The notes under the pieces are model-generated. The model did not search any database. It was not told the DNA's origin and saw nothing but the letters and a program-made list of their open reading frames with translations. A program made the position numbers and the translations under genes. Of a stretch of DNA of 64,000 nt, positions 1-64,000 are shown piece after piece. This DNA is from Streptomyces sp. SCUT-3 (lineage in GTDB: Bacteria > Actinomycetota > Actinomycetes > Streptomycetales > Streptomycetaceae): positions 3,758,501 to 3,822,500 of the forward strand of contig NZ_CP046907.1 in assembly GCF_014083985.1 (NCBI RefSeq). The letters run 5' to 3'. Numbering within the stretch: the first letter of the stretch is position 1; the number at the start of each line of letters is the position of its first letter.

Positions 1-115
1 GCTCGCGGCCGGCGGCGGCCGCGAGGGTGCGTCGCCGGGAGAGGCGTCCCGGGAGGACGTGCTCCAGGAGGCGCTGCGGGCCGTCGCGGAGACGACCCGG
101 CGCTGCGGACTGTGA
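1..115 (+). CDS. C-terminal end of an unidentified protein (partial)
   Basis: The frame is open from the left edge of the window (first full codon at base 2) and stops at TGA 113-115, leaving 37 codons. The tail reads VLQEALRAVAETTRRCGL after a Gly/Ala-rich stretch. The codon use is typical of the neighbours, so it is probably the true end of a rightward gene. The piece is too short to assign a family. The stop codon lies inside the first unit of a 17-bp tandem repeat. Confidence 0.45.
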   Translation, partial: LAAGGGREGASPGEASREDVLQEALRAVAETTRRCGL

Positions 116-168
116 ACCGCTGCGGACTGTGAACCGCCGCGAACGGTGAACCGCCGCGGACGGTGAAC
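101..168. repeat. Four imperfect 17-bp tandem repeats
   Basis: Units start at 101, 118, 135 and 152. The first two are identical (CGCTGCGGACTGTGAAC) and the last two differ at two to four positions. The array begins in the last codons of the upstream gene and runs into the intergenic space, so each later unit repeats a stop codon. It looks like local slippage or duplication, with no evident function. Confidence 0.8.
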
Positions 169-174
169 GGAACG

Positions 175-199
175 GGCCGCGCCCGGTGGGGGCGCGGCC
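175..199 (+). terminator. Hairpin after the first partial gene
   Basis: Perfect 10-bp arms (GGCCGCGCCC at 175-184 and its complement at 190-199) enclose a 5-base loop. It sits between the ends of two convergent genes. There is no T-run, which is common for GC-rich actinomycete terminators. Confidence 0.5.
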
Positions 200-260
200 G
201 CGTCGGCACCGGGCACGGCCCGGGCGGGTGCGGGAAGGCCTTTCCCGGCCCCGGTGGGCC

Positions 261-1094
261 TCAGAAGGAGGCGACCACCCGGTCGGCGAGGACGTAGACG
301 TTCTCGCCGACCTCGTCGCTTCCGTCGCTCCCGCCGCCGAGGTCGAAGGTGAGCGCGTACGCGCCGCCGACGGCCGAGCCGCCGAGCAGCACGGGCGAGC
401 CGCCGGCCCGCAGCGACTCGATCAGCCGACCGGTCGCACGGCTGTCGCCGGGGGTCAGGCACAGGGTGGTGCCGTCCTCGAAGGCGTACACGTCCAGGGT
501 GCCGAGCGGGCCGGGGCGGACGTCGGTCAGCGGGATGCGCTCCTCGGCCAGCAGGGCCATGCGCTCGGTGGTGCCGGCCGGGTCGGCGACGGTGGGGGAG
601 GGGACGAAGTCCGGGTCGGAGGGGTGGCTGCGTCCCGCCGGGCGGCCGGCCACGGCCTCGCCGGCGGCCGCGCGCAGGGCCTCCCCCAGCCACTCCTCGG
701 AGTCGCGGGCCGGGTCGGCGCCGTCCGGGCCGTCATCGAGGCCGACCAGGTCGGCCGGGCGGGGCCGGAACGGCGACAGCTCCACGTCCGTGCGGCCGTC
801 GAGGAGGGGGGCGTCCGCGGCCTCGCGGGCCTCCTGGGCGGCCCAGAAGGCCCGGGCCTCGGCGAGTTCGCGCTCCCGTTCGTCGGCCAGCGCGGCTGCC
901 ACGGCGGTGCGTATCGCGTCGGAGTCGGCGGCGGAGCGGGCGGCGGGGATGCGTCCGGCGCCGGCCAGGGCCAGCTCGGCGCGGAGCGCGGCGATCTCGC
1001 GCCGGGTCCCGCGGAGGCCGGCCAGCGCGCAGGCGCCCGCGCCGACGGCGGCACCGGTGAGGAGCAGCAGCGGGACGAGGACGGTAGCGGTCAC
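261..1094 (-). CDS. Membrane-anchored protein of unknown function
   Basis: A 277-residue protein starting at GTG 1094. AGGAG lies about 7 bases upstream, so the further upstream start at 1124 is not needed. The N-terminus (VTATVLVPLLLLTGAAVGAG) is one hydrophobic membrane segment or signal anchor. A charged, Ala/Arg/Glu-rich helical stretch follows (about residues 30-100). The C-terminal half has mixed beta-type sequence ending VLADRVVASF. I recognise no catalytic motif. It looks like a conserved actinomycete hypothetical whose soluble domain faces outward or into the cytoplasm. Confidence 0.6.
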   Translation of the reverse strand: MTATVLVPLLLLTGAAVGAGACALAGLRGTRREIAALRAELALAGAGRIPAARSAADSDAIRTAVAAALADERERELAEARAFWAAQEAREAADAPLLDGRTDVELSPFRPRPADLVGLDDGPDGADPARDSEEWLGEALRAAAGEAVAGRPAGRSHPSDPDFVPSPTVADPAGTTERMALLAEERIPLTDVRPGPLGTLDVYAFEDGTTLCLTPGDSRATGRLIESLRAGGSPVLLGGSAVGGAYALTFDLGGGSDGSDEVGENVYVLADRVVASF

Positions 1095-1184
1095 GGGGTC
1101 TCTCCTGACGATCAGCCTTCGCACGAAGGACAGACGTGTCCCTACAGGCTGCCTCAGAATCCATGGCGCAGTCAGTGTGCTACG

Positions 1185-1214
1185 TCACGAAAGGGGTGTT
1201 TGTCCTTTTCGTGA
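1185..1214. promoter_or_regulatory. Inverted repeat TCACGAAA-N14-TTTCGTGA
   Basis: Perfect 8-bp arms at 1185-1192 and 1207-1214 sit about 90 bases upstream of the GTG of the leftward gene that starts at 1094, inside its likely promoter region. The size and symmetry fit a dimeric repressor site. Which regulator binds is unknown. Confidence 0.35.
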
Positions 1215-1252
1215 CTCACTCGTGTCCCTGCCCTGACCTGGGAAAAGACGAA

Positions 1253-1283
1253 ACCCCCGGGACGTAAATCACATCCCGGGGGT
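1253..1283 (-). terminator. Terminator of the thiolase gene
   Basis: Arms ACCCCCGGGA (1253-1262) and TCCCGGGGGT (1274-1283) flank an 11-base loop. Read leftwards, the stem is followed by a T-rich tract (TTTCGTCTTTT). It lies 35 bases past the thiolase stop codon and fits an intrinsic terminator on the minus strand. Confidence 0.75.
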
Positions 1284-1317
1284 GTTTACCGTCCGTGAGG
1301 GACGGGTACTGCGAGCG

Positions 1318-2538
1318 TCAGCTCAGGCGCTCGACGACCATCGCCATGCCCTGGCCGCCGCCCACGCACATCGTCTCCAGGCCGAACTGCTTGTCGTGCC
1401 ACTGGAGGGAGTTGATCAGGGTGGTGGTGATCCGGGCGCCGGTCATGCCGAACGGGTGGCCGACCGCGATGGCGCCGCCGTTGACGTTCAGCCGGTCGAT
1501 GTCGATGCCCAGGTCGCGGTAGGACGGGATGACCTGGGCGGCGAACGCCTCGTTGATCTCGACCAGGTCGATGTCGCCGATGCTCAGCCCGGCGCGCTTC
1601 AGCGCCTGCTTGGAGGCCTCGACCGGGCCGTAGCCCATGATCTCGGGGGACAGGCCGGACACGCCGGTGGAGACGATCCGGGCGAGCGGGGTGAGGCCGA
1701 GCTCGCGGGCCTTGGTGTCGGACATGATCACCAGGGCGGCGGCGCCGTCGTTGAGGGGGCAGCAGTTGCCCGCGGTGACGGTGCCGTCGGGGCGGAAGAC
1801 CGGCTTCAGGCCGGAGACGCCGTCCAGCGTCACGCCCGCGCGCGGGCCGTCGTCCTTGCTGACCACGGTGCCGTCCGGGGTGGTGACCGGGGTGATCTCC
1901 CGCTCCCAGAAGCCGTCGGCGATGGCCTTCTCGGCCAGGTTCTGCGAGCGGACGGCGAACTCGTCCTGCTCGGCGCGGGTGACGCCCTTGAGCGCGGCCA
2001 GGTTCTCGGCGGTCTGGCCCATGGCGATGTAGACGTCCGGGAGCAGGCCGTCCTCGCGCGGGTCGTGCCACTCGCCGCCGCCGTTCTCGGCGCGGGACTG
2101 GGTGCGGGCCTGCGCGTCGGCGAACAGCGGGTTCATGGTGCCCGGCATGCCGTCGGAGGTGCCGTTGACCTGGCGGGAGACGGTCTCCACGCCGGCCGAG
2201 ATGAAGACGTCGCCCTCGCCCGCCTTGATCGCGTGCAGCGCCATGCGGGTGGTCTGCAGCGAGGAGGAGCAGTAGCGGGTGATGGTGCAGCCCGGCAGGT
2301 GGTCCATGCCGGCCTGCACGGCCACCACGCGGCCCAGGTTGTGGCCCTGCTCGCCGCCGGGCAGGCCGCAGCCCAGCATCAGGTCGTCGATGTCGCGCGG
2401 GTCGAGCGCCGGCACCTTCTCCAGGGCCGCCTTGACGATCGCGACGGTCAGGTCGTCGGGCCGCACGTCCTTGAGCGAGCCTTTGAAGGCGCGCCCGATC
2501 GGGGAGCGGGCGGCAGAGACGATCACGGCTTCGGGCAT
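1318..2538 (-). CDS. Acetyl-CoA C-acetyltransferase (thiolase)
   Basis: This 406-residue protein is the normal thiolase length. It catalyses reversible cleavage or condensation of acetyl-CoA and 3-oxoacyl-CoA in fatty-acid beta-oxidation. The nucleophilic cysteine lies in [11 protein letters not shown] near residue 90. The C-terminal signature [17 protein letters not shown] holds the catalytic histidine, and the second active-site cysteine is in [11 protein letters not shown] near the end. The start is ATG 2538 ([15 protein letters not shown]), with GAGGAG just upstream; the 21 upstream codons in frame lack thiolase character. The gene is monocistronic, and its promoter region carries two palindromic motifs. 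One is shared almost exactly with the acyl-CoA dehydrogenase at 29,344. Confidence 0.93.
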
Positions 2539-2564
2539 CGAAACTCCTCGGGTACGGCAAGGCT

Positions 2565-2576
2565 TTGCTGCAGCAA
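2565..2576. promoter_or_regulatory. Palindrome TTGCTGCAGCAA in the thiolase leader
   Basis: A perfect 12-bp palindrome, extendable with mismatches to about 20 bp, lies 27 bases upstream of the thiolase ATG. It could be an operator or a small leader hairpin; the sequence alone does not decide. Confidence 0.35.
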
Positions 2577-2592
2577 GGCTCGGCAGCACGAA

Positions 2593-2611
2593 GTTACCCA
2601 TACGTAACGGT
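2593..2611. promoter_or_regulatory. Candidate fatty-acid operator CATACGTAACGGT
   Basis: The GTTAC-N6-GTAAC inverted repeat (2593-2608) overlaps the 13-mer CATACGTAACGGT (2599-2611). A 12/13 match (CATACTTAACGGT) lies at 29,303-29,315, just upstream of the acyl-CoA dehydrogenase. Sharing between two beta-oxidation genes 27 kb apart suggests a common TetR/FadR-type regulator. That is inference from two sites only. Confidence 0.45.
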
Positions 2612-2662
2612 GTGCGTCACGGCCCGGGGACTGTGACGCGAGACTCTTTTCTAAGCATGCGC

Positions 2663-3790
2663 TCAGTCGGGTGGTCCGGCAATCACCGTTCCCGTGCCGG
2701 ACCGCCCGCCCGGATCGCCGGCCGCCTCCCCCTCCACCTCCCCCTCCGTGGCCCCCCGCACGCCACCCGGCCCGGTTTCCTCCGGCCCGGTCTCCTCGGG
2801 GAGGCGCCGCCTGCGGCGGAACTTCAGCAGGGCCCAGCGGGCCGGGGGGCGGCCCGTCGACGTCGGCGGCGCCGGGGTGACCTCGGTGCCGCCCTCGGCC
2901 GCCGCCTGCACCGCGGCCTGCTCCACCGGCAGGATGCCCTCGCGGCGCGCCGCCTCCGGCCGCTCGTCCTCGGGCCACAGCCCCAGCGCGGCGCACAGCG
3001 TCGGCAGCACGGCCGTCGCCGCGGTGGCGTAGCCCTCCGCGGAGGGGTGGTAGTTGTCCGGGCCGAACAGCTCCGCCGGGTTGGCCGTGAACTCCGGGCC
3101 CAGCAGGTTGCCCAGCGACACCGTCCGCCCGCCCTGCTCCACCACGGCGACCGTCTGCGCCGCCGCCAGCTGCCGGCTCAGCCGCCGCGCCACCCAGCGC
3201 AGCGGCTGGTGGACCGGCTCCACCGAGCCCAGGTCGGGGCAGGTGCCGACCACCACCTCGCAGCCGGCCGCCCGCAGCTGCCGCACCGCGTCCGCCAGCA
3301 GCCGCACCGACCTCGCGGGCGGCACCCGGTCGGTGACGTCGTTGGCCCCGACAATCACCACCACCACGTCCGGGGGCGGCCCGGGACGGTCCAGCAGCAC
3401 CCCGGCCTGCCGGTCCAGGTCGTCCGACCGGGCCCCCGGCAGCGCCACGTTCACCAGGTCCACCGGCCGCTCGGCGACCGCGGCCAGCCCCTGTGCCAGC
3501 CGCGCCCCCGGGGTCTGCCCGGCCAGCGCCACGCCCTGCCCGGCGGCGGTGGAGTCCCCGAGGACGCCCAGTAACAGCGGCCGGGCGCCGTCCGCGGCGA
3601 AGTCGGATCCGTAGCGGCCGTCCGCGAAGGGCGGCTCCTCCTCCCACCAGCCGACCGTCCGGCGCGCCAGCCGGGCCTCGGTCAGCAGCACGCCGACCGC
3701 CATCCCGCCCAGCAGCCCCACGCCCCCGCCGCCGTACGCCGCCACCGCCGCGATCCGCCGCACCCTCCGTGCCCTGGACGTCGAAGACAT
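2663..3790 (-). CDS. SGNH/GDSL-type hydrolase, secreted or membrane-anchored
   Basis: This 375-residue protein starts at ATG 3790 (MSSTSRARR). One hydrophobic N-terminal segment (about residues 12-33) fits an uncleaved anchor or signal peptide. SGNH motifs are in order: GDS nucleophile in LGVLGDSTAAGQG (block I), the glycine of the second block, GAND in VIVGANDVTDR (block III), and the DNYHPS catalytic Asp-His pair (block V). The enzyme probably hydrolyses an ester of lipid or carbohydrate outside the membrane. The C-terminal 100 residues are low-complexity Ala/Gly/Glu/Arg sequence with no fold I recognise. It is convergent with the thiolase promoter region and divergent from the cystathionine beta-synthase gene. 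Confidence 0.85.
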   Translation of the reverse strand: MSSTSRARRVRRIAAVAAYGGGGVGLLGGMAVGVLLTEARLARRTVGWWEEEPPFADGRYGSDFAADGARPLLLGVLGDSTAAGQGVALAGQTPGARLAQGLAAVAERPVDLVNVALPGARSDDLDRQAGVLLDRPGPPPDVVVVIVGANDVTDRVPPARSVRLLADAVRQLRAAGCEVVVGTCPDLGSVEPVHQPLRWVARRLSRQLAAAQTVAVVEQGGRTVSLGNLLGPEFTANPAELFGPDNYHPSAEGYATAATAVLPTLCAALGLWPEDERPEAARREGILPVEQAAVQAAAEGGTEVTPAPPTSTGRPPARWALLKFRRRRRLPEETGPEETGPGGVRGATEGEVEGEAAGDPGGRSGTGTVIAGPPD

Positions 3791-3998
3791 CGGAGCAGTC
3801 ACCCCCCTGCAGGGACGCCGGGGCCGTCCCGGGCCGTCCGTATCGGCTTGCCCGTATCGCGGCCGCCTGCAACGCCCCCGGCCGCCTGGGGTGCTCCCGC
3901 CCCGCTCACCCGGGCCCGCGATTCCCGCGGGCCCGCCGGGAACCCTCCGGACGGCCATAGAGTTGGGGCCGTATCCAACGGAAGACCCCGGAGGCGTC

Positions 3999-5387
3999 GT
4001 GCAGTACCACGACTCGATGATCGACCTGGTGGGCAACACCCCGCTCGTCAGGCTCAACAAGGTGACCGAAGGCATTCAGGCGACGGTCCTGGCCAAGGTC
4101 GAGTACTTCAACCCCGGCGGTTCGGTGAAGGACCGGATCGCCCTGCGGATGATCGAGGCCGCGGAGGAGTCCGGTGCGCTGAAGCCCGGAGGCACGATCG
4201 TCGAGCCGACCTCCGGCAACACCGGCGTGGGCCTGGCCATCGTGGCGCAGCAGAAGGGCTACCGCTGCATCTTCGTCTGCCCGGACAAGGTCTCCACGGA
4301 CAAGATCAACGTGCTGCGGGCCTACGGCGCCGAGGTCGTCGTCTGCCCCACCGCGGTCGACCCCGAGCACCCCGACTCCTACTACAACGTCTCCGACCGC
4401 CTGGTCCGCGAGACCCCCGGGGCCTGGAAGCCGGACCAGTACTCCAACCCCAACAACCCCCTCTCGCACTACCACTCCACCGGCCCCGAGCTGTGGGAGC
4501 AGACCGAGGGGCGGATCACCCACTTCGTGGCCGGCATCGGCACCGGAGGCACCATCTCCGGCACCGGCCGCTACCTCAAGGAGGTCTCCGACGGGCGGGT
4601 GCGCATCGTCGGCGCCGACCCCGAGGGCTCGGTGTACTCCGGAGGCACCGGCCGCCCGTACCTGGTCGAGGGCGTCGGCGAGGACTTCTGGCCGAGCGCC
4701 TACGACCGCACGGTGACCGACGAGATCGTCGCCGTCTCGGACAAGGACTCCTTCCGGATGACGCGCCGCCTCGCCAAGGAGGAGGGCCTGCTGGTCGGCG
4801 GCTCCTGCGGCATGGCCGTGGTCGCCGCCCTGCGCGTCGCCGAGCGGCTCGGGCCGGACGACGTGGTGGTCGTGCTGCTGCCGGACAGCGGCCGCGGCTA
4901 CCTGTCCAAGATCTTCAACGACGAGTGGATGGCCGACTACGGCTTCCTCGGCGAGGGCGGCCAGGACCTCGTCGGCGACGTCCTGGCCCGCAAGGAGCAC
5001 GGCGGCATCCCGCAGCTGGTCCACATGCACCCCGAGGAGACCGTCGGCGAGGCGATCGAGGTGCTGCGCGAGTACGGCGTCTCCCAGATGCCGGTCGTCA
5101 AGCCCGGCGCGGGCCACCCGGACGTGATGGCCGCCGAGGTCGTCGGCTCGGTCGTCGAGCGCGACCTGCTGGACGCGCTGTTCGCCAAGCGGGCCGCGCT
5201 GACCGACCCGCTGGAGAAGCACATGAGCGCGCCGCTGCCGCACGTGGGCTCCGGCGAGCCGGTGGCCGACCTGATGGCCGTCCTCGGCGACGCCGACGCG
5301 GCGATCGTGCTGGTCGAGGGCAAGCCGACCGGTGTGGTCAGCCGCCAGGACCTGCTGTCCTACCTGGCGGGGACGACGGACCGCTGA
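3999..5387 (+). CDS. Cystathionine beta-synthase, PLP-dependent, with CBS-domain pair
   Basis: This 462-residue protein condenses serine (or activated serine) with homocysteine to cystathionine in transsulfuration. The PLP lysine lies in NPGGSVKDRIA near residue 44, the cofactor-binding loop is TSGNTG, and the phosphate loop is GIGTGGTISGTG. Two C-terminal CBS domains (about residues 335-460) distinguish it from simple cysteine synthases. The start is GTG 3999 (VQYHDSMIDLVGNTPLVRL), with GGAGG five bases upstream. The in-frame extension to 3891 is proline/arginine-rich and not family-like. Cysteine synthase remains a lesser alternative. Confidence 0.9.
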   Translation: MQYHDSMIDLVGNTPLVRLNKVTEGIQATVLAKVEYFNPGGSVKDRIALRMIEAAEESGALKPGGTIVEPTSGNTGVGLAIVAQQKGYRCIFVCPDKVSTDKINVLRAYGAEVVVCPTAVDPEHPDSYYNVSDRLVRETPGAWKPDQYSNPNNPLSHYHSTGPELWEQTEGRITHFVAGIGTGGTISGTGRYLKEVSDGRVRIVGADPEGSVYSGGTGRPYLVEGVGEDFWPSAYDRTVTDEIVAVSDKDSFRMTRRLAKEEGLLVGGSCGMAVVAALRVAERLGPDDVVVVLLPDSGRGYLSKIFNDEWMADYGFLGEGGQDLVGDVLARKEHGGIPQLVHMHPEETVGEAIEVLREYGVSQMPVVKPGAGHPDVMAAEVVGSVVERDLLDALFAKRAALTDPLEKHMSAPLPHVGSGEPVADLMAVLGDADAAIVLVEGKPTGVVSRQDLLSYLAGTTDR

Positions 5388-5944
5388 TACCGCTACGCCG
5401 CCGTCACGCGGCCGCAGCACGCCCTTAACACGGGACCGGCACAGTGGTCGGTGTCGGCACGGCAGGAGCCCCGCACGGGGACCGGCCGTGCGGCACCGAG
5501 TACGGCGACAAGGAACCTCCGGAGCGGCTCCCGGACCTCCTGATCGCCCGGACGCGGCGGCCCCGGCCCGACCGGCCCGCCGCATCCCCCGCGGGGACCG
5601 CCGCCGTCCCGCCCCGGCGCGAGCCGGGGTGCGGCGGTCCCCGCCCGAACCCCCCTCCGCCCCCGGCCCGGGTCCGCCCGGTCCGGGGGCGTGCGCATTC
5701 GCCGGGCCCGTGTGCGCCGCCGGGGCGCGGTGCGGGAGCATGATGGTGCCGCGGCCGGCACGGGGCCGGAGCCGGCGCCCGCCCGGTGCCCGTCCTCCCG
5801 GCCGCTCGGCCCGCAGCGGCCCCGACGACCCCGGTGGCCCCGGAGTTCCGGTGGTCCCGGAACCCCGGAGCCCGCGGTGCCGTTCCGGCCGCGAACCGCG
5901 GCCGCGGCCGTGCCGCGAACCCCGGCGGGAGCCGGCTTCTCCAT
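5388..5944. other. Gene-free, very GC-rich intergenic stretch
   Basis: About 560 bases between the cystathionine beta-synthase stop and the acyl-CoA synthetase leader. No open frame here has a credible ribosome site and protein-like composition. The only clear structure is the large hairpin at 5592-5643. The remainder may hold the promoter of the downstream gene, but no convincing -35/-10 pair was seen. Confidence 0.5.
5592..5643 (+). terminator. Large nested hairpin downstream of cystathionine beta-synthase
   Basis: Outer perfect arms of 13 bp (CGGGGACCGCCGC at 5592-5604 and complement at 5631-5643) enclose an inner perfect 7-bp stem (5612-5618/5623-5629) capped by a GCGA tetraloop. It is about 200 bases past the stop codon. 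It probably terminates transcription before the next gene. Confidence 0.55.
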
Positions 5945-5976
5945 CGACGGAACGACGGAACGACGGAACGACGGAA
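5945..5976 (+). repeat. Four exact CGACGGAA tandem repeats abutting a ribosome-binding site
   Basis: The 8-bp unit CGACGGAA is repeated four times without error and runs straight into GGAC, forming the GGAAGGA Shine-Dalgarno element of the acyl-CoA synthetase GTG at 5987. Copy-number change would alter the leader length but not the reading frame. Confidence 0.8.
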
Positions 5977-5986
5977 GGACCCAGCC

Positions 5987-7441
5987 GTGCCCCTGCTCCC
6001 CGCCCTCACCGCCCCGGGGACCGCCGGCCTGCCCGGCGGGGACTCGCCCGACGCGCTCCGCGTCGCGGACCGCGCGCTCTCCCGCGAGGAGCTGCTCGGC
6101 GCCGCCGGCGCGGTGGCCGCCCGCATCGCGGGCGCGCCGGCGGTCGCCGTGCACGCCCTCCCCACCGCGCAGACCGTGGCGGCGGTCGTCGGCGGCCTGC
6201 TGGCGGGCGTCCCCGTGGTGCCCCTGCCCCCGGACTCCGGGCCGGCCGAGCGCGGCCACGTGCTGCGCGACTCCGGCGCGGCCCTGCTGCTCACCGGCGA
6301 CCCCGGCGCGCTGCCGGAGGCGGACGGGGCGCCGGGCGGGGTGCCGGGCGTCGAGGTGGTCCCGGTCGGCACGGCGGACCGGGCGCCGGCCTCCGCCGTC
6401 CTCCCGGCCGAGCCCGGCGACGGCGCCACCGCCCTCGTCCTCTACACCTCCGGGACCACCGGGGCGCCCAAGGGCGTGCCGATCACCCGGCGGGCGGTCG
6501 CCGCCGGCCTGGACGGCCTCGCCGACGCCTGGGACTGGACGGCCGAGGACACCCTCGTGCACGGCCTCCCGCTCTTCCACGTCCACGGGCTCGTCCTCGG
6601 CGTGCTGGGCGCCCTGCGCACCGGGAGCCGGCTGGTGCACACCGGCCGCCCCACCCCGCAGGCCTACGCCGCCGCGGGCGGGAGCCTGTACTTCGGCGTG
6701 CCCACGGTGTGGTCCCGGGTCGCCGCCGACCCGGCCTCGGCCGCCGCCCTGCGCGGCGCCCGGCTGCTGGTCTCCGGCAGCGCGGCGCTGCCCGCCCCGG
6801 TCTTCCGCGACATCGAGCGGCTCACCGGCTCCCGGCCCGTCGAGCGGTACGGGATGACCGAGACCCTGATCACCGTCAGCGCCAGGGCCGACGGGCGGCG
6901 CAGCCCCGGCGCCGTGGGCCTGCCGCTGCCCGGCACCTCCACCCGCCTGGCCGGGGAGGACGGCTCCCCGGTCCCGCACGACGGCGCCACCGTCGGCGAG
7001 CTCCAGGTGACCGGCCCGACGGTCTTCGACGGCTACCTCGGCCGCCCCGACGCCACCGCCGCCTCCTTCACCGACGACGGCTGGTTCCGCACCGGCGACA
7101 TGGCGGTGATCGAGCCGGACGGCACGCACCGCATCGTCGGCCGGGCCTCCACCGACCTGATCAAGAGCGGCGGCTACCGCATCGGCGCGGGAGAGGTGGA
7201 GAACGCGCTCCTGGACCACCCGGCGGTCCGCGAGGCGGCGGTCGTCGGCGCGCCGCACGAGGACCTCGGCCAGGAGGTCGTGGCGTACGTCGTGGCCGAC
7301 GGGGTGACCGAGGCCGACCTGGTCGGCTTCGTCGCGGGCCACCTGTCCGTCCACAAGCGCCCGCGCAGGATCCGGTTCCTCGACGCCCTCCCGCGCAACG
7401 CCATGGGCAAGCCGCAGAAGAAGCTGCTGCCCCCGCTCTGA
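5987..7441 (+). CDS. Acyl-CoA synthetase / AMP-dependent ligase
   Basis: This 484-residue ANL-superfamily enzyme activates a carboxylic acid as an acyl-adenylate and then a CoA thioester. The P-loop is in YTSGTTGAPKG (about residues 150-160). RYGMTET is the A5 motif, WFRTGDMAVI is A7 with the ATP-ribose aspartate, and DLIKSGGYRIGAGEVE is the hinge A8. The catalytic lysine is in RNAMGKPQKK near the C-terminus. It is somewhat short (typical 500-550) because the N-terminal subdomain is compact. The start is GTG 5987, with GGAAGGA nine bases upstream. The substrate (medium-chain or malonate-type acid) cannot be read from sequence. Confidence 0.87.
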   Translation: MPLLPALTAPGTAGLPGGDSPDALRVADRALSREELLGAAGAVAARIAGAPAVAVHALPTAQTVAAVVGGLLAGVPVVPLPPDSGPAERGHVLRDSGAALLLTGDPGALPEADGAPGGVPGVEVVPVGTADRAPASAVLPAEPGDGATALVLYTSGTTGAPKGVPITRRAVAAGLDGLADAWDWTAEDTLVHGLPLFHVHGLVLGVLGALRTGSRLVHTGRPTPQAYAAAGGSLYFGVPTVWSRVAADPASAAALRGARLLVSGSAALPAPVFRDIERLTGSRPVERYGMTETLITVSARADGRRSPGAVGLPLPGTSTRLAGEDGSPVPHDGATVGELQVTGPTVFDGYLGRPDATAASFTDDGWFRTGDMAVIEPDGTHRIVGRASTDLIKSGGYRIGAGEVENALLDHPAVREAAVVGAPHEDLGQEVVAYVVADGVTEADLVGFVAGHLSVHKRPRRIRFLDALPRNAMGKPQKKLLPPL

Positions 7442-7551
7442 CCTCCCCGCCGCCCCGGCCCCGCCCCGGCCGCCCCGTGCCGGCGGGGCCCGGAGGCCGC
7501 ACCGGTGATCGGCGCGGCGGTCTACAGTCATGCAGAGGACAGGAGGGCGCG

Positions 7552-8547
7552 ATGGCGAACAACGACGCACCGGAGGGCGCCCCCGCACCGGAGGGCGGGC
7601 CCGGGACGGCGGTCGGGCCCGGGACGGCGGTCGGCACCGCCTTCGCGCCGGGCACCGGGCCGGGCGCGGGACCGGAGGCGGGGCCGGGCGCCGGGCCGGG
7701 CGCCGCACCGGGGTCCGAGCCCGCGGCCGCCCGCCTGCTGCGGCTGTTCGAGGGGCACCGGCTGACCCCCACCCAGCGCCGCATCGCCCACTGCCTGGTG
7801 CGGCGGGCCGCCGACGCGCCGTTCCTGTCCAGCGTGGAACTGGCCGAGCTGGCCGGGGTCAGCCAGCCGTCGGTGACCAGGTTCGCCGTCGCCCTGGGCT
7901 TCGACGGCTACCCGGCCCTGCGCCGCCATCTGCGCGAGGTCACCCCCTCCGGGCGGGGGCCGGCCGCCCCCCGGGTCAACGAGTACCAGCAGGCGGTGCA
8001 GGCCGAGATCGAGAACCTCAGGCACCTGGCCGCGCTCCTCGCCGACCCCGCCCCCGTGGCCCGGGCCGGCCGCCTGCTCGCCGCCTCCCGGCCGCTGCCC
8101 GTCCTGGGCCTGCGGGCGGCCGGGCCGCAGGCCCGCGGCTTCGCCTACTTCGCAGCCAAGGTCCACCCGGACGTCCGCCTCCTCGACGAGGGCGGCACGA
8201 TGCTGGCCGACCGCATCGACGCGGCGGCGCGCGCCGGGGCGTCCGCCCTGCTGTGCTTCGCGCTGCCCCGCCACCCCCGGGAGGTCGTCGAGGCCCTGGA
8301 GTACGCGCAGGCGGCCGGCCTGACGGTGATCACGGTCGCGGACAGCGCGTTCGCCCCCGTGGCCGGCCACTCCGACCTGCTGCTCCCGGCGGCGGTCGGC
8401 ACCGGCCTGGTCTTCGACACCGCGTGCGCGCCGATGATGCTCGGGCGGGTGCTGCTGGAGTCGATGTGCGACGGGATCCCCGACGCCCAGGCGCGCCTGG
8501 AGGAGTTCGACGCGCGCGCGGCGGCCCGCGGCCTCTTCGCGGACTGA
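7552..8547 (+). CDS. MurR/RpiR-family transcriptional regulator
   Basis: This 331-residue protein starts at ATG 7552, with AGGAGG upstream. Residues 1-60 are a low-complexity Gly/Pro/Ala run of repeated GPGA/GPGT units, longer than usual for the family. An RpiR helix-turn-helix follows (LTPTQRRIAHCLV...SSVELAELAGVSQPSVTRFAVALGF). A SIS sugar-isomerase-like sensing domain (about residues 180-310) is of the type that binds phosphosugars or related ligands. It sits downstream of the acyl-CoA synthetase and 3 kb before the hut operon. In actinomycetes such regulators can be near amino-acid catabolism genes, but its target here is unknown. Confidence 0.88.
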   Translation: MANNDAPEGAPAPEGGPGTAVGPGTAVGTAFAPGTGPGAGPEAGPGAGPGAAPGSEPAAARLLRLFEGHRLTPTQRRIAHCLVRRAADAPFLSSVELAELAGVSQPSVTRFAVALGFDGYPALRRHLREVTPSGRGPAAPRVNEYQQAVQAEIENLRHLAALLADPAPVARAGRLLAASRPLPVLGLRAAGPQARGFAYFAAKVHPDVRLLDEGGTMLADRIDAAARAGASALLCFALPRHPREVVEALEYAQAAGLTVITVADSAFAPVAGHSDLLLPAAVGTGLVFDTACAPMMLGRVLLESMCDGIPDAQARLEEFDARAAARGLFAD

Positions 8548-8718
8548 GCGGCCGTCACCGCGCCCGTGCCGCCGGGCGGGCCCGTGCGCCGCGTCCGTCC
8601 CCCGCGCCGTGTGCGTCCCCCGCGCCGCGTCGGTTCCGCGGGTCCGGGGACTCCCGTGCGAACCCCGCCGGGCCGTGACTACCATCCGGGCACCGGATCG
8701 ATGACAGGGAGGTTCGTG

Positions 8719-9285
8719 GTGGTTCGCGGGGCGTACGCGCTGAGCCGGGTGGCGGTACTGGTGAGGACCTCGGGCACGTGGCTGTGGTGGACGGGGCTGG
8801 CGGCCGCCGCGGCCGGCGCGGCGGTGCCCGGCCTGACGGGGCGCCGGATCGGGCTGTTCGCGGGGCTGGCCCTGTTCGTGGTGGGTGCGGCCGTCTCCTT
8901 CCTCGTGCGGCAGGGCCGCTACCGGAGGCTGGCGGAGGAGGCGGTGAAGGTGCCGAAGGCGCCGGGCGCCGTCGTCCTGCAGGACCGCGCGGTCACCGCG
9001 CGGCTGTGGCTGCGCTCCCGGCGCCGGTGGCTGCTGCTCGCCCTCGTCGCGGCGGTCGCCTCGTCGTTCCTGGTACCGGTGGCCGCGGGGCTGCTGCTTG
9101 CCGGGCTCGGCGCCGGGCTGCGGTTCAAGGCGGCCCGCCTCGGCCGCCTGGAGAGCGAGCACGAGGTGCTGCTGTGGGTGCGCCCGGAGCAGGTGCGCCG
9201 CGGCCCGGCGGGCAAGGACGTCACCGGCTACGAGACCACCGGTGTCCGCGCCGGCGACGCCCGTCCGGGCGGCGCGAGGCGGTGA
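8719..9285 (+). CDS. Small integral membrane protein, unknown function
   Basis: This 188-residue protein starts at GTG 8719, with GGGAGG six bases upstream; an ATG at 8701 is the alternative. There are two pairs of hydrophobic segments (about residues 17-60 and 100-135), separated by a positively charged cytoplasmic loop with RQGRYRRLAEEAVKVPKAPG. The C-terminal tail is hydrophilic (ESEHEVLLWVRPEQVRRGPAGKD). No known catalytic motif was seen. It is a conserved actinomycete hypothetical by appearance, convergent with the ZIP transporter gene. Confidence 0.6.
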   Translation: MVRGAYALSRVAVLVRTSGTWLWWTGLAAAAAGAAVPGLTGRRIGLFAGLALFVVGAAVSFLVRQGRYRRLAEEAVKVPKAPGAVVLQDRAVTARLWLRSRRRWLLLALVAAVASSFLVPVAAGLLLAGLGAGLRFKAARLGRLESEHEVLLWVRPEQVRRGPAGKDVTGYETTGVRAGDARPGGARR

Positions 9286-9289
9286 GCGG

Positions 9290-9319
9290 TCCCGCCCGCG
9301 CCGCCCGGCCCGGGCGGGA
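9290..9319. terminator. Convergent-gene hairpin
   Basis: Arms TCCCGCCCG (9290-9298) and CGGGCGGGA (9311-9319) are perfect complements, with a 12-base loop. They lie between the ends of the membrane-protein gene and the ZIP transporter gene. Probably a bidirectional terminator. Confidence 0.5.
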
Positions 9320-9358
9320 GCCCCTGCCGCCGCCCCGCTCGCCCTGCTCGTCCCGCTC

Positions 9359-10120
9359 TCAGGCGTGGGAGAGGGCGAAGGAGGTCAGGAACCCGGCGAC
9401 GGTGATCAGGCCCATTGCCAGGTGGGTGTCCTCGAAGGCCTCGGGAATCATGGTGTCGGCGATCATGGCCAGGATCGCGCCCGCGGCGACGGCGGTCACC
9501 GCGGCGACCACGCTGTCGGGGAACCCGCCGACGACGGTGTAGCCGAGGACGGCCGAGACCGTGCTCGCCGCCGCGATGGCCCCCCACACCCCGAAGACGT
9601 AGCCCGCACTGCGGCCGGAGTTGCGCATGCCGGCCGAACTGGACAGCCCCTCGGGCACGTTGCTGATGAAGACGGCGGCCACGGTGACCGTGCTGACGGC
9701 CCCGCCGTCCAGCAGGCTCACCCCGATGACCGCCGACTCGGGAACACCGTCGAGCAGCGCCCCCAGGGCCAGGGCCAGGCCGGACCCGGCCTTCTGCGAC
9801 TCCGAGGGCTGGCGCCGCTCGTCCATGTGCCCGGAGCGCTTGCGGTGCCGCGCCCCGCGCCGCGACAGGGCGATGTTGCCCACCGTGTAGGCGAGCGCGC
9901 CCACGACCGTGCCGACAACCGCCGGCAGCATCCCGGCCTGTCTGTACGCCTCGCCGACCAGTTCGAAGGAGACCGCGGAGAGCAGCACCCCGGCGCCGAA
10001 GGCCATCACCGAGGCGATCAGCAGCCGGGGGACGCGCAGGAAGTAGCCGAGCCCCGCGCCGATCAGCAGCGCGGAGCCGGCCACCAGGCCCCAGAGCCCC
10101 GCCTGCACCGTTTCGCCCAC
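9359..10120 (-). CDS. ZIP-family divalent metal transporter
   Basis: A 253-residue inner-membrane transporter with about eight hydrophobic segments and a His/Arg-rich cytoplasmic loop in the middle (RRGARHRKRSGHMDERRQ). The paired metal-site helices are GALLDGVPESAVIG and VFISNVPEGLSSS. They match the ZIP HNFPEG-type motifs in spacing, but Asp replaces the first His. Zn2+, Fe2+ or Mn2+ uptake is the family role. GTG starts at 10120, 10108 and 10165 are all possible and none has a strong ribosome site. I chose the one just before the first membrane helix. Confidence 0.8.
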   Translation of the reverse strand: MGETVQAGLWGLVAGSALLIGAGLGYFLRVPRLLIASVMAFGAGVLLSAVSFELVGEAYRQAGMLPAVVGTVVGALAYTVGNIALSRRGARHRKRSGHMDERRQPSESQKAGSGLALALGALLDGVPESAVIGVSLLDGGAVSTVTVAAVFISNVPEGLSSSAGMRNSGRSAGYVFGVWGAIAAASTVSAVLGYTVVGGFPDSVVAAVTAVAAGAILAMIADTMIPEAFEDTHLAMGLITVAGFLTSFALSHA

Positions 10121-10195
10121 GGGGCCCCGGCTACCCGGTGCGCCGCGCTGTATTCCCCGGGTCACGGCGGCCGGTGCGCCCCTGCCGGGCCGGGT

Positions 10196-11599
10196 TCAGC
10201 CCTGCCCGGTCCGCCCGGCGCCCTCCGTACCCGCCGCGCCCCCCGCGCCCTCCGTGCGTTCGGCGTCCTCCGCGCGTTCGGCGCGGCGCAGGAACAGCCG
10301 GTTGACGCCCCACAGGGCGATGCCGACGACCAGCAGGATCCCGGCGCGGACGTAGACGTCGGCGGAGCGCTCGGCCAGGGGGCTGGCCAGGACCAGGCTG
10401 GTGATCGCGCCGAGGACGGGCAGCGCGGTGGGGGTGCGGAAGTGCTCGTGCCCGACCCGGTCCCGGCGCAGCACGAGCACCGCGACGTTGACCACCGCGA
10501 AGACGCACAGCAGCAGGAACGACGTGGTGTCGCCCAGGCCCTCGATCTCGCCGGTGGAGACCAGCGCGACGGCCAGGAGCGCGGTGAAGACGATGCCGGC
10601 CACCGGCGTGCGGCGGTGGGGCAGCACCTTGCCCATGGCCTTGGGCAGGACGCGCTCGTTGGCCATCCCGTACACCAGGCGGGAGGCCATCATCATGTTG
10701 ATCAGGGCCGAGTTGGTGACCGCGAACAGGGCGATGAGCGCGAACAGCGCGGGCGGGAAGACGGCCCCCGCGGCCTTGACGACCTCCAGCAGCGGGCCGG
10801 ATGAGGCGGCCAGCGTCTCGTGGTCCACCAGGAGCGAGGAGACCACCGCGACGAGGACGTAGACGGTGCCGGTCAGGGCCACGCCGAGGAAGATCGCCCG
10901 GGGGAAGGTGCGGTGCGGGTCCTCGGTCTCCTCCGCCATGTTGACCGAGTCCTCGAAGCCGACGAAGGCGAAGAACGCCAGGGCGGTGGCGCCCAGCACG
11001 CCGGACAGGGCTGCCGTGCCGGTGCCCGAGGCCTGGAAGTCGGTGAGCCGGGACGGATCGCCCTCGCCGTGCAGGACCGCCCACGCGCCGAAGCCGAGGA
11101 CGACGAGCAGGCCGGTCAGCTCGACCAGGGTGAGCACGACGTTGGCCTTCACCGACTCCGAGACGCCGCGCAGGTTGAGCGCCGCCAGGGCGAGGACGAA
11201 CACGATCGCGACCAGGGTCGGCGGGAGGCTGACGAACTCGGCGAGGTAGTCGCCGGAGAAGGCCCGGGCTGCGGCGCTCGCGGACGACAGCCCGGAGCTC
11301 ATCACCATGAAGGCCACGATGAAGGTCAGGAACGGGACCTTGAACGCCTTCTGGGTGTAGAGCGCGGCGCCCGCCGCCCGCGGGTACTTGCCGACCAGTT
11401 CGACGTAGCTGGCGGCGGTGAGGATCGCGACGAGGAAGCCGATCAGGAACGGCAGCCACAGGGCGCCGCCGACCTTTCCGGCGACCTTGCCGGTGGTGGC
11501 GTAGATGCCGGTTCCCAGGATGTCGCCGACCACGAAGAGGACGAGGAGCTTGGGCCCGATGACCCGCTTGAGCGGGGTCTGCACGACGGAGGAGGTCAT
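10196..11599 (-). CDS. APC-superfamily amino-acid permease
   Basis: This 467-residue protein has about twelve transmembrane helices. The family hallmark GDILGTGIYATTGKVAG in helix 1 is the unwound substrate-binding glycine segment. EAxD-type loop sequence GFEDSVNMAEETEDPHRTFPRAI and the helix-8 NSALINMMMASRLVYGMA region fit amino acid/polyamine:cation symporters. The start is ATG 11599 (MTSSVVQTPLKRVIGPKLL). The C-terminus is a charged Ala/Glu/Arg/Gly tail. It is divergent from hutU, so histidine or urocanate uptake is conceivable, but the substrate is not readable from the sequence. Confidence 0.85.
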   Translation of the reverse strand: MTSSVVQTPLKRVIGPKLLVLFVVGDILGTGIYATTGKVAGKVGGALWLPFLIGFLVAILTAASYVELVGKYPRAAGAALYTQKAFKVPFLTFIVAFMVMSSGLSSASAAARAFSGDYLAEFVSLPPTLVAIVFVLALAALNLRGVSESVKANVVLTLVELTGLLVVLGFGAWAVLHGEGDPSRLTDFQASGTGTAALSGVLGATALAFFAFVGFEDSVNMAEETEDPHRTFPRAIFLGVALTGTVYVLVAVVSSLLVDHETLAASSGPLLEVVKAAGAVFPPALFALIALFAVTNSALINMMMASRLVYGMANERVLPKAMGKVLPHRRTPVAGIVFTALLAVALVSTGEIEGLGDTTSFLLLCVFAVVNVAVLVLRRDRVGHEHFRTPTALPVLGAITSLVLASPLAERSADVYVRAGILLVVGIALWGVNRLFLRRAERAEDAERTEGAGGAAGTEGAGRTGQG

Positions 11600-11718
11600 G
11601 AGGGACGTGTATATCCCACCGGTGCGCCCCGGAAGGGCCGGACGGCGCCGGGCGGCGCCGGGGCAGCACGGGGACGGCACCGGGCGGCACCGGGACGGTA
11701 CCGGGCGGCCACGCCGTG

Positions 11719-11753
11719 TTGACTGACCTTATTCACAAAGGGAGTATGTGAAT
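11719..11753 (+). promoter_or_regulatory. hutU promoter with embedded operator ATTCAC-N11-GTGAAT
   Basis: TTGACT (11719-11724), a 17-base spacer and GAGTAT (11742-11747) form a sigma-70-like promoter. A perfect inverted repeat, ATTCAC (11731-11736) and GTGAAT (11748-11753), straddles the -10 element, as expected for a repressor site. A start point near 11754 leaves a 37-base leader before ATG 11791. Confidence 0.55.
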
Positions 11754-11790
11754 GGATACTTCCATCCGGTCGAGCGAGAGGCAGCCTGCG

Positions 11791-13499
<1,709 letters not shown>

Positions 13500-13503
<4 letters not shown>

Positions 13504-14822
13504 CCGCCGCCCCCCGCACCCCGGCCTCCTCGCAGGCCCCCGGGGCCGCCGCGGGCGCCGCCGCCGGGGCCGCCGCGGCCCCCGGGGGCGGCACGTGCGG
13601 CGCGGACAGCTTCCTCGCCATGTGGCGGGACCTGCTGCCGGTCGGCCGGCACGCCCCCTCCGGCGGCTACCGCCGCCACGCCTGGACGCAGGCCGACGCC
13701 GAGTGCCGGGCCTGGTTCGCCGAACAGGCCCGCGCCCGCGGCCTGGCGTACGAGACCGACCGCAACGGCAACCAGTGGGCCTGGCTCGGCGACCCGGAGG
13801 CGGGCGACGCGGTCGTCACCGGCTCCCACCTGGACTCCGTGCCCGACGGCGGCGCCTTCGACGGCCCCCTCGGCGTCGTCTCCTCCTTCGCGGCCCTCGA
13901 CGAGCTGCGGGCCCGCGGCGCCCGCCCGCACCGCCCCCTGGCCGTCGCCAACTTCGGCGACGAGGAGGGCGCCCGCTTCGGACTCGCCTGCGTCGGCTCC
14001 CGCCTGACGGCCGGGGCGCTGACCCGCGAGCAGGCGCACGCCCTGCGCGACGCCGACGGCACCGGCTGGGCCCGGGCGGCGGAACGCGCGGGCCACGACC
14101 CGGACGCCGTCGGCCCCGACCCCGAACGGCTCGCCCGCATCGGCGCGTTCGTCGAACTGCACGTCGAACAGGGCCGCGCCCTGGACCTGCTGGACGCGCC
14201 CGTCGGCATCGCCTCGGCGATCTGGCCGCACGGCCGCTGGCGGTTCGACTTCCACGGCGAGGCCAACCACGCCGGCACCACCCGGCCCGCCGACCGCCGC
14301 GACCCGATGACGACCTACGCCGCGACCGTCCTGGCCGCCCGCGCCCTGACCGGCACCACCGGGGGACTGGCCACCTTCGGCAAGGTCGCCGTCGAACCCA
14401 ACGGCGTCAACGCCATCCCCTCCCTGGTACGCGGCTGGCTCGACGGCCGCGCCGCCGACGAGGAAACCCTGGCCGCCCTGGTGGAGGGCGTCGGGCGCGC
14501 CGCCGCCGAGCACGCCGCGCGCGAGGGCGTGCGGGTGGACGTCACCCGCGAGTCCTTCACCCCGGTCGTGGAGTTCCGCCACGACCTGCGCGACCGGATC
14601 GCCGAGCTGCTCGACCCGGAGCGGCCCCGGTCCGTCCCCGTCCTGCCCACCGGCGCCGGCCACGACGCCGGCATCCTGTCCGCGGCGGTCCCCACCGCCA
14701 TGCTGTTCGTGCGCAACCCCACCGGGGTCTCCCACTCCCCGGCCGAGACCGCAGCCGAGGACGACTGCCTCGCCGGGGTGGGCGCGCTCGCCGACGTACT
14801 GGAGGGCCTGGCATGCCGCTGA
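13500..14822 (+). CDS. M20-family amidohydrolase (allantoate amidohydrolase type), in hut operon
   Basis: A 440-residue binuclear metal hydrolase. Metal ligands are visible in order: [15 protein letters not shown] (His and bridging Asp), [11 protein letters not shown] (Glu pair), VELHVEQG (His) and GVSHSPAE (His). The sequence family is that of allantoate amidohydrolase/N-carbamoyl-amino-acid hydrolase. Its position between hutU and hutF, with 4- and 10-base overlaps, argues for a role in histidine breakdown, most likely hydrolysis of N-formylglutamate, for which no hutG is present here. The first 30 residues are Ala/Gly/Pro-rich and variable. GTG 13500 overlaps the hutU stop. Confidence 0.85.
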
Positions 14823-16246
14823 CCGACCCGCCCCCGGGGCCCGGGGAACCCTCCCGGGCCCCCTCCGGGAGCACCCCGGCGGGCCTGCTGTGGCTGGAGC
14901 ACGCCTGGCTGGGCGAGGCGGTCGAGGACGGCGTGCTGGTGGAGACCGGCGGCGGCCGGATCACCGCCGTCCGCACCGGCGTGCCCGCACCGCCCCCCGG
15001 AGCGGAGGCGCTGCGCGGCCTGACCCTGCCGGGCCTGGCCAACGCCCACAGCCACGCCTTCCACCGCGCCCTGCGCGGCACCACCCAGGCCGGCCGCGGC
15101 AGCTTCTGGACCTGGCGCGAGGTGATGTACGAGGTCGCCGACGCCCTCACCCCCGACACCTACTTCGAGCTCGCCAGGGCCGCCTACGCCGAGATGGCAC
15201 TGGCCGGCATCACCTGTGTGGGCGAGTTCCACTACCTTCACCACAACCCCGGCGGAACCCCCTACGACGACCCCAACGCCATGGGCCGGGCGCTGGTCGC
15301 AGCCGCTGCCGAGGCCGGGATCCGCATCACCCTCCTGGACACCGCCTACCTCTCCTCCGGCTTCGGCGCCCCGCCCGCGGGGCCCCAGCGGCGCTTCAGC
15401 GACGGAACCGCCGACGCCTGGGCCGAACGGGTGAGCGCGATGGCGGACGCGGGCCCGCCGGGACCGGCCGCAGCCGGGGGGCCGGAGCACGCCCGCACCG
15501 GCGCGGCGATCCACTCCGTGCGCGCCGTCCCGGCCGGGCAGCTGACCGTGGTCGCGGACTGGGCCGCCGACCGGGACGCCCCGCTGCACGTGCACCTGTC
15601 CGAGCAGACCGCCGAGAACGACGCCTGCCTGGCCGCCCACGGGGTCACCCCCACCCGCCTGCTCGCCGACCGCGGCGCGCTGGGCCCGCGCACCACCGCC
15701 GTGCACGCCACCCACCTGACCGACGACGACGTCCGGCTGCTCGGCGCCTCCGGCACCGGGGTGTGCATGTGCCCCACCACCGAGCGCGACCTCGCCGACG
15801 GCATCGGCCCGGCACCCCGCCTCTCGGCCGCGGGCTGCCCGCTGAGCCTGGGCAGTGACAGCCACGCCGTCGTCGACCCCTTCGAGGAGGCGCGGGCGAT
15901 GGAGATGGACGAGCGGCTGCGCACCCGCACCCGGGGCCACTGGACGGCGGCCCGCCTGCTGCGCGCCGCCACCGAGGACGGCCACGCCGCCCTCGGCCGC
16001 CCCGACGCCGGACGGATCGCGCCCGGCGCCCCGGCCGACCTGACCACGGTCGCCCTGGACACCGTCCGCACCGCCGGCCCGCCGCCGCGACTCGGCGCCC
16101 AGACGGCCGTCTTCGCCGCCACCGCCGCCGACGTGCGGCACGTGACGGTCGGCGGCCGCGCCGTCGTCCGCGACGGCGTCCACCTGCTGGTCCCCGACGT
16201 CCCCGCCGCCCTCGCCCGGGCGATCGCCGCAGTCCGCCCGGACTGA
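14813..16246 (+). CDS. hutF: Formimidoylglutamate deiminase
   Basis: A 477-residue amidohydrolase-superfamily enzyme converting N-formimidoyl-L-glutamate to N-formyl-L-glutamate and ammonia. Zinc ligands are visible: HSH in [16 protein letters not shown], His in HVHLSEQ, His in AVHATHLT and Asp in [11 protein letters not shown]. The [18 protein letters not shown] motif is typical of HutF. The start is ATG 14813, inside the end of the previous gene (10-base overlap), indicating translational coupling. Its presence shows the organism uses the formylglutamate branch rather than direct HutG-type formimidoyl hydrolysis. Confidence 0.92.
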
Positions 16247-16360
16247 CCCGCCCCTCCGCCGGGCGCGGGGGCCGCCCGGCCCCCGCACCCGGCGCGTCCG
16301 GCGCGTCCGGCAGCCCCGACCGTCCAGTACCTCCCGGACCGCCCCGGCCGCCCCCGACAG

Positions 16361-16390
16361 CCCTCGACCGCTCCCGACCGCTCCCGACCG
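16361..16390 (+). repeat. Short CTCCCGACCG tandem repeats before hutI
   Basis: Two exact 10-bp units (16371-16390) and one degenerate unit (16361-16370) occupy part of the 166-base gap between hutF and hutI. The gap is otherwise C-rich and shows no promoter I can support. Confidence 0.5.
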
Positions 16391-16412
16391 CCCCGGCAGA
16401 ACCGAGGACCCC

Positions 16413-17624
16413 GTGCCCGCCGCTTCCGTCCCCGCTCCCACCGCCCCGCACAGCGCCGCCCCGGCCACCCTCGTCACCAACATCGGCAGCCTGGCCACCA
16501 ACGACCCCGCCCTCGGCGAGGGCCCGCTCGGCCTGCTCGCGGACGCCGCCGTCGTCCTCGACGGCGACCGGGTCGCCTGGGTGGGGCGGGCCGCCGACGC
16601 GCCCGCCGCCGACGCCGTCCACGACGCCGGCGGCCGCGCCGCCGTCCCCGGGTTCGTCGACTCCCACTCGCACCTGGTCTTCGCCGGCGACCGCACCGAG
16701 GAGTTCAGGGCCCGCATGTCCGGCCGCCCCTACGCGGCCGGCGGCATCCGCACCACCGTCGCCGCCACCCGGGCCGCCGGCGACGAGCAGCTGCACGCCA
16801 CCGTCGCCCGCCACACCGCCGAGGCCCTGCGCCAGGGCACCACCGTCCTGGAGACCAAGTCCGGCTACGGCCTGACCGTCGAGGACGAGGCCCGCTCACT
16901 GCGCGTCGCCGCCGCCCACACCGACGAGGTCACCTACCTCGGCGCGCACGTCGTCCCGCCCGAGTACGAGGACGACCCGGCCGGCTACGTCGACCTGGTC
17001 ACCGGGCCCATGCTGGACGCCTGCGCCCCCCACGCCCGCTGGGTGGACGTCTTCTGCGAGCGCGGGGCGTTCGACGGGGACCAGGCCCGCGCGGTGCTGA
17101 CCGCCGGCGCCGCCCGCGGCCTGGTTCCGCGCGTGCACGCCAACCAGCTGCACCACGGGCCCGGCGTGCAGCTCGCGGTCGAGCTGGAGGCCGCCTCCGC
17201 CGACCACTGCACCCACCTCACCGACGCGGACGTCGACGCCCTGGCGAACGGCCGCACGGTCGCCACGCTGCTGCCCGGCGCCGAGTTCTCCACCCGCTCG
17301 CCCTACCCCGACGCCCGGCGCCTCCTCGACGCCGGCGCCACCGTCGCGCTGTCCACCGACTGCAACCCGGGCTCGTCCTACACCAGCTCCATGGCCTTCT
17401 GCATCGCCCTCGCGGTGCGGGAGATGCGCATGACCCCGGACGAGGCGCTGTGGTCGGCCACCGCGGGCGGCGCCGCGGCCCTGCGCCGCACCGACGTCGG
17501 ACGGATCACCCCCGGCGCCCGCGCCGACCTGGTGCTCCTGGACGCCCCCTCGCACGTGCACCTCGCCTACCGGCCGGGCGTGCCGCTCGTCCACGGGGTG
17601 TGGAGGGCCGGCCGCCCCGTCTGA
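16413..17624 (+). CDS. hutI: Imidazolonepropionase
   Basis: This 403-residue zinc/iron amidohydrolase opens 4-imidazolone-5-propionate to N-formimidoylglutamate. Ligand motifs: [12 protein letters not shown] (HxH), [20 protein letters not shown] and [10 protein letters not shown] (catalytic Asp). LETKSGYGL is the substrate-binding block typical of HutI. The start is GTG 16413, with GAGGA upstream. It is separated from hutF by 166 bases but in the same direction. A strong bidirectional hairpin follows. Confidence 0.94.
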
Positions 17625-17646
17625 CCCGCCCGGCGGGCGGAAAAGA

Positions 17647-17680
17647 GCCCGGCCCCCGGATCAGGGTCCGGGGGCCGGGC
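17647..17680. terminator. Bidirectional terminator between hutI and the sigma factor gene
   Basis: Perfect 14-bp arms (GCCCGGCCCCCGGA at 17647-17660 and complement at 17667-17680) with a 6-base loop lie in the 93-base gap between two convergent genes. Confidence 0.8.
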
Positions 17681-17717
17681 GGTGCGGCACGGTGTGCGCT
17701 GAGGCGGGGCGGGGAGG

Positions 17718-18608
17718 TCACTCCTCGACCAGCAGCCCCTTGCGCAGCTTGGCGAGGGTGCGGGAGAGCAGGCGGGAGACGTGCATCTGGGAGATGCCCA
17801 GCTCCTCGCCGATCTCCGACTGGGTCATGTTGCCGACGAACCGCAGCGACAGGATCTGCCGGTCGCGCGGCCCCAGCTCGGCGATGAGCGGCTTGAGGGA
17901 CTCGATGTACTCGATGCCCTCCAGCCCGTGGTCCTCGTAGCCGATGCGGTCGGCCAGCGCGCCCTCGGAGTCGTCCTCCTCGGGCTGGGCGTCCAGCGAG
18001 CTGGCCGTGTAGGCGTTGCTGGCGGCCATGCCCTCGACGACCTCGTCCTGCCCGATGCCCAGGCGCTCGGCCAGCTCGGCCACGGTCGGGGAGCGGTCCA
18101 GCTGCTGCGCCAGCTCGTCACCGGCCTTGGCCAGGTCCAGCCGCAGCTCCTGCAGCCGGCGCGGCACGCGGACCGACCAGCTGGTGTCGCGGAAGAAGCG
18201 CTTGATCTCGCCCACGATGGTGGGCATCGCGAACGTGGGGAACTCCACGCCCCGGTCCATCTCGAACCGGTCGATCGCCTTGATCAGCCCGATGGTGCCG
18301 ACCTGGACGATGTCCTCCATCGGCTCGCTGCGGGAACGGAAACGGGAAGCGGCGAACTTCACCAGTGCGAGGTTGAGCTCGACCAGGGTGTTGCGCACGT
18401 ACGAGTACTCGTGCGTCCCTTCCTCGAGCGTCTCCAGACGCCGGAAGAGCGTCTTCGACAGCGCCCTCGCGTCCAGCGGCCCCACCTCGTCGTACGGGGG
18501 GATCTCGGGGAGGTCCAGCCCTTCGAGATCCGGTGTGTGCTGGGTGGCGGGGTCCGTCGACGACACCGCCTGTTCTGTACGGCGCGTTTCGTCGAGCTGG
18601 GGTGCCAT
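17718..18608 (-). CDS. RNA polymerase sigma factor, SigB/SigF family
   Basis: This 296-residue group-3 sigma factor starts at ATG 18608, with GGAGGA upstream. Region 2 is seen as EDIVQVGTIGLIKAIDRFEMDRG and EFPTFAMPTIVGEIKRFFRD. Region 3 contains VPRRLQELRLDLAKAGDEL, and region 4.2 is the helix-turn-helix TQSEIGEELGISQMHVSRLLSR. The N-terminal 50 residues are acidic and variable. Across a divergent region lie an anti-anti-sigma factor and an anti-sigma ATPase, so partner switching probably controls it. In S. coelicolor I recall sigI in such a setting beside hut and pur genes; this was not checked. Confidence 0.9.
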   Translation of the reverse strand: MAPQLDETRRTEQAVSSTDPATQHTPDLEGLDLPEIPPYDEVGPLDARALSKTLFRRLETLEEGTHEYSYVRNTLVELNLALVKFAASRFRSRSEPMEDIVQVGTIGLIKAIDRFEMDRGVEFPTFAMPTIVGEIKRFFRDTSWSVRVPRRLQELRLDLAKAGDELAQQLDRSPTVAELAERLGIGQDEVVEGMAASNAYTASSLDAQPEEDDSEGALADRIGYEDHGLEGIEYIESLKPLIAELGPRDRQILSLRFVGNMTQSEIGEELGISQMHVSRLLSRTLAKLRKGLLVEE

Positions 18609-18899
18609 GTTCTCCTCCCTCGGTTCCGGCAATAAGGCTGCCGTTGCCTGCGTACCTGATGTTTTTTGCGGCGCCTCCTGGCCGGCATTCGGGTTTGTGC
18701 GTTGTTCAACCCCTACCCCTTCCGTACTCCGCCCCGCAAGTTCGAACAGTGCGGTTCCGGCGGCCCCGGGGACGGAAACGAAACGGGGAAAGATCGAGAA
18801 GCAGGGCCGGGAAAAAGACGGTAAGGGGGGTTGACTACCGGTCGGGGGTGCACAGGGCGTATCGTTCGAGCGCGCAGTGGCACCGGACCAGGAGGGCGC

Positions 18900-19271
18900 A
18901 TGGAACACGGGATCGCCGGTACGACCGGTCGCGACCGGCTGCACGTCGCGGTGCGGCGGCAGGCGGAGGCTGCCGTGGTCACGCCGGCCGGCGAGCTCGA
19001 CCACCACACGGCCGACCTGCTGCGGGCACCGCTGGAGGACTGCGTCGAGGCGGGCTGCACCAAGCTCGTCGTCGACTGCTCGAGGCTGGACTTCTGCGAC
19101 TCGACCGGCCTGAACGTCCTGCTCGGCGCCCGGCTGAAGTACGAGTCCGCGGGCGGCGCCGTCCACCTCGCCGGCATGCAGCCGGCGGTGGCCCGGGTCT
19201 TCGAGATCACCGGCGCCGAAGCAGTCTTCTCCATCCATGACACAGTCGACGAGGCCCTGTCCGGCAAGTAG
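18900..19271 (+). CDS. STAS-domain anti-anti-sigma factor
   Basis: This 123-residue single STAS domain starts at ATG 18900, with AGGAGG upstream. The phosphorylatable serine is in LDFCDSTGLNVLLGA (DSTG), as in SpoIIAA/RsbV. In its dephosphorylated form it binds the anti-sigma kinase and frees the sigma factor. It is transcribed divergently from the sigma gene and 105 bases before the kinase gene, so the three form a local partner-switching module. Confidence 0.9.
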   Translation: MEHGIAGTTGRDRLHVAVRRQAEAAVVTPAGELDHHTADLLRAPLEDCVEAGCTKLVVDCSRLDFCDSTGLNVLLGARLKYESAGGAVHLAGMQPAVARVFEITGAEAVFSIHDTVDEALSGK

Positions 19272-19376
19272 GGCGGATCCCTCGCACTGCACGTGCGGAA
19301 GAGAGGTGGTGTTCCTCTCGTCCCGCAGGGCAGGAGACCCCTCGAAACCGTCGGAGATCGGTGAGGTGAAGCGCTG

Positions 19377-19853
19377 ATGAGCACCACCCGGCCCTTCGTG
19401 CCGGACGACCGCGGCCCCGGCGCGGGCGACGCGGCCGTCGCCCCGGCCGGCCAGGTGCGCAGGCTGCTGCTCGCCGGGGCCAGCGGGATCGTTCCGCTGG
19501 CCCGTGACTTCACGAGGCAGGCCCTGCACGACTGGGGCTGGATGCCCGCCGCGACCCCGGAGCACCGGGCCGCGGCCGAGGACGTCCTGCTCGTCGTCTC
19601 GGAGCTCGTCACCAACGCGTGCCTGCACGCCGGTGGACCACAGGAGTTGAGGCTGCGTTGCGGGGACTCCTCGCTGCGCATGGAGATCTCCGACAACGGC
19701 GCCGGCACCCCGGCCCCGCGCAGCCCGCACCAGGCGGGCCGTCCGGGGGGCCACGGCATGTTCATCGTGCAGAGGCTGTGCCGCGACTGGGGCGTGGCCC
19801 CCAATCCCGACGGCCGCGGCAAGACCGTCTGGGCAGAACTGACCGCCCCGTAG
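19377..19853 (+). CDS. Anti-sigma factor / serine kinase (GHKL ATPase)
   Basis: A 158-residue HATPase_c protein of the SpoIIAB/RsbW type. The N-box is EDVLLVVSELVTNACLHAGG, the G1 box is SDNGAG, and the G2 segment is GGHGMFIVQRLC. Such proteins hold the sigma factor inactive or phosphorylate the STAS serine. The start is ATG 19377, with GAGGTGA about nine bases upstream. The stop codon TAG (19851-19853) is embedded in an intrinsic terminator hairpin. Confidence 0.88.
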   Translation: MSTTRPFVPDDRGPGAGDAAVAPAGQVRRLLLAGASGIVPLARDFTRQALHDWGWMPAATPEHRAAAEDVLLVVSELVTNACLHAGGPQELRLRCGDSSLRMEISDNGAGTPAPRSPHQAGRPGGHGMFIVQRLCRDWGVAPNPDGRGKTVWAELTAP

Positions 19854-19866
19854 GGCGGTTCTTTTA
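19842..19866 (+). terminator. Terminator overlapping the anti-sigma stop codon
   Basis: ACCGCCC (19842-19848), loop CGTA, GGGCGGT (19853-19859), then TCTTTTA. The stem includes the last sense codons and the stop, and is followed by a T-rich tract, so it is a textbook intrinsic terminator. Confidence 0.8.
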
Positions 19867-19936
19867 CGGGCGTCCGGCGGCGTTCCGGCGGGTTCCCGCC
19901 CGCCGTGCCGACGGGGCGTCACCGCCGTACCGGAAC

Positions 19937-19976
19937 ACGCAGGGCGTCGGAGCGTCACCGCTCCGACGCCCTGCGT
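19937..19976. terminator. Second hairpin, 18-bp perfect arms
   Basis: Arms at 19937-19954 and 19959-19976 are exact complements around the loop TCAC. It lies between the convergent anti-sigma and POT-transporter genes and probably acts in both directions. Confidence 0.75.
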
Positions 19977-19983
19977 GCGCGCC

Positions 19984-20027
19984 GTGCGCCCGGGGGCCCG
20001 CCGTCCGTGGCGGGCCCCCGGGCGCAC
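19984..20027. terminator. Third hairpin, 19-bp perfect arms
   Basis: Arms at 19984-20002 and 20009-20027 are exact complements around GTCCGT. It lies 6 bases past the stop of the leftward POT transporter gene and is probably that gene's terminator. Confidence 0.75.
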
Positions 20028-20033
20028 GTCACC

Positions 20034-21545
20034 TCACTTCACGTCGCCCATGAGGGCGCGCACCTTCCTGGAGCCGACCATGAAGGCGCCCCCGCCGAGC
20101 ACCGCGAGCACGCCCCACAGGGTGTAGTAGGCGGCGTCGCCCATCGGCTCGTTCAGCTTGGTCGCCCAGCCGTTGAGCGCGTTGCCGGTGGCGGTGGCCA
20201 TGAACCACAGGCCCATGATCTGGCTCGCGAACCGGGCCGGCGCCAGCTTGGTGGACAGCGACAGGCCCACCGGGGACAGGCACAGCTCACCGAGCGTCTG
20301 AACCAGGTACACGCCCAGCAGCCAGAAGACCGTGACCTTCCCGGTGTCGCTGCTCGCGGCGGCCGCGCCCGCCAGGCCCATCAGCCCGAACGACCCGCCG
20401 ATGAGCAGCATCGCCAGGGCGAACTTGGTCACCGTCCCCGGCTCGCGGCCACGCCGGGCCAGGGCCACCCACAGCGAGGCGAACAGCGGGGCCAGGACCA
20501 CGATGTAGACCGGGTTGACGGACTGCAGCCAGCTGGCCGGGAACTCCCAGCCGCCGACCGTGCGCTCGGTCTTGTCGGCCGCGAAGATGTTCAGCAGCGA
20601 ACCGGACTGGTCGTAGATCATCCAGAACAGCACCGACGTGACGAAGAACCACATGAAGGCGCGCACCTTCGAGCGGTCCTCGTCGCCCAGGCCCGGGCTG
20701 CGGAACATCACGGCGAAGTACACGACCGGGATCGCGATGCCAAGCACCGGCATCACGTTGACGACGTGCTCGAGGGTGAAGGTGCCCAGCGCCACGTCGA
20801 CGGCGATCGCGGCGGCCGCCACGCCCAGCCACAGGCCGGCCTTGCGCAGCATCCTGCCGCGCTCCTCGGGCGAGGCCGGGGTCGGGGGCACCCGGCCCAC
20901 GTCGCCAAGGTGCCTGCCGCCGAGCGCGTACTGGACCACGGCCAGCGTCATGCCGACACCGGCGACGCCGAAGCCCAGGTGCCAGTTCACCTTCTCGCCC
21001 AGGGTGCCGACGACCAGCGGGGCGACGAGGGCGCCGAGGTTGATCGCCATGTAGAAGATGGTGAAGCCCGCGTCGCGGCGGGCCCCGTCGCTGCCCCGGT
21101 AGAGCCCGCCGACCATCGTGGAGATGTTCGGCTTGAGCAGGCCGGTGCCGAGGGCGATGACGAGCAGGCCGACGTAGAACGTCCACTCGGCGGGGATCGC
21201 CAGGATGTAGTGGCCCGCGGCGATCACGACGCCGCCGACCAGCACCGCCCTGCGCGCACCCCACAACCGGTCGGCGATCCACCCGCCGGGCATGGCGAGC
21301 ATGTAGACGAGCGCGTTGTAGATGCCGTAGAGGGCCACCGCGGTGCTCTCGGCCATGCCGATGCCGCCGTCGGTGACGGCGGCGGTCAGGTACAACACGA
21401 GGATGCCGCGCATCCCGTACCAGCTGAAGCGCTCCCACATCTCGGTCATGAACAGGGTGGCCAGACCGCGTGGGTGGCCGAAGAAGGTCTTGCCGCCGCC
21501 AGGGGTCTCCTGTGGCTGGGCGTCCCTCGTCAGGCTGGAAGCCAT
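20034..21545 (-). CDS. Proton-dependent oligopeptide (POT/PTR2) transporter
   Basis: A 503-residue major-facilitator protein with about 14 hydrophobic segments. The POT signature EMWERFSWYGMRGILVLYL (ExxERFxxYG) in helix 1 couples protons. The second PTR2 signature is FYMAINLGALVAPLVVG. It imports di- and tripeptides with H+. The start is ATG 21545 (MASSLTRD), with GAGGAAA upstream. It stands alone, leftward, with its own terminator. Its promoter lies in the 415-base divergent region before the response regulator. Confidence 0.92.
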   Translation of the reverse strand: MASSLTRDAQPQETPGGGKTFFGHPRGLATLFMTEMWERFSWYGMRGILVLYLTAAVTDGGIGMAESTAVALYGIYNALVYMLAMPGGWIADRLWGARRAVLVGGVVIAAGHYILAIPAEWTFYVGLLVIALGTGLLKPNISTMVGGLYRGSDGARRDAGFTIFYMAINLGALVAPLVVGTLGEKVNWHLGFGVAGVGMTLAVVQYALGGRHLGDVGRVPPTPASPEERGRMLRKAGLWLGVAAAAIAVDVALGTFTLEHVVNVMPVLGIAIPVVYFAVMFRSPGLGDEDRSKVRAFMWFFVTSVLFWMIYDQSGSLLNIFAADKTERTVGGWEFPASWLQSVNPVYIVVLAPLFASLWVALARRGREPGTVTKFALAMLLIGGSFGLMGLAGAAAASSDTGKVTVFWLLGVYLVQTLGELCLSPVGLSLSTKLAPARFASQIMGLWFMATATGNALNGWATKLNEPMGDAAYYTLWGVLAVLGGGAFMVGSRKVRALMGDVK

Positions 21546-21960
21546 GGTGGGTTTCCTCGTTGGTGCGCGACGTGCGCGTGGGGACGCACGCCCGGACGGC
21601 GGAGCCGGCACCGGCGCGGGGCAGACCCTCCCCGTGCCCGGGATCGGAAGGCGCGTGGCGCGCCGGGCCCGCCGCGCACCGGGATCCACACCCGCACGGC
21701 GGGTCCGGCCCGTGGGTCGACGACTGACTGGGCCGGAAGGACACCGGCCCGCACCTGAACAGAGCTTTTGTCCGGCGGTGAGGCCGAAGTCCCTGTTGGT
21801 GTGCTCATGGGCGTTCGAACACTTTACATGGATTCAACACCTACTCTGCCACCTCCGCTTTCCGGCGAAACCGGGACGAGGAGTGACGGAAATCACCCCG
21901 CCCCGCCGGGTGTTGTGACCGACCCCCTACACCCGGTCCCCGGCGGACTACCATCGCCCC
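21546..21960. promoter_or_regulatory. Divergent intergenic region, POT transporter / response regulator
   Basis: About 415 bases without a credible gene. The half near 21,800-21,850 is relatively AT-rich (CACTTTACATGGATTCAACACC), where a promoter for the leftward transporter is likely. No Shine-Dalgarno precedes the response-regulator ATG at 21961. TACCAT at about 21950 could be a -10 element giving a leaderless or near-leaderless message. No clear operator was seen. Confidence 0.35.
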
Positions 21961-22638
21961 ATGACCCGAGTACTGCTCGCAGAGGACGATTCCTCCATCT
22001 CGGAACCGCTCGCCCGGGCCCTGCGCCGCGAGGGCTACGAGGTCGAGGTGCGCGAGGACGGCCCCACCGCACTGGAAACGGCCCTCGCGGGCGGAGTGGA
22101 CCTGCTGGTGCTCGACCTGGGCCTGCCGGGCATGGACGGACTGGAGGTGGCCCGCCGCCTGCGGAGCGCCGGCCAGGGCTTCCCCGTGCTGGTCCTCACC
22201 GCCCGCGCCGACGAGGTGGACACCGTCGTCGGCCTGGACGCGGGGGCCGACGACTACGTCACCAAGCCCTTCCGCCTCGCCGAACTGCTCGCCCGCGTCC
22301 GGGCCCTCCTGCGCCGCGGCCCCGCCGCCGAGCAGCAGAGCGTCACCACGCACGGCGTGCGCATCGACGTCGAGTCCCACCGGGCCTGGATGGGCGAGGA
22401 GGAACTCCAGCTGACGGCCAAGGAGTTCGACCTCCTGCGGGTCCTGGTCCGCGACGCCGGCCGGGTCGTCACCCGCGACCAGCTCATGCGCGAGGTGTGG
22501 GACACCACCTGGTGGTCCTCCACCAAGACCCTCGACATGCACATCTCCTGGCTGCGCAAGAAGCTCGGCGACGACGCGGCGAACCCCCGCTACATCTCCA
22601 CCGTGCGCGGCGTCGGCTTCCGTTTCGAGAAGAACTGA
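21961..22638 (+). CDS. OmpR/PhoB-family response regulator
   Basis: A 225-residue protein. The receiver domain (1-115) has acidic pocket EDD at 8-10, phospho-acceptor Asp in LLVLDLGLPGMDG, Thr in VLTARA and Lys in DDYVTKPF. The winged-helix effector (130-225) has ELQLTAKEFDLLRVLVRDAGRVV and the recognition-helix region TKTLDMHISWLRKKLG. It is transcribed 13 bases ahead of the histidine kinase as one unit. The ATG at 21961 lacks a ribosome site, so leaderless translation is possible. Confidence 0.92.
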   Translation: MTRVLLAEDDSSISEPLARALRREGYEVEVREDGPTALETALAGGVDLLVLDLGLPGMDGLEVARRLRSAGQGFPVLVLTARADEVDTVVGLDAGADDYVTKPFRLAELLARVRALLRRGPAAEQQSVTTHGVRIDVESHRAWMGEEELQLTAKEFDLLRVLVRDAGRVVTRDQLMREVWDTTWWSSTKTLDMHISWLRKKLGDDAANPRYISTVRGVGFRFEKN

Positions 22639-22651
22639 GACGACCCGCACC

Positions 22652-23893
22652 GTGCGCCGCCGCCTGATCAGCTCCACGCTCGCCGTGGTCCTCGTGGTCA
22701 TCTCGGTCTTCGGACTGTCCCTGGCCCTGGTCGAGGCCAGGACCATCACCGAGGGGGCCCGCGAGAGCGTCGGGGCCGAGGCGGTCCGCCTGACGGGGGT
22801 CGTCGAGAACCGCCTGGCCGCCGGCGAGGCCGTGGACTCCGGCACGCTCGCCGAACAGCTCCCGCCCGGCCGCCGCGCCCGCATCGACATCCCCGGCCGG
22901 CCGCCCGTCCTCATCGGCCCCCAGCCCTCCGGCGACGTCATCGAGGCGAGGGTGGAGGGGGCGCGCGGCGAGACCGTCACCGTCCAGCAGCCCCGGGCCG
23001 CGGTCACCGACGAGATCGTCCGGACCCTGCTGGTCATCCTCATGGTGTCGCTGCTGGCCGTCGCCGCCGCCGTGTTCCTGGCCCTCGGCCAGGCGCGCCG
23101 GCTCGTCAGCCCGCTCACCGACCTCGCCGAGACCGCCGAGCGCCTCGGCTCCGGCGACCCCCGCCCCCGGCACCGCCGCTACGGCGTCCCCGAGCTGGAC
23201 CGGGTGGCCGACGTCCTGGACGCCAGCGCCGAGCGGATCGCCCGCATGCTCACCGCCGAACGCCGCCTCGCCGCCGACGCCTCCCACCAGCTGCGCACTC
23301 CGCTGACCGCCCTGTCGATGCGGCTCGAGGAGATCATCGCCACCGACGACCAGGACACGGTCAAGGAGGAGGCGGCCATCGCCCTCACCCAGGTCGAGCG
23401 GCTGACCGACGTGGTGCAGCGGCTGCTGACCAACTCCCGGGACCCGCGGACCGGCTCCGCCGTCGCCTTCGGCCTCGACGAGGTCGTCCGCCAGCAGGTG
23501 GAGGAGTGGCGCCCGGCCTACCGCAGCGCCGGCCGGGCCATCGTGTGCACGGGGGTGAAGGACCTGAGGGCGGTCGGCACCCCCGGCGCGGTCGCCCAGG
23601 TCCTGGCCACCCTCATCGAGAACGCCCTCATGCACGGCGCGGGCGCCGTCGTCCTGCACACCCGGGTGACCGGGAACCAGGCCGTCGTCGAGATCACGGA
23701 CGAGGGCCAGGGCGTACCGGCGGAACTGGGCAGCCGGGTCTTCGAGCGCACGGTCAGCGGCCGCAACTCCACCGGCCTGGGCCTGGCCGTCGCCCGCGAC
23801 CTCGCCGAGGCCGACGGCGGCCGCCTCGAACTCCTCCGGCTCAAGCCCCCCGTGTTCGCGCTCTTCCTCGGACGCGAAGCGGTCCGGGAGTGA
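22652..23893 (+). CDS. Sensor histidine kinase
   Basis: A 413-residue membrane sensor. It has two membrane segments (about 7-27 and 124-146) with a short extracellular loop of about 95 residues, then HAMP-like sequence. The H-box is ASHQLRTPLTALSMRL (phospho-His), the N-box is LIENALMHGAG, and the G-boxes are ITDEGQGVP and STGLGLAVARDLAE. It pairs with the response regulator just upstream. The start is GTG 22652. The last ten residues and stop codon are part of a 37-bp tandem repeat that continues downstream. The signal is unknown. Confidence 0.9.
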   Translation: MRRRLISSTLAVVLVVISVFGLSLALVEARTITEGARESVGAEAVRLTGVVENRLAAGEAVDSGTLAEQLPPGRRARIDIPGRPPVLIGPQPSGDVIEARVEGARGETVTVQQPRAAVTDEIVRTLLVILMVSLLAVAAAVFLALGQARRLVSPLTDLAETAERLGSGDPRPRHRRYGVPELDRVADVLDASAERIARMLTAERRLAADASHQLRTPLTALSMRLEEIIATDDQDTVKEEAAIALTQVERLTDVVQRLLTNSRDPRTGSAVAFGLDEVVRQQVEEWRPAYRSAGRAIVCTGVKDLRAVGTPGAVAQVLATLIENALMHGAGAVVLHTRVTGNQAVVEITDEGQGVPAELGSRVFERTVSGRNSTGLGLAVARDLAEADGGRLELLRLKPPVFALFLGREAVRE

Positions 23894-23968
23894 CAGGAGG
23901 GGCCTCGGACGCGAAGCGGTCCGGGAGTGACAGGAGGGGCCTCGGACGCGAAGCGGTCCGGGAGTGAC
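23867..23968 (+). repeat. 37-bp tandem repeat spanning the end of the histidine kinase gene
   Basis: Two full exact 37-bp units (23867-23903, 23904-23940) and a third of 28 bases (23941-23968). The unit carries the last nine codons (LGREAVRE and stop) plus 10 bases of spacer. Since 37 is not a multiple of 3 and each unit has the stop, the later copies are not translated as an extension. It looks like a recent local duplication. Confidence 0.9.
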
Positions 23969-23982
23969 GGCTCGCGGCGTGG

Positions 23983-24507
23983 TCACGCCGCGCGGCGGCG
24001 CACCCTCCGCTGCTCCTCCGGCCCCTCCCACCGCTGTCCGCGGGCTGCCCCCGCGGGGCCGGGGCCGGGGGAGGGGAGCGCCCGGAACACCCAGGTCCGG
24101 TAGGACCAGAAGCGGAAGAGCGTCCCCACGCCCAGTCCGACGACGTTCTTGGCCACGTTGTCCGCCAGCGTCGAGGTCAGGCCGAGACCGTAGTGGGACA
24201 GGGCCAGGATGCCGTTCTCGATCACCAGCCCGACGCCGCTGAACAGCAGGAACAGGGTGATCTCGCGGGTGCGGCGCGTCTTGTCGGTGTGCCGGTACGT
24301 CCAGTAGCGGTTGCCCAGGTAGTTCGTCCCGATCGCCACCGCGGTGGCGATCACCCCGGACCGCACGGTGGCCAGCCCGAACGTCTTCAGGCAGACGTTG
24401 AAGACGACGATGTTCACCAGAACGCCGAACGCCCCGACCGTGCCGAACTTGGCGATCTCGCGGAAGAGCCGTCCGACGCGGTTCCGCAGGGCTTGCAGTG
24501 CGCTCAT
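23983..24507 (-). CDS. GtrA-family membrane protein
   Basis: A 174-residue protein with four transmembrane helices (about 20-42, 48-66, 85-105, 112-132), typical of GtrA/DPMS-like proteins. These are associated with flipping or transfer of polyprenyl-linked sugars for cell-envelope glycans. Conserved features: FGTVGAFGVLVNIVVFN in helix 1, YLGNRYWTYRHTDK after helix 2 and RFWSYRTWVF after helix 4. The C-terminus is a charged tail rich in Arg. The ATG at 24507 has no strong ribosome site. Confidence 0.88.
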   Translation of the reverse strand: MSALQALRNRVGRLFREIAKFGTVGAFGVLVNIVVFNVCLKTFGLATVRSGVIATAVAIGTNYLGNRYWTYRHTDKTRRTREITLFLLFSGVGLVIENGILALSHYGLGLTSTLADNVAKNVVGLGVGTLFRFWSYRTWVFRALPSPGPGPAGAARGQRWEGPEEQRRVRRRAA

Positions 24508-24685
24508 GGTGTTCGCGGGCCCCGTCCGTCGGTGGTCGTCCGGTTCATGCTAGTGCGGGACCCCTACCCGCGAGGGTGCACGCCATGAACCCGGTGCGGA
24601 CGTTCCCCCGCCCGCCCGCACCCGCCTCCCGCCCGCCCCCACCCGCCCGGGCCGGGCCGCCGACCGGGGCCGATACCCTGGGAGC

Positions 24686-25825
24686 GTGACATTCCCGGTA
24701 GTCGGCATGGTCGGCGGCGGTCAGCTCGCCCGCATGACCCACGAAGCAGGCATCCCGCTCGGCATCAGGTTCAAGCTGCTCAGCGACACACCCCAGGACT
24801 CGGCGGCGCAGGTGGTCGCGGACGTCGTCGTCGGCGATTACCGCGACCTCGAGACGCTGCGCGACTTCGCCCGCGGGTGCGACGTGATCACCTTCGACCA
24901 CGAGCACGTCCCCACCGAGCACCTCAAGGCGCTGGAGGCCGACGGAATCCCCGTCCGCCCCGGCCCCGACGCCCTGGTGCACGCCCAGGACAAGGGCGTG
25001 ATGCGCGATCGGCTCGCCGCGATCGGCGTGCCCTGTCCCAGGAACCGGATCGTCGCCGGTCCCGCCGACGTCGCCCGCTTCGCGGCCGAGGGCGACGGCT
25101 GGCCGGTCGTCCTCAAGACCGTGCGCGGCGGCTACGACGGCAAGGGCGTGTGGGTCGTCCGCGACGAGGCCGGGGCGGCCGAGCCGTTCCGGGCCGGCGT
25201 GCCGGTCCTCGCCGAGGAGAAGGTCGACTTCGTCCGCGAGCTGGCCGCCAACGTCGTCCGCTCCCCGCACGGGCAGGCCGTCGCCTACCCGGTCGTGGAG
25301 TCGGTCCAGGTCGACGGGGTGTGCAACGAGGTGGTCGCCCCCGCCCCGGGCCTGTCCGAGGAGCTGTCCGGCGAGGCCCAGCGCATCGCGCTGACCGTGG
25401 CCGAGGAGCTCGGCGTCGTCGGTCACCTCGCCGTCGAGCTGTTCGAGACCCGGGACGGCCGCGTCCTCGTCAACGAGCTGGCCATGCGGCCGCACAACTC
25501 CGGCCACTGGACCATGGACGGCGCGGTCACCTCCCAGTTCGCCAACCACCTGCGGGCCGTCCTCGACCTGCCGCTGGGCGACCCGCGCCCGCGCAGCCGC
25601 TGGACGGTCATGGCCAACGTCCTGGGCGGCGACTACCCCGACATGTACCCCGCGTACCTGCACTGCATGGCGCGCGACCCCGGCCTGAAGATCCACATGT
25701 ACGGCAAGGACGTCAAGCCCGGCCGCAAGGTCGGTCACGTCAACACCTACGGCGACGACCTGGACGAGGTGCGCGAGCGCGCCCGCCACGCCGCCGACTA
25801 CCTGCGAGGGACGATCACCGAGTGA
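24686..25825 (+). CDS. purK: N5-carboxyaminoimidazole ribonucleotide synthase
   Basis: A 379-residue ATP-grasp enzyme that carboxylates aminoimidazole ribonucleotide with bicarbonate and ATP in purine synthesis. [11 protein letters not shown] is the N-terminal loop, [15 protein letters not shown] the ATP-binding glycine-rich loop, and [14 protein letters not shown] the metal and carboxylate site. The start is GTG 24686; TACCCT at about 24672 may be a -10 element, so the message may be nearly leaderless. The stop overlaps the purE start by 4 bases, giving a purK-purE operon. Confidence 0.95.
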
Positions 25826-26352
25826 ACACCGGTCAGCCGCTGGTCGGCATCGTGATGGGTTCGGACTCCGACTGGCCGGTCATGGAGGCCGCCGCACGGG
25901 CACTCGACGAGTTCGAGGTGCCCTACGAGGTCGACGTCGTCTCGGCGCACCGCATGCCGCGCGAGATGGTCGCCTACGGGGAGCAGGCCGCCGGCCGCGG
26001 CCTGAAGGCGATCGTCGCCGGCGCGGGCGGCGCCGCCCACCTGCCCGGCATGCTCGCCTCGGTCACCCCGCTGCCGGTCATCGGCGTGCCCGTGCCGCTG
26101 AAGTACCTCGACGGCATGGACTCGCTGCTGTCCATCGTGCAGATGCCGGCCGGTGTGCCGGTCGCCACCGTCTCGGTGGCCGGCGCCCGCAACGCGGGCC
26201 TGCTGGCGGTGCGCATGCTCGCCGCCCACGACGACGAGCTGCTGGAGAGGATGAAGCACTTCCAGGAGGAGCTCAACGAGCAGGCCACCGAGAAGGGCAG
26301 GCGCCTGCGCAACAAGGTCTCGGGCAACGCCGGCTTCGGGTTCGGCAAGTGA
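25822..26352 (+). CDS. purE: N5-carboxyaminoimidazole ribonucleotide mutase
   Basis: A 176-residue class I PurE moving the carboxyl group from N5 to C4 of the imidazole ring. The nucleotide-binding loop is [10 protein letters not shown], the catalytic histidine is in [10 protein letters not shown], and [14 protein letters not shown] forms the active-site loop. It starts with GTG 25822 within the end of purK and overlaps the dipeptidase start by 4 bases, so all three genes are translationally coupled. Confidence 0.95.
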
Positions 26353-27602
26353 CCGCCGCGGGCCCCGCGGGCCCGGCCGGTCCCGCGGGGGCCGGTGCAC
26401 GGGCCGCCCTGCTGGAACGCGCCCGCACGCTGCTGGCCGCCCACCCCGTCGCGGACGGCCACAACGACCTGCCCTGGGCGCTGCGCGAACAGGTCCGCTA
26501 CGACCTGGACGCCTGCGACATCGCGGCCGACCAGAGCCACCGCCTGCACACCGACCTGGCCCGGCTGCGGGCCGGCGGCGTCGGCGCCCAGTTCTGGTCG
26601 GTCTACGTGCGCAGCGACTACGCGGGCGACCGCGCGGTCAGCGCCGTCCTGGAGCAGATCGACGTCGTGCTCCGCCTCGTCGACCGCCACCCCGGCGACC
26701 TGCGGCTCGCCCTGACCGCCGACGACATGGAGGCGGCCCGCGCCGAGGGCCGCATCGCCTCCCTCATGGGCGCCGAGGGCGGGCACTCCATCGCCTGCTC
26801 CCTCGCCGTCCTGCGCGCCCTGTACGCGCTCGGCGTGCGCTACATGACGCTCACCCACAACGACACGATCGAGTGGGCGGACTCCGCGACCGACGAGGCG
26901 CGCCACGGCGGCCTGACCCGCTTCGGCGAGGAGGTCGTCCGGGAGATGAACCGCCTCGGCATGCTGGTCGACCTCTCGCACGTCTCGGCCGGCACCATGC
27001 GGGACGCGCTGCGGGTCACCGAGGCCCCGGTGCTCTTCTCGCACTCCTCGGCGCGCGCCGTCTGCGACCACCCGCGCAACGTCCCCGACGACGTGCTGGA
27101 GCGGCTGCCCGCCAACGGCGGCGTGGCGATGGCGACCTTCGTGCCGAAGTTCGTCCTCCCCGAGGCCGTCGAGTGGACCGCGCGGGCCGACGCCAACATG
27201 GAGGCCCACGGCTTCCACCGCCTGGACACCACCCCGGAGGCGATGGCCGTCCAGCGGGCCTACGAGGCCGCCCACCCGCGGCCCGTCGCCACGGTGGCCA
27301 CCGTCGCCGACCACCTCGACCACATGCGCGAGGCGGCCGGTGTCGACCACATCGGCATCGGCGGCGACTACGACGGCACGGCCTTCACCCCGAAGGGCCT
27401 GGAGGACGTCTCCGGCTACCCCAACCTGATCGCCGAACTCCTCGGCCGCGGCTGGTCCGGGACCGACCTGGCGAAGCTGACCTGGGGCAACGCGGTGCGC
27501 GTCCTGCGCGACGCCGAGGACGCCGCCCGCGACGCGCAGCGGCGCCGCGGCCCCTCCGTCGCCACCATCGACCGGCTCGACGGGCCCGACGGCACGGCCT
27601 GA
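26349..27602 (+). CDS. Membrane dipeptidase (M19 renal dipeptidase family)
   Basis: A 417-residue zinc dipeptidase. Ligands: [10 protein letters not shown] (HxD), the bridging Glu in [18 protein letters not shown] and [11 protein letters not shown] (His). [11 protein letters not shown] is the conserved C-terminal block. It hydrolyses dipeptides, with broad tolerance in the family. The first 20 residues are an Ala/Gly/Pro stretch rather than a signal peptide, so the enzyme is probably cytoplasmic. It shares an operon with purK-purE through a 4-base overlap. The link to purine synthesis is positional only. Confidence 0.9.
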
Positions 27603-27609
27603 CACACTT

Positions 27610-27670
27610 GGCGCACCCGGCCCCGGAGCCCCGCCCGATGAACGGGCCGGGCTCCGGGGCCGGGTGCGCC
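27610..27670. terminator. Bidirectional hairpin, 28-bp arms with one mismatch
   Basis: Arms 27610-27637 and 27643-27670 pair along 28 bases with a single mismatch, around the loop ATGAA. It sits between the convergent dipeptidase and UDP-sugar dehydrogenase genes and would terminate both. Confidence 0.8.
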
Positions 27671-27681
27671 GGGCGTCCGGA

Positions 27682-29022
27682 TCAGGCGTTGGGGCGGCCC
27701 ATGGCGCGGAACGTCCAGCCCGCCGCCCGCCACAGCTGCGGGTCGAGGGCGTTGCGGCCGTCGAGGACGACCTTCGCCGCGGCCACCTCGCCCAGCTCGA
27801 CCGGGTCCAGCTGGCGGAACTCGCGCCACTCCGTCAGGTGCAGCACCACGTGGGCGCCGCGCACCGCCTCCAGCGCGCTCGGCGCGTAGCCGAGGGTCGG
27901 GAAGAGCCTGCGGGCGTTGTCCATGCCCCTGGGGTCGTAGACGGTGACCTGGCCGCCCTGCAGGTGGATCTGCCCGGCCACGTTGAGCGCGGGGGAGTCC
28001 CGCACGTCGTCGGAGTCCGGCTTGAACGCGGCGCCGAGCACCGCCACCCGCTGCCCCAGGAAGCTGCCGCCGACCGCGGTGCGGGCCAGCTCCACCATGT
28101 GGGTGCGGCGCCGCATGTTGATCGAGTCGACCTCCCGCAGGAAGGTCAGCGCCTGGTCGGCGCCCAGCTCGCCGGCCCGCGCCATGAACGCCCGGATGTC
28201 CTTGGGCAGGCAGCCGCCGCCGAAGCCGATGCCGGCGCGCAGGAACTTGCTGCCGATCCGCTCGTCGTGGCCGATCGCCTCGGCGAGCTTGACCACGTCG
28301 CCGCCGGCCGCCTCGCAGACCTCGGCCATGGCGTTGATGAAGGAGATCTTCGTGGAAAGGAAGGAGTTGGCCGCGTTCTTCACCAGTTCGGCGGTCGCGT
28401 AGTCGGCGACGACGAACGGCGAGCCCTCCTCGATCGGTGTCGCGTACACCTCGCGCAGGAGCTTCTCGGCCCCCTCGCTCGCCACCCCCACGACGATGCG
28501 GTCCGGGTGCAGGGTGTCCTCGACGGCGAACCCCTCGCGCAGGAACTCCGGGTTCCACGCCAGCTCGACCCCGGCCCCGGCCGGGGCCAGCTCGGCCAGC
28601 CGGGCCGCCAGCCGGGCGGCGCTGCCCACCGGCACGGTCGACTTGCCGACCACCAGCGCCGGCCGCTTCAGGTGCGGCGCCAGGGACTCGAAGGCGCCGT
28701 CCACGAAGGACATGTCGCACGCGTACTCGCCGTGCTTCTGCGGAGTGTTGACGCAGACGAAGTGGACGTCGCCGAAGTCGGCCACCTCCTCCCAGGAGGT
28801 GGTGAAGCGGAGCCGGCCCGTGGAGCCGGGCACACCGGCCACGTGACGGGAGAGCAGTTCCTCCAGGCCCGGTTCGTACATCGGCACCCGGCCCGCCGAC
28901 AGCATCTCTATCTTGGCGGAGTCGACGTCCAGTCCCAGCACCTCGAAGCCGAGTTCGGCCATGGCGGCGGCGTGCGTGGCACCGAGGTAACCGGTACCGA
29001 TCACCGTGACCTTCAGACTCAT
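27682..29022 (-). CDS. UDP-glucose/GDP-mannose dehydrogenase family protein
   Basis: This 446-residue NAD+-dependent enzyme oxidises a nucleotide-sugar C6 hydroxyl to the uronic acid in two steps. The Rossmann loop is VIGTGYLGATHA at the N-terminus, the central domain has ELVKNAANSFLSTKISFINAMAE, and the catalytic cysteine is in GIGFGGGCLPKDIRAF. The C-terminal domain has LGAAFKPDSDDVRDSPAL. The sequence suits UDP-glucose 6-dehydrogenase; GDP-mannose is an alternative. The start is ATG 29022 (MSLKVTVIG), with AGAGGA upstream. It probably supplies cell-envelope polysaccharide. Confidence 0.92.
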   Translation of the reverse strand: MSLKVTVIGTGYLGATHAAAMAELGFEVLGLDVDSAKIEMLSAGRVPMYEPGLEELLSRHVAGVPGSTGRLRFTTSWEEVADFGDVHFVCVNTPQKHGEYACDMSFVDGAFESLAPHLKRPALVVGKSTVPVGSAARLAARLAELAPAGAGVELAWNPEFLREGFAVEDTLHPDRIVVGVASEGAEKLLREVYATPIEEGSPFVVADYATAELVKNAANSFLSTKISFINAMAEVCEAAGGDVVKLAEAIGHDERIGSKFLRAGIGFGGGCLPKDIRAFMARAGELGADQALTFLREVDSINMRRRTHMVELARTAVGGSFLGQRVAVLGAAFKPDSDDVRDSPALNVAGQIHLQGGQVTVYDPRGMDNARRLFPTLGYAPSALEAVRGAHVVLHLTEWREFRQLDPVELGEVAAAKVVLDGRNALDPQLWRAAGWTFRAMGRPNA

Positions 29023-29343
29023 GCGCTGGTCCGTCCTCTTCCTGTTCCCGCGGCTGCAATGGGGCGTGCAGGCAGCATAGTCGGGCCCGTCCGCGCGGAA
29101 GCCGGGGCGAGGCGGCCCCGGGTGCGGCAGTGCCCGCGGGTGCGCGGGGGGCCCGCCGGGGGGATGGTGTTCGTGGGAGCCCCCGGCGGAGGGGGCCGGT
29201 ACGGCCGGCGGCCGGTCCGCCGCCCCCGGCGCGCAGGGGGGTGAGTCCGATCTCATACCGGCGGAAGGTGTCCGCCCTGCGGACAGGCGGCCTACCATTC
29301 AACATACTTAACGGTAGTTAACGTACGTGGGAGTGAGGACACC
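29023..29343. promoter_or_regulatory. Divergent region, UDP-sugar dehydrogenase / acyl-CoA dehydrogenase
   Basis: A 321-base GC-rich gap without a supported gene. The last 60 bases, before the acyl-CoA dehydrogenase, are AT-richer and hold an operator-like element (29303-29321). The leftward gene's promoter was not recognised. Confidence 0.4.
29303..29321. promoter_or_regulatory. Candidate fatty-acid operator, TTAAC-N4-GTTAA
   Basis: The inverted repeat TTAAC (29308-29312) / GTTAA (29317-29321) overlaps the 13-mer CATACTTAACGGT (29303-29315). That 13-mer matches 12 of 13 bases of the site before the thiolase gene at 2599-2611. It lies 23 bases upstream of the acyl-CoA dehydrogenase start, where bound protein would block transcription. 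Confidence 0.5.
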
Positions 29344-30501
29344 TTGGCGGGTTCCACCGATTTCGACCTCTTCCGGACCTCCGAGGAGCACGAGATGCTC
29401 CGTGAGTCGGTGCGCGCGCTCGCAGAGGCGAAGATCGCGCCGTTCGCCACCGAGGTGGACGAGGAGGGCCGCTTCCCCCAGGAGGCGCTGGACGCACTGG
29501 TCGCCAACGACCTGCACGCCGTCCACGTCCCCGAGACCTACGGCGGCGCCGGCGCCGACGCGCTGGCCACCGTGATCGTCATCGAGGAGGTGGCCCGCGT
29601 CTGCGCCTCCTCCTCCCTCATCCCGGCGGTCAACAAGCTCGGCTCGCTGCCGGTCATCCTCTCCGGCTCCGAGGAGCTCAAGGCCAAGTACATGGCGCCG
29701 CTCGCCAAGGGCGACGCCATGTTCTCGTACTGCCTGTCCGAGCCCGAGGCCGGATCCGACGCGGCGGGCATGAAGACCCGCGCCGTGCGCGACGGCGACT
29801 TTTACGTCCTCAACGGCGTCAAGCGCTGGATCACCAACGCCGGCGTCTCCGAGTACTACACGGTCATGGCCGTCACCGACCCGGAGAAGCGCTCCAAGGG
29901 CATCAGCGCCTTCGTCGTCGAGAAGGGCGACGAGGGCGTCTCCTTCGGCGCCCCGGAGAAGAAGCTCGGCATCAAGGGCTCCCCGACCCGCGAGGTCTAC
30001 TTCGACAACGTCCGCATCCCCGCGGACCGCATGATCGGCGCCGAGGGCACCGGCTTCGCCACCGCGATGAAGACCCTGGACCACACCCGCGTCACCATCG
30101 CCGCCCAGGCCCTCGGCATCGCCCAGGGCGCCCTGGACTACGCCAAGGGCTATGTCCAGGAGCGCAAGCAGTTCGGCAAGGCCATCGCCGAGTTCCAGGG
30201 CGTCCAGTTCATGCTCGCCGACATGGCGATGAAGATCGAGGCCGCCCGCCAGCTCACCTACGCGGCCGCCGCGAAGTCCGAGCGCACCGACTCCGACCTC
30301 ACCTTCTTCGGCGCCGCGGCCAAGTGCTACGCCTCCGACGTCGCCATGGAGGTCACCACCGACGCCGTCCAGCTCCTCGGCGGCTACGGCTACACCCGCG
30401 ACTACCCGGTCGAGCGCATGATGCGCGACGCGAAGATCACCCAGATCTACGAGGGCACCAACCAGATCCAGCGGATCGTCATGGCGAGGAACCTGCCGTA
30501 A
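29344..30501 (+). CDS. Acyl-CoA dehydrogenase
   Basis: A 385-residue FAD flavoprotein performing the first oxidation of fatty-acyl-CoA beta-oxidation. Signature 1 is [20 protein letters not shown] and signature 2 is [23 protein letters not shown]. The catalytic glutamate is expected in [20 protein letters not shown] 29344 is the start, with GAGGA upstream; no ATG or GTG fits better before [16 protein letters not shown]. Length and motifs suit a short- or medium-chain enzyme. It is monocistronic and followed by a hairpin terminator. Confidence 0.93.
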
Positions 30502-30579
30502 CAGGATCCTCGCAGGTCGCAGGCGCCTTCGCGGCCCCTCGGCAGGCCCTTCGGAAGGCCCTTCGGTCCTCCGCCCGCC

Positions 30580-30608
30580 ACAGCCCCCGGCACGGTGCCG
30601 GGGGCTGT
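30580..30608 (+). terminator. Terminator of the acyl-CoA dehydrogenase gene
   Basis: Near-continuous palindrome: 14-base arms ACAGCCCCCGGCAC (30580-30593) and complement (30595-30608), one base apart, forming about 12 pairs around a small loop. It lies 80 bases past the stop codon. Short AGGCCCTTCGG direct repeats precede it. Confidence 0.65.
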
Positions 30609-30744
30609 CGTCGTGAGGGGGCCGCCGCGGGCACGGCCCGCCGCCCGCGCTGGGGAGACGCAGGTCACACCCGTCCGTGTCACAGGGCGCCGGGCCGTTC
30701 CGTCCCAAGGGGTGCAGTCACCGACCGACACGGAGGAGCACACC

Positions 30745-31218
30745 ATGGACGCGCGACTGGACTACTTCGCCGACCCGACCGCCGGCAAGGCCCTCAAGCA
30801 CATCATGGCGGCGGGCAGGACGATCGAGGAGTCGCCGCTGCCGACCGCCGTGCAGGAACTGGTGGCGCTGCGCGTGAGCCAGATCAACGGCTGCGCCGTC
30901 TGCATCGACATGCACACCAAGGACGCCGCCGCCGCGGGCGAGACCGCGGTGCGGCTGAACCTGGTCGCGGCGTGGCGGGAGGCCACGGTCTTCACCGGGG
31001 CCGAGCGTGCCGCGCTGGAACTGGCGGAGGAGGCGACCCGGATCGCGGACGGGGCCGGCGGGGTCGGCGACGAGGTGTGGGCGCGCGCCGCCGAGCACTA
31101 CGACCAGGAGCAGCTCACCGCCCTGGTGCTCATGATTTCCTTCATGAACATGGCGAACCGGTTGAACGTCGTCGCCCGGCAGCCGGCCGGCGACTACGTG
31201 CCGGGGCAGTTCCACTGA
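30745..31218 (+). CDS. Carboxymuconolactone decarboxylase / AhpD-like protein (ECF41 partner)
   Basis: A 157-residue all-helical AhpD-fold protein. The CxxC redox pair with following His is in QINGCAVCIDMHTKDA, as in peroxidase-linked family members. The start is ATG 30745, with GGAGGA upstream. It lies 121 bases before an ECF41 sigma factor. Genes of this family are the standard neighbours and likely targets of ECF41 sigma factors, so the two probably form a stress-response unit. Confidence 0.88.
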   Translation: MDARLDYFADPTAGKALKHIMAAGRTIEESPLPTAVQELVALRVSQINGCAVCIDMHTKDAAAAGETAVRLNLVAAWREATVFTGAERAALELAEEATRIADGAGGVGDEVWARAAEHYDQEQLTALVLMISFMNMANRLNVVARQPAGDYVPGQFH

Positions 31219-31339
31219 ACGGCACCGGCCGTCGGCCCGGGGCCCACCTGCGGGCACCGGGCCGGCGGCCGGCCGGAGGAAGCCGCCGGCGCCGGCGGGC
31301 ACGGCCGGGCGGAAGGACGTCAGGGAAAGGGGACCCGGC

Positions 31340-32263
31340 GTGAGCAAGGTGGAGGAGTTCGAGGAGCTGCGGCCGCTGCTGTTCTCGATCGCCTACCGGA
31401 TCCTGGGCAGTGTGAGCGAGGCCGAGGACGCGGTGCAGGAGACGTGGCTGCGCTTCGACGGCTCGTCGGCCCGGCCCGTGTCGACCAAGGCCTTCCTGTC
31501 GGCCGTGGTGACGCGGATCTCCATCGACGTGCTGCGCTCCGCGCGGGTGCGGCGGGAGAAGTACGTGGGCCCGTGGTTCCCCGAACCGCTGCTCGGCGAC
31601 CCGTACCAGGACCCGGCCCGGTCGGCGGAGCTGGCCGACTCGGTGTCGATGGCGGCGCTGCTGCTGCTGGAACGGCTCAGCCCCCTGGAGCGGGCGGTCT
31701 TCCTGCTGCGGGAGGTGTTCGGCTTCGGGTTCGACGAGGTCGCCGCGGCGGTGGAGCGGTCCGAGGCCGCGTGCCGGCAGCTGCTGGTACGGGCCCGGCG
31801 GCACATGGAGGCCGGGCGGCCGCGCTTCGAAGCGGACCGGAAGGAGCAGCGGGAGCTGGCGACGCGGTTCTTCGAGGCGCTGAGGAGCGGCGACGTGGAC
31901 GGGCTGCAGAGCCTGCTGGCCGCGGACGTGCAACTGGTCGGGGACGGCGGCGGCAAGGCCCCGCAACTGGCCAGGGCCGTCACGGGCGCGGACAAGGTGG
32001 CCCGGGTGCTGAGCACCGGCCTGCCCCTGCTGTTCCGGATCGGCGTGACGTTCGAGCCGCACGAGGTCAACGGCCGGCCGGGCGCGGTCTTCCGCGACCG
32101 GGACGGCAGGGTCCTGCACGTCATGGTCCTCGAGGTGCTCGGCGGGCGGGTCCGGACCGTCCGCGGGGTGAGCAACCCCGACAAGCTCGGCCACCTCGGG
32201 CCGGTCGCCGACGCCTGGGCCGTCGACCGCGAGGCGAAGCGGGCCCGACGGCGGCCGCGCTGA
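31340..32263 (+). CDS. ECF41-family RNA polymerase sigma factor with SnoaL-like C-terminus
   Basis: A 307-residue protein. Sigma region 2 (about 8-75) contains FSIAYRILGSVSEAEDAVQETWLRF, and region 4 (about 105-160) contains LSPLERAVFLLREVFGFGFDEVAAAV. The C-terminal SnoaL/NTF2-like domain (170-290) carries the ECF41 hallmark DGGGK (VGDGGGKAP) and NPDKL near its end. In this group the fused domain, not an anti-sigma protein, controls activity. The start is GTG 31340, with AAAGGGG upstream. Confidence 0.92.
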   Translation: MSKVEEFEELRPLLFSIAYRILGSVSEAEDAVQETWLRFDGSSARPVSTKAFLSAVVTRISIDVLRSARVRREKYVGPWFPEPLLGDPYQDPARSAELADSVSMAALLLLERLSPLERAVFLLREVFGFGFDEVAAAVERSEAACRQLLVRARRHMEAGRPRFEADRKEQRELATRFFEALRSGDVDGLQSLLAADVQLVGDGGGKAPQLARAVTGADKVARVLSTGLPLLFRIGVTFEPHEVNGRPGAVFRDRDGRVLHVMVLEVLGGRVRTVRGVSNPDKLGHLGPVADAWAVDREAKRARRRPR

Positions 32264-32346
32264 CCACGGGAGGGGCCCGGGCCGGCCCGATCACCGGCCG
32301 CGACGGCCGCGGTGGCCGTGGACGGAAGCGGGCCGGGAGTACCGGC

Positions 32347-32949
32347 TCACGCGCCGCCGAGGTCGCCGAGGAGGGCGGGCACGTCCAGGTCGACCGTGAA
32401 CTCCCCGGCGACCGGAACGCCCTGCTTCCCCGTCACCACCACGGCCTCGCGGTAGGTGTCGCCCGACAGTTCGTGCACCAGCACGGCCGGCTCGGGCTCC
32501 AGCTCCACCCGCCAGTACGCGGGCACCTTGGCCTGGGCGTAGAGCGCGGGCTTGAGGATCCGGTCCGCGGCGCGGTTGAACGGGGAGACGATCTCCACCG
32601 TCAGCAGCACCGCGTCCAGCGGCACGCTGACGGTGTCCCGGCCCACCGCCCCCCGGTCCACGACGACGATGTCGGGGATGAACAGCCGCGAGTCGCCGAC
32701 GACGTTCGCGGCCTCGGCGACGAGGAACGGCACGCCGGCGGAGGCGACGGCGTCGTCGATCCGGCGCGCAAGTTTCAAGGAAACAATCTGATGGGCCCAA
32801 CCGGGTGCGGGGGACATCATGAGGACACCGTCCACCAGTTCGTAGCGGGCGCGTGCCGGGTGCTCGGGCAGGGCCAGGACGTCCTCCACGGTCCACGGAC
32901 CGTCGTGGTCGTCCACGTGCTCGCGCTTCGTGACGCTCATGGCCGTCAT
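32347..32949 (-). CDS. Uma2-family (DUF820) putative restriction-endonuclease-fold protein
   Basis: A 200-residue PD-(D/E)xK-like protein, a family abundant in Streptomyces and of unproven biological role. Key positions: the Asp in RLFIPDIVVVDRG and the Glu in LLTVEIVSPFNRAADRILKPALYAQAKVPAYWRVE with the following Lys. The N-terminal helix-strand block is MTAMSVTK...WTVEDVLALPEH...YELVDGVLMMSP. The start is ATG 32949, with GAGGAGG upstream. It is convergent with the ECF41 gene. Confidence 0.85.
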   Translation of the reverse strand: MTAMSVTKREHVDDHDGPWTVEDVLALPEHPARARYELVDGVLMMSPAPGWAHQIVSLKLARRIDDAVASAGVPFLVAEAANVVGDSRLFIPDIVVVDRGAVGRDTVSVPLDAVLLTVEIVSPFNRAADRILKPALYAQAKVPAYWRVELEPEPAVLVHELSGDTYREAVVVTGKQGVPVAGEFTVDLDVPALLGDLGGA

Positions 32950-33072
32950 CACCGCCTCCTCGCGTTCCTCGGCAACAGCATCGCATGCGGTCCTGTACGC
33001 CGCCGATGTTCGCGGGCCGAGCTCCGGGACGTGCCGCTTTCCGCTCCGCGCCACCCGCACGGGTGAACGAAC

Positions 33073-33103
33073 GAGGCCCCGGCGCACGGAGCGCCGGGGC
33101 CTC
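33073..33103 (-). terminator. Terminator of the LCP-protein gene
   Basis: Perfect 13-bp arms GAGGCCCCGGCGC (33073-33085) and complement (33091-33103) around ACGGA, 32 bases past the stop codon of the leftward LytR-CpsA-Psr gene. Confidence 0.75.
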
Positions 33104-33135
33104 GCCGGTGGCGGCCGGGGGCCGGCCGGCCGGGG

Positions 33136-34455
33136 TCATTTGGTGACGGTGACCTTCTCGTCGTTCTTCAGCTGCTCGAAGAGCGGCTTGGCCTTCGCCA
33201 TGTCCCACTGGACGGCGGAGCCCTTGGGGGTCGGCAGGCTGGGGTTGGCCACGGGCACGTTCAGCGTCTGCCCCTCGCCCCCGGAGACGCCCTTCATGGC
33301 CCAGAACATCGAGGCGAGGTCGAGGACGCCCATCTCCTCGTCGACGATCACCGTCTCCAGCCCGGCGTTCAGCGTCGGGTAGAGGGTGAAGGGGTTGAGC
33401 ACCGTGCCCGGGCCCGCGGCCTGGTTCGCCAGGGCGGACAGGAACTTCTGCTGGTTCTTGGTCCGGCCCAGGTCGCCCTCGGCCTCCTGGTAGCGCTGGC
33501 GGACGAAGGCCAGCGACTGGGCGCCGTCCAGCTCCTGGCAGCCCGCCTTCAGGTCGGCGCCGGAGTTCTTGTCCTTGACCGGCTTGTCCAGGCACATCTC
33601 GACGCCACCGAGCGCGTCGACGATGTTGGCGAAGCCGGCGAAGCCTATCTCCACGTAGTGGTCGATCCGCAGGCCGGTGTTGAACTCCACGGTCTGGGCC
33701 AGCAGGCCCGCGCCGTCCATCGAGAACGCGGCGTTGAGCTTGTTCTGGGTGGCGCCGTACTGCTTGCCGCTCTCCGAGCCGGTGAAGGCGGGGATGGTGA
33801 CCCAGGAGTCGCGGGGCAGGGACATCAGGGTGTTCCCGTTGTCGCCGACGTGCAGGATCATCATCGAGTCCGTGCGCTTGCCGGCGGCCCGGCCCGTGTG
33901 CAGGTTCTTGCGGTCCTCGTCCGACAGGCCCTCGCGGCTGTCCGAGCCGACGATCAGGTAGTTCGTCCCCTCGCCCGCCTCCGGGCGGTCGGGGAGGGCC
34001 TCCAGGTCGACCTCGCGGCGCAGTTGGGAGCCGGCCCAGAACCAGGTGCCGCCCGTGACCACCAGCAGGAACACCAGCACGGCGACGAGCCCGCGCTTGA
34101 TGCGGCGGACGGGGTCCGGGCGCTGCGCGGCGTACCCGGCGCCCCCGGGACCGCCGTGGCCCCCGGCGCCCCCGGGACCGCCGTGGCCCCCGGCGCCCCC
34201 GTGGTCGTCACGGCCTCCGCGGCCGCCCCCGTAGCCGTCGTCGTACCGCGGCTGGGGCGGGACGGCGGCGCTCCGGCCCTGGTGGCGGGAGGCGGCGGCG
34301 CGGCGCGGGGACAGCCCCGGCGGCAGCGGCGGCTCGGCCGGCGGCGGGGGGTAGGCGCCTCCGCCGCGCTGCACGTGCCCCATCACGCGTGTGGGGTCGG
34401 AGTCGCCGGTGCGTCGGCGCGGTTCCTCGGTCCAACCGTCGGGCCATCCGTTCAT
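33136..34455 (-). CDS. LytR-CpsA-Psr (LCP) cell-wall glycopolymer ligase
   Basis: A 439-residue protein. The N-terminal 115 residues are cytoplasmic and disordered, rich in Gly/Pro with His-Gly-Gly repeats. One membrane helix (about 120-142, VAVLVFLLVVTGGTWFW) is followed by the extracellular LCP domain. LCP motifs: GSDSREG, KRTDSMMILHV, LPRDSWV and the arginines in DGAQSLAFVRQRYQE. These proteins attach teichoic-type or other polymers from undecaprenyl carriers to peptidoglycan. The start is ATG 34455. Two exact 27-bp repeats (34141-34194) encode part of the Gly-rich tail. Confidence 0.9.
   Translation of the reverse strand: MNGWPDGWTEEPRRRTGDSDPTRVMGHVQRGGGAYPPPPAEPPLPPGLSPRRAAASRHQGRSAAVPPQPRYDDGYGGGRGGRDDHGGAGGHGGPGGAGGHGGPGGAGYAAQRPDPVRRIKRGLVAVLVFLLVVTGGTWFWAGSQLRREVDLEALPDRPEAGEGTNYLIVGSDSREGLSDEDRKNLHTGRAAGKRTDSMMILHVGDNGNTLMSLPRDSWVTIPAFTGSESGKQYGATQNKLNAAFSMDGAGLLAQTVEFNTGLRIDHYVEIGFAGFANIVDALGGVEMCLDKPVKDKNSGADLKAGCQELDGAQSLAFVRQRYQEAEGDLGRTKNQQKFLSALANQAAGPGTVLNPFTLYPTLNAGLETVIVDEEMGVLDLASMFWAMKGVSGGEGQTLNVPVANPSLPTPKGSAVQWDMAKAKPLFEQLKNDEKVTVTK
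34141..34194. repeat. Two exact 27-bp repeats inside the LCP gene
   Basis: Units 34141-34167 and 34168-34194 are identical and encode GGHGGPGGA-type repeats in the disordered cytoplasmic tail. The unit length is a multiple of three, so copy changes keep the frame. Confidence 0.85.
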
Positions 34456-34677
34456 GCGCAGTAGTGTGCCCTGCCCGGAGCCGGTCCGGCAGACCCGGGG
34501 AGGGTCTGTAGCAGAGCTGATGCAGGGTGCTGGTGCGGGGTCCGCGGGCCCGGGGCGCCGTCGGCGCGCGGACCGTGCGGAGCTGCGGGGCGGGTGGGGC
34601 GGGTGTGATTCTTGAGGCAGGCGGGATGTGGGCGGGTGTCCGGCATCGCCCGGTTCGCACGGCATAGAGTGGAACGC

Positions 34678-35199
34678 ATGATCGATCCTGTCGCACTCCC
34701 GGGGAAGCCCACGTCGGCCTCCCGCACCACGCTGTCCCACATCATGACGGCGAACGAGACGAACCTGCTGGGAACCGTGCACGGCGGCGTGGTCATGAAA
34801 CTGGTCGACGACGCGGCCGGCGCGGTCGCAGGCCGCCACTCGGGCGGGCCCGCGGTGACGGCCTCCATGGACGAGATGGTGTTCCTCCTGCCGGTCCGCG
34901 TGGGCGACCTCGTCCACGTGCACGCGCAGTGCAACTGGACGGGCCGGACGTCCATGGAGATCGGCGTGCGCGTCATGGCGGAGCGCTGGAACGAGTCGAC
35001 CCCTGCGCAGCAGGTCGGATCGGCGTACCTGGTGTTCGCCGCGGTCGACGCCGAGGGGAACCCGCGGCCGGTCCCCCCGGTGGTCCCGGAGACGGAGCGG
35101 GACCGTCGGCGGTTCCAGGAGGCGCAGATCCGGCGCACGCACCGGCTCGCCCGGCGCCGCGCCATTCTGGAACTGCGCGGCAGGCACCCGGACGAGTGA
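34678..35199 (+). CDS. Hotdog-fold acyl-CoA thioesterase
   Basis: A 173-residue acyl-CoA thioesterase of the BFIT/YciA type. The conserved block is SHIMTANETNLLGTVHGGVVMKLVDDAAG, with the catalytic Asn/Asp and HGG motif. The second is DEMVFLLPVRVGDLVHVHAQCNWTGRTSMEIGVRV. The C-terminal Arg-rich helix RRRFQEAQIRRTHRLARRR is typical. The start is ATG 34678; TAGAGT nine bases upstream could be a -10 element, so the message may be leaderless. It is the last gene of the conserved chromosomal stretch before the phosphonate cluster. Confidence 0.9.
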   Translation: MIDPVALPGKPTSASRTTLSHIMTANETNLLGTVHGGVVMKLVDDAAGAVAGRHSGGPAVTASMDEMVFLLPVRVGDLVHVHAQCNWTGRTSMEIGVRVMAERWNESTPAQQVGSAYLVFAAVDAEGNPRPVPPVVPETERDRRRFQEAQIRRTHRLARRRAILELRGRHPDE

Positions 35200-35203
35200 T
35201 GCA

Positions 35204-35239
35204 CGGCGTCCCCGGCGTCCCCGGCGTCCCCGGCGTCTC
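35204..35239 (+). repeat. Four CGGCGTCCC tandem repeats
   Basis: Three exact and one near-exact 9-bp unit directly after the thioesterase stop codon. The rest of the 212-base gap to the next gene is GC-rich with CTGCCGC runs near 35,370-35,410. No gene is evident. Confidence 0.7.
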
Positions 35240-35411
35240 CCGAGGGGGCCGGGTGCGAGGGCGCGGCGACGCGGGGACGGCACGTCGGCGGCGGTGCGGC
35301 CGCGGCCGGGCGACCGCGTGTGCCGCCCGGCCTGCCCCGGGCCTCTCCGGGGGACGCCGGGCCGTCCCGCCTGCCGCCTGCCGCCTGCCGCCGGTCGCCT
35401 GCCGCCGGTCG

Positions 35412-35876
35412 TCAGTCGCCGGCCGGTCCGGCGGCGAGGCCCGCGTTCGAGTAGGCGCGGTCGCCGGTGATGTCCCTGCCGGCCCAGGGCGGCGCGGGCG
35501 GAGGCGTGTCCGGATCGCCCGTCCACTCGACCTCGGCCACCGCGAGGCCCGAGTGCGCGCCGGTGTACTCGTCGACGACCCAGCCGTCCGGGAGGGAGTG
35601 CCGCCGCTTCTCGAGCACCCGCCCGCCGCAGAGGGCGAGGAGTTCCAGGGCGTCCGCCACGGGGACGGGGTACTCGTACTCAGGACGCACCGGGCCGGTC
35701 CGGCGGCCCTTGACGGTCAGGAAGGCCGCGGTGCCGCTGACGACCCGGACCCGGACCTCGCGCTCCGGGTCCGCGCAGAGATAGCCCTGGCGCAGGGTGT
35801 GCGTCGCGCGGACCAGCACGCGCCAGCGCGGGTCGTCCACGCGGACGAGGTACTTGCGTTCGGTTTCCGTGGGCAC
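35412..35876 (-). CDS. CYTH-domain protein (triphosphate tunnel metalloenzyme family)
   Basis: A 154-residue single CYTH domain, identified by the ExExK signature at the N-terminus (PTETERKYLVR). Alternating charged beta-strands such as EVRVRVVSGTAAFLTVKGRR and EYEYPV are the tunnel-lining Arg/Lys/Glu strands. Family members hydrolyse tripolyphosphate or nucleoside triphosphates, or act as adenylate/thiamine-triphosphate enzymes. It is 13 bases after the EamA gene, so it is the last gene of the leftward phosphonate operon. Its role there is unclear; acting on a triphosphate by-product is a guess. Confidence 0.8.
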   Translation of the reverse strand: MPTETERKYLVRVDDPRWRVLVRATHTLRQGYLCADPEREVRVRVVSGTAAFLTVKGRRTGPVRPEYEYPVPVADALELLALCGGRVLEKRRHSLPDGWVVDEYTGAHSGLAVAEVEWTGDPDTPPPAPPWAGRDITGDRAYSNAGLAAGPAGD

Positions 35877-35889
35877 GTCCCGGGCTCCT

Positions 35890-36741
35890 TCACAGGGTTC
35901 CGAGCATCAGCGCGATGCCCGTGACCATCACGGCCGCGGCGGCCATGCGCGGGCCGCCGAAGCGCTCCTTGAAGAGGAACGCGGCGATGACGGCCCCGGC
36001 TATCACGCTGAACTCGCGGAGCACCGCGACGGGCGCGAGCGGCGCCCGGGTCTGCGCCCAGAGCACCAGGCCGTACGAGAGGACCGAGAGCACACCCCCG
36101 ACGAGGCCCGGCAGGAGCACGGGGCGCAGCCTCGGGGTCAGGGCGCCGCGCAGCCTGACCGCCGCGTACGCGGGGATCGCCAGGCCGTCGAGGACCATCA
36201 GCCAGGCGATGTAGCCGAGGGCCGCGCCGGCCTCGCGGACACCGACGCCGTCCACGACCGTGTACACGGCGATCATCAGGCCCGTGGCCGCGGCCATCGC
36301 CACGGCCGGACCGCTGGGCCGGTTCGCCCGGTCACGGACGCCCCACAGGGCCAGGCCGACGATCCCGGCCGTCGCGACCAGCACCCCGGCCGCGCTCGCG
36401 CCCCCCAGGTGCTCGTCCAGCGCGAGGACGGCGAACAGGGTGACGAGCAGGGGCGCCGTCCCCCGGGCGATCGGGTACACCTGCCCGAAGTCGCCCAGCC
36501 GGAAGGAGCGCATCAGCGCCACCTGGTAGCCGATGTGCAGCAGGACCGAGGCGATCAGGTACGGCCAGGCGGCCGGCGCGGGGAGCGGAGCCAGGCACGC
36601 CAGGACGGCGCCGGACAGGGTGCGTCCGGCGCCGACCAGGCTGAGGCAGGCCAGCTCGTCCTTGATGCGGTGGGTGATCGCGTTCCAGGAGGCGTGGGTG
36701 ACCGCGGCGAACAGCACCACTGCGGCGACGAAGGGGCTCAC
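35890..36741 (-). CDS. EamA/DMT-family transporter
   Basis: A 283-residue inner-membrane protein with ten hydrophobic segments in two EamA repeats (about 1-140 and 150-283). The first repeat has PIARGTAPLLVTLFAVLALDEHLGG and the second has AVLREFSVIAGAVIAAFLFKERFGG. These are the usual proline/glutamate ends of helix 4/5 in drug/metabolite exporters. GTG 36741 overlaps the stop of the HprK-like gene (GTGA). It is probably an export or self-protection function for the cluster product, or an uptake carrier for a precursor. Confidence 0.85.
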   Translation of the reverse strand: MSPFVAAVVLFAAVTHASWNAITHRIKDELACLSLVGAGRTLSGAVLACLAPLPAPAAWPYLIASVLLHIGYQVALMRSFRLGDFGQVYPIARGTAPLLVTLFAVLALDEHLGGASAAGVLVATAGIVGLALWGVRDRANRPSGPAVAMAAATGLMIAVYTVVDGVGVREAGAALGYIAWLMVLDGLAIPAYAAVRLRGALTPRLRPVLLPGLVGGVLSVLSYGLVLWAQTRAPLAPVAVLREFSVIAGAVIAAFLFKERFGGPRMAAAAVMVTGIALMLGTL

Positions 36742-37814
36742 GGCCCCACCGGGTCCGCCGCCGTGCCCGGTCCACCGCCCGGGGCCAGCTCCTCCAGGAC
36801 CGCCGCACGGACGGACGGGTCGAGCATGTCGACGTTCGCCCGGTAGCAGCGCGCGCCCTCGACCAGGGCGGTGAGCTGCTTGCGCAGGGCGGCCAGGGAG
36901 CCGGTGAACGCGTCGAAGTCGCCGCCGTGGTGGGCCAGCAGGTCGTCCTTCAGGCCGTAGTTGACGACCGCGTCCGCGAACAGGCCGAGGAACAGGCCCG
37001 CCTGCTCGGCGGTGATCCTCTCGAACCCCCGGGGCCGCTCGGGGGCGAAGTCGGTGATCACGATGTTGCGGACGCGCCCGTGATCCCTCGGCGGGCCGGG
37101 GAAGAGGAGTTCCGGCGCGGCCACGAAGTCCCCGCTCTCCAGGTGTGGGGTGAGCACGCGCCCGTCGATCAGCTCCTCGAACTGCGGGGACCGCCGGACC
37201 CGGACCGCGGAGGGCACGGCGTGCGCCTCCCCGTCGCGCACCAGGACGTGCGTGTTGGTGAGGAACCGCGCCCCGTCCAGGCACGCCTGGGTGAGGAACA
37301 CTGTCTTGCCGCCGGCGTTGGGGCCGACGAGGAGCGTGGCGCTGCCGTCCTCGAAGGTGAAACCGCCCGCCTTCAGGTGCAGGTACCCGTGGTCGACCGC
37401 GAAGTCGGTGAGGATCCGCTTGACGAAGTACGGCCAGACCGTGCGTTCGAGGCGCCGCCCGAAGACGTACGAGCGCCTTCCCTCGGTGACGAGGTACGCC
37501 GGATCGCCGAAGATGTGGTTCAGGTAGTAGCCGGAGCGGAAGCGCTTGGCCCGCAGCGTGCGGTCGCTCAGCGCGCGCAGCACCTCCACGTCGTACGGGT
37601 CCCGGTCCAGGTCGACGCAGACGATCTCGTGGTCCGGCGCGGTTCCGTCGGGCGCCTCGCGGGAGAAGTACGCGTAGGCGTCGAAGTCCTCCAGGTTGCT
37701 GGAGATCCGCACCGTGAGCAGGTTGAGGTCCACGAGCCGCGAGGAGCGGACCGGCAGCGCGCCCGAGCCGGCCGGACCGGCGACCGTCCCGGTGCCGGCC
37801 GCGGCGGCGGTCAC
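36738..37814 (-). CDS. HPr-kinase-like P-loop kinase
   Basis: A 358-residue protein. The Walker A loop GPNAGGKT (about 164-171) lies in LHLKAGGFTFEDG...ATLLVGPNAGGKT, then ACLDGARFLTNTHVLV. The layout matches HprK/PEP-carboxykinase-like kinases such as those that tailor lasso peptides, but the usual acidic SDD after the Walker A region is TNT here. The N-terminal 150 residues carry no named domain. It overlaps the carrier-protein gene and the EamA gene by 4 bases each. Possible substrates are the carrier protein, an amino-acid hydroxyl such as serine, or the phosphonate itself. None is proven. Confidence 0.7.
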   Translation of the reverse strand: MTAAAAGTGTVAGPAGSGALPVRSSRLVDLNLLTVRISSNLEDFDAYAYFSREAPDGTAPDHEIVCVDLDRDPYDVEVLRALSDRTLRAKRFRSGYYLNHIFGDPAYLVTEGRRSYVFGRRLERTVWPYFVKRILTDFAVDHGYLHLKAGGFTFEDGSATLLVGPNAGGKTVFLTQACLDGARFLTNTHVLVRDGEAHAVPSAVRVRRSPQFEELIDGRVLTPHLESGDFVAAPELLFPGPPRDHGRVRNIVITDFAPERPRGFERITAEQAGLFLGLFADAVVNYGLKDDLLAHHGGDFDAFTGSLAALRKQLTALVEGARCYRANVDMLDPSVRAAVLEELAPGGGPGTAADPVGP

Positions 37815-38080
37815 TCCTCCACCAGGGTGTCGACGGCGGCGGTGATGCGTTCCACCGAGGAGAAGGTCTCGCGGGTGAGCAGCTCGTCGGGGAACTCGAC
37901 GTCGAACTCGTCCTCCAGGGCGACGAGCAGGCTCACGCTCAGCAGCGAGTCCATGCCCGCCTCCCACAGGTCGGCTCCGGGGTCGACGCGGGAGACGTCG
38001 AGGGAGGCGCCCAGGACCGAGAGCAGGACCTTGCGGACCCGCTCCGTCGGTCCGGACGCGGCCGCGGCGGTGTCTTCCAT
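37811..38080 (-). CDS. Acyl/peptidyl carrier protein
   Basis: An 89-residue four-helix carrier domain. The phosphopantetheine serine is in ADLWEAGMDSLLSVSLLVALEDEF (GMDS). ATG 38080 (MEDTAAAAS) is preferred, with AGGAG ten bases upstream; ATG 38089 lies only one base from that AGGAG, which is too close. The only carrier protein in the cluster, it should hold an aminoacyl thioester from the adenylation enzyme at 45,604. Stop and downstream start overlap (GTGA). Confidence 0.88.
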   Translation of the reverse strand: MEDTAAAASGPTERVRKVLLSVLGASLDVSRVDPGADLWEAGMDSLLSVSLLVALEDEFDVEFPDELLTRETFSSVERITAAVDTLVEE

Positions 38081-38108
38081 GGTGTGCATGCTCCTGTCCG
38101 TGGGGGTG

Positions 38109-38657
38109 TCAGGCCGCCGCGGCGGCGCGGAACCGCTCGACCAGCTGCTGGGGGGTCCACTCCACGCGCTTGCCGGCGTGTGCGCCGCGCGGGGCGCAGG
38201 TGATGTGCAGCAGGGAGGGGACGCCGGGCTCGGGGCGTACGGCGGCCAGCTCTTCGGCCGACGCGACGGCGTACGCGGCGGAGTAGCCGGCGGCGAGCGC
38301 CATGCCGGCCGGGTCGGCGATGCGCACCGGCCGCTGGCCGCCGGTGCTCTCGTGGACGCCGTTGTCGAGGACGACGTGCACCAGGTCGGGGGAGTGTTCG
38401 GCGATCATCGGCAGGGCGCCGGGGTTCATCGCGAAGGAGCCGTCGCCGTCGAGGACGACGACGTGGCGGCCCGGCCGGGCCAGCGCCACGCCGAGACCCA
38501 CGGGGGCGGCCATGCCCATGGACCCGACCAGGTAGAAGTTCTCGGGTCGGTCGGCGGTGTTGTAGAGGTCGCGGGTGATGAACCCGCAGGTGGACACGTA
38601 CAGGGACGTGGGGAACTTCTCGGTGACCGCGCGGATCGCGTCCTGGATGCCGAACAC
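38109..38657 (-). CDS. ppd: Phosphonopyruvate decarboxylase, beta (TPP-binding) subunit
   Basis: A 182-residue protein equal to the C-terminal half of one-piece Ppd enzymes. The thiamine-diphosphate/Mg2+ motif is VVLDGDGSFAMNPGALPMIAE...VVLDNGVHESTGGQ (GDGS to NN-like). It starts at GTG 38657 (VFGIQDAI), two bases after the alpha-subunit stop, with AAGGAAGG upstream. With the alpha subunit it decarboxylates phosphonopyruvate to phosphonoacetaldehyde, the irreversible step that drives phosphonate formation after PepM. Confidence 0.9.
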   Translation of the reverse strand: MFGIQDAIRAVTEKFPTSLYVSTCGFITRDLYNTADRPENFYLVGSMGMAAPVGLGVALARPGRHVVVLDGDGSFAMNPGALPMIAEHSPDLVHVVLDNGVHESTGGQRPVRIADPAGMALAAGYSAAYAVASAEELAAVRPEPGVPSLLHITCAPRGAHAGKRVEWTPQQLVERFRAAAAA

Positions 38658-38659
38658 GT

Positions 38660-39211
38660 TCAGATGCCTTCCTTGACGATGAGGACGGGAGTGGCACGCC
38701 CGTCCTCGGCGGCCGCCAGACAGCGCTCGACGGAGGCGTGGGGCTCGTTCGGGTCGAAGACGGTGTGGCGCAGGCCGAACACGTCCAGCAGGTTGAGCAG
38801 TTCGCGGCCGATGATGTCGTGCTCGACCGCGTCGTTCCCGTCGTGCCCGCGCCAGCTGACGATCAGCGGAACGTGCAGGTCGTAGATGAGGTTGAGCGAG
38901 GTGAGCACGTTCAGGGAATAGCCCAGGCCCGAGTTCTGCATGAGGACTGCGGGTCTGGCACCGGCCGCCGAGAGGCCCGCGGCGACACCGAGCGCCGAGT
39001 CCTCGCGGGGCGCGGGGAGGTAGGTGACACCCTCGGCGGGCCCGGCCCCGGACTCCAGCACCCGGAAGACGCCTTTGAGGAGCGAGCAGGGGACGCCGGT
39101 GAAGTGGGTGAACCCGTGGTCCACGAAGGCTTGGACGAGGGTCTCCGCCGCGTTCTCGCGGCCCGCGGCGGAGGCCGGCGGTGGTGCGGTGGAGGTCTGG
39201 GCTTGTGCCAT
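38660..39211 (-). CDS. ppd: Phosphonopyruvate decarboxylase, alpha (PYR) subunit
   Basis: A 183-residue protein equal to the N-terminal half of Ppd. Diagnostic blocks: HFTGVPCSLLKGVFRVLE, LPAPREDSALGVAAGLSAAG (catalytic Glu region), MQNSGLGYSLNVLTSL and IVSWRGHDGNDAVEHDIIGR. ATG 39211 is the likely start, GTG 39247 an alternative. The Ppd split into two adjacent genes is seen in some phosphonate clusters and in the related sulfopyruvate decarboxylases. The sulfopyruvate alternative is unlikely with pepM nearby. Confidence 0.9.
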   Translation of the reverse strand: MAQAQTSTAPPPASAAGRENAAETLVQAFVDHGFTHFTGVPCSLLKGVFRVLESGAGPAEGVTYLPAPREDSALGVAAGLSAAGARPAVLMQNSGLGYSLNVLTSLNLIYDLHVPLIVSWRGHDGNDAVEHDIIGRELLNLLDVFGLRHTVFDPNEPHASVERCLAAAEDGRATPVLIVKEGI

Positions 39212-39255
39212 GGGGAGGGGAACTCTCTTCCGGGGTACGGGTTCCACGCGACCGG

Positions 39256-39312
39256 CGGGGTGCGGAACACCTGACGCCGAACGGCGTTCGGTGCTCGGTG
39301 TTCCGCACCCCG
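39256..39312. promoter_or_regulatory. 16-bp perfect inverted repeat with nested palindromes before ppd
   Basis: CGGGGTGCGGAACACC (39256-39271) pairs exactly with 39297-39312. The 25-base spacer holds CCGAACGGCGTTCGG, a 15-base palindrome. It sits in the 165-base gap between the DinB-like gene and the ppd genes, the largest gap in the leftward half. It could terminate the upstream transcript, control ppd transcription, or both. Confidence 0.65.
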
Positions 39313-39376
39313 TCCGGCGCGGGACGTCAGGGGCGGGGCGGGCCCGCGGGGCGCGGGCCCGCCGGAGCCGGCCGTG

Positions 39377-40120
39377 TCACGGCCAGGCGTTCAGCTCGGG
39401 GAGCGCCGCGGCCGGGTCGCCGTCCGCGACGGGCAGGACCCGGTGCGGACGGCCGGAGATCCACGCGGCCAGTGCGCGCAGCGGGCCTCGGACCACCACC
39501 GGGTCCTGGCCCCCGGCCGCGGTGGACCACTCCTCGCCGGTGTCGTCCGCGTTCAGCACGACCCCCTGCGGCAGCCGGGGCTGCAGGAAGGCGACGACGT
39601 GCGAGGAGAGCGCGTTGCTCCACTCCTCCGAGCCGTGGCCGACACCGAGGTCGACGGTGTGCAGCTCGACCTCCCGCCACCAGGCGAGCTGGGTCGCGAA
39701 GAGGGGCGAGTTGCGGTAGGCGCAGGGCAGTTCCCAGCCGTCGGGGCCGAGGGCGTCCCACGCCTCCTCGATCGCGGTCAGGCCCTCTTCCAGCTGCTCC
39801 CGCAGCCACTCGGCCGGCCGGCCGTGCAGCTCCTCGATGCGCCGGTCGCGGGTGGGCCGTCCGCCGTCGTACACCTCGACGGTCCTGCCCTCGGCGGCGT
39901 AACGCGCCTGGCGGGCGAACGCCCGGGAGAGGTCGGCGAGGTGGATCAGGACGTGGCCGCGCGTCCAGCCCGGGAGGTGGACGGCCTCGCGGGCGCGCTC
40001 CTCCGTGACCTCTGCCGCGGCGGCGCGCAGCCGGTCGTGCGCGACGCGGATCTCCTTCAGCCGCTCGGGCACGTCGATGCCGCCGTACTCGCGGGCCGTG
40101 TAGTCGATGGAGGTACTCAT
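39377..40120 (-). CDS. DinB-like protein, mycothiol-dependent maleylpyruvate isomerase family
   Basis: A 247-residue protein. The N-terminal DinB-type four-helix bundle has the metal-site pattern LPGWTRGHVLIHLADLSRAF (His) and QLAWWREVELHTVDLGVGH (Glu/His triad). A small C-terminal MDMPI-type domain has VVRGPLRALAAWISGRPHRV. Family members use mycothiol as cofactor for isomerisation or thiol transfer. ATG 40120 overlaps the stop of the FAD protein by 4 bases. Its role in phosphonate assembly is not obvious; detoxification or mycothiol-dependent rearrangement is possible. Confidence 0.82.
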   Translation of the reverse strand: MSTSIDYTAREYGGIDVPERLKEIRVAHDRLRAAAAEVTEERAREAVHLPGWTRGHVLIHLADLSRAFARQARYAAEGRTVEVYDGGRPTRDRRIEELHGRPAEWLREQLEEGLTAIEEAWDALGPDGWELPCAYRNSPLFATQLAWWREVELHTVDLGVGHGSEEWSNALSSHVVAFLQPRLPQGVVLNADDTGEEWSTAAGGQDPVVVRGPLRALAAWISGRPHRVLPVADGDPAAALPELNAWP

Positions 40121-42387
40121 GACGGGTTCCTTTCGAGTTCCTTCGTCTCCCCTCCGGCCGGGGACTCCTGCGGCATGAAGGCGTGGATCCAGCAGAGGAT
40201 GTCCCGGATCACGTGGTGGTCCTTGTTCGGCCGGAGAGCGCCGATCTGGTGGTACATGACCCCCTCGCTGGGCGGGCCCAGGAAGGTGATCCGGGGCTCG
40301 ACACTGCCATCTGCGCGGACCGGATGGAATTCGGGGGTGAGATCCAGGCCACCGGGGACGAAGTCGGGTTCTCCGACACCGGGGTTGACCCACTTGCGGA
40401 CGATGCCGCGGCGCAGCAGGTTCGGGTAGATCGGCATGACGTCGCGTTCGGCGTCGAAGCTGTGGACCCGGGCGTCGACGAGGGCGTCCGCGTACCGCAC
40501 GGCGCCGGTGACGGGGCTGCCGACCCGGAACAGGCCGCGCTCCTCGTCGCACTCCACCCGGGCGCCCGGACCGACCGAGATGTCGACCCGGCCGCTCTTG
40601 ATCAGCGCGGTGACCTTCTCCATCGCCTCCACCGAGGCGCCCTGGCACAGCCGGTTGTGGTGCGGGGTGTAGACGCCGAGGAAGGTGCGGTGCGAGGAGG
40701 CGAGCAGCCCGCCGAAGTCGACCGCTTCGATGACGACGCCGCGCATGTCGCGCCAGGCGGCGTCGGCGGCCGCCTTCGCCGGGTTGCTCAGATTGCCCTG
40801 GGAGGCCCAGCGGATGTCCCGGTCGAGGAAGTCGAGGAAGGTCTCGACGTACTCCTCGGGGCTCGCGTAGCCGGCTTCCGGCACCGGGACGGGGTTGATG
40901 GTCCGCTCCCAGGAGAACCGGTGCTCCGCCGCCCGCGTGGCGTGCCGCCACGGGGACTCGGCCGCGGCGACCGCGGCGGCGAAGGCCTGCGGGTCGCCGG
41001 CTTCGGAGAGCAGGGCTTCGGCCTGCTCCGCGCCGTACACGACCGTGAGGAAGGAGCGCACCGCCCGGTCGACCGGCGGCAGGCCGTCGGCGGACTCCCC
41101 GTCGAGGTGCGCCGCCTGCACGGTGCGGCCGGCCAGGACGTCGTCGACCCGCTCGGCGAGGCCCCGGGCCAGCTCCTCGACGGGCGCGACGAGGAAGGCG
41201 CCGGCCTCGTGGTGGTCCGCGAAGGCGTCGGCGTCGGCCAGGAACTTCTCGTACGCCGGCTGCGCGGCGCGCACCGCGGCCTCCCGGAACTCCGGCCCGT
41301 ACAGCACGCCGTACTGGATCAGCGCCATCTCCAGCAGGATCAGCGGGAAGACGTGCCGCTCGAAGTCGAGCTGGCGCTTGGGGGCGCCGCCGATGACGTT
41401 CGGCACGCCGACGGTCCGCCGCAGTTCGGCGACGGCCGCCGTGGTGAGGAAGGGGCCCTTGTACTCCAGGGCCGCGATGTCGCGTTCCTTCTCGTTGTAC
41501 GGCCGGGCGAAGGTGAACAGGCCGGAGCGGCTGAAGGCCACGATCGAGTCGGGTTCGGCGCCGCACGGGCGGTAGACGAGTTCGCCGTCCGCGTCGCGCT
41601 CGAACCTGCCGCCGCGGCCCTCGGTGAGGTACAGCAGCACGTCGATGCCGGTGAGCCCCATGCCCAGGCAGGCGACCGTCGTGCCCGGGCCGGTGTGCGC
41701 CGGGGTCAGCGACCGCTCCAGCGGGTACGCGGAGGGGATGAAGTGCGCCGGGTGCTCGGCGGAGAACCGGGCCAGGGGGGCCTGGCGCGGGTCCAGCTCC
41801 GGCCGGTTGGACGAGTGCCCGGTGAGCATGAGCACGTAGTCCGCCTCGTACGCGGGAGCGCCGTCGGCGGTGAGGACGGCGAACCGGTCGCCGCGCTCCT
41901 CCAGGTCGACGACCTCGGCCTGTCGCAGGGTCACCTCGACGCCCTCGACGGCGCGCAGGATCTCCACGTACACGGTGAACTGGTCGCGCAGGGCCTCACC
42001 GTGCACGAACCGCCTGGGCCAGTCCTCGGCGACCACGTCGTAGAGCGGGTCGCCGGTCTCCTCGAACTTCCTGCGGCACCACTGGAGCAGCGTGGGCCGC
42101 TCGCTCGTGGGGAGCAGGGGCCCCGCGTCGACCACGCTCTCGTCGGCGGCGAACGCCACCTGGCCGACGACCCGGTTGAGGTAGCTGGTCCTCGTCTGGT
42201 CGGGGCTGTGGACCTGGCCGGGCCCGAACTCCCCCGAGAGGTCGTAGATCACGATCTCCAGGGCGGCCGCCTCCCGGCGCCCGCGCACCAGGGCGGCGAG
42301 GCGTTCCAGGACGTACGTGCAGGTCGGGCCGCCGCCCACGATCGCCAGGTGGATCGGCGCAGCGTTCACGGAATTGTCGGTTGCCAC
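40117..42387 (-). CDS. Large FAD/NAD(P)-binding protein
   Basis: A 756-residue protein. The N-terminal Rossmann loop is HLAIVGGGPTCTYVLERLAAL, followed by YDLSGEFGPGQVHSPDQTRTSYLNRV, typical of the FAD-NAD(P)-binding (NAD_binding_9) family. A second nucleotide-binding loop is VACLGMGLTGIDVLLYLTEGRGG. The C-terminal 300 residues include RFSWERTINPVPVPEAG and VMYHQIGALRPNKDHHVIRD. GTG 42387 is chosen with GGAG upstream; starting at 42492 would run into the transaminase gene. It may oxidise or N-hydroxylate an amine intermediate. The substrate is not readable. Confidence 0.78.
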   Translation of the reverse strand: MATDNSVNAAPIHLAIVGGGPTCTYVLERLAALVRGRREAAALEIVIYDLSGEFGPGQVHSPDQTRTSYLNRVVGQVAFAADESVVDAGPLLPTSERPTLLQWCRRKFEETGDPLYDVVAEDWPRRFVHGEALRDQFTVYVEILRAVEGVEVTLRQAEVVDLEERGDRFAVLTADGAPAYEADYVLMLTGHSSNRPELDPRQAPLARFSAEHPAHFIPSAYPLERSLTPAHTGPGTTVACLGMGLTGIDVLLYLTEGRGGRFERDADGELVYRPCGAEPDSIVAFSRSGLFTFARPYNEKERDIAALEYKGPFLTTAAVAELRRTVGVPNVIGGAPKRQLDFERHVFPLILLEMALIQYGVLYGPEFREAAVRAAQPAYEKFLADADAFADHHEAGAFLVAPVEELARGLAERVDDVLAGRTVQAAHLDGESADGLPPVDRAVRSFLTVVYGAEQAEALLSEAGDPQAFAAAVAAAESPWRHATRAAEHRFSWERTINPVPVPEAGYASPEEYVETFLDFLDRDIRWASQGNLSNPAKAAADAAWRDMRGVVIEAVDFGGLLASSHRTFLGVYTPHHNRLCQGASVEAMEKVTALIKSGRVDISVGPGARVECDEERGLFRVGSPVTGAVRYADALVDARVHSFDAERDVMPIYPNLLRRGIVRKWVNPGVGEPDFVPGGLDLTPEFHPVRADGSVEPRITFLGPPSEGVMYHQIGALRPNKDHHVIRDILCWIHAFMPQESPAGGETKELERNPS

Positions 42388-42421
42388 CGGCTCACCGCTC
42401 CATCTCTCTTCTCGGCTGGGG

Positions 42422-43546
42422 TCAGGAATGCGAGGCCGCGCACCGGGCGACGACCTGGTCGAAGGCGCGGAAGAAGCCGGCGATGTCGTCACCGGTCAAC
42501 TGGCCCATGTTGGCGAGGCGGAACACCCCTGCGGACTTCTCCTGGGTCGCGTAGATCACGTAGCCGTGCTCCTTGAGCCCGTCGTGCAGTTCGTCGTACG
42601 TCATGCCGTTGGACAGGTGCGCGTTGGTGATCGAACCGGCCCGCCGGTCCGGCGGCAGGAGCAGCTCGATGCCGCGCTCCTCGAGACCGGCGCGGATCTC
42701 GGCGGCGCGGGCCGCGTAGCGTGCGGTCCGGGCCGGGACCCCCTCGGCGAGGGTGAGGTCGAGGGCCGCGTCGAGGGCGCGCAGCACCTGGACGGCCGGG
42801 GTGAACTGCGGGCTGCCCCCGAGGACCTGGGCGCGGTAGTTCGCCGACAGGTCGAAGTAGAAGGTGCGGGCGGGCACGTCCGCGAGCGCCTCGAGGCGCT
42901 CCCGGGGGGCGCAGACGAAGCTGATGCCCGGCATGCCCTCCAGGCACTTGTTGGCGGTGCCGACGCACCAGTCGACGTGGTCGCGGACGACGTCCAGGTC
43001 CTCGGCGCCGAGGCTGCTGATCGCGTCGACGATCAGGGAGCGCCTGTGGCGGGCGACCAGCGCGCCGAGTTCGCGCAGCGGGTTGAGCATGCCGGTGCTG
43101 GTCTCGTGGTGGACGACCGCGACGTGCGTGATGTCCGCGTCGGCGGCGAGCGCGCGGTCGACCGCGTCGAGGTCGACGGGGACGGCCCAGCCGAACTCCA
43201 GCCGCACGCAGGCGATGCCGTGGGTGTGCGCGATGCGCAGCAGCCGCTCGCCGTAGTGGCCGTTGTCGAGCACCAGCAGGCGGCCGTCGGCGGGGAGGAC
43301 CGAGCTGATCACGGCCTCCAGGGCGGCCGTGCCGGAGCCGGTGATCAGGACGGTGGCGTGGCTGTCCGGGCCGGCCCCGCACACTTCGGTGATCTTGCCG
43401 CCGACGCTGCCCAGGAGCGCCTGGGTCTCGGGTTCCCGGTGGCACTCGTCGGGGCCGGCCATGGCGGCGCGGACCCGGTCGTGCACGTTGACGGGCCCCG
43501 GGTTCAGCAGGACGACGCGGCCGGGCCGTCCGGTTGTGCCGGTCAT
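42422..43546 (-). CDS. phnW: PhnW-like 2-aminoethylphosphonate transaminase
   Basis: A 374-residue class-V PLP aminotransferase. The opening VVLLNPGPVNVHDRVRAAM...DECHREPE is the PhnW pattern that binds the phosphonate. Asp174 (LIVDAISSLGAED) contacts the pyridine nitrogen, and Lys200 in GTANKCLEGMPGISFV forms the internal aldimine. In a cluster with PepM and Ppd it should run in the biosynthetic direction, turning phosphonoacetaldehyde into 2-aminoethylphosphonate. ATG 43546 overlaps the kinase stop by 4 bases. Confidence 0.9.
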   Translation of the reverse strand: MTGTTGRPGRVVLLNPGPVNVHDRVRAAMAGPDECHREPETQALLGSVGGKITEVCGAGPDSHATVLITGSGTAALEAVISSVLPADGRLLVLDNGHYGERLLRIAHTHGIACVRLEFGWAVPVDLDAVDRALAADADITHVAVVHHETSTGMLNPLRELGALVARHRRSLIVDAISSLGAEDLDVVRDHVDWCVGTANKCLEGMPGISFVCAPRERLEALADVPARTFYFDLSANYRAQVLGGSPQFTPAVQVLRALDAALDLTLAEGVPARTARYAARAAEIRAGLEERGIELLLPPDRRAGSITNAHLSNGMTYDELHDGLKEHGYVIYATQEKSAGVFRLANMGQLTGDDIAGFFRAFDQVVARCAASHS

Positions 43547-44448
43547 GTGAGGTCCTCCTGGGACGGTTCGGCGGCGGCGGAGGCACGGCGCCGGATCAGG
43601 GTGCGGGGCACGTCGTGCGGCCAGGCGTCGAGCGGGGCGAAGAGGTGGCGCAGCCCCCCGGGGCCGCGGTCGCCGCGGGTGATGACGCACTCGGCGCCGC
43701 GGCGGGCGTGCGCGGCGAGCGCCTCGACCTTGCCCTCCATGGCTCCTGTGGCGTCCCACGCGTCGTCCCAGAACAGCTGCCGCACGGCGGTCAGGTCGTC
43801 GGGGTCGAGGTGCGGCAGCACGGGGCTGTCCGGGTCCTGCGCGAGGTGGATGCCGGACACGTCGGTGAGGGCGACGACCCGGACGGGGCCGGGGGCCGCG
43901 GCGGCGTCGAGCACCACACCGGGGACGTCGTCGCTGCTGAGGATGCGCAGGGTGCCGGCGGCGGTGACCACGCAGTCGCTGGACAGGACCGGCAGCGCAC
44001 CTTCGGCGAGGAGCCGGGACACCACACCGGTCTCGGTGACGACGGTGCCGTCGGGCAGCTCGTTGAGCATCGAGGTCGTCTGGAGCGGCACGGCCCGCAC
44101 CCCGCGGGCGCGGAGCGCGGTGGTCCACGCCCAGCGCATGCGGAAGGCCGGTTCGGTCAGGGCGACGGCCGCGTACGGGTCGTTCTCGGCCGCCTTGATC
44201 CGCAGGCCGACGGGGTGGCACAGGGCACCGCCCCCGGTGACCAGGACGATCCGGCCGGGGTGCTCGGCGACCAGCTCGGCGACCATGGCCGCGTACTCGT
44301 CGACGGCCGCGTGGTCGGTCTCCCCGCTGTGCCGCTTGTCGGAGAGGAGGCTGCCGCCGACCTTGAGGACGAGCAGCCCCGGCTCCCGGCCCGGTGCGGG
44401 CTCCCGGCCCGGCGCCGCGGCGGGGGCCGGGGGCACGGCGGCGGTCAC
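43543..44448 (-). CDS. Amino-acid-kinase-family kinase, FomA / isopentenyl phosphate kinase-like
   Basis: A 301-residue protein. Glycine loop LVLKVGGSLLSDKRH (Lys29, GGS 31-33) and LVTGGGALCHPVGL, whose His78 aligns with the catalytic histidine of isopentenyl phosphate kinase and the fosfomycin kinase FomA. The aspartate-rich nucleotide block is VVALTDVSGIHL, with the late lysine in TGAMEGKVEALAAHARRG. FomA phosphorylates a phosphonate as self-resistance, so the same role for this cluster's product, or a biosynthetic phosphonate activation, is likely. GTG 44448 overlaps the previous stop by 4 bases. The N-terminal 20 residues are Pro/Ala-rich. Confidence 0.83.
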   Translation of the reverse strand: MTAAVPPAPAAAPGREPAPGREPGLLVLKVGGSLLSDKRHSGETDHAAVDEYAAMVAELVAEHPGRIVLVTGGGALCHPVGLRIKAAENDPYAAVALTEPAFRMRWAWTTALRARGVRAVPLQTTSMLNELPDGTVVTETGVVSRLLAEGALPVLSSDCVVTAAGTLRILSSDDVPGVVLDAAAAPGPVRVVALTDVSGIHLAQDPDSPVLPHLDPDDLTAVRQLFWDDAWDATGAMEGKVEALAAHARRGAECVITRGDRGPGGLRHLFAPLDAWPHDVPRTLIRRRASAAAEPSQEDLT

Positions 44449-45602
44449 CGGAGCGGGACGTTGGAGACGGTCCCGGCGGTGTGCCGGCGGGCGTTGAACA
44501 GCCTCTCGAGGAAAGGCTGTTCCCAGCGGGCGCTCTGCCCGTCGAGGGAGCCGTACAGCTCCAGGTAGTCCGTGTCCTCGGGGCGCAGGGCGTCCAGGAC
44601 GTGCGCCGGGACGGCCTCCGGGTAGAGGACCGCGGTGAAGTGCAGCGCGTAGTACACGATCTCCTCGGCGCCGACCGACACGACCCGCTTGAGGAACCGC
44701 TGCCAGGCGTCCTCCCCGCAGCCCTCCGCCACCAGGGCGAGGTCGAGGAACTTGCTCAGCTGGAGGTCCTGGCGGTCCTCGATGAAGTGGAGACTGGTGG
44801 CCTCCTTGTGCAGGTGCGAGCAGAGGTCGAGGAGCCGGTCGTCGGGCGCGGGCTCCCAGGCGGGGGCGCCGCACAGGACGGCGGGCACGGCCCGGTCGAG
44901 CAGTTCGGCGGCGCCGGCGCTGATCCCGGACTTCTTCTGGAAGATGTCGTGGCAGATGTCGACGTTGAAGTCGGTGATGTCGGGGCGGCCGCCGGGCTTG
45001 CGGTACGGCAGCTGGTTGCTCAGGTTCATCTTCCAGAACGCCTGCGTCTCGCGGCTGTACGGCTCGATCCGCTCGCCGTCCTCGGCGACCCTGCCCTGGA
45101 TGTAGCCGAGGCGGAGCAGGACCTCGTGGGCGGCGCGCGCGTCCTCGCGGGACAGCAGCACGTCGAGGTCGGCGATGCGGCGCAGCGCCGGGTCGCGGTA
45201 CTCGCCCTCACCGAGGGAGAAGCCCTTGCGGACCGCGAACCTCAGTCCCGCGGAGGAGAGTTCGGCGAACACCCGGCCGAACTCGTCGGACAGGGCCTGG
45301 TTGCGGGCCCTGTTGGCGAGGTAGGCGCCGATGAAGACCCACGGGTAGGGGAAGCCCGGCTGCTCGCCGGCCTTGCGGTCCAGGCGGTGGCGGTCGACGT
45401 GCCGGCCGACCAGCGGCAGCAGCTTGTGCCAGGCGGCGGCCTCCAGGAAGGCGCCCCAGTCGAGGTCGGGGCTGCCCGCCAGCTCCCGGATCGCGGCGAC
45501 GTCGTCGGGGCCGAGGCGCAGCCGGGCCATCCTCAGCAGCAGCCGGGAGTGCGCGGGCAGGTCGTCGGCGGTCAGGTCACGAGAAGCGGTCTTGTCTGCC
45601 AT
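44445..45602 (-). CDS. Nucleotidyltransferase-family protein (NTP_transf_5 type)
   Basis: A 385-residue protein with the pattern FAVRKGFSLGEGEYRDPALRRIADLDVLLSREDARAAHEVLLRLGY. That is the G-x(n)-R-x-x-x-D-x-D arrangement of the PF14907-type nucleotidyltransferases. A long helical region precedes it (LLLRMARLRLGPDDVAAIRELAG) and a His-rich helical tail follows (LLDLCSHLHKEATSLHFIEDRQDL). Such proteins often accompany HprK-like kinases in lasso-peptide clusters, and here both occur in one phosphonate operon. ATG 45602 lies one base past the adenylation-enzyme stop. Confidence 0.75.
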   Translation of the reverse strand: MADKTASRDLTADDLPAHSRLLLRMARLRLGPDDVAAIRELAGSPDLDWGAFLEAAAWHKLLPLVGRHVDRHRLDRKAGEQPGFPYPWVFIGAYLANRARNQALSDEFGRVFAELSSAGLRFAVRKGFSLGEGEYRDPALRRIADLDVLLSREDARAAHEVLLRLGYIQGRVAEDGERIEPYSRETQAFWKMNLSNQLPYRKPGGRPDITDFNVDICHDIFQKKSGISAGAAELLDRAVPAVLCGAPAWEPAPDDRLLDLCSHLHKEATSLHFIEDRQDLQLSKFLDLALVAEGCGEDAWQRFLKRVVSVGAEEIVYYALHFTAVLYPEAVPAHVLDALRPEDTDYLELYGSLDGQSARWEQPFLERLFNARRHTAGTVSNVPLR

Positions 45603-45603
45603 G

Positions 45604-47301
45604 TCACACCTCTGCAGGGGACGTGCCGTCCTGCGCGAGTCGTCGCAGCGCACGGTGGTCGGTCTTGCCGTTGGGGGTCAGGGGGAGCGCGTCCAGCTCG
45701 GTGAGCCGGCGCGGCACCATCGCCTCGGGGAGGGAGTCGGCCAGGTGGGCGAGGAGCTCCTCGGGGGTCACGGGTCCGCGGACCGTGTAGTGGGCGGCGA
45801 GAACGGGGCGTCCGTCGACGACGGGCACGGTGACGGCCGCACGGTCGACGGCCGGGTGGCGCAGCAGCACGGCCTCGACCTCGTCGAGCTCCATGCGCAC
45901 GCCCGCGATCTTGACCTGGCGGTCGACCCGGCCGAGGTAGAGCACGACGCCCTCCTCGAAGCGGGCGAGGTCGCCCGTGCGGTAGAGCCGGCCGGTGGGC
46001 GAGTCCGGGTCCAGGGTGTCGGTGAAGAACGCGCGGGCATTGTTGTCGGGGTCGTTGACGTAGCCGAGTCCGACGACGACGCCGCCGACGAAGAGCTCCC
46101 CGGCCTCGCCGGGCCCGGCGGCCCGCCACGGGCCCCCGTCCTCCTCCTGCACCAGCAGGTAGAGCCGGGCGTTGGCGACGGGCCCGCCGACGGGCAGCCG
46201 CGGCCGGGCGGTGTCGGCGGCGGTCACCTCGTGGTGGGTGACGTCGTCGGAGCACTCGGTGGGCCCGTAGGCGTTCAGCAGGCGCACGTGGGGGAGGGCC
46301 GCGAGGGCGCGGGCGGCGAGCTCGGGGCGGAGCTCCTCGCCGGTGGAGATCAGCCGGCGCAGGGAGGGGAGCACCGGGCCCCGCCGCTCGGCCTCGCCGA
46401 CGAGCCAGCCGACGACGGTGGGGACGAGCTCGACCACGGTGACGCCGGTGCGCTCCAGGACGGTCCTCACGCGGCGCGGGAAGTCGAGGTCCTGCTGCTG
46501 TACGACCACGACGGCACCGCCGACGAGGAGGGGGGCGAGCATCTGCCAGACGGAGATGTCGAAGACCAGGGGTGCGGTGAACGCCAGCCGGTCGTCGGCG
46601 GTGAGCTCCAGGTCGGCGACCTTGGCCCACAGGTGGTTGACCATGCCGCGGTGCTCGACGGCCGCGCCCTTGGGGCGCCCGGTGGTGCCCGAGGTGAAGA
46701 TGCAGTACCGGGCCTCCGAGGACTGGTCGCGGCCGTCGGGGGTGTACGGGGCGACGGCGGCGTCCGGTCCCGGGGCGGCGACGACGGTGGTGCCGAGCCC
46801 GGCGGCCGCCTTGACGGCGGTCTCCCCGCCGTGACCGCCGTCAAGGCCGCCGGAGTTGTCGAGCAGGAACCCGGCCGCGCTGCGCCGGAGGACCTCGGTG
46901 ACCCGCTGGGCCGGCCAGTCGGTGGCGACGGGCAGGTAGACGGCCCCGAGCCCTTCGAGGGCGAGGAAGGCGGCGATCGTGTCCGCGCAGCGGTTGCCGA
47001 CGACGGCCACGACGCTGCCGGCGCCGCAGCCGGCCGAGGCGAGGGCGGCCCGGAACCGTGCGGCGCGGGTCAGCAGCCCGGGGTAGGTGAGGGTGGTGTC
47101 GCCGTCGACGACGGCGGGCGCGTCCGGGGTGGCGGCGGCGAAGCGCGCGACGTGGTGGAGGACGCCGGAGGCGGTGTCGAACTCCGCGGACCGGCCGAGG
47201 GAGAGCGCGGTGGCGCGGGCCGCGGCGCCCTCCGCGAGCGGCAGCGGGGCGAAGGCCGGCACGGCGGGGGCCGGGGAGGCGGCGGCGGGCCGGGGGGTCA
47301 T
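45604..47301 (-). CDS. Free-standing NRPS-type adenylation enzyme
   Basis: A 565-residue adenylation domain without carrier or condensation domain. A3 FTSGTTGRPKG (about 202-212), A4 FDISVWQ (247-253), A5 NAYGPTE (343-349), A7 YRTGDLA, A8 GRVDRQVKIAGVRMELDEVE and A10 lysine in PNGKTDHRAL. Aligned by eye to GrsA, the pocket residues read D-I-W-E-I-T-A-D-D-K. The extra acidic residues suit a substrate with a positively charged side chain, such as the diaminopropionate expected from the neighbouring genes. ATG 47301 overlaps the SbnB-like stop. The partner carrier is probably the protein at 37,811. Confidence 0.88.
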   Translation of the reverse strand: MTPRPAAASPAPAVPAFAPLPLAEGAAARATALSLGRSAEFDTASGVLHHVARFAAATPDAPAVVDGDTTLTYPGLLTRAARFRAALASAGCGAGSVVAVVGNRCADTIAAFLALEGLGAVYLPVATDWPAQRVTEVLRRSAAGFLLDNSGGLDGGHGGETAVKAAAGLGTTVVAAPGPDAAVAPYTPDGRDQSSEARYCIFTSGTTGRPKGAAVEHRGMVNHLWAKVADLELTADDRLAFTAPLVFDISVWQMLAPLLVGGAVVVVQQQDLDFPRRVRTVLERTGVTVVELVPTVVGWLVGEAERRGPVLPSLRRLISTGEELRPELAARALAALPHVRLLNAYGPTECSDDVTHHEVTAADTARPRLPVGGPVANARLYLLVQEEDGGPWRAAGPGEAGELFVGGVVVGLGYVNDPDNNARAFFTDTLDPDSPTGRLYRTGDLARFEEGVVLYLGRVDRQVKIAGVRMELDEVEAVLLRHPAVDRAAVTVPVVDGRPVLAAHYTVRGPVTPEELLAHLADSLPEAMVPRRLTELDALPLTPNGKTDHRALRRLAQDGTSPAEV

Positions 47302-48359
47302 GACGCCCCCGCGCTCTGGTGGCGGTCCAGCTCGTGGAAGAAGCCGTCGACGGCGACGGCCTCCCCGGCGGCGACGGCCGTCCGGTGGACGTGGGCGCCG
47401 ACGACGAGGTCGAGGATGCCGAGTCCGAAGGGGGAGAACACCACGGTCCGGTCTGCGGGGGCGGTGAGGCCGCCGGTGAGCACGTCGTACAGCGTGCCGT
47501 GCAGGAAGTCCCTGTTTCCGGTGCGCTGTTCGGCCAGGTGCACCGAGGTGTCGGCCTTCAGCACGTGCTCGACGTCGTCGACGATGTTGACGCTGTCCAG
47601 GATGACGTCGGTGCCCAGGTCGCGCAGCGAGACGTGGAGGACCAGCGGGTTGTGGGAGAACCAGTCCGGGTCGTTCACGTGGGGCACGGCGGCGGTGGTG
47701 GCGAAGACGACCAGGTCGCAGGAGCGGACGAGGTCCTCGGCGGAGGTGTGGACGCGGACCGGCCGACCGGTGGGCTCCAGGACCTGCCGGGCGAAGGAGG
47801 AGGCGTAGTCGCCGCTCAGGTCGAAGGCGTGGTACTCGTCCACGTCCCAGGCGAGTTCGGCCAGGTACTCCTGGATGAACCGGGCGATCAGGCCGGTGCC
47901 GAAGAAACCGATGCGGCGGGGTGTGCTGCCGCGCCCGGCGGCGATCCGGCGGGCCGCGGCGGCGGCCGACGCGGCGGTGCGCACCGCGCTGATGATGGAC
48001 CCCTCCAGGCAGGCGTAGGGGTAGCCGGTGGCCGGGTCGTTGAGCAGCAGGACGGCCGAGGCGCGCGGGATGCCCCGCTCCAGGTTGGAGGGGAAGCTGG
48101 AGATCCACTTGATGCCGTCCACGCCGTCGGCGTCGTCCGTCCCGCCGACCGAGGCCGGCAGGGCGATGATCCGGGCGGTGGGCCGGTCGGGGAACCGCAG
48201 GAAGTACGAGGGCGGGTTGACGGTGCCGCCCTCGCCGTGGCGCCGGTAGGCGTCCTCCACCAGGTCGACGACCTCGGCCCGGCGCCCCTCGAGGCTGCGG
48301 TGCACCGCAGCGCCGGGTACGACGGAGAACCGCGGGGGCCCGCCCTGCTGCTCAGCCAT
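47298..48359 (-). CDS. sbnB: SbnB-like N-(2-amino-2-carboxyethyl)-L-glutamate dehydrogenase
   Basis: A 353-residue ornithine-cyclodeaminase-fold enzyme. The NAD+-binding loop is RIGFFGTGLIARFIQEYL, with VDGIKWISSFPSNLERGIPRASAVLLLND and EGSIISAVRTAA as family blocks. SbnB enzymes oxidatively split the SbnA product to L-2,3-diaminopropionate and 2-oxoglutarate. The start is ATG 48359, overlapping the SbnA-like gene by 8 bases. That tight pairing with an SbnA homologue is the best support for the specific function. Generic ornithine cyclodeaminase is the alternative. Confidence 0.88.
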   Translation of the reverse strand: MAEQQGGPPRFSVVPGAAVHRSLEGRRAEVVDLVEDAYRRHGEGGTVNPPSYFLRFPDRPTARIIALPASVGGTDDADGVDGIKWISSFPSNLERGIPRASAVLLLNDPATGYPYACLEGSIISAVRTAASAAAAARRIAAGRGSTPRRIGFFGTGLIARFIQEYLAELAWDVDEYHAFDLSGDYASSFARQVLEPTGRPVRVHTSAEDLVRSCDLVVFATTAAVPHVNDPDWFSHNPLVLHVSLRDLGTDVILDSVNIVDDVEHVLKADTSVHLAEQRTGNRDFLHGTLYDVLTGGLTAPADRTVVFSPFGLGILDLVVGAHVHRTAVAAGEAVAVDGFFHELDRHQSAGAS

Positions 48360-49326
48360 TGCTCTCTTCCTGTTCCTTGTCGAGGTCGCCGTAGGTGCTG
48401 CGCACCCAGGCGTCGTCGTAGACCGTTTCGATGTAGCGGTCGCCCATGTCGGCGGAGATGGCCACCGAGGTGAGGGTGGAGCCGGGGTCGTGCTGCTCCA
48501 GCCAGCGGGCGGCGCCGCTGACGACGGTTCCGGTGGAGCCGCCCAGGAGGAACCCGTGCCGGGCGAGACGACGGCACATCCGCACGGTGTCGTGCTCGTG
48601 GACCCGGACCACCTGGTCCACCCGGGCGGCCTCGATCAGGGGCATCGGCTCGCTGGCGCCGAGGCCCGGCAGGTAGCGGGGGCCGGAGGGCATGCCGAAG
48701 TTGACCGAGCCCACGGTGTCCACCGCGACGATCCGCACGCCGGGGCGGTTGTCCCGGAACCACCGGGCGCAGCCGGTGAGGGTGCCGCCGGTGCCGGCGC
48801 CGATGAACAGCACGTCGAGACCGGGGAACCGCTTGGCGATCAGCGGCGCGGTGTTCTCGTAGTGGGCCAGCCAGTTGGCGGGGTTCTCGTACTGGTTGAG
48901 CCACACGTAGCCGGAGTTGCGGGAGCACAGCTCACGGACGAGTGCCTTGCGGGCGGTCAGGTAGCTGCCGTCCGCGTCGGGCCGGTCGACGACGACGACC
49001 TCGCTGCCGAGGGCCCGCATGAGCTTGACGGTCGCGGGGTTGCACTTGGGGTCGGTGACACAGACGAACCGCAGGGAGCGGGCGGCCGCGACCACGCTGA
49101 GCGCCACTCCGAGGTTTCCGGAGGACGATTCGACGAGGGTGGAGTGCTCGTCGACCAGGCCGTTCCGGACGGCCGACGTGATCATGGAGGTGGCGGCCCT
49201 GAGCTTCACAGAGCCGGCGAAGTTGAAACCCTCGCACTTGAGGTGCAACGGGATGCGGAGCGTGTGTCCGAGGTCGACGTAGACGTCGCTGTCGAACAGT
49301 TCGTCCGCTGTGGAGATGATGGCCAA
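48352..49326 (-). CDS. sbnA: SbnA-like 2,3-diaminopropionate biosynthesis protein (PLP, cysteine-synthase fold)
   Basis: A 324-residue fold-type II PLP enzyme. Lys41 in NFAGSVKLRAA binds PLP, SSSGNLG (67-73) is the substrate loop, and GAGTGGTLTGCARW is the phosphate loop. SbnA joins O-phospho-L-serine and L-glutamate to N-(2-amino-2-carboxyethyl)-L-glutamate. The start is TTG 49326; no ATG or GTG lies close. It is 49 bases downstream of pepM. The SSSGNLG loop, instead of the TSGNTG of cysteine synthases, supports the SbnA assignment. Confidence 0.88.
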   Translation of the reverse strand: MAIISTADELFDSDVYVDLGHTLRIPLHLKCEGFNFAGSVKLRAATSMITSAVRNGLVDEHSTLVESSSGNLGVALSVVAAARSLRFVCVTDPKCNPATVKLMRALGSEVVVVDRPDADGSYLTARKALVRELCSRNSGYVWLNQYENPANWLAHYENTAPLIAKRFPGLDVLFIGAGTGGTLTGCARWFRDNRPGVRIVAVDTVGSVNFGMPSGPRYLPGLGASEPMPLIEAARVDQVVRVHEHDTVRMCRRLARHGFLLGGSTGTVVSGAARWLEQHDPGSTLTSVAISADMGDRYIETVYDDAWVRSTYGDLDKEQEESNG

Positions 49327-49375
49327 GAGTCGTTTCCGCTTCTTTCGTCCCGCCCCCTACGGTCCGTCCCGGCGA

Positions 49376-50236
49376 TCAGACGTCGAGCTTCTGCCATGCC
49401 TCCAGGCGCTGCAGGGCGAAGATGTCCTGGACGGAGGCGATGGAGTTCTCGACCGCCGTGGAGTCGCCGGTCTCGTAGACGGAGCGGTAGGTCTCGCGCA
49501 GCGCGCTGACGGTGGCGCGCAGCCCCTGGTTGGCGTAGATGACCACGGAGACGCCGGCCTGCTTGATCTCGTCGATGTGCCAGTTCGGATAGGTCGTCGG
49601 CACGATGACCACCGGGCAGCGGAAGTCCCAGCCCTCCAGGAACCCGACGATCTGGTCGCGGGTCTTCGTCTTGGAGTGGACGAGGACCGCGTCCGCGCCG
49701 GCGTCGGCGTAGGCGCGGCAGCGTTCGAGGGCCGCTTCGACGTCGAGCCCGCTGATGAGGGCCTCGGTGCGGGCGATGACGAACATCTCCCGGGTGGCCT
49801 GGGCCCCCTTGGCGATGCGGATCTTGTCGACGAACTCCTTGGTGCCGAGAAGGGTCTGACCGCCTGCGACGAAGCTGTTCATCTTGGGGAACAGCTTGTC
49901 CTCGATGCAGATCGCGGTGATGCCGGCCGCCTCGAACTCGTGGACCATGTGCGCCACGTTGAGGTTGCCGCCGTATCCGGTGTCGCAGTCGGCGACGACC
50001 GGGATCCGCAGCGCTTTTTGGATGTTGGCAGCCGCCTCGAGGTACTCGGTCATGCTCAGGATGCTCGCGTCGGGCAGAGCGCGTGACGCCGACACCTCGA
50101 GGCTGGACGACCAGACGGCCTGGAATCCGGCCTCCTCTGCGAGCAGCCCTCCGAGGGCGTGGTTGGCACCCGCCACACGAACAATTTCGTTCTCGGCCAG
50201 AACAGAGCGAAATGAAGGATAGGTGGACCGCTGCAC
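49376..50236 (-). CDS. pepM: Phosphoenolpyruvate phosphomutase
   Basis: A 286-residue isocitrate-lyase-superfamily enzyme that forms the C-P bond, turning phosphoenolpyruvate into phosphonopyruvate. The diagnostic PepM motif EDKxxxxxNS is EDKLFPKMNS (112-121). The Mg2+ aspartates are in VVADCDTGYGG (83-85), and the substrate contacts VWSSSLEVSASRALPD precede them. The start is GTG 50236, with AGGAG eight bases upstream. It is the first gene of the leftward half and defines the region as a phosphonate cluster. The 138-base leader from the inferred promoter carries three inverted repeats. Confidence 0.96.
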   Translation of the reverse strand: MQRSTYPSFRSVLAENEIVRVAGANHALGGLLAEEAGFQAVWSSSLEVSASRALPDASILSMTEYLEAAANIQKALRIPVVADCDTGYGGNLNVAHMVHEFEAAGITAICIEDKLFPKMNSFVAGGQTLLGTKEFVDKIRIAKGAQATREMFVIARTEALISGLDVEAALERCRAYADAGADAVLVHSKTKTRDQIVGFLEGWDFRCPVVIVPTTYPNWHIDEIKQAGVSVVIYANQGLRATVSALRETYRSVYETGDSTAVENSIASVQDIFALQRLEAWQKLDV

Positions 50237-50255
50237 GCCTGAGACTCCTGAATCG

Positions 50256-50274
50256 TTCGATGTGGTGGATCGAA
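50256..50274. promoter_or_regulatory. pepM leader inverted repeat TTCGAT-N7-ATCGAA
   Basis: Perfect 6-bp arms (50256-50261, 50269-50274) lie 20 bases upstream of the pepM GTG, just before the ribosome-binding AGGAG. In RNA it is a small hairpin that could affect translation start. Confidence 0.45.
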
Positions 50275-50296
50275 TCGCGATCTGCGCCGTTCTGGG

Positions 50297-50330
50297 AATT
50301 GCTGTAGCAATTAATAGGCAATTCTTTGCC
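50297..50330. promoter_or_regulatory. pepM leader palindromes AATTGCT-GT-AGCAATT and GGCAA-N4-TTGCC
   Basis: Two perfect inverted repeats, at 50297-50312 and 50317-50330, in a locally AT-rich stretch between the inferred pepM -10 element and its start codon. The first is a 16-base near-palindrome of operator size. Both may be protein sites or leader hairpins. Confidence 0.5.
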
Positions 50331-50380
50331 CGGTCTTCAGTTGCCTTTAATCGGGCTTGTAGCCGGACGGCATGGGAGTG

Positions 50381-50409
50381 AAGGTAGGGCGGCGGCCCAG
50401 AGATGTCAA
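50381..50409 (-). promoter_or_regulatory. Inferred pepM promoter, TTGACA-17-TACCTT
   Basis: On the minus strand TTGACA (50409-50404) is followed after 17 bases by TACCTT (50386-50381). The -35 is the perfect consensus. The expected start near 50374 gives a leader of about 138 bases. It is back-to-back with the rightward promoter, five bases separating the two -35 elements. Confidence 0.55.
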
Positions 50410-50414
50410 CAGTC

Positions 50415-50443
50415 TTGTCAACGACTTGCCTACATGGTGCAAT
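50415..50443 (+). promoter_or_regulatory. Inferred promoter of the rightward half, TTGTCA-17-TGCAAT
   Basis: TTGTCA (50415-50420), 17-base spacer, TGCAAT (50438-50443). The -35 hexamer and the spacing match the promoters inferred before the peptide gene (61607) and the regulator gene (61894), suggesting common control. The expected leader before ATG 50497 is about 47 bases. Confidence 0.5.
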
Positions 50444-50496
50444 GCTTGCCGGGCCCGCCGTGGGTCACCGGGAATCCCAGAGAGGAACAGCAGAGA

Positions 50497-51468
50497 ATGA
50501 GCACCACGCTCGTACCCGCGCACCCCCGCACCCTGGAGGTTCCGACAGAGGCTTTCCACACCTTCTCCGAGCAGGCGCAGCGCGAGGTCGCCGCCTACGT
50601 CGCCCGGCTCGACCGGGACTTCCCCACGGGCCGCGTCGACGCGATCGACGTCGACCTCGGCGCCGTCCCGCTCTTCACGGCGGAGGTCGACGCCGTCCGC
50701 CACGTCGTCGACGACACCGTGCACTTCATCGTGTACGACCGCGTCGCCGGCGTGGACAGTCTCCGGGGACAGGCGCTGTACGCCTGGGTCCTCGGCACCG
50801 CCCTCGGCCGGCCCATGGTCCAGAACACCGACGGCTGGCGGCTGATCGAGGTCTACGACCGGGGCGTCCGCAGGACCATCGAGGACGGCGCCCGCTACCA
50901 CCAGACCAAGCAGGGCTCGTACATGCACAACGACGCCGTCAACGACGTCGACCCCATCGACTACCTGCTGCTGTCCTGCGGCCAGTCCGCCTACATCGGC
51001 GGCGAGAGCATCCTCGTGGACGCCAAGCCCGTCCACGAGGTCCTGGAGCGGCACCCGGACGTCCTCGCCGTCCTCACCCAGGACTTCTGGTTCGAGAAGC
51101 GCGGCATGTCGCTGTCGGAGGAGACCGGCTTCTTCCGCTCGCCGATCATCCGCTACACCGCGGACGGCGAACCCCTGGTCCGCTACTTCCGCACCTACAT
51201 CGAGGTCGCCCACGACAAGGTCGGCGAGCCCGTCACCGACGAGCAGCGTGCCGCGCTCGACTTCTTCGACGCCGTGCTCGACCAGTCCTCGGTGCAGTAC
51301 CGCGTCCGCCTGGAGCGCGGGCAGACCCTGGTCTCCGCCGACGACCGCTTCCTCCACACGCGCACGGCGTTCTACGACCGCTTCCCGCCCCGCGAGATCG
51401 ACATGGCCGGCGACCGGACGGACGAGGTCAACCGCTACATGTTCCGGATGTGGTCCACCAAGGCCTGA
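50497..51468 (+). CDS. Fe(II)/2-oxoglutarate-dependent dioxygenase (TauD/TfdA family)
   Basis: A 323-residue double-stranded beta-helix oxygenase. Iron ligands: HxD in GSYMHNDAVND (His144, Asp146) and distal His287 in DDRFLHTRTAFYDRF, followed by the 2-oxoglutarate arginine. GQALYAWVLGTALGRPMVQN is the typical N-terminal block. In phosphonate pathways such enzymes hydroxylate or desaturate aminoethyl- or hydroxyethyl-phosphonates, so C1 or C2 hydroxylation of 2-aminoethylphosphonate or of a Dap residue is the likely job. ATG 50497 is the start, with GAGAGGAA upstream. First gene of the rightward operon. Confidence 0.87.
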   Translation: MSTTLVPAHPRTLEVPTEAFHTFSEQAQREVAAYVARLDRDFPTGRVDAIDVDLGAVPLFTAEVDAVRHVVDDTVHFIVYDRVAGVDSLRGQALYAWVLGTALGRPMVQNTDGWRLIEVYDRGVRRTIEDGARYHQTKQGSYMHNDAVNDVDPIDYLLLSCGQSAYIGGESILVDAKPVHEVLERHPDVLAVLTQDFWFEKRGMSLSEETGFFRSPIIRYTADGEPLVRYFRTYIEVAHDKVGEPVTDEQRAALDFFDAVLDQSSVQYRVRLERGQTLVSADDRFLHTRTAFYDRFPPREIDMAGDRTDEVNRYMFRMWSTKA

Positions 51469-51516
51469 CGGCCCCCCGCCGCGCCCGAACATCCCGAATT
51501 GCCAAGGAGACCAACG

Positions 51517-52890
51517 ATGCACCCGCGTGAGGCCCTCCGGGCGGTGGGCCACGACCTGGCCGCCGAGCTCCGGCGGAACCGCCCGAAGGACCAGTTGGCC
51601 GCGTCCGGCGAGGTGCAGGCCTGGCACCGCACCAGCGGCCGGCTCGCCGAGGGCCGCGTCAGCGACATCAGCGTGCAGTGGGGACAGGCCACCGCGGCGC
51701 GGTACGTCACGCGCGAGACGTTCCTGCACCGCTCCGTCTCCGGCTTCGACCCGTCCGTGGCCCGGACCGCCGCCGGGGGCGGCGGCACCGCCCCGGACGG
51801 CTCCCGGGCCGCCGGCGCCGGCCTCCACGACCCCGGGCCCGGCCGGGCCCCCGCCTGGACCGAACCTGGTGCGGCACTCACCGCCCTGCGCGAACTCGAG
51901 CAGGCCGCCCGCGACTTCGACCCCACCGTCGCCCAGGTCGTCATCGACTTCGAACTCGCCGAACAGGACCTCTGCCTCGTCGACTCCGAGGGCCTCGTGC
52001 ACGACGAGACCCGGCTGCTCAGCTACCTCACGGTCCGCGTCATCGCCCGCAAGGGCGGCCGCGTCGCCACCGGCTTCTACACCCCCGGCGTCAGCGGCCC
52101 CCTCTCCGGCATCGACATGCGTGCCGCCGGGGCCGAGGTCGCCCGCCGCGCCGTCACTGGCCTGGCGGCCCGGCCCGCCCCCGTCGGCCGGATGCCCGTC
52201 GTCGTCGCCGGCGGCCGCGGCATGGTCCTGCTCCACGAGGCGTGCTGCCACCCGCTGGAGGGCGACGAGGTGCTGCGCGGCTCCGTCTACGCCGGACGGA
52301 TGGGCGAGACCATCGCCTCCCCGCTGGTCACCCTCAGGGACGACCCCACCGTCCCGGGCGCCGTCGGCTCGTACGCCTACGACGACGAAGGGGTGCGTGC
52401 CACCCCCACCACCCTGATCGAGGACGGCGTCCTCACCGGCTGGCTCACCGACCAGGAGTCCGCTGCGCGGCTGGGCCTCGCACCGAGCGGCAACGGCCGC
52501 TGCACCACGGCCCTCCAGCCGCCCCAGCCGCGCATGACCAACACCTGTCTCGCCGCCGGCACCTCCACCGTCGACGAGATCATCGCCTCCACCGAGTACG
52601 GCATCTACGCCGAACACGTCGGCGGCGGCGAAGTCATCGAATCCACCGGCGAGTTCACCTTCCGGGTGACCAACGGCCATCTGATCGAGAACGGGCGGGT
52701 CACCGACCCCGTCGAGGAGACCACCATCACGGGAACGGGAACACAGGTGCTGAGGGACATCGACGCCGTCGCCGACGACAGCACGGTGGGCGCGGCCAAG
52801 TGCGGCAAGTTCGGCCAGTGGGTGACGGTCGGCGTCGTCGGACCGACTCTCCGGGTCGGCTCCCTCCTGGTGGGAGGCACGAACCGATGA
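51517..52890 (+). CDS. tldD: TldD-like metalloprotease subunit
   Basis: A 457-residue TldD/PmbA-family protein. The catalytic zinc motif HExxxH is HEACCH (240-245) in MVLLHEACCHPLEGDEVLRG, and the late cysteine block is KCGKFGQWVTVGVVGP. In E. coli TldD pairs with TldE in a heterodimer that trims unfolded or leader peptides inside a chamber. ATG 51517 has AAGGAGA upstream. It overlaps the TldE-like gene by 4 bases. The pair may remove a leader or protecting peptide or act on a phosphonopeptide; other chemistry is possible. Confidence 0.87.
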   Translation: MHPREALRAVGHDLAAELRRNRPKDQLAASGEVQAWHRTSGRLAEGRVSDISVQWGQATAARYVTRETFLHRSVSGFDPSVARTAAGGGGTAPDGSRAAGAGLHDPGPGRAPAWTEPGAALTALRELEQAARDFDPTVAQVVIDFELAEQDLCLVDSEGLVHDETRLLSYLTVRVIARKGGRVATGFYTPGVSGPLSGIDMRAAGAEVARRAVTGLAARPAPVGRMPVVVAGGRGMVLLHEACCHPLEGDEVLRGSVYAGRMGETIASPLVTLRDDPTVPGAVGSYAYDDEGVRATPTTLIEDGVLTGWLTDQESAARLGLAPSGNGRCTTALQPPQPRMTNTCLAAGTSTVDEIIASTEYGIYAEHVGGGEVIESTGEFTFRVTNGHLIENGRVTDPVEETTITGTGTQVLRDIDAVADDSTVGAAKCGKFGQWVTVGVVGPTLRVGSLLVGGTNR

Positions 52891-54248
52891 CCGCCTCCCG
52901 GGAACACACCGCCGGCGTCGGGACGAGGACCTGCGCGAGCGAGGTCCTCCTCGCCGAGGCCGCACGGCACGGCGCCGACGCCGAGGTCTGGACCGCCCGG
53001 CACGAGACCGACGAACTCGTCTGCCGCGCCGGGACCGTCGAACGCCGCAGCGAGGTCTCCTCCGGCGCCACCGCGCTGACCGTGTGGGCCGAGGGCAACG
53101 AGGGCTACGCCGTCCGCAACGCCCCCGGCGCCACCGACCCCGCCCTGGTCACCACCGCCCTCGACGTCGGCCGCGTCCTCGCCGCCGGGAACGCGGTCCC
53201 CGCCCCCCGGGCGGACCGCGCCCCCCGCACCCCCGCGGCGGCCCCCCCGCCCCGGATCGGCGCCGACGCCGCCGAACGCCTGCGCGCCCTCACCGGGGGC
53301 GCCGGCGACCTGGAGGTCGAGCTGCGGGCCCGTGCCGACCGCACCCGCGTCCGGCTCCACCGCGCGGGCACCGGCCCCGCCGAGTACGACACCGGCGTCG
53401 CGCAGCTCTTCGTCCGGATCACCGCCCGCGGAGAGGGCACCGGCTACATCGGCCACCAGCTCTTCGGCCGCACCGTGGAGGAACTCCTCGACGAAGCCGA
53501 GCGCACCGAACTGCCCGGACTCACCTCCCTCGCCCGGGTCCTCGCCTCCCGGCCCGCCACCGCCCTGGACCACGACGACCTGCTCGTCGACGGCCGGGTG
53601 CTCTCCCGGCTGCTCACCCTCGTCGCCCCCGCGTTCCTCCTCGACTCCGTCCTCGAGGGCCGCTCGCCGCTGAAGGACCGCGTCGGCGAACGCGTCGCCT
53701 CACCCGGTGTCACGCTCCTCGACGACCCCACGTCCGCGGACTGCCCGCTCCCCACCCCCTGGGACGGGGAGGGGACCCCCACCGGCCCCACCGTGCTCGT
53801 CGAGGACGGCATCCTGCGCGGCTTCCTCTCCTCCCGCCGCACCGCCGCCGCGGCGGGCGCGCCCGCCACCGGCTCCGCCCACCGCGGCGCCAACGGGGAG
53901 ATGCCGACCGTCCAGCCCGGCCACCTCCTGCTGAGCCACACCGACGACCTGGGCACCGAGGTCCGCCCCGGCCGCACCGTGCTCCACGTGGTCCAGGCCA
54001 ACGGCGCCCACACCTCCAACCCCATCACCGGGGACTTCTCCATCGGCGCCAACGCCGTGCTCGTCGCCCCCGACGGCACCCGGCGCAACGCAGGCAACAC
54101 CACCCTCGCCGGCAACGTCTTCGAACTGCTCCGCTCCATCGACGGACACGACGGCCGCGTCCGGGTGAACCGCAGCAACAACTCCTTCATAGCCGGCCCC
54201 GGCGTCTGGACCCGCAGCCTCACCGTCGGCCACCAGGACAGCGCATGA
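52887..54248 (+). CDS. tldE: TldE/PmbA-like partner protein
   Basis: A 453-residue PmbA/TldE homologue lacking HExxxH, as expected for the non-catalytic partner. Recognisable parts: VELRARADRTRVRLHRAGTG in the N-terminal domain, SPLKDRVGERVASPGVTLLDDP in the middle, and GDFSIGANAVLVAPDGTRRNAGNTTLAGNVFELLRSI near the end. Start ATG 52887 overlaps the TldD stop and its own stop overlaps the MFS start (ATGA both times), so the genes are coupled. About residues 95-140 form a Pro/Ala-rich linker. Confidence 0.84.
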   Translation: MTASREHTAGVGTRTCASEVLLAEAARHGADAEVWTARHETDELVCRAGTVERRSEVSSGATALTVWAEGNEGYAVRNAPGATDPALVTTALDVGRVLAAGNAVPAPRADRAPRTPAAAPPPRIGADAAERLRALTGGAGDLEVELRARADRTRVRLHRAGTGPAEYDTGVAQLFVRITARGEGTGYIGHQLFGRTVEELLDEAERTELPGLTSLARVLASRPATALDHDDLLVDGRVLSRLLTLVAPAFLLDSVLEGRSPLKDRVGERVASPGVTLLDDPTSADCPLPTPWDGEGTPTGPTVLVEDGILRGFLSSRRTAAAAGAPATGSAHRGANGEMPTVQPGHLLLSHTDDLGTEVRPGRTVLHVVQANGAHTSNPITGDFSIGANAVLVAPDGTRRNAGNTTLAGNVFELLRSIDGHDGRVRVNRSNNSFIAGPGVWTRSLTVGHQDSA

Positions 54249-55504
54249 GCCTCCTGAAGAACCCCGAGTTCCGCCTGTTCTGGGGCGCGCAGACGGTCAG
54301 CATGGTCGGCACCAACATGACCAGGGTCGCCATCCCGCTCCTCGCGGCCGGCACCCTGTCCGCCACCCCGTTCCAGATGGGGCTGCTCCAGGCCGCGCAG
54401 ACGGTGGCCTTCCTCCTCGTGGGCCTGCCCGCGGGCGTCTTCGTCGACCGGTCGCGGCGCCGCCCGATCCTCATCGTCTGCGACCTGCTGCGGGCCCTGC
54501 TGATGGCGGTGATCGTCCTCGGCTTCGTCCTCGACCTGGTCACGTTCCACGCCCTGCTCGCAGTGACGCTCCTCGTCGGCCTCGCCACCGCGTTCTTCGA
54601 GATCGCCTACCAGTCGTACATCCCCGTCGTCGTCGGCAGGAACAACCTGGTCGAGGGCAACGCCCGGCTGGAGAGCACCAACGCGGTCTCCCGGCTGGCC
54701 GGCCCCACCCTCGGCGGCGGGCTGGTCCAGCTCGCCGGCGCCGTCGCCACCGTCTCCGTCCAGGCCGCCACCCACGTCGTGTCCGCGTTCCTGCTCTCCC
54801 GCATCCGCACGCCCGAGGCGGTCCCGGAGCGCACCGAGCGGCGCCGCATGGGCGCCGAGATCCGCGAGGGCCTCCGGTTCGTCCTGCGCGAACCGGTCTT
54901 CCGGGCCATCACCGGCTCCGCCGCCACCTACAACTTCTTCTACGCGGTCTCCCTGCCGCTGGTGATGCTGCTGCTGGTCGACGAGATGGGGCTGTCCGGC
55001 ACCGCCGTCGGCGTCCTGATGGCCGTCAGCGGCGTCGGCGGGGTGCTCGGAGCCTCCTTCGCCGACCGCCTGGGCCGCCGGTTCGGCCAGGTGCGCATGA
55101 TGTGGACCTCGTACCTGCTGACCGTGCCCACCGCGCTGCTCATCCCGTTCGCCGAGAGCGGCTGGCGGAGCCTGCTGTTCGCCGTGCCCTGGTTCGTCAT
55201 GAGCTTCGGGATCGTCGTCTACAACGTCGGGCAGGTCAGCATCCGGCAGCAGCTGTGCCCGCCGGAGCTGCTCGGCCGGATGAACGCCAGCGTGCGCTTC
55301 CTCGTCTGGGGAATCCTGCCGCTCGGCTCGATCGCCGGCGGGGCCCTGGGCGAGTGGCTCGGGGTCCGCGGCGCCCTGCTCGTCGGCGGCATCGGCATGA
55401 GCGCGGGCGTCCTGTGGCTGGTCCTCTCCCGGCTGCGCCCCCTGCGTGACATCCCCGCACCCGAGGAGTCCCCGTCGGCGGACGGCACTCCCCTGCGCGC
55501 CTGA
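54245..55504 (+). CDS. Major facilitator superfamily exporter
   Basis: A 419-residue protein with about twelve transmembrane helices of the MFS_3/enterobactin-exporter type. The loop-2/3 motif is LVGLPAGVFVDRSRRRPILIVCDLLRAL. The second half has GVLGASFADRLGRRFGQVRMMW, the matching cytoplasmic loop motif. It probably exports the phosphonate product. Its tail is hydrophilic. ATG 54245 is within the tldE stop. It lies between the TldE-like protein and the first ATP-grasp gene, so it is part of the operon. Confidence 0.88.
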   Translation: MSLLKNPEFRLFWGAQTVSMVGTNMTRVAIPLLAAGTLSATPFQMGLLQAAQTVAFLLVGLPAGVFVDRSRRRPILIVCDLLRALLMAVIVLGFVLDLVTFHALLAVTLLVGLATAFFEIAYQSYIPVVVGRNNLVEGNARLESTNAVSRLAGPTLGGGLVQLAGAVATVSVQAATHVVSAFLLSRIRTPEAVPERTERRRMGAEIREGLRFVLREPVFRAITGSAATYNFFYAVSLPLVMLLLVDEMGLSGTAVGVLMAVSGVGGVLGASFADRLGRRFGQVRMMWTSYLLTVPTALLIPFAESGWRSLLFAVPWFVMSFGIVVYNVGQVSIRQQLCPPELLGRMNASVRFLVWGILPLGSIAGGALGEWLGVRGALLVGGIGMSAGVLWLVLSRLRPLRDIPAPEESPSADGTPLRA

Positions 55505-55545
55505 GACGTGCCCCACCCTCCTGGAACGACCGAATGGAGTACCCA

Positions 55546-56814
55546 GTGTCCCCCCGTTACGTAGTGTTCATCGACTCCCCGTGGACCGGCGCCGGCCAGG
55601 ACTGCGCACGCTTCCTGCTGGAGCAGGGCATCACGCCGGTCATCCTGGCCGCCGAACCGGAGCACCTGCACCCCTCGCTGCTCCACGACTACGCCGAACT
55701 CGGTGTGGAGATCCGCGCCTGCGACGTCGACTCCGCCGACGCGATCGTGGCCTTCTGCGAGGAGCTCGCCACCAGGGGCGAGCTCGTGGGCGTCACCTCC
55801 GTCTACGAGTACTACTGCGACATGGGCGCCCGCGTCGCCGCCCGGCTGGGCCTGGCCGGCCCCGATCCGGCCGCCGCCGCCGTCTGCCGCTCCAAGTCCG
55901 CCATGCGCGAGGCGATGGCCGGCGTGCCCGGCCTCAACCCGCTGTTCCGGGTCGCCGGAACGCCGGAGGCCGCCGCGGCCGCCGCCGAGGAGATCGGCTA
56001 CCCCGTCGTCGTCAAGCCGCTCGACCTCACCGGGAGCCTGTTCGTCCGCCGCTGCGAGAACGCGGAGGACGTCACCGCCATCACCGCGGAGGTCATGCGG
56101 CTCGGCGAGTACCTCGGCCACACGGTCACCCCGAAGGTGATCGTCGAGGAGTGCGTCCCGGGTGCCGAGTACTCCGCGGAGATCATGCACGGCAAGGTCC
56201 TCGGCCTGACCGAGAAGATCGGCAGCGAGCCGCCGCTCTTCCTGGAGATGGGCCACGTCTTCCCGGCCTCCCTGCCCAGGGAGCAGGAGCGCCTGCTCGT
56301 CGAGAAGGCCGAACTCGCCGTCAAGGCCGTCGGCATCACCTGGGGCCCGTCCCACGTCGAACTCAGGCTCACCGCCGACGGCAAGGACGCCCGGGTGATC
56401 GAGGTCAACGGCCGCATCGCCGGGGACCGCATTCCCGAGGCCGTCCGCATCGCCAGCGGCGTCGACATGTGCCGCCTCCACATGACCGCGCTGCTCGGCG
56501 GCACGCCGGACCTGACGCTGAACGCCGACCGCACAGCCGCCATCCACTTCCTGATGCTCCGCTCCAGCGGCCACCTCGACGCGGTCGACGGGACGGAGGA
56601 GGCCCTCGCCCTCGACGGCGTCCACGAGGTGCACCTGCGGCCCGGCGTCCAGGCCGGCATCGACTACCGGGCCAACGGCTCCAACCGCGACCGGGCCGCC
56701 TGGATCATCGCCGAGGGCGCCGACCGCGAGCAGGCCCTGGCCCGCGCCCGCGCGGCCGGCGACATGCTGACCTTCACCTGGTCGCCCCTCGACGAGACCG
56801 CCCCGGAGGCGTAG
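55546..56814 (+). CDS. ATP-grasp ligase 1
   Basis: A 422-residue carboxylate-amine ligase. Start is GTG 55546 (VSPRYVVFIDSPWTGAGQ), with GGAG seven bases upstream; ATG 55534 has a weaker ribosome site. The ATP-grasp domain spans about 115-310. The lysine of the triphosphate loop is in GYPVVVKPLDLTGSLFVRRC, KVIVEECVPGAEYSAEIM is the adenine loop, and GPSHVELRLTADGKDARVIEVNGRIAGDRIPE is the Mg2+-binding block. Such enzymes form amide bonds via acyl-phosphates. The substrate is unknown. First of three in this operon. Confidence 0.85.
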   Translation: MSPRYVVFIDSPWTGAGQDCARFLLEQGITPVILAAEPEHLHPSLLHDYAELGVEIRACDVDSADAIVAFCEELATRGELVGVTSVYEYYCDMGARVAARLGLAGPDPAAAAVCRSKSAMREAMAGVPGLNPLFRVAGTPEAAAAAAEEIGYPVVVKPLDLTGSLFVRRCENAEDVTAITAEVMRLGEYLGHTVTPKVIVEECVPGAEYSAEIMHGKVLGLTEKIGSEPPLFLEMGHVFPASLPREQERLLVEKAELAVKAVGITWGPSHVELRLTADGKDARVIEVNGRIAGDRIPEAVRIASGVDMCRLHMTALLGGTPDLTLNADRTAAIHFLMLRSSGHLDAVDGTEEALALDGVHEVHLRPGVQAGIDYRANGSNRDRAAWIIAEGADREQALARARAAGDMLTFTWSPLDETAPEA

Positions 56815-56818
56815 GGCC

Positions 56819-58333
56819 GTGTCCCGCACCGCTTCCGCCACGGCGCCGTCCGCGCCCCCGGTCCGCACCGTCCCCGTGCACTTCTGCGCCGCCGGCCCTG
56901 TGCCGGCGGACGCGGGGGCGGACGGCGCGGTCGAAGTGCCGCTGACCTGGAGCCAGCAGTACTACCTGGCCGAGGTCGACGCCGCCCGGACCCACGGGCG
57001 GGGGCTCAACGTGCCCCGCCTGTACCGGCTGCGCGCGGGGACGACCGAGGACGACGCCGCCGCCGCGCTGCGCGGACTGGTCGAACGGTACGAGGTGCTG
57101 CGCAGCCGGATCGTCCGGGACGGGCCCGGCGGCGTGCGCCAGCGGGTGCACACCCGGGGCACCCTGCACCTCGCCGTCCACGAGGCGCCCGCTGCCGCCG
57201 GGGACCGTGCGCGGGCCGTCCTCGACGCGCTCGCCGCCCCGCCCCTGGACGTGACGGAGTGCTGGCCGCTGCGCGCGGCGCTCGTCACCGAGGGCGGCCG
57301 CGCGAGCCACCTCGCCCTGGCGTTCAGCCATGTCGCCGTGGACGCGTACGCGCTGGTCCCGGTCTCCGCGTACCTGGTCGAGCGGATCGCCGAGGCCGAT
57401 CCGGTGGCCCGCACCGCCCCGGCCCCGGGCGGTCCGTCGCGCGGGCCGCGCGAACAGGCGGCCGCCGAGGCGTCCCCGGCGGGGGAGAGGGCCGCGCAGC
57501 GGGCCCTGCGCCTCGCCGAGGAGGCGTACCGCCGCACGCCGGGCGCCCCGCGGCCGGCGGGCGCCCCTCCGGCCGGGCCCCGGTACCGGTTCCTCCGCCG
57601 CCGCTCGCCCGCCCTGGACCTCGCCGTCGGCGCCGTCGCAGCCCGCACCGGGGAGTCCCCGGCCACCGTCCTCGCGGCCGCCCTGGCCGCCCTCGACGCG
57701 ACCAGGGCCGCTCCCGTACCGGGTGACGGCACGGCCGCCACCCGGTACGGGACGGTGCAGCTGATCTCGGCGAACCGGCTGCGGCCCGAGACCGCGGCGG
57801 CCGTTCTGCCGTTGTCCCAGCCCGTGCCCTGCTGCGTGGACACGGCCGGAGCCACCTTCCACGAACTGGTGCGCCGGACCGCGGCGGCCTCGCTGCGCGC
57901 CTTCCGGGCCGGCGGCTGCCCGCCCGACCGGCTGGCCGCGCTGCTCCGAGCCGTGGAGGAGGAGCGCGGAGTACGGCTGGACGCCGCCCCCACCCTCAAC
58001 CATCGGCCGCGCTCCACGGCCCTGCCCGTCCGTCCGGCGACGGCCGCGGAACTCGCGGACGCCGCGGCGGGGGCCGTGACGGAGGAGGCCGACGCCGATC
58101 CGTGGCGGGCCGGCCACTACCTCAGCGCCGACGTGGACGCCTTCGGCATCCGGCTGCTCCTGCAGGTCGACACCGCGGTCCACCCACCGGGGTGGGCCGA
58201 GCGGTGGACGGACGCCCTCGAACGGCTGCTGTGCGCGGCGGCACTGGACGCGGACTGCCCGGCGCTGCCGGAACCGCCCTGCCCGGCGCCGCCGGACGCG
58301 AACCCGCCGGGCCCGGACCTCCCGGCGGGCTGA
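56819..58333 (+). CDS. Free-standing condensation-domain-like protein
   Basis: A 504-residue protein of the CoA-dependent acyltransferase/NRPS condensation fold. The core LTWSQQYYLAEVD is the C1-like motif. FSHVAVDAYALVPVSAYLVERI aligns with the catalytic HHxxxDG: the second His and the Asp remain, but the first His is Ser and the Gly is Ala. The C-terminal half has GTVQLISANRLRPETAAAVLPLSQPVPCCVD, typical of the second lobe. Amide formation with the carrier-bound aminoacyl group is the obvious role, but altered chemistry is possible. GTG 56819 lies 4 bases past the previous stop. Confidence 0.75.
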   Translation: MSRTASATAPSAPPVRTVPVHFCAAGPVPADAGADGAVEVPLTWSQQYYLAEVDAARTHGRGLNVPRLYRLRAGTTEDDAAAALRGLVERYEVLRSRIVRDGPGGVRQRVHTRGTLHLAVHEAPAAAGDRARAVLDALAAPPLDVTECWPLRAALVTEGGRASHLALAFSHVAVDAYALVPVSAYLVERIAEADPVARTAPAPGGPSRGPREQAAAEASPAGERAAQRALRLAEEAYRRTPGAPRPAGAPPAGPRYRFLRRRSPALDLAVGAVAARTGESPATVLAAALAALDATRAAPVPGDGTAATRYGTVQLISANRLRPETAAAVLPLSQPVPCCVDTAGATFHELVRRTAAASLRAFRAGGCPPDRLAALLRAVEEERGVRLDAAPTLNHRPRSTALPVRPATAAELADAAAGAVTEEADADPWRAGHYLSADVDAFGIRLLLQVDTAVHPPGWAERWTDALERLLCAAALDADCPALPEPPCPAPPDANPPGPDLPAG

Positions 58334-58366
58334 CCCCGCCACGAGAAAGATTTGGGAGTACGAAAG

Positions 58367-59617
58367 ATGGCAGACGATCAGCAGCGCACGGTCCTCCTGG
58401 TCGGGGCCGGGGTGATGGCGGAGGGGTACCTGCACGCGGCCCGGGCCATGGGGCTGCGGGTGGGAGTCGTGGAGACCCCCGCCCGGCACGCGGCGCTCGC
58501 GGACCGCTTCCCCTGCATCGTGGACTTCGAGCCCGTCGACGAGGCTGCCGCCGGCCGGGACGAGAGCTGGACGGCGCCCGCGGCGACGCTGGCGGCCCGG
58601 TTGCGGCCGGACGCCGTCTGGGCGTTCGCCGAGCCGCACGTCCTGGCCGCTGCGATGGTCCAGCACCGGCTGGGGCTGCCCGGTCCCGGGCTGGACGCCG
58701 CGGTCGTCTCCCGCAACAAGGCACTGCAGCGCGCCGAGTTCGGCCGCACGGGCCTGCCCCAGCCGGCCCACCGCCACACCCGGCGGCTGTCGGAGTCCAC
58801 CGGCTGGGCCCTGGAGCGGCTGCCCGTCGTGGTCAAGCCGGTGTCCTCGCAGGGCAGCCAGGGCGTGGAGCGGATCGGAACCCCGGACGACTGGGCGGAC
58901 GCGGTCGCCCGCCGGGACGCCGAGGGACCGCTGCTCGTCGAGCAGTACGTCGAGGGCCGGGAGTACAGCGTGGAGGCCCTGGTGCACCGGGGCCGGGTGC
59001 TGTTCACCAACCTGACCCGCAAGGAGACCACCGGCCCGCCGCACTTCGTGGAACTGCTCCACGAGGCGGGCCACGGAGCGGACCGCCCGGTGCTGCGCAA
59101 GGCGGCGGACGAGCTGTGCCGCGGTGTGGTGGCCGCGCTCGGCATGGTGACCGGCGTCGCCCACCTGGAGTTCCGGGCGGTCGCCGACGACGAGCCGGTG
59201 ATCATGGAGGTGGCGGTCCGCACCCCGGGCGACCACATCATGGAACTCGTCGCCCGCGCGCACGGGTTCGACGTCTTCGGGGCGTGCCTGCGTCTCGCCC
59301 TGGGCGAGGAGCCGTCCGTGCCGGACGGCCACGGCCCGGTGCGCTCGGCGGGCAGCCTCTTCCTCTCGTCCCCGGGCACGGGCACACTTGCCGCACTCGA
59401 CCTGTCCTCGTGGGCGGGCCGTCCGGAGGTGGCCCGGTACGACGCCAGGCTGGCGCCGGGTGCGCGGGTGCGTCCCGCCGAGGACTCGGGGGACCGGCTG
59501 GCGTGGGCGGTCCTGGACTGCGACTCCCCCGGCCGGATGCGGGAGCTGGCGCGGGAGCTGGCCGCCGGGGCCGTGGTGGAGCTCGCCGAGGACGCGGAGC
59601 CCGCCGCCGGCGTGTGA
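58367..59617 (+). CDS. ATP-grasp ligase 2
   Basis: A 416-residue ATP-grasp protein starting at ATG 58367, with GGGAG eight bases upstream. LLVGAGVMAEGYLHAARAMG is the N-terminal Rossmann-like domain and PVVVKPVSSQGSQGVERIG the ATP loop. LLVEQYVEGREYSVEALVHRG is the adenine loop, and HLEFRAVADDEPVIMEVAVRTPGDHIMELVARAHG is the metal block. The family resembles dipeptide and amino-acid ligases (L-amino-acid alpha-ligase type). Its sequence is clearly different from the other two, so it probably has its own substrate. Confidence 0.85.
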   Translation: MADDQQRTVLLVGAGVMAEGYLHAARAMGLRVGVVETPARHAALADRFPCIVDFEPVDEAAAGRDESWTAPAATLAARLRPDAVWAFAEPHVLAAAMVQHRLGLPGPGLDAAVVSRNKALQRAEFGRTGLPQPAHRHTRRLSESTGWALERLPVVVKPVSSQGSQGVERIGTPDDWADAVARRDAEGPLLVEQYVEGREYSVEALVHRGRVLFTNLTRKETTGPPHFVELLHEAGHGADRPVLRKAADELCRGVVAALGMVTGVAHLEFRAVADDEPVIMEVAVRTPGDHIMELVARAHGFDVFGACLRLALGEEPSVPDGHGPVRSAGSLFLSSPGTGTLAALDLSSWAGRPEVARYDARLAPGARVRPAEDSGDRLAWAVLDCDSPGRMRELARELAAGAVVELAEDAEPAAGV

Positions 59618-59670
59618 GACCCGCCTGCCCGGAGGACCGCACCACCGTACTTTCCATGTCAAGGAGCATC

Positions 59671-60909
59671 ATGTCCCAACAGCACGTGCTGATCGTCGGC
59701 GGCCGGATCGAGAACATCCGCAAGGCGAAGGAGCAGGGCCTGGGCGTCGTCCACCTCCAGCAGCCCGACCAGTTCACCACCGAGCACGCCTCCCTGGTGG
59801 ACGCGGCGCTGCTCGTGGACTACACCGACTGGTCGGTGACCGGTCCCCTGGTTGCCGCCGCGCACCGCGTCTACGGCTTCACGAGCGTGGCGACCACGAC
59901 GGAGGCCGGTGTGGAGCCGGCCGGCCGGATCAGCGACCTGCTGGGCCTGGGCGGGGTCTCCCACGAGGTGACCCGCCTGCTGCGGGACAAGCTGAGCATG
60001 CGCCGGCACCTGGCCGCCGCGGCCCCGTCGATCTCGGTCGCCGCGGAGGAGGTCGGCGACCGCGGGAGCCTGGAGGCCTTCGGCGCGCGCCACGGGTACC
60101 CGTTCATCGTCAAGCCGGTCGACGGCATCGGCAGCCTGGGACTCCAGCTGGTCGAGTCGGCGGACCGGCTCGACGAGGTGTGGGAGACGATCGCCCGGCT
60201 GCGCCACTCGGACCACCAGTTCGCCCGTTTCTTCCCGCTGGAGCGCTTCCTCATGGAGGAGTACATCTCCGGTCCGGAGCTCAGCGTGGAGGCGTTCACC
60301 TTCGGGGGCCGCCACGTGGTGGCGGCCGTCACCGAGAAGCTGACGTACGACAACTTCGTGGAGCTCGGGCACGTGGTGCCGGCCCGGATCACCCCGGCGG
60401 ACGAGGCGGCGGTCGTGGCGTGCGTGACCGAGTTCCTGGACGCGGTGGGGGTGGCGAGCGGTCCCAGCCACACGGAGGTGCGGCTGTCGGAGCGCGGGCC
60501 GCTGGTGATCGAGTCGCACAACCGGCCGGGGGGCGACCGGATCAGGGACCTGGTGGAGGAGGCGTACGGCTTCGACATCGAGAGGTACACGGTGGCCTGG
60601 CCCGGTGGGGGGCTGCCGGCCCTGGAGGAGCGGCCGGCCCCGCTGCGGGCGGCCGCCACCCGGTTCCTGGGGGCCGAGCCGGGCACGGTGACGGCGGTCG
60701 AGGGGCTGGAGGCGGCCAGGTCCCTGGCCGGAGTGCTCGACGTGGATCTGGCGGTGGAGCGGGGGAGCACGGTCCGCCCGCTGCGGTCGAGCTGGGACCG
60801 CCCGGGCCAGGTGATCGCCGTGGCCCCGGACGCGGACGCCGCGGTGGCGCTGTGCGAGAAGGCGTGCGCGACGGTCCGGATCAGCACGGCGCCCGACCCG
60901 GCGGAGTGA
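59671..60909 (+). CDS. ATP-grasp ligase 3
   Basis: A 412-residue ATP-grasp protein starting at ATG 59671, with AGGAG just upstream (ATG 59656 is the alternative). The ATP loop is YPFIVKPVDGIGSLGLQLVES, the adenine loop is FLMEEYISGPELSVEAFTFGG, and the metal block is GPSHTEVRLSERGPLVIESHNRPGGDRIRDLVEEAYG. It is closest in layout to ligase 1 (both carry GPSHxE and N-G/RxGGDRI blocks), suggesting duplication. It ends 3 bases before the PNPOx-like gene. Peptide-bond formation is the likely role. Confidence 0.86.
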   Translation: MSQQHVLIVGGRIENIRKAKEQGLGVVHLQQPDQFTTEHASLVDAALLVDYTDWSVTGPLVAAAHRVYGFTSVATTTEAGVEPAGRISDLLGLGGVSHEVTRLLRDKLSMRRHLAAAAPSISVAAEEVGDRGSLEAFGARHGYPFIVKPVDGIGSLGLQLVESADRLDEVWETIARLRHSDHQFARFFPLERFLMEEYISGPELSVEAFTFGGRHVVAAVTEKLTYDNFVELGHVVPARITPADEAAVVACVTEFLDAVGVASGPSHTEVRLSERGPLVIESHNRPGGDRIRDLVEEAYGFDIERYTVAWPGGGLPALEERPAPLRAAATRFLGAEPGTVTAVEGLEAARSLAGVLDVDLAVERGSTVRPLRSSWDRPGQVIAVAPDADAAVALCEKACATVRISTAPDPAE

Positions 60910-60912
60910 CCC

Positions 60913-61542
60913 GTGGAGTACGAGGAGGTGACCACCGAGGAGGAACTGCGGGAGCTGGTCGGGCCGGCGAACCCCGTGGTGTTCCGCAAGGCGACGCCGG
61001 TTCTTCGCACGTACGAGAGCGAATGGATCCGGAACTCGCCTTTCTGCCTGATCGCGACCGCCGCGGCCGACGGGACGTGCGACGTCTCCCCGCGGGGCGA
61101 TCCGCCGGGGTTCGTGCGCATTCTCGACGAGCGGACGCTCGCGGTGCCCGACCGGCCGGGAAACCGCCGGCTCGACACCTTGCGCAACGTGCTGCAGAAC
61201 CCGAGGGTGGGAATGATCTTTTTGATTCCGGGGCGGGGCGACACGCTCCGGGTCAACGGCCGCGCGCGCCTGGTCCGCTCGGCCCCCTTTCTCGACGACA
61301 TGACGGTCCGGGGGAACCGGCCGGGGCTGGCCCTCGTGGTGAGTGTCGAGGAGTGCTACTTCCACTGCGCCAAGTCGTTCATGAGGGCGAGGCTGTGGGA
61401 CACGGACTCGTGGGCTCCGGAATCGGTTTCCTCGCGGGCCCGGATCGCCCGGGCGACGGAGTGGACCGAGGCCTCGCTGGAGTCCCTGGAGCGCCGCTAC
61501 GGCCCCGAGTACGAACAGCGTCTTTATCCCGGGTCCCCCTGA
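60913..61542 (+). CDS. PNPOx-like FMN-dependent protein
   Basis: A 209-residue pyridoxamine-phosphate-oxidase-fold protein of the MSMEG_1061-like type. The barrel blocks are SPFCLIATAAADGTCDVSPRGDPPGFVRILD and PDRPGNRRLDTLRNVLQNPRVGMIFLIPGRGDTLRVNGRARLV. These proteins bind FMN or F420 and act as oxidoreductases or heme-handling proteins. GTG 60913 is the start, 3 bases after the third ATP-grasp stop, so it belongs to the operon and is its last gene. It may oxidise or reduce a late intermediate. Confidence 0.82.
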   Translation: MEYEEVTTEEELRELVGPANPVVFRKATPVLRTYESEWIRNSPFCLIATAAADGTCDVSPRGDPPGFVRILDERTLAVPDRPGNRRLDTLRNVLQNPRVGMIFLIPGRGDTLRVNGRARLVRSAPFLDDMTVRGNRPGLALVVSVEECYFHCAKSFMRARLWDTDSWAPESVSSRARIARATEWTEASLESLERRYGPEYEQRLYPGSP

Positions 61543-61606
61543 GGAGTCGATGAAGATCCAGTGAAGCCGGTGTGTACGGGCCGAGAATTTTCTCCCTTGC
61601 CAACTC

Positions 61607-61635
61607 TTGTCAAATGTTCATCAGAATCGATATGT
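61607..61635 (+). promoter_or_regulatory. Inferred promoter of the peptide gene, TTGTCA-17-ATATGT
   Basis: TTGTCA (61607-61612), 17 bases, ATATGT (61630-61635). The sequence before the -35 (TTGCCAACTC) resembles the -35 itself, giving a direct repeat ten bases apart. It has the same hexamer and spacing as the promoters at 50415 and 61894. The leader before ATG 61685 is about 45 bases. Confidence 0.5.
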
Positions 61636-61684
61636 TGACACCGCTCCGCCGCAAGCGATCACTGAGTTCCGGCAAAGGATTTCC

Positions 61685-61819
61685 ATGAAGAAGACCTTGG
61701 TTGCTCGTGCATTGGCTCTCGCCTTTTTCGCTCTTCTCCTCGCGGGGACGCTGCCGGCGGGCGCGGGGGAGGCGCGGACCGCTGCCATCGGCGCCGGCAG
61801 CATGATCGACTGGCCGTAG
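61685..61819 (+). CDS. Small secreted peptide, candidate signal precursor
   Basis: A 44-residue protein starting at ATG 61685, with AAAGGA six bases upstream. It has a classic signal peptide: Lys2-Lys3, hydrophobic core ALALAFFALLLAG (9-21), and AGAGEA as probable cleavage region (about 26-30). Only 14-17 residues follow, ending GAGSMIDWP. It is too small for an enzyme. Position directly before an XRE-TPR regulator, with a promoter of the same type, suggests a peptide pheromone precursor. The start and frame are well supported; the role is inference. I do not recognise the family. Confidence 0.65.
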   Translation: MKKTLVARALALAFFALLLAGTLPAGAGEARTAAIGAGSMIDWP

Positions 61820-61893
61820 TCCGCCGCTCGCTCTTCGCTCGTTTCTGGAGTTGCGAGGCTCCCGGGGGTGCGGTTACCAACGCGAGTCAATCT

Positions 61894-61942
61894 TTGTCAC
61901 AATGTGTCGGGGGAGCTAGAATAGCTCCCCCGACACATTGTG
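61894..61942 (+). promoter_or_regulatory. Regulator promoter inside a 20-bp perfect inverted repeat
   Basis: TTGTCA (61894-61899), 17-base spacer, TAGAAT (61917-61922). A perfect inverted repeat, 61898-61917 and 61923-61942, is centred on the -10 element, with only AGAAT between the arms. It could be an autoregulatory operator or, in RNA, a hairpin ending the peptide transcript. No T-run follows on either strand. Confidence 0.6.
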
Positions 61943-61979
61943 TGGAGCATTGGACGAAACCCTCGAAGACGGTGGTCGC

Positions 61980-63215
61980 ATGCTGGAGCAACCTGGCTTT
62001 GGACGACGCCTGCGTCAACTGAGGCTGCAGCAGGGCAAGACCCAGGCGGAGCTGACCGGGCCGGGAATGTCCGCGGCGTACCTCTCCCGTCTGGAGTCGG
62101 GTGCCAGGTCTCCCACCCGGCGCGCCGTCGACTACCTCGCGGACCGCTTGGACGTCCCCGTCGAGAGCTTCACCGAGGACAGGGGGGACGACCTCTCGGA
62201 CCTCGTCGCGACCCTGGCGTCCCGGCCGGACGGTGAGCGTGACGCCGAGATGCGCGACCTCCTCGCGGACGGACTCGAGCGGGCCGCGGACGCGGACTCC
62301 TCGACCCGCTGGCAGGCGTTGGCCCTGCTCGCCCAACTGCACTCCTCGTTCGGGGAGTTTCCCGAAGAGCGCAACGTCCTCGAGGAACTGGCCAAGCTCA
62401 CCGAGGAACTGGCGCGTCCCGTGCTCCAGATCTACACGAAGCAGCGGGTGGCCCGGTGCGCCCGCAACCGCGGCGACATGGAGCTGGCCCGGCAGGCGGT
62501 CCGCGAGGCCCTGGAACTGGGCGAGCAGCACCGCGTCCGGGTCCCCGCCGCCGATCTGCTCCGCAGCCGGCTGCTCCTGGTCTCCGCGGAGGCGGAACTG
62601 GGCAACGTCGACGAGGCGAAGCGGCTCAGCCTCGACATCCTCGCCGCGCTGCCGTCCGAGCGGGGCGCCCTGACCGCCGAGGCGTACTGGACCGCCGCCA
62701 CCGTGAGCACCCGCCAGGGCGATGCCGAGGGGGCGCGCCGGTACCTGGACAAGGCGATCGACGCCCTGGACAGCCGGGAGGACATCACCCTCTGGATGCG
62801 GCTCCGGCTGGGAGCGGCCTCGCTCTGCCTCCAGAGCCTGCCGCCGAGACTGGACCGGGCGCAGGAGCTGCTGTCGGTCGTCGAACCGGTACTGGACTTC
62901 GCCGGGCCGCCGCGGCACCGCCAGGAGTTCCTCTTCCTCCGGGCCCAGGTGGCCTTCCAGCAGGGTGACTCCGGCCGCGCGGCCGAGCTCGCGGAGGAGG
63001 CCGGGAAGTGCCTCCAGCTCTTCACGTACCGTGACCGGATCCGCTTCCGGATCCTCCGGGAGAGGCTGGCCGCCCGCTCCGGCGACATGCACGCGGTGAC
63101 CCGGCTGAAGGAGCTCGCCACCGAGGTGCAGAGCACCCGGATGCCGGAACTCGTCGCCGAGGTGTGGCGGGCGGCGGCCGAGTGCGCCGCGGAGACCGTG
63201 CCGTCCACCCGCTGA
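61980..63215 (+). CDS. XRE-family regulator with TPR-like sensing domain
   Basis: A 411-residue protein starting at ATG 61980 (MLEQPGFGRRLRQLRLQQGK), with GGTGG upstream. The XRE helix-turn-helix covers residues 7-62 (GKTQAELTGPGMSAAYLSRLESGARSP). The remaining 340 residues are helical repeats of TPR type (for example RWQALALLAQLHSSFGEFPEE, ARQAVREALELGEQHR, AEAYWTAATVSTRQGDAEGA). This domain order is that of peptide-sensing RRNPP regulators (Rgg, PlcR, NprR). It lies 160 bases after a secreted-peptide gene and at the end of the phosphonate cluster, so it is the probable cluster regulator. Confidence 0.85.
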   Translation: MLEQPGFGRRLRQLRLQQGKTQAELTGPGMSAAYLSRLESGARSPTRRAVDYLADRLDVPVESFTEDRGDDLSDLVATLASRPDGERDAEMRDLLADGLERAADADSSTRWQALALLAQLHSSFGEFPEERNVLEELAKLTEELARPVLQIYTKQRVARCARNRGDMELARQAVREALELGEQHRVRVPAADLLRSRLLLVSAEAELGNVDEAKRLSLDILAALPSERGALTAEAYWTAATVSTRQGDAEGARRYLDKAIDALDSREDITLWMRLRLGAASLCLQSLPPRLDRAQELLSVVEPVLDFAGPPRHRQEFLFLRAQVAFQQGDSGRAAELAEEAGKCLQLFTYRDRIRFRILRERLAARSGDMHAVTRLKELATEVQSTRMPELVAEVWRAAAECAAETVPSTR

Positions 63216-63274
63216 GGGGACGCCGCGGTGGACGGCGCCACCGGGGCCCTCTCCCGCCCGGGGCGCGGCGGGCG

Positions 63275-64000
63275 TCACGGGTCGCAGAGCACCTGGTCGC
63301 CGGTGACCGCGCCCGTGCCGTTCGCACCGGCCCGGTTCAGGGGGTCCGCCGACCGGACGGTCCGCACCTTCCGCTGCGCGAAGTCGCTGCCGACGGTCAC
63401 CAGCATCGTGGCGCCCCGGCCCTCGACCGGTTCCAGCCGGGCCCCGGGCAGCGCGGCGGCCAGCGACCGCACCGAGCGGTCCCAGCGGGGGTCGTAGCTG
63501 ACGACGGTGTGGGTGACGTCGGTGCGCCCGGCGTTGCCCGCCGGGCCCGCGGTCAGGAAGCCGGTCGCGCGCAGCGCCCTGTGGGTGCGCGCGCCGAGGC
63601 CCGGGACGGCCGTGCCGTTGCGGACCTGCACGCGGACCGAGGCGGGGTCGACGTCGACCGGCACGCCCTCCCGCCGCTTCGGGGGCCGGCGGTCCGCGCG
63701 GTCCGCGAGGGGGCGGTCCTCGCGGACCGCGGCGAAGAGCTTTCGGGCCTCCTCCTCGTCCCACCGCACGGCGGAGCCGCCGCCGGGCACCTTCACCTCC
63801 TTGCCGGACAGGGGCACCGAGACGAACTCCGAGGAGCCCGGCTCCAGGTCCTTCATCGCCCGCCCGAGGAGGAGGAGGTCCCCGGCGGTGAGGCCCTCGT
63901 CGGCGCGGACGGAGTCCAGGAGGGTGCGGGCGAGCCGACCGAGCCGGACCGGATCGGTCAGGAAGCCGCTGCCGGCCGCCGTCTCCACGAGCTGGGCCAG
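63275..64000 (-). CDS. LytR-CpsA-Psr family protein with LytR C-terminal domain (partial)
   Basis: The last 241 codons of a leftward gene that continues past the right edge (frame open at 64000). The end of an LCP domain (DLLLLGRAMKDLEPGSSEFVSVPLSG) is followed by a LytR_C domain with VRVQVRNGTAVPGLGARTHRALRATGF and VVSYDPRWDRSVRSLAAALPGA. It lies outside the cluster. With the LCP gene at 33,136 it brackets the phosphonate genes, as if these were inserted between two formerly adjacent cell-wall genes. Confidence 0.85.
   Translation of the reverse strand: MAQLVETAAGSGFLTDPVRLGRLARTLLDSVRADEGLTAGDLLLLGRAMKDLEPGSSEFVSVPLSGKEVKVPGGGSAVRWDEEEARKLFAAVREDRPLADRADRRPPKRREGVPVDVDPASVRVQVRNGTAVPGLGARTHRALRATGFLTAGPAGNAGRTDVTHTVVSYDPRWDRSVRSLAAALPGARLEPVEGRGATMLVTVGSDFAQRKVRTVRSADPLNRAGANGTGAVTGDQVLCDP

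Follow-up and report, generated by a model that had tools for sequence, protein, structure and literature searches.

Which product is made by a phosphonate gene cluster that also encodes enzymes for L-2,3-diaminopropionate (Dap)? Phosphonates have proved to be a source of antibiotics, and predicted building blocks can guide the choice among pepM clusters found in genomes. We analysed a 64,000-nucleotide stretch of Streptomyces sp. SCUT-3 (the window), for which an earlier note had proposed Dap as a phosphonate building block, on the grounds of a SbnA/SbnB pair next to pepM. The words "next to pepM" say too little, since it is the whole cluster, with its FomA/FomB-like kinases, flavin N-oxygenase, carrier protein and condensation-like protein, that gives the pair its meaning. 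We consider it probable that the cluster product is a phosphonopeptide joining L-2,3-diaminopropionate to a phosphonate derived from 2-aminoethylphosphonate (AEP). The genes for PepM and for making and loading Dap are:

49376 to 50236, minus strand: pepM, phosphoenolpyruvate phosphomutase (PF13714, 186.4 bits, over cut-off; EDKLFPKMNS; top PDB match 5unc, PEP phosphomutase)
48352 to 49326, minus strand: SbnA-type PLP enzyme (TIGR03945, 366.1 bits, cut-off 349.95)
47298 to 48359, minus strand: SbnB-type NAD enzyme (TIGR03944, 388.1 bits, cut-off 326.9)
45604 to 47301, minus strand: stand-alone adenylation (A) enzyme, Dap predicted (TIGR01733, 342 bits; code DIWEITADDK; in L100 and L185 the homologue is fused to SbnB)
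37811 to 38089, minus strand: carrier protein with GMDSL serine (PF00550; NF005480, 77 bits, cut-off 72)

The SbnA-like open reading frame (49326-48352, 324 aa) has a TTG start and contains the loop LVESSSGNLGVAL; the SbnB-like frame (48359-47298) codes for 353 aa. The two frames share 8 bases (48352-48359) and the gap between the pepM stop (49376) and the SbnA frame is 49 bases, in agreement with the arrangement reported before. The identity proposed for the pair held as well, as both proteins pass the NCBI curated cut-offs of the equivalog models for Dap synthesis (TIGR03945 for SbnA, TIGR03944 for SbnB). Housekeeping CysK was ruled out for SbnA by the scores (366 bits on TIGR03945 versus at most 183 bits on cysteine synthase models) and by trees, and ornithine cyclodeaminase or alanine dehydrogenase was ruled out for SbnB in the same way (388 versus at most 102 bits). 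On these models, Dap formation by the predicted SbnA and SbnB is well supported: the SbnA-type enzyme would convert O-phosphoserine and glutamate to ACEGA, which the SbnB-type enzyme would convert to Dap.

In S. aureus SbnA, K47 is the PLP lysine and R132, Y152 and S185 are O-phosphoserine residues, according to excerpts of PMC12414870. K47, R132 and Y152 are conserved in the window SbnA; position S185 is glycine there and in 70 of 71 alignment rows. R132 and Y152 were dropped as proof of function, because some housekeeping paralogues carry both and the two residues thus do not discriminate SbnA. In trees the window SbnA lies inside a supported actinobacterial group beside the phosphonate orthologues and L045/L100 (support 100/98 and 100/96), and the window SbnB groups beside the phosphonate orthologues and L045 (support 96 in the listed part of the large tree and 89/94 in the smaller one). 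As to the SbnA/SbnB clades named in the earlier note, the pair is within the actinobacterial TIGR03944/TIGR03945 group, but S. aureus SbnA/SbnB and CmnK, which have been tested biochemically, are joined to this group on long, unresolved branches. Compared with Dap synthesis of the staphyloferrin B and capreomycin type, the two-enzyme family is the same, with both cut-offs exceeded and three of the four SbnA residues (K47, R132, Y152) kept; unlike there, S185 is glycine, the matches to S. aureus SbnB and CmnK reach only 99 and 95 bits, respectively, and no siderophore synthetase was recognised beside the window pair.

The A domain gene (47301-45604) and the stop end of the SbnB frame have 4 bases in common. 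Its pocket, previously given as D-I-W-E-I-T-A-D-D-K, was confirmed letter by letter when read by motif position and is the same in four named orthologues (L041, L042, L043, L044); a literature search for the code letters found no paper. The Dap codes found by the authors of PMC12283262 share 80% identity with codes for L-2,4-diaminobutyrate (Dab), according to excerpts of that paper, and judged by its letters the pocket alone cannot tell Dap from Dab. A code of the type D[IV]W[EQ]xT[AT]DD is present in 69 of 80 loci fetched via SbnB alone, and 70 of the 84 complete codes there are of this type; the search is biased to similar pockets because the window enzyme was the A-domain query, and incomplete codes were scored as misses. 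The remaining 11 loci are without a complete code of the type, and several of them are short contigs. At least 27 of 60 sites with the sequence NAYGPTECSDD are within 35 kb of SbnB, among the SbnB matches listed, which include four places of this cluster added by hand. The sole other such site in the window's own genome is 8 kb from a second SbnB above cut-off. Moreover, SbnB and the A domain are encoded in a single frame in L100 (887 aa) and L185 (886 aa), both non-phosphonate clusters. The prediction of an A domain of Dap type, like that of Dap synthesis, is supported by model scores, by the counts of neighbouring genes, by the fusions with SbnB and by conservation.

The genes assigned to the phosphonate part of the pathway are:

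36738 to 37814, minus strand: FomB-family phosphonate monophosphate kinase (NF000361, 585.2 bits, cut-off 400)
38109 to 38657, minus strand: phosphonopyruvate decarboxylase (Ppd), C-terminal half (TIGR03846/TIGR03297, below cut-offs)
38660 to 39211, minus strand: Ppd, N-terminal half (TIGR03845/TIGR03297, below cut-offs)
40117 to 42387, minus strand: flavin N-oxygenase, CreE/FzmM/PcxL family, phosphonate-linked branch (PF13454; 8cp2, 134 bits)
42422 to 43546, minus strand: AEP aminotransferase (TIGR03301, 355 bits, below cut-off 361)
43543 to 44448, minus strand: FomA-like kinase (FomA 3d40, 156 bits; NF000338, 165.6 bits, cut-off 550)
50497 to 51468, plus strand: TauD-family oxygenase (PF02668; nearest PDB structure FrbJ, 5eqn)

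On TIGR02320, PepM reaches 280.6 bits, below the cut-off of 319.55. Its sequence EDKLFPKMNS contains EDKx5NS, which we take to be the PepM signature, and together with the two Ppd halves it identifies a cluster of the PepM type. From homology and conserved order, PepM, the split decarboxylase and the PhnW-type aminotransferase would yield AEP. A relative of the flavin enzyme is encoded after the AEP aminotransferase in seven other pepM clusters, which are without SbnA/SbnB matches. Comparison with 8cp2, using residue roles given in excerpts of PMC10404684, showed that the Arg core is conserved (N62, R266, R409 and R412 retained) and that the Asp-chamber residues N413 and R416 are replaced by G and I, unlike in an L-Asp N-hydroxylase (CreE/FzmM). 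An Asp N-hydroxylase giving nitrite was set aside because of these replacements and because none of the cluster genes was recognised as coding for a CreD-type lyase. The substrate that the flavin enzyme N-oxygenates may be AEP or 1-hydroxy-AEP, and the product would probably be an oxime or hydroxylamine, in the manner of PcxL/HpxL; the TauD enzyme might hydroxylate a carbon. In the pathways to phosphonocystoximate and hydroxynitrilaphos the AEP route is likewise followed by a flavin N-oxygenase (PcxL, HpxL) that belongs, broadly taken, to the family of the window enzyme, according to excerpts of publications; these excerpts describe no Dap step, unlike the window. One kinase is named FomA-like only, because its NF000338 score is far below the cut-off. 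Both kinases might phosphorylate the phosphonate and thereby protect the producer, a role suggested by the FomB-family match. Fosfomycin clusters share the FomB-family kinase, here above cut-off, and a FomA-like kinase, but the window has the AEP route and peptide genes, and no fosfomycin methyltransferase or epoxidase was recognised in it.

The other genes of the cluster are:

35890 to 36741, minus strand: EamA-type transporter (PF00892; retained in the Dactylosporangium cluster)
39377 to 40120, minus strand: MDMPI/DinB (mycothiol S-transferase-like) protein (TIGR03083, 92 bits; PF11716)
44445 to 45602, minus strand: NTP_transf_5 putative nucleotidyltransferase (PF14907, 147 bits)
51517 to 52890, plus strand: TldD-like protein (PF19289, 210 bits)
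52887 to 54248, plus strand: TldE/PmbA-like protein (PF19289, 155 bits)
54245 to 55504, plus strand: MFS-type transporter (ORF named by reading the sequence only; retained in G134 and G094)
55534 to 56814, plus strand: ATP-grasp L-amino-acid ligase 1 (PF13535, PF18603)
56819 to 58333, plus strand: condensation-like protein (PF00668, 40 bits; SHVAVDA replaces HHxxxDG)
58352 to 59617, plus strand: ATP-grasp ligase 2, weak DdaF similarity (PF13535, PF18603; NF041595, 23 bits, cut-off 840)
59698 to 60909, plus strand: ATP-grasp ligase 3, start uncertain (PF13535, 81 bits, and PF18603, 84 bits, for the enclosing frame)
60913 to 61542, plus strand: PNPOx-fold protein (PF01243, 70 bits; 69% in D. aurantiacum)
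61938 to 63215, plus strand: helix-turn-helix regulator, probably the cluster edge (ORF named by reading the sequence only)

Orthologous clusters were found in S. californicus, S. bikiniensis, S. hokutonensis and Dactylosporangium aurantiacum, including, by record names, the collection strains S. californicus NRRL B-2098, S. bikiniensis NRRL B-1049 and D. aurantiacum NRRL B-8018. The cluster is retained in G134, G094 and G285 and, under organism names, in L041 to L044. Genes outside the window were called with a simple in-house caller, and their starts may be wrong. All five other cluster genomes read (G134, G094/L041, G285/L042, L043, L044), one of them from a different family, have SbnA-SbnB-A in the interval from pepM to the kinases. 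The arrangement is not due to chance, since order and frames are conserved in other species; in the S. californicus draft genome the SbnA frame is broken. A core of 17 genes is present in D. aurantiacum: condensation-like, carrier, PNPOx, TauD, PepM, SbnA, SbnB, A, NTP5, FomA-like, AEP aminotransferase, flavin enzyme, MDMPI, two Ppd halves, FomB and EamA. In the 37.6 kb read of its 49.6 kb contig there is no match to the ATP-grasp, TldD/E or MFS genes of the window.

The cluster unites two sub-pathways that are found apart elsewhere, a phosphonate set and a Dap-loading set. The former (pepM-ppd-AEP aminotransferase-flavin N-oxygenase) occurs in the seven other pepM clusters, where Dap genes are missing, the latter (SbnA-SbnB-A-carrier) in L-alanosine-like and other clusters. 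FomA/FomB-like kinases, the TauD oxygenase and the condensation-like protein are added to them here. Code, operon order and SbnB-A fusions support the prediction that the stand-alone A domain activates Dap and charges the carrier protein (38089-37811). The condensation-like protein, which is without the first histidine of the usual motif, might then move Dap from its thioester on the carrier onto the amine, hydroxylamine or oxime of the phosphonate. ATP-grasp ligation as the Dap-joining step was demoted because the part of the D. aurantiacum contig that was read has no match to the window's ligases; in the Streptomyces version these ligases could add further residues, and TldD/E could trim or modify the product. 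The earlier proposal of Dap as a phosphonate building block is supported in part: Dap synthesis and the Dap-type A domain stand as supported predictions; incorporation, as the most likely reading, and the identity of the product are what we infer.

Dap might instead be loaded on the carrier as an intermediate only and be oxidised there, leaving a rearranged or fragmentary Dap unit in the final phosphonate. Excerpts of PMC11705231 propose N3-hydroxylation for L-alanosine and give a cluster layout for comparison. The nearest non-phosphonate SbnA-SbnB-A set (L045, S. hiroshimensis; 65/69/59% identity) lies beside acyl-CoA-dehydrogenase-like, small carrier-like, AraC-type, nitrate reductase and nitrite reductase genes, which fits that layout, and a flavin N-oxygenase is encoded in the same window operon. 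However, none of the 24 window genes read was recognised as acyl-CoA-dehydrogenase-like, and relatives of the flavin enzyme follow the AEP aminotransferase, not SbnA/SbnB, in seven other clusters; we consider this fate of Dap unlikely.

The similarity of Dap and Dab codes (excerpts of PMC12283262) would also allow an A domain that activates Dab or another small basic amino acid, with the SbnA/SbnB product used elsewhere in the pathway, and 33 of the 60 sites with this pocket tail are not near SbnB, among the SbnB matches listed. The 4-base overlap with SbnB and the SbnB-fused relatives in two clusters argue against it, none of the 24 cluster genes was recognised as Dab-forming, and we regard it as quite improbable. 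Finally, SbnA-SbnB-A could be a separate small pathway that is merely located inside the phosphonate cluster, as most of the 80 loci contain the set but no pepM match; given its place between pepM and the kinases in the five other cluster genomes read, one from a different family, this is very improbable.

Like the window, L-alanosine (ala/aln) clusters have SbnA, SbnB, an A domain of matching pocket type and a carrier encoded separately, and L045, the nearest non-phosphonate neighbour in the trees, looks like an alanosine cluster; unlike them, the cluster in the window has pepM and phosphonate genes, and no acyl-CoA-dehydrogenase-like, cupin or nitrate/nitrite reductase gene was recognised in it. 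In dapdiamide synthesis a SbnA/SbnB-type pair gives Dap, which is ligated by ATP-grasp enzymes; dapdiamides are not known to contain a phosphonate. The window has both the Dap pair and ATP-grasp ligases, with the DdaF similarity of one ligase being weak (23 bits, cut-off 840). Phosphonoalamides and other ATP-grasp phosphonopeptides also have ATP-grasp ligases in a pepM cluster, but these use phosphonoalanine, and excerpts of PMC11867202 mention no A domain, carrier or Dap gene.

A literature search found no Dap-containing phosphonate. Tentatively, the clusters might represent the first family of Dap phosphonopeptides, in which a stand-alone condensation protein would join alanosine-type, carrier-tethered Dap to N-oxygenated (oxime or hydroxylamine) AEP or 1-hydroxy-AEP and FomA/FomB-type phosphorylation would keep the warhead harmless in the producer. 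The cluster looks built for an unreported antibiotic-like molecule with a carbon-phosphorus unit and the rare amino acid Dap. It predicts an unusual amino acid, a separate loading system and self-protection at once and recurs in collection strains, and is therefore directly testable by 31P NMR and by feeding of serine or Dap. Dap loading also looks like a module that is exchanged among unrelated pathways. A relative of the NTP_transf_5 protein (46%) adjoins the Dap genes in the non-phosphonate cluster L185.

The window carries a pepM gene and, directly behind it on the same strand, a pair of SbnA- and SbnB-like genes:

50236-49376, minus strand: pepM (PF13714, 186 bits; motif EDKLFPKMNS present)
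49326-48352, minus strand: SbnA-like protein (TIGR03945, 366.1 bits, cut-off 349.95)
48359-47298, minus strand: SbnB-like protein (TIGR03944, 388.1 bits, cut-off 326.9)

The coordinates bear out the 49 bases that the earlier note had counted between the end of pepM and the start of the SbnA-like gene, as well as the 8 base overlap of the latter with the SbnB-like gene. Its assignment of the two genes as an SbnA/SbnB pair also holds, since both proteins score above the NCBI curated cut-offs for 2,3-diaminopropionate synthesis proteins. With the TIGR02320 model the PepM protein reaches 280.6 bits, below the cut-off of 319.55. Residue S185 of SbnA is replaced by G in 70 of the 71 alignment rows counted, the window included. 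In the trees, the window SbnA clusters with its orthologues from the same phosphonate cluster in other genomes and then with the S. hiroshimensis locus L045 and the Streptomyces sp. McG3 locus L100 (support 100/98 and 100/96), and the window SbnB clusters with the phosphonate orthologues and L045 (support 96, and 89/94). The S. aureus and capreomycin proteins are on long branches, and the resolved part of the trees holds no biochemically tested member. Synthesis of Dap within this cluster is very probable. Outside the window (C1:2415624-2423900) this genome has another SbnB/SbnA pair, accompanied by the same type of pocket tail, so this strain may have a further pathway that makes Dap.

Downstream of SbnB, the minus strand encodes the A domain, an NTP_transf_5 protein, a FomA-like kinase, an AEP aminotransferase and the flavin enzyme, followed by an MDMPI/DinB protein, a phosphonopyruvate decarboxylase (Ppd) in two halves, a carrier protein, a FomB-family kinase and an EamA transporter. 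Encoded upstream on the plus strand are a TauD oxygenase, TldD, TldE, a transporter, three ATP-grasp ligases and a PNPOx protein; a condensation-like protein sits between ATP-grasp ligases 1 and 2. The FomB-family kinase is far above its model cut-off (585 bits versus 400) and the FomA-like kinase far below that of FomA (166 versus 550), with FomA as its best relative of solved structure (156 bits). The condensation-like motif is SHVAVDA in the window and in both orthologues where it was read, and SHMAVD in the Dactylosporangium locus L044, which leaves this protein without the first histidine.

The pocket code of the A domain, D-I-W-E-I-T-A-D-D-K, was confirmed as previously noted. Of 152 SbnB loci 80 were kept; they had been picked by SbnB similarity and not via the A domain. 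An A domain with the code D[IV]W[EQ]xT[AT]DD is present in 69 of these 80 loci, and 70 of their 84 complete codes are of this type. Conversely, a DNA pattern for NAYGPTECSDD gave 60 sites in 47 of the 391 genomes of the order, at least 27 of which (22 genomes) lie within 35 kb of SbnB. SbnB is a strong indicator of this pocket, and the pocket a weaker indicator of SbnB; such an asymmetry is to be expected if Dab enzymes share the pocket (PMC12283262). The best single argument for Dap as the substrate is the fusion of SbnB, the Dap-releasing enzyme, and an A domain in a single open frame, which has 887 residues in L100 and 886 in L185 (genome G004); the fused A domain of L100 has the same pocket as that of the window. 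In S. albulus, Dap is made by two enzymes and a Dap-specific A domain is present (PMC4668381). Dap is a likely substrate of the window A domain, with good confidence. The pocket DIWQSTADDK occurs in 47 A domains beside SbnB in the 80 loci, many of them in frames of about 1100 residues. Six Actinomadura-type loci (L082, L084, L092, L102, L104 and L119) have a stand-alone A domain with the pocket seen in the window, divergent from SbnA/SbnB; in the two of them that were listed, L102 and L119, a large NRPS-like frame adjoins it.

The SbnA-SbnB-A set also occurs without phosphonate genes. In L045 (identity to the window 65% for SbnA, 69% for SbnB and 59% for the A domain) the neighbours are an acyl-CoA-dehydrogenase-like protein, an AraC-type protein, a nitrate reductase (687 bits with the NasC model, below the cut-off of 1100) and the start of a nitrite reductase. 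This layout is similar to that of alanosine clusters as outlined in PMC11705231, and by analogy L045 may be such a cluster. L100 and L185 are likewise non-phosphonate clusters. Carrier proteins matching at 60 and 69% over some 50 residues occur in them, as do condensation-like regions matching at 28-29%; L185 also has a relative of the NTP_transf_5 protein (46%) and, by reading, an acyl-CoA-dehydrogenase-like protein.

We infer that the final phosphonate probably contains Dap. Joining an amino acid to a pepM-derived unit is of a known kind; this combination, a Dap-containing phosphonate, was not found in the open-access full-text literature, a scope that makes for weak evidence of absence, and host names paired with phosphonate or pepM returned nothing relevant there.

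The cluster is real, conserved and testable. FomB scores above cut-off in 9 of the 391 genomes, the window's own included. Around the eight others and one weaker match, neighbourhoods of some 40 kb (31 kb for one of them) were read. Within these limits G134, G094 and G285 have the entire arrangement; G374, G091 and G312 combine pepM with FomA/FomB-like genes and gave no match to SbnA/SbnB, and G252, G035 and G186 showed FomB alone or scattered matches. Among the 80 SbnB loci the cluster is present in four, S. californicus NRRL B-2098 (L041, taken as G094), S. hokutonensis (L042, taken as G285), S. bikiniensis NRRL B-1049 (L043) and D. aurantiacum NRRL B-8018 (L044), which together with G134 gives five distinct genomes read beyond that of the window. 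The Dactylosporangium cluster retains 17 genes; a search of contig bases 12000-49578 of 49578 for the ATP-grasp, TldD/E and MFS genes of the window was negative. In S. californicus (G094:C19) the SbnA frame is interrupted: a short SbnB-like fragment separates two SbnA fragments, through a real lesion or an error of the draft assembly. G091:C48 (L031, L032) and G312:C8 (L033, L034) also carry an aminotransferase and TauD, and are possibly another kinase-protected phosphonate family.

The closest relative of the flavin enzyme outside the cluster family (56%) is in L172, with no pepM match within its 20 kb; L173, a further relative, also has no pepM match. In seven pepM clusters (L166-L171 and L174) the next relatives (46-48% identity) are encoded directly 3′ of the AEP aminotransferase; pepM, two Ppd regions, the aminotransferase and the flavin enzyme follow one another in this order in all seven, and the stretches read have no SbnA/SbnB match. 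The flavin enzyme is distantly related to the aspartate N-hydroxylase 8cp2 (134 bits). Of the residues assigned for this type in PMC10404684, N62, R266, R409 and R412 are kept in the window, and W51, N413 and R416 are replaced by H, G and I; the replacements are H, S and S in all seven pepM-linked relatives. Among 18 further homologues (L172 and L173 left out) R416 is kept in all, W51 in 15, and N413 is variable. These replacements suggest a substrate different from that of the aspartate N-hydroxylase. PcxL, which belongs to the same broad family, forms an oxime, 2-hydroxyiminoethylphosphonate (same source), which makes AEP or 1-hydroxy-AEP the natural candidate substrate. In some of the seven pepM clusters the neighbours, judged by reading, resemble a fatty-acid-hydroxylase-like membrane protein and a PlsC-type acyltransferase, a hint of a phosphonolipid or nitrilaphos-like pathway.

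Follow-up and report, generated by a model that had tools for sequence, protein, structure and literature searches.

A candidate RRNPP-like peptide signalling cassette beside a phosphonate gene cluster in Streptomyces sp. SCUT-3 and its putative counterparts in other actinomycetes

Introduction

In the PlcR-PapR system of the Bacillus cereus group, a receptor with an XRE-type helix-turn-helix (HTH) and TPR repeats adjoins the gene of a short, exported-type pro-peptide with a conserved C-terminal part, and boxes lie before the peptide gene. The gene pair from Streptomyces sp. SCUT-3 described here has the same elements. It differs in that it belongs to another phylum and its sequence match to PlcR is limited to the HTH. 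The WP-type tail, the phased direct-repeat TTGYCAA arrays, the codirectional and divergent layouts and the multi-copy precursors also set the SCUT-3 family apart. With NprR-NprX and Rap-Phr the pair has in common a TPR superhelix (Z score of 24) and a pro-peptide with a C-terminal signal, but identity is low (8-14%), Rap has no DNA-binding domain, and no phosphatase activity is implied for the SCUT-3 regulator. ComR-ComS and Rgg-SHP of streptococci also combine the XRE-TPR architecture with short peptides, and XIP of the ComR-ComS system contains the acid-Trp motif DWW. ComS and SHP, however, lack a classical signal peptide, have other tails and belong to another phylum.

Extracellular signals that steer specialised metabolism are known from Streptomyces as well, in the gamma-butyrolactone systems and the oligopeptide imported via BldK (PMC11303876). 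Butyrolactones differ in being enzyme-made small molecules with TetR-type receptors, and no report of an XRE-TPR receptor encoded next to a pro-peptide gene was found for the BldK signal. A large survey of RRNPP systems covers Firmicutes and viruses only, actinobacterial signals being typically enzyme-made small molecules (PMC10075063), and a review from 2026 places RRNPP under Firmicutes, naming butyrolactones where it deals with Streptomyces (PMC13220807). Two studies of phosphonate clusters report LuxR or Crp/Fnr regulators (PMC11867202, PMC12723261). No description of an RRNPP-like system in Actinomycetota was found among the open-access papers searched, preprints and most subscription journals being outside the scope of the search.

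Results

The putative pro-peptide gene and the regulator gene

The window, meaning the whole analysed stretch of 64,000 nucleotides, contains a phosphonate cluster with pepM (PEP phosphomutase; Pfam PEP_mutase; 49376..50236, minus strand), a TauD-type dioxygenase gene (Pfam TauD; 50497..51468, plus strand), a PmbA/TldD-family gene and genes for LAL-type ATP-grasp ligases, a condensation-domain protein and a PPOX flavoprotein. The PPOX gene ends at 61542 and is followed by a 44-codon open reading frame (ORF) and then by the XRE-TPR gene. The PmbA/TldD metallopeptidase-family gene lies at 51517-52890 within the cluster and could have a role in biosynthesis or in peptide processing.

The putative pro-peptide gene occupies 61685..61819 on the plus strand and encodes MKKTLVARALALAFFALLLAGTLPAGAGEARTAAIGAGSMIDWP, with a basic N-terminus followed by a hydrophobic core. 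Residues 1-27 resemble a signal peptide in composition, with a cleavage-like AGA site at residues 25-27. The tail after this site has 17 residues, GEARTAAIGAGSMIDWP, including the conserved C-terminal IDWP. The original prediction of a 44-residue protein with a signal peptide and a short tail was thus borne out for the reading frame and, by composition, for the signal peptide. Its start of the ORF at 61607 had to be corrected, as this is an upstream in-frame TTG and the ATG at 61685 is the better start. The codon-position bias of the frame is weakly informative, and its middle part carries many nonsynonymous changes. The ORF is nevertheless more than a chance frame, because frame and IDWP are kept in three other species and equivalents stand beside divergent relatives of the regulator. 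A profile search with the peptide alone (three rows) returned close orthologues only, the remainder being signal-peptide noise, and the family was therefore traced via the receptor. A literature search with the letters of the motif gave unrelated text only.

The regulator, the proposed peptide receptor, has 411 residues (61980..63215, plus strand). The ATG at 61980, 160 bp past the peptide stop, is the preferred start; HTH_31/HTH_3 score above the Pfam cut-off and several TPR models match, in agreement with the predicted XRE protein with TPR-like repeats at this distance. Between the two genes lies a perfect 21-bp inverted repeat with a 3-base loop (GAA; 61898..61942) and a computed folding energy of -43 kcal/mol. 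It is probably a terminator, attenuator or leader hairpin, and about half of the related loci have strong hairpins of other sequence at the equivalent place. An operator role for the repeat was considered and set aside, since its sequence is not conserved and strong hairpins recur in part of the loci only.

Predicted fold of the regulator

An AlphaFold2 model of the regulator was built on a three-row alignment (mean pLDDT of 81.8) and consists of the HTH followed by a TPR superhelix up to residue 406. In a Foldseek search against PDB chains, the best match was PlcR in complex with PapR and DNA (E value of 1.6e-5), with NprR and Rap following closely and ComR and PrgX also among the matches listed. 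Realignment gave Z scores of 24 for NprR and Rap and of about 18 for AimR. The non-signalling TPR proteins APPBP2, APC/C, MalT and LGN match about equally well, so the fold is compatible with peptide binding but does not prove it. At the sequence level, matches between the regulator profile and ComR, PlcR and Rgg-like PDB chains were confined to the HTH or to residues 6-105, and the matches of the TPR part are generic TPR proteins. A comparison of the model with a viral fold library was uninformative.

The cassette in close relatives

The nearest relatives of the regulator, with 80-84% identity, were found in S. bikiniensis NRRL B-1049 (locus L034), S. californicus NRRL B-2098 (L035) and one other species (L172). 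Their peptides have 43-50 codons, start with MKKT.VAR, have a variable middle and end in IDWP, so that this tail is invariant across four species including SCUT-3. The peptide of locus L171 (genome G246) is identical to that of S. californicus. Where examined, ATP-grasp and PPOX genes lie upstream of the cassette in the close relatives, and cassette and cluster genes occur together in the four species.

Paired WP-tailed ORFs in Streptomycetaceae

A profile search with the regulator yielded 80 places, spread over 74 of the 395 Streptomycetaceae genomes, and about 9 kb around each was screened for small ORFs. The typical upstream ORF has a basic start, a hydrophobic stretch and the motif [ILV][DEGST]WP near or at the C-terminus, in some cases repeated. 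With a lenient filter, an upstream WP ORF was present at 56 of the 80 loci (38 with a signal-peptide-like start); the failures, put at about 40%, belong for the most part to the divergent clade. After dereplication of the loci, a strict filter retained WP ORFs at 28/68 loci upstream, 0/68 downstream and in 1/535 background windows. The Fisher p value of 2e-28 overstates the case because related loci are not fully independent, yet the regulators diverge to about 30% identity. The search for a conserved C-terminus beside XRE-TPR genes of other actinomycetes, which had been proposed as a check of the original prediction, was thus strongly positive.

Two layouts of the peptide gene were observed, each following the receptor tree. 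In the clade of SCUT-3 the gene is codirectional, 94-212 bp upstream, and the WP is nearly always terminal; by hand count, such an ORF is present at 23 of the 26 loci, and a receptor fragment accounts for one of the three loci without it. In the second large clade the gene is divergent and the motif is often repeated, with two copies per precursor at L106 and L116, three at L108 and four at L112; a precursor with five copies was found at L159 on an outlying branch. Elsewhere in the second clade, the WP ORFs are short and lack a recognisable signal peptide, or none was found.

Several single loci were conspicuous. ORFs 3' of the regulator carry six (L150) or three (L129) repeats of DIGWP/IDWP and resemble multi-copy pheromone precursors. 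At L113, L131, L152 and their relatives, WP ORFs of 18-42 residues with a GGAGGTTTTC-GTG start and no signal peptide lie near a small LuxR-type gene, and these very short ORFs are perhaps leaderless signals or decaying genes. In the region of L242, where one genome has two tandem receptors, no WP ORF was found. The cassettes of L094, L096 and L097 are divergent to a gene whose product looks like an NAD malic enzyme; these cassettes adjoin central metabolism and no obvious product cluster. At L101 and L102 a large NRPS-like gene is divergent to the WP-peptide gene, and the promoter region between the two contains operator-like boxes; here lies a further candidate for a peptide-controlled product cluster.

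Receptors paired with other tails outside Streptomyces

A 65-row profile was run on 297 genomes of the class, and receptor relatives with E values of 1e-25 or better were found in 63 of them. Most of these distant receptors are likewise accompanied by a small ORF of the exported type. It usually lies 50-320 bp upstream in divergent orientation and bears a tail other than the Streptomycetaceae type: WPxMCC, WCC, YCC, FCC, TCC, LDWPWI, a triple IGNWPDPM or a triple GGSWPTSQDPT. By strict count, ORFs ending in CC were present upstream at 22/37 loci, downstream at 6/37 and in 0/71 background windows (p of 2e-13). At L214, L252, L257 and L258 the receptor gene is flanked by a pair of CC-tailed exported-type ORFs, the downstream one being of the form APWNDD..CC. 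Three receptors from other classes of the phylum are accompanied by ORFs of 28-33 residues that end in FPWPK, FPGP and FPGCCG.

The receptor columns W111, W272, R245 and L114 are near-invariant among receptors with WP ligands but mostly differ in the other set; both sets retain W237, A259 and W396. Such co-variation of receptor residues and tails would fit ligand recognition, and shared ancestry alone could contribute to it.

Operator-like boxes at the cassette and the phosphonate promoters

The box TTGCCA/TGGCAA occurs within 600 bp upstream of the regulators at 64 of 70 loci, compared with 4.8% of background windows. Upstream of both the peptide gene and the regulator gene, boxes recur with spacings of 10-11, 20-22 and 31-34 bp, which places them on one face of the helix. 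Paired boxes were found upstream at 43/80 loci (46 kb) versus 20 occurrences in the remaining 682 kb. A search in the relatives outside Streptomyces yielded no resolved operator.

In SCUT-3 the direct repeat TTGCCAA-N3-TTGTCAA lies at 61597..61613 (plus strand), 72-88 bp before the start codon of the peptide gene. In a pattern search it was the sole copy with zero mismatches in the 6.08-Mb genome. With up to 2 mismatches the same strict tandem pattern gave no site at a phosphonate gene; it was too strict for spacings of 11-12 and a degenerate third box and was therefore replaced by a matrix scan. A half-site matrix was trained on all loci except the SCUT-3 clade, and the 64 kb were scanned for phased arrays. 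The highest score (31.2) was obtained at 50403, for the array ATGTCAA / TTGTCAA / TTGCCTA / TTGCCGG (50403..50452, plus strand) 45-94 bp before the dioxygenase start. The direct repeat before the peptide gene ranked second (26.5). The third rank (21.0) went to weaker boxes before the regulator gene, TTACCAA / GAGTCAA / TTGTCAC in 10-bp steps (61874..61900, plus strand). The fourth (18.3) was the region 50292-50347 on the pepM side of the gap, which includes the weaker boxes TAGGCAA / TTGCCCG / TTGCCTT (50315..50347). The next score was 14.1.

Local shuffling of the window, repeated 200 times, gave scores of at most 28.0, with a 95th percentile of 21.9. By this measure the dioxygenase array stands alone and the peptide promoter tops 95%, while the third and fourth ranks lie within the range of the shuffles and gain extra weight from position and conservation only: L171 and L172 have boxes at the position equivalent to 61874..61900, and TAGGCAA is conserved or nearly so in four species. 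The first three boxes of the dioxygenase array (TGTCAA..TTGTCAA..TTGCC) are kept in 4/4 species. Since the matrix was trained without this clade and the array is kept in four species, the cassette appears to be tied to pepM and the dioxygenase gene, its proposed targets, independently of the earlier idea.

A lone TTGCCAA box at 51499-51505, one of only four TTGYCAA copies in the 64 kb, stands directly 5' of the PmbA/TldD-family gene (51517) and overlaps its ribosome-binding region; it may be a chance occurrence.

Discussion

Several features that characterise RRNPP systems appear to be present in SCUT-3. Sequence and model point to a cytosolic receptor with an XRE-type HTH and a C-terminal TPR superhelix, the adjacent gene would encode a pro-peptide in the range of 10-100 residues with an export signal by composition, and the tail motif as the element kept across the family suggests a signal in the C-terminal part. 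The pair is probably a distant relative of these systems; the RRNPP-type pairing that had been predicted finds backing in comparative genomics, the predicted fold and the common operator-like box.

We propose, with a probability of about 0.78, that the pair is an RRNPP-like peptide signalling cassette forming a feedback loop by which phosphonate synthesis is coupled to cell density. The 44-residue pro-peptide would be exported via its signal peptide, trimmed to a short C-terminal peptide ending in IDWP and taken back up by an oligopeptide permease. Such re-import is plausible but not specific, given the import of a signal by BldK (PMC11303876) and eight SBP_bac_5 matches in the genome. In the cell, the peptide would be held in the TPR groove of the XRE-TPR protein, as fold and ligand/receptor co-variation suggest. 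Peptide binding would then alter the receptor at the TTGYCAA arrays, located by comparison, of the pro-peptide gene, of its own gene and of the divergent pepM and dioxygenase genes. This would close the feedback loop and link phosphonate synthesis to cell density. We put the odds of activation by the peptide, as in PlcR-PapR, over relief of repression at about two to one. The pair probably controls the phosphonate genes, and the original idea that a processed peptide times phosphonate production gains support as a model from the matrix scan and the dioxygenase array of the four species.

The small ORF might instead be the precursor of a secreted product, ribosomal or bacteriocin-like, with the XRE-TPR protein acting only as its transcriptional regulator and sensing something else. 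Ribosomal products too include small exported-type precursors with repeated cores, and ATP-grasp genes lie less than 4 kb from about a dozen loci of the family. However, no constant maturation enzyme stands beside the pair, and its neighbours are as different as malic enzyme, Ffh and an NRPS (products read by eye). The conserved element amounts to four residues, receptor residues vary with the tail, and operator-like boxes also precede the phosphonate genes, all of which makes such a precursor quite improbable. Small toxins are often accompanied by XRE regulators, and with its hydrophobic N-terminus the peptide could be read as a small membrane toxin repressed by the XRE protein, in a toxin-antitoxin or self-immunity pair. 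Against this, the polar tail rather than the membrane stretch is conserved, many precursors carry several copies of the motif, the model of the regulator has a full TPR superhelix and the boxes extend to the phosphonate promoters; a toxin is therefore very unlikely indeed.

A real signalling pair that regulates only itself and stands at the edge of the phosphonate cluster by chance would accord with the strict tandem pattern, which picks the peptide promoter alone in the 64 kb and has its sole perfect match genome-wide there. The independent matrix scan, the array kept before the dioxygenase gene and the linkage of cassette and cluster genes in four species speak against it, and we regard it as unlikely. 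The signalling cassette coupled to phosphonate synthesis is the reading that we prefer.

The same architecture with other tails appears to form a broad actinomycete family. It is fairly likely that this family amounts to a phylum-wide and so far undescribed peptide-pheromone language of actinomycetes, in which XRE-TPR receptors each have their own exported pro-peptide. Tails would be of the WP type in Streptomycetaceae, sometimes in multiple copies, and of the CC or another type elsewhere, and operator arrays would tie some of the pairs to specialised metabolism. Many known antibiotics come from Streptomyces and its relatives, in which many clusters lack a known switch. If the proposal is true, the inducer of a silent cluster would be predictable from sequence and testable with a synthetic 4-17-mer, and the family would provide concrete candidates for the peptides that are imported by permeases such as BldK.
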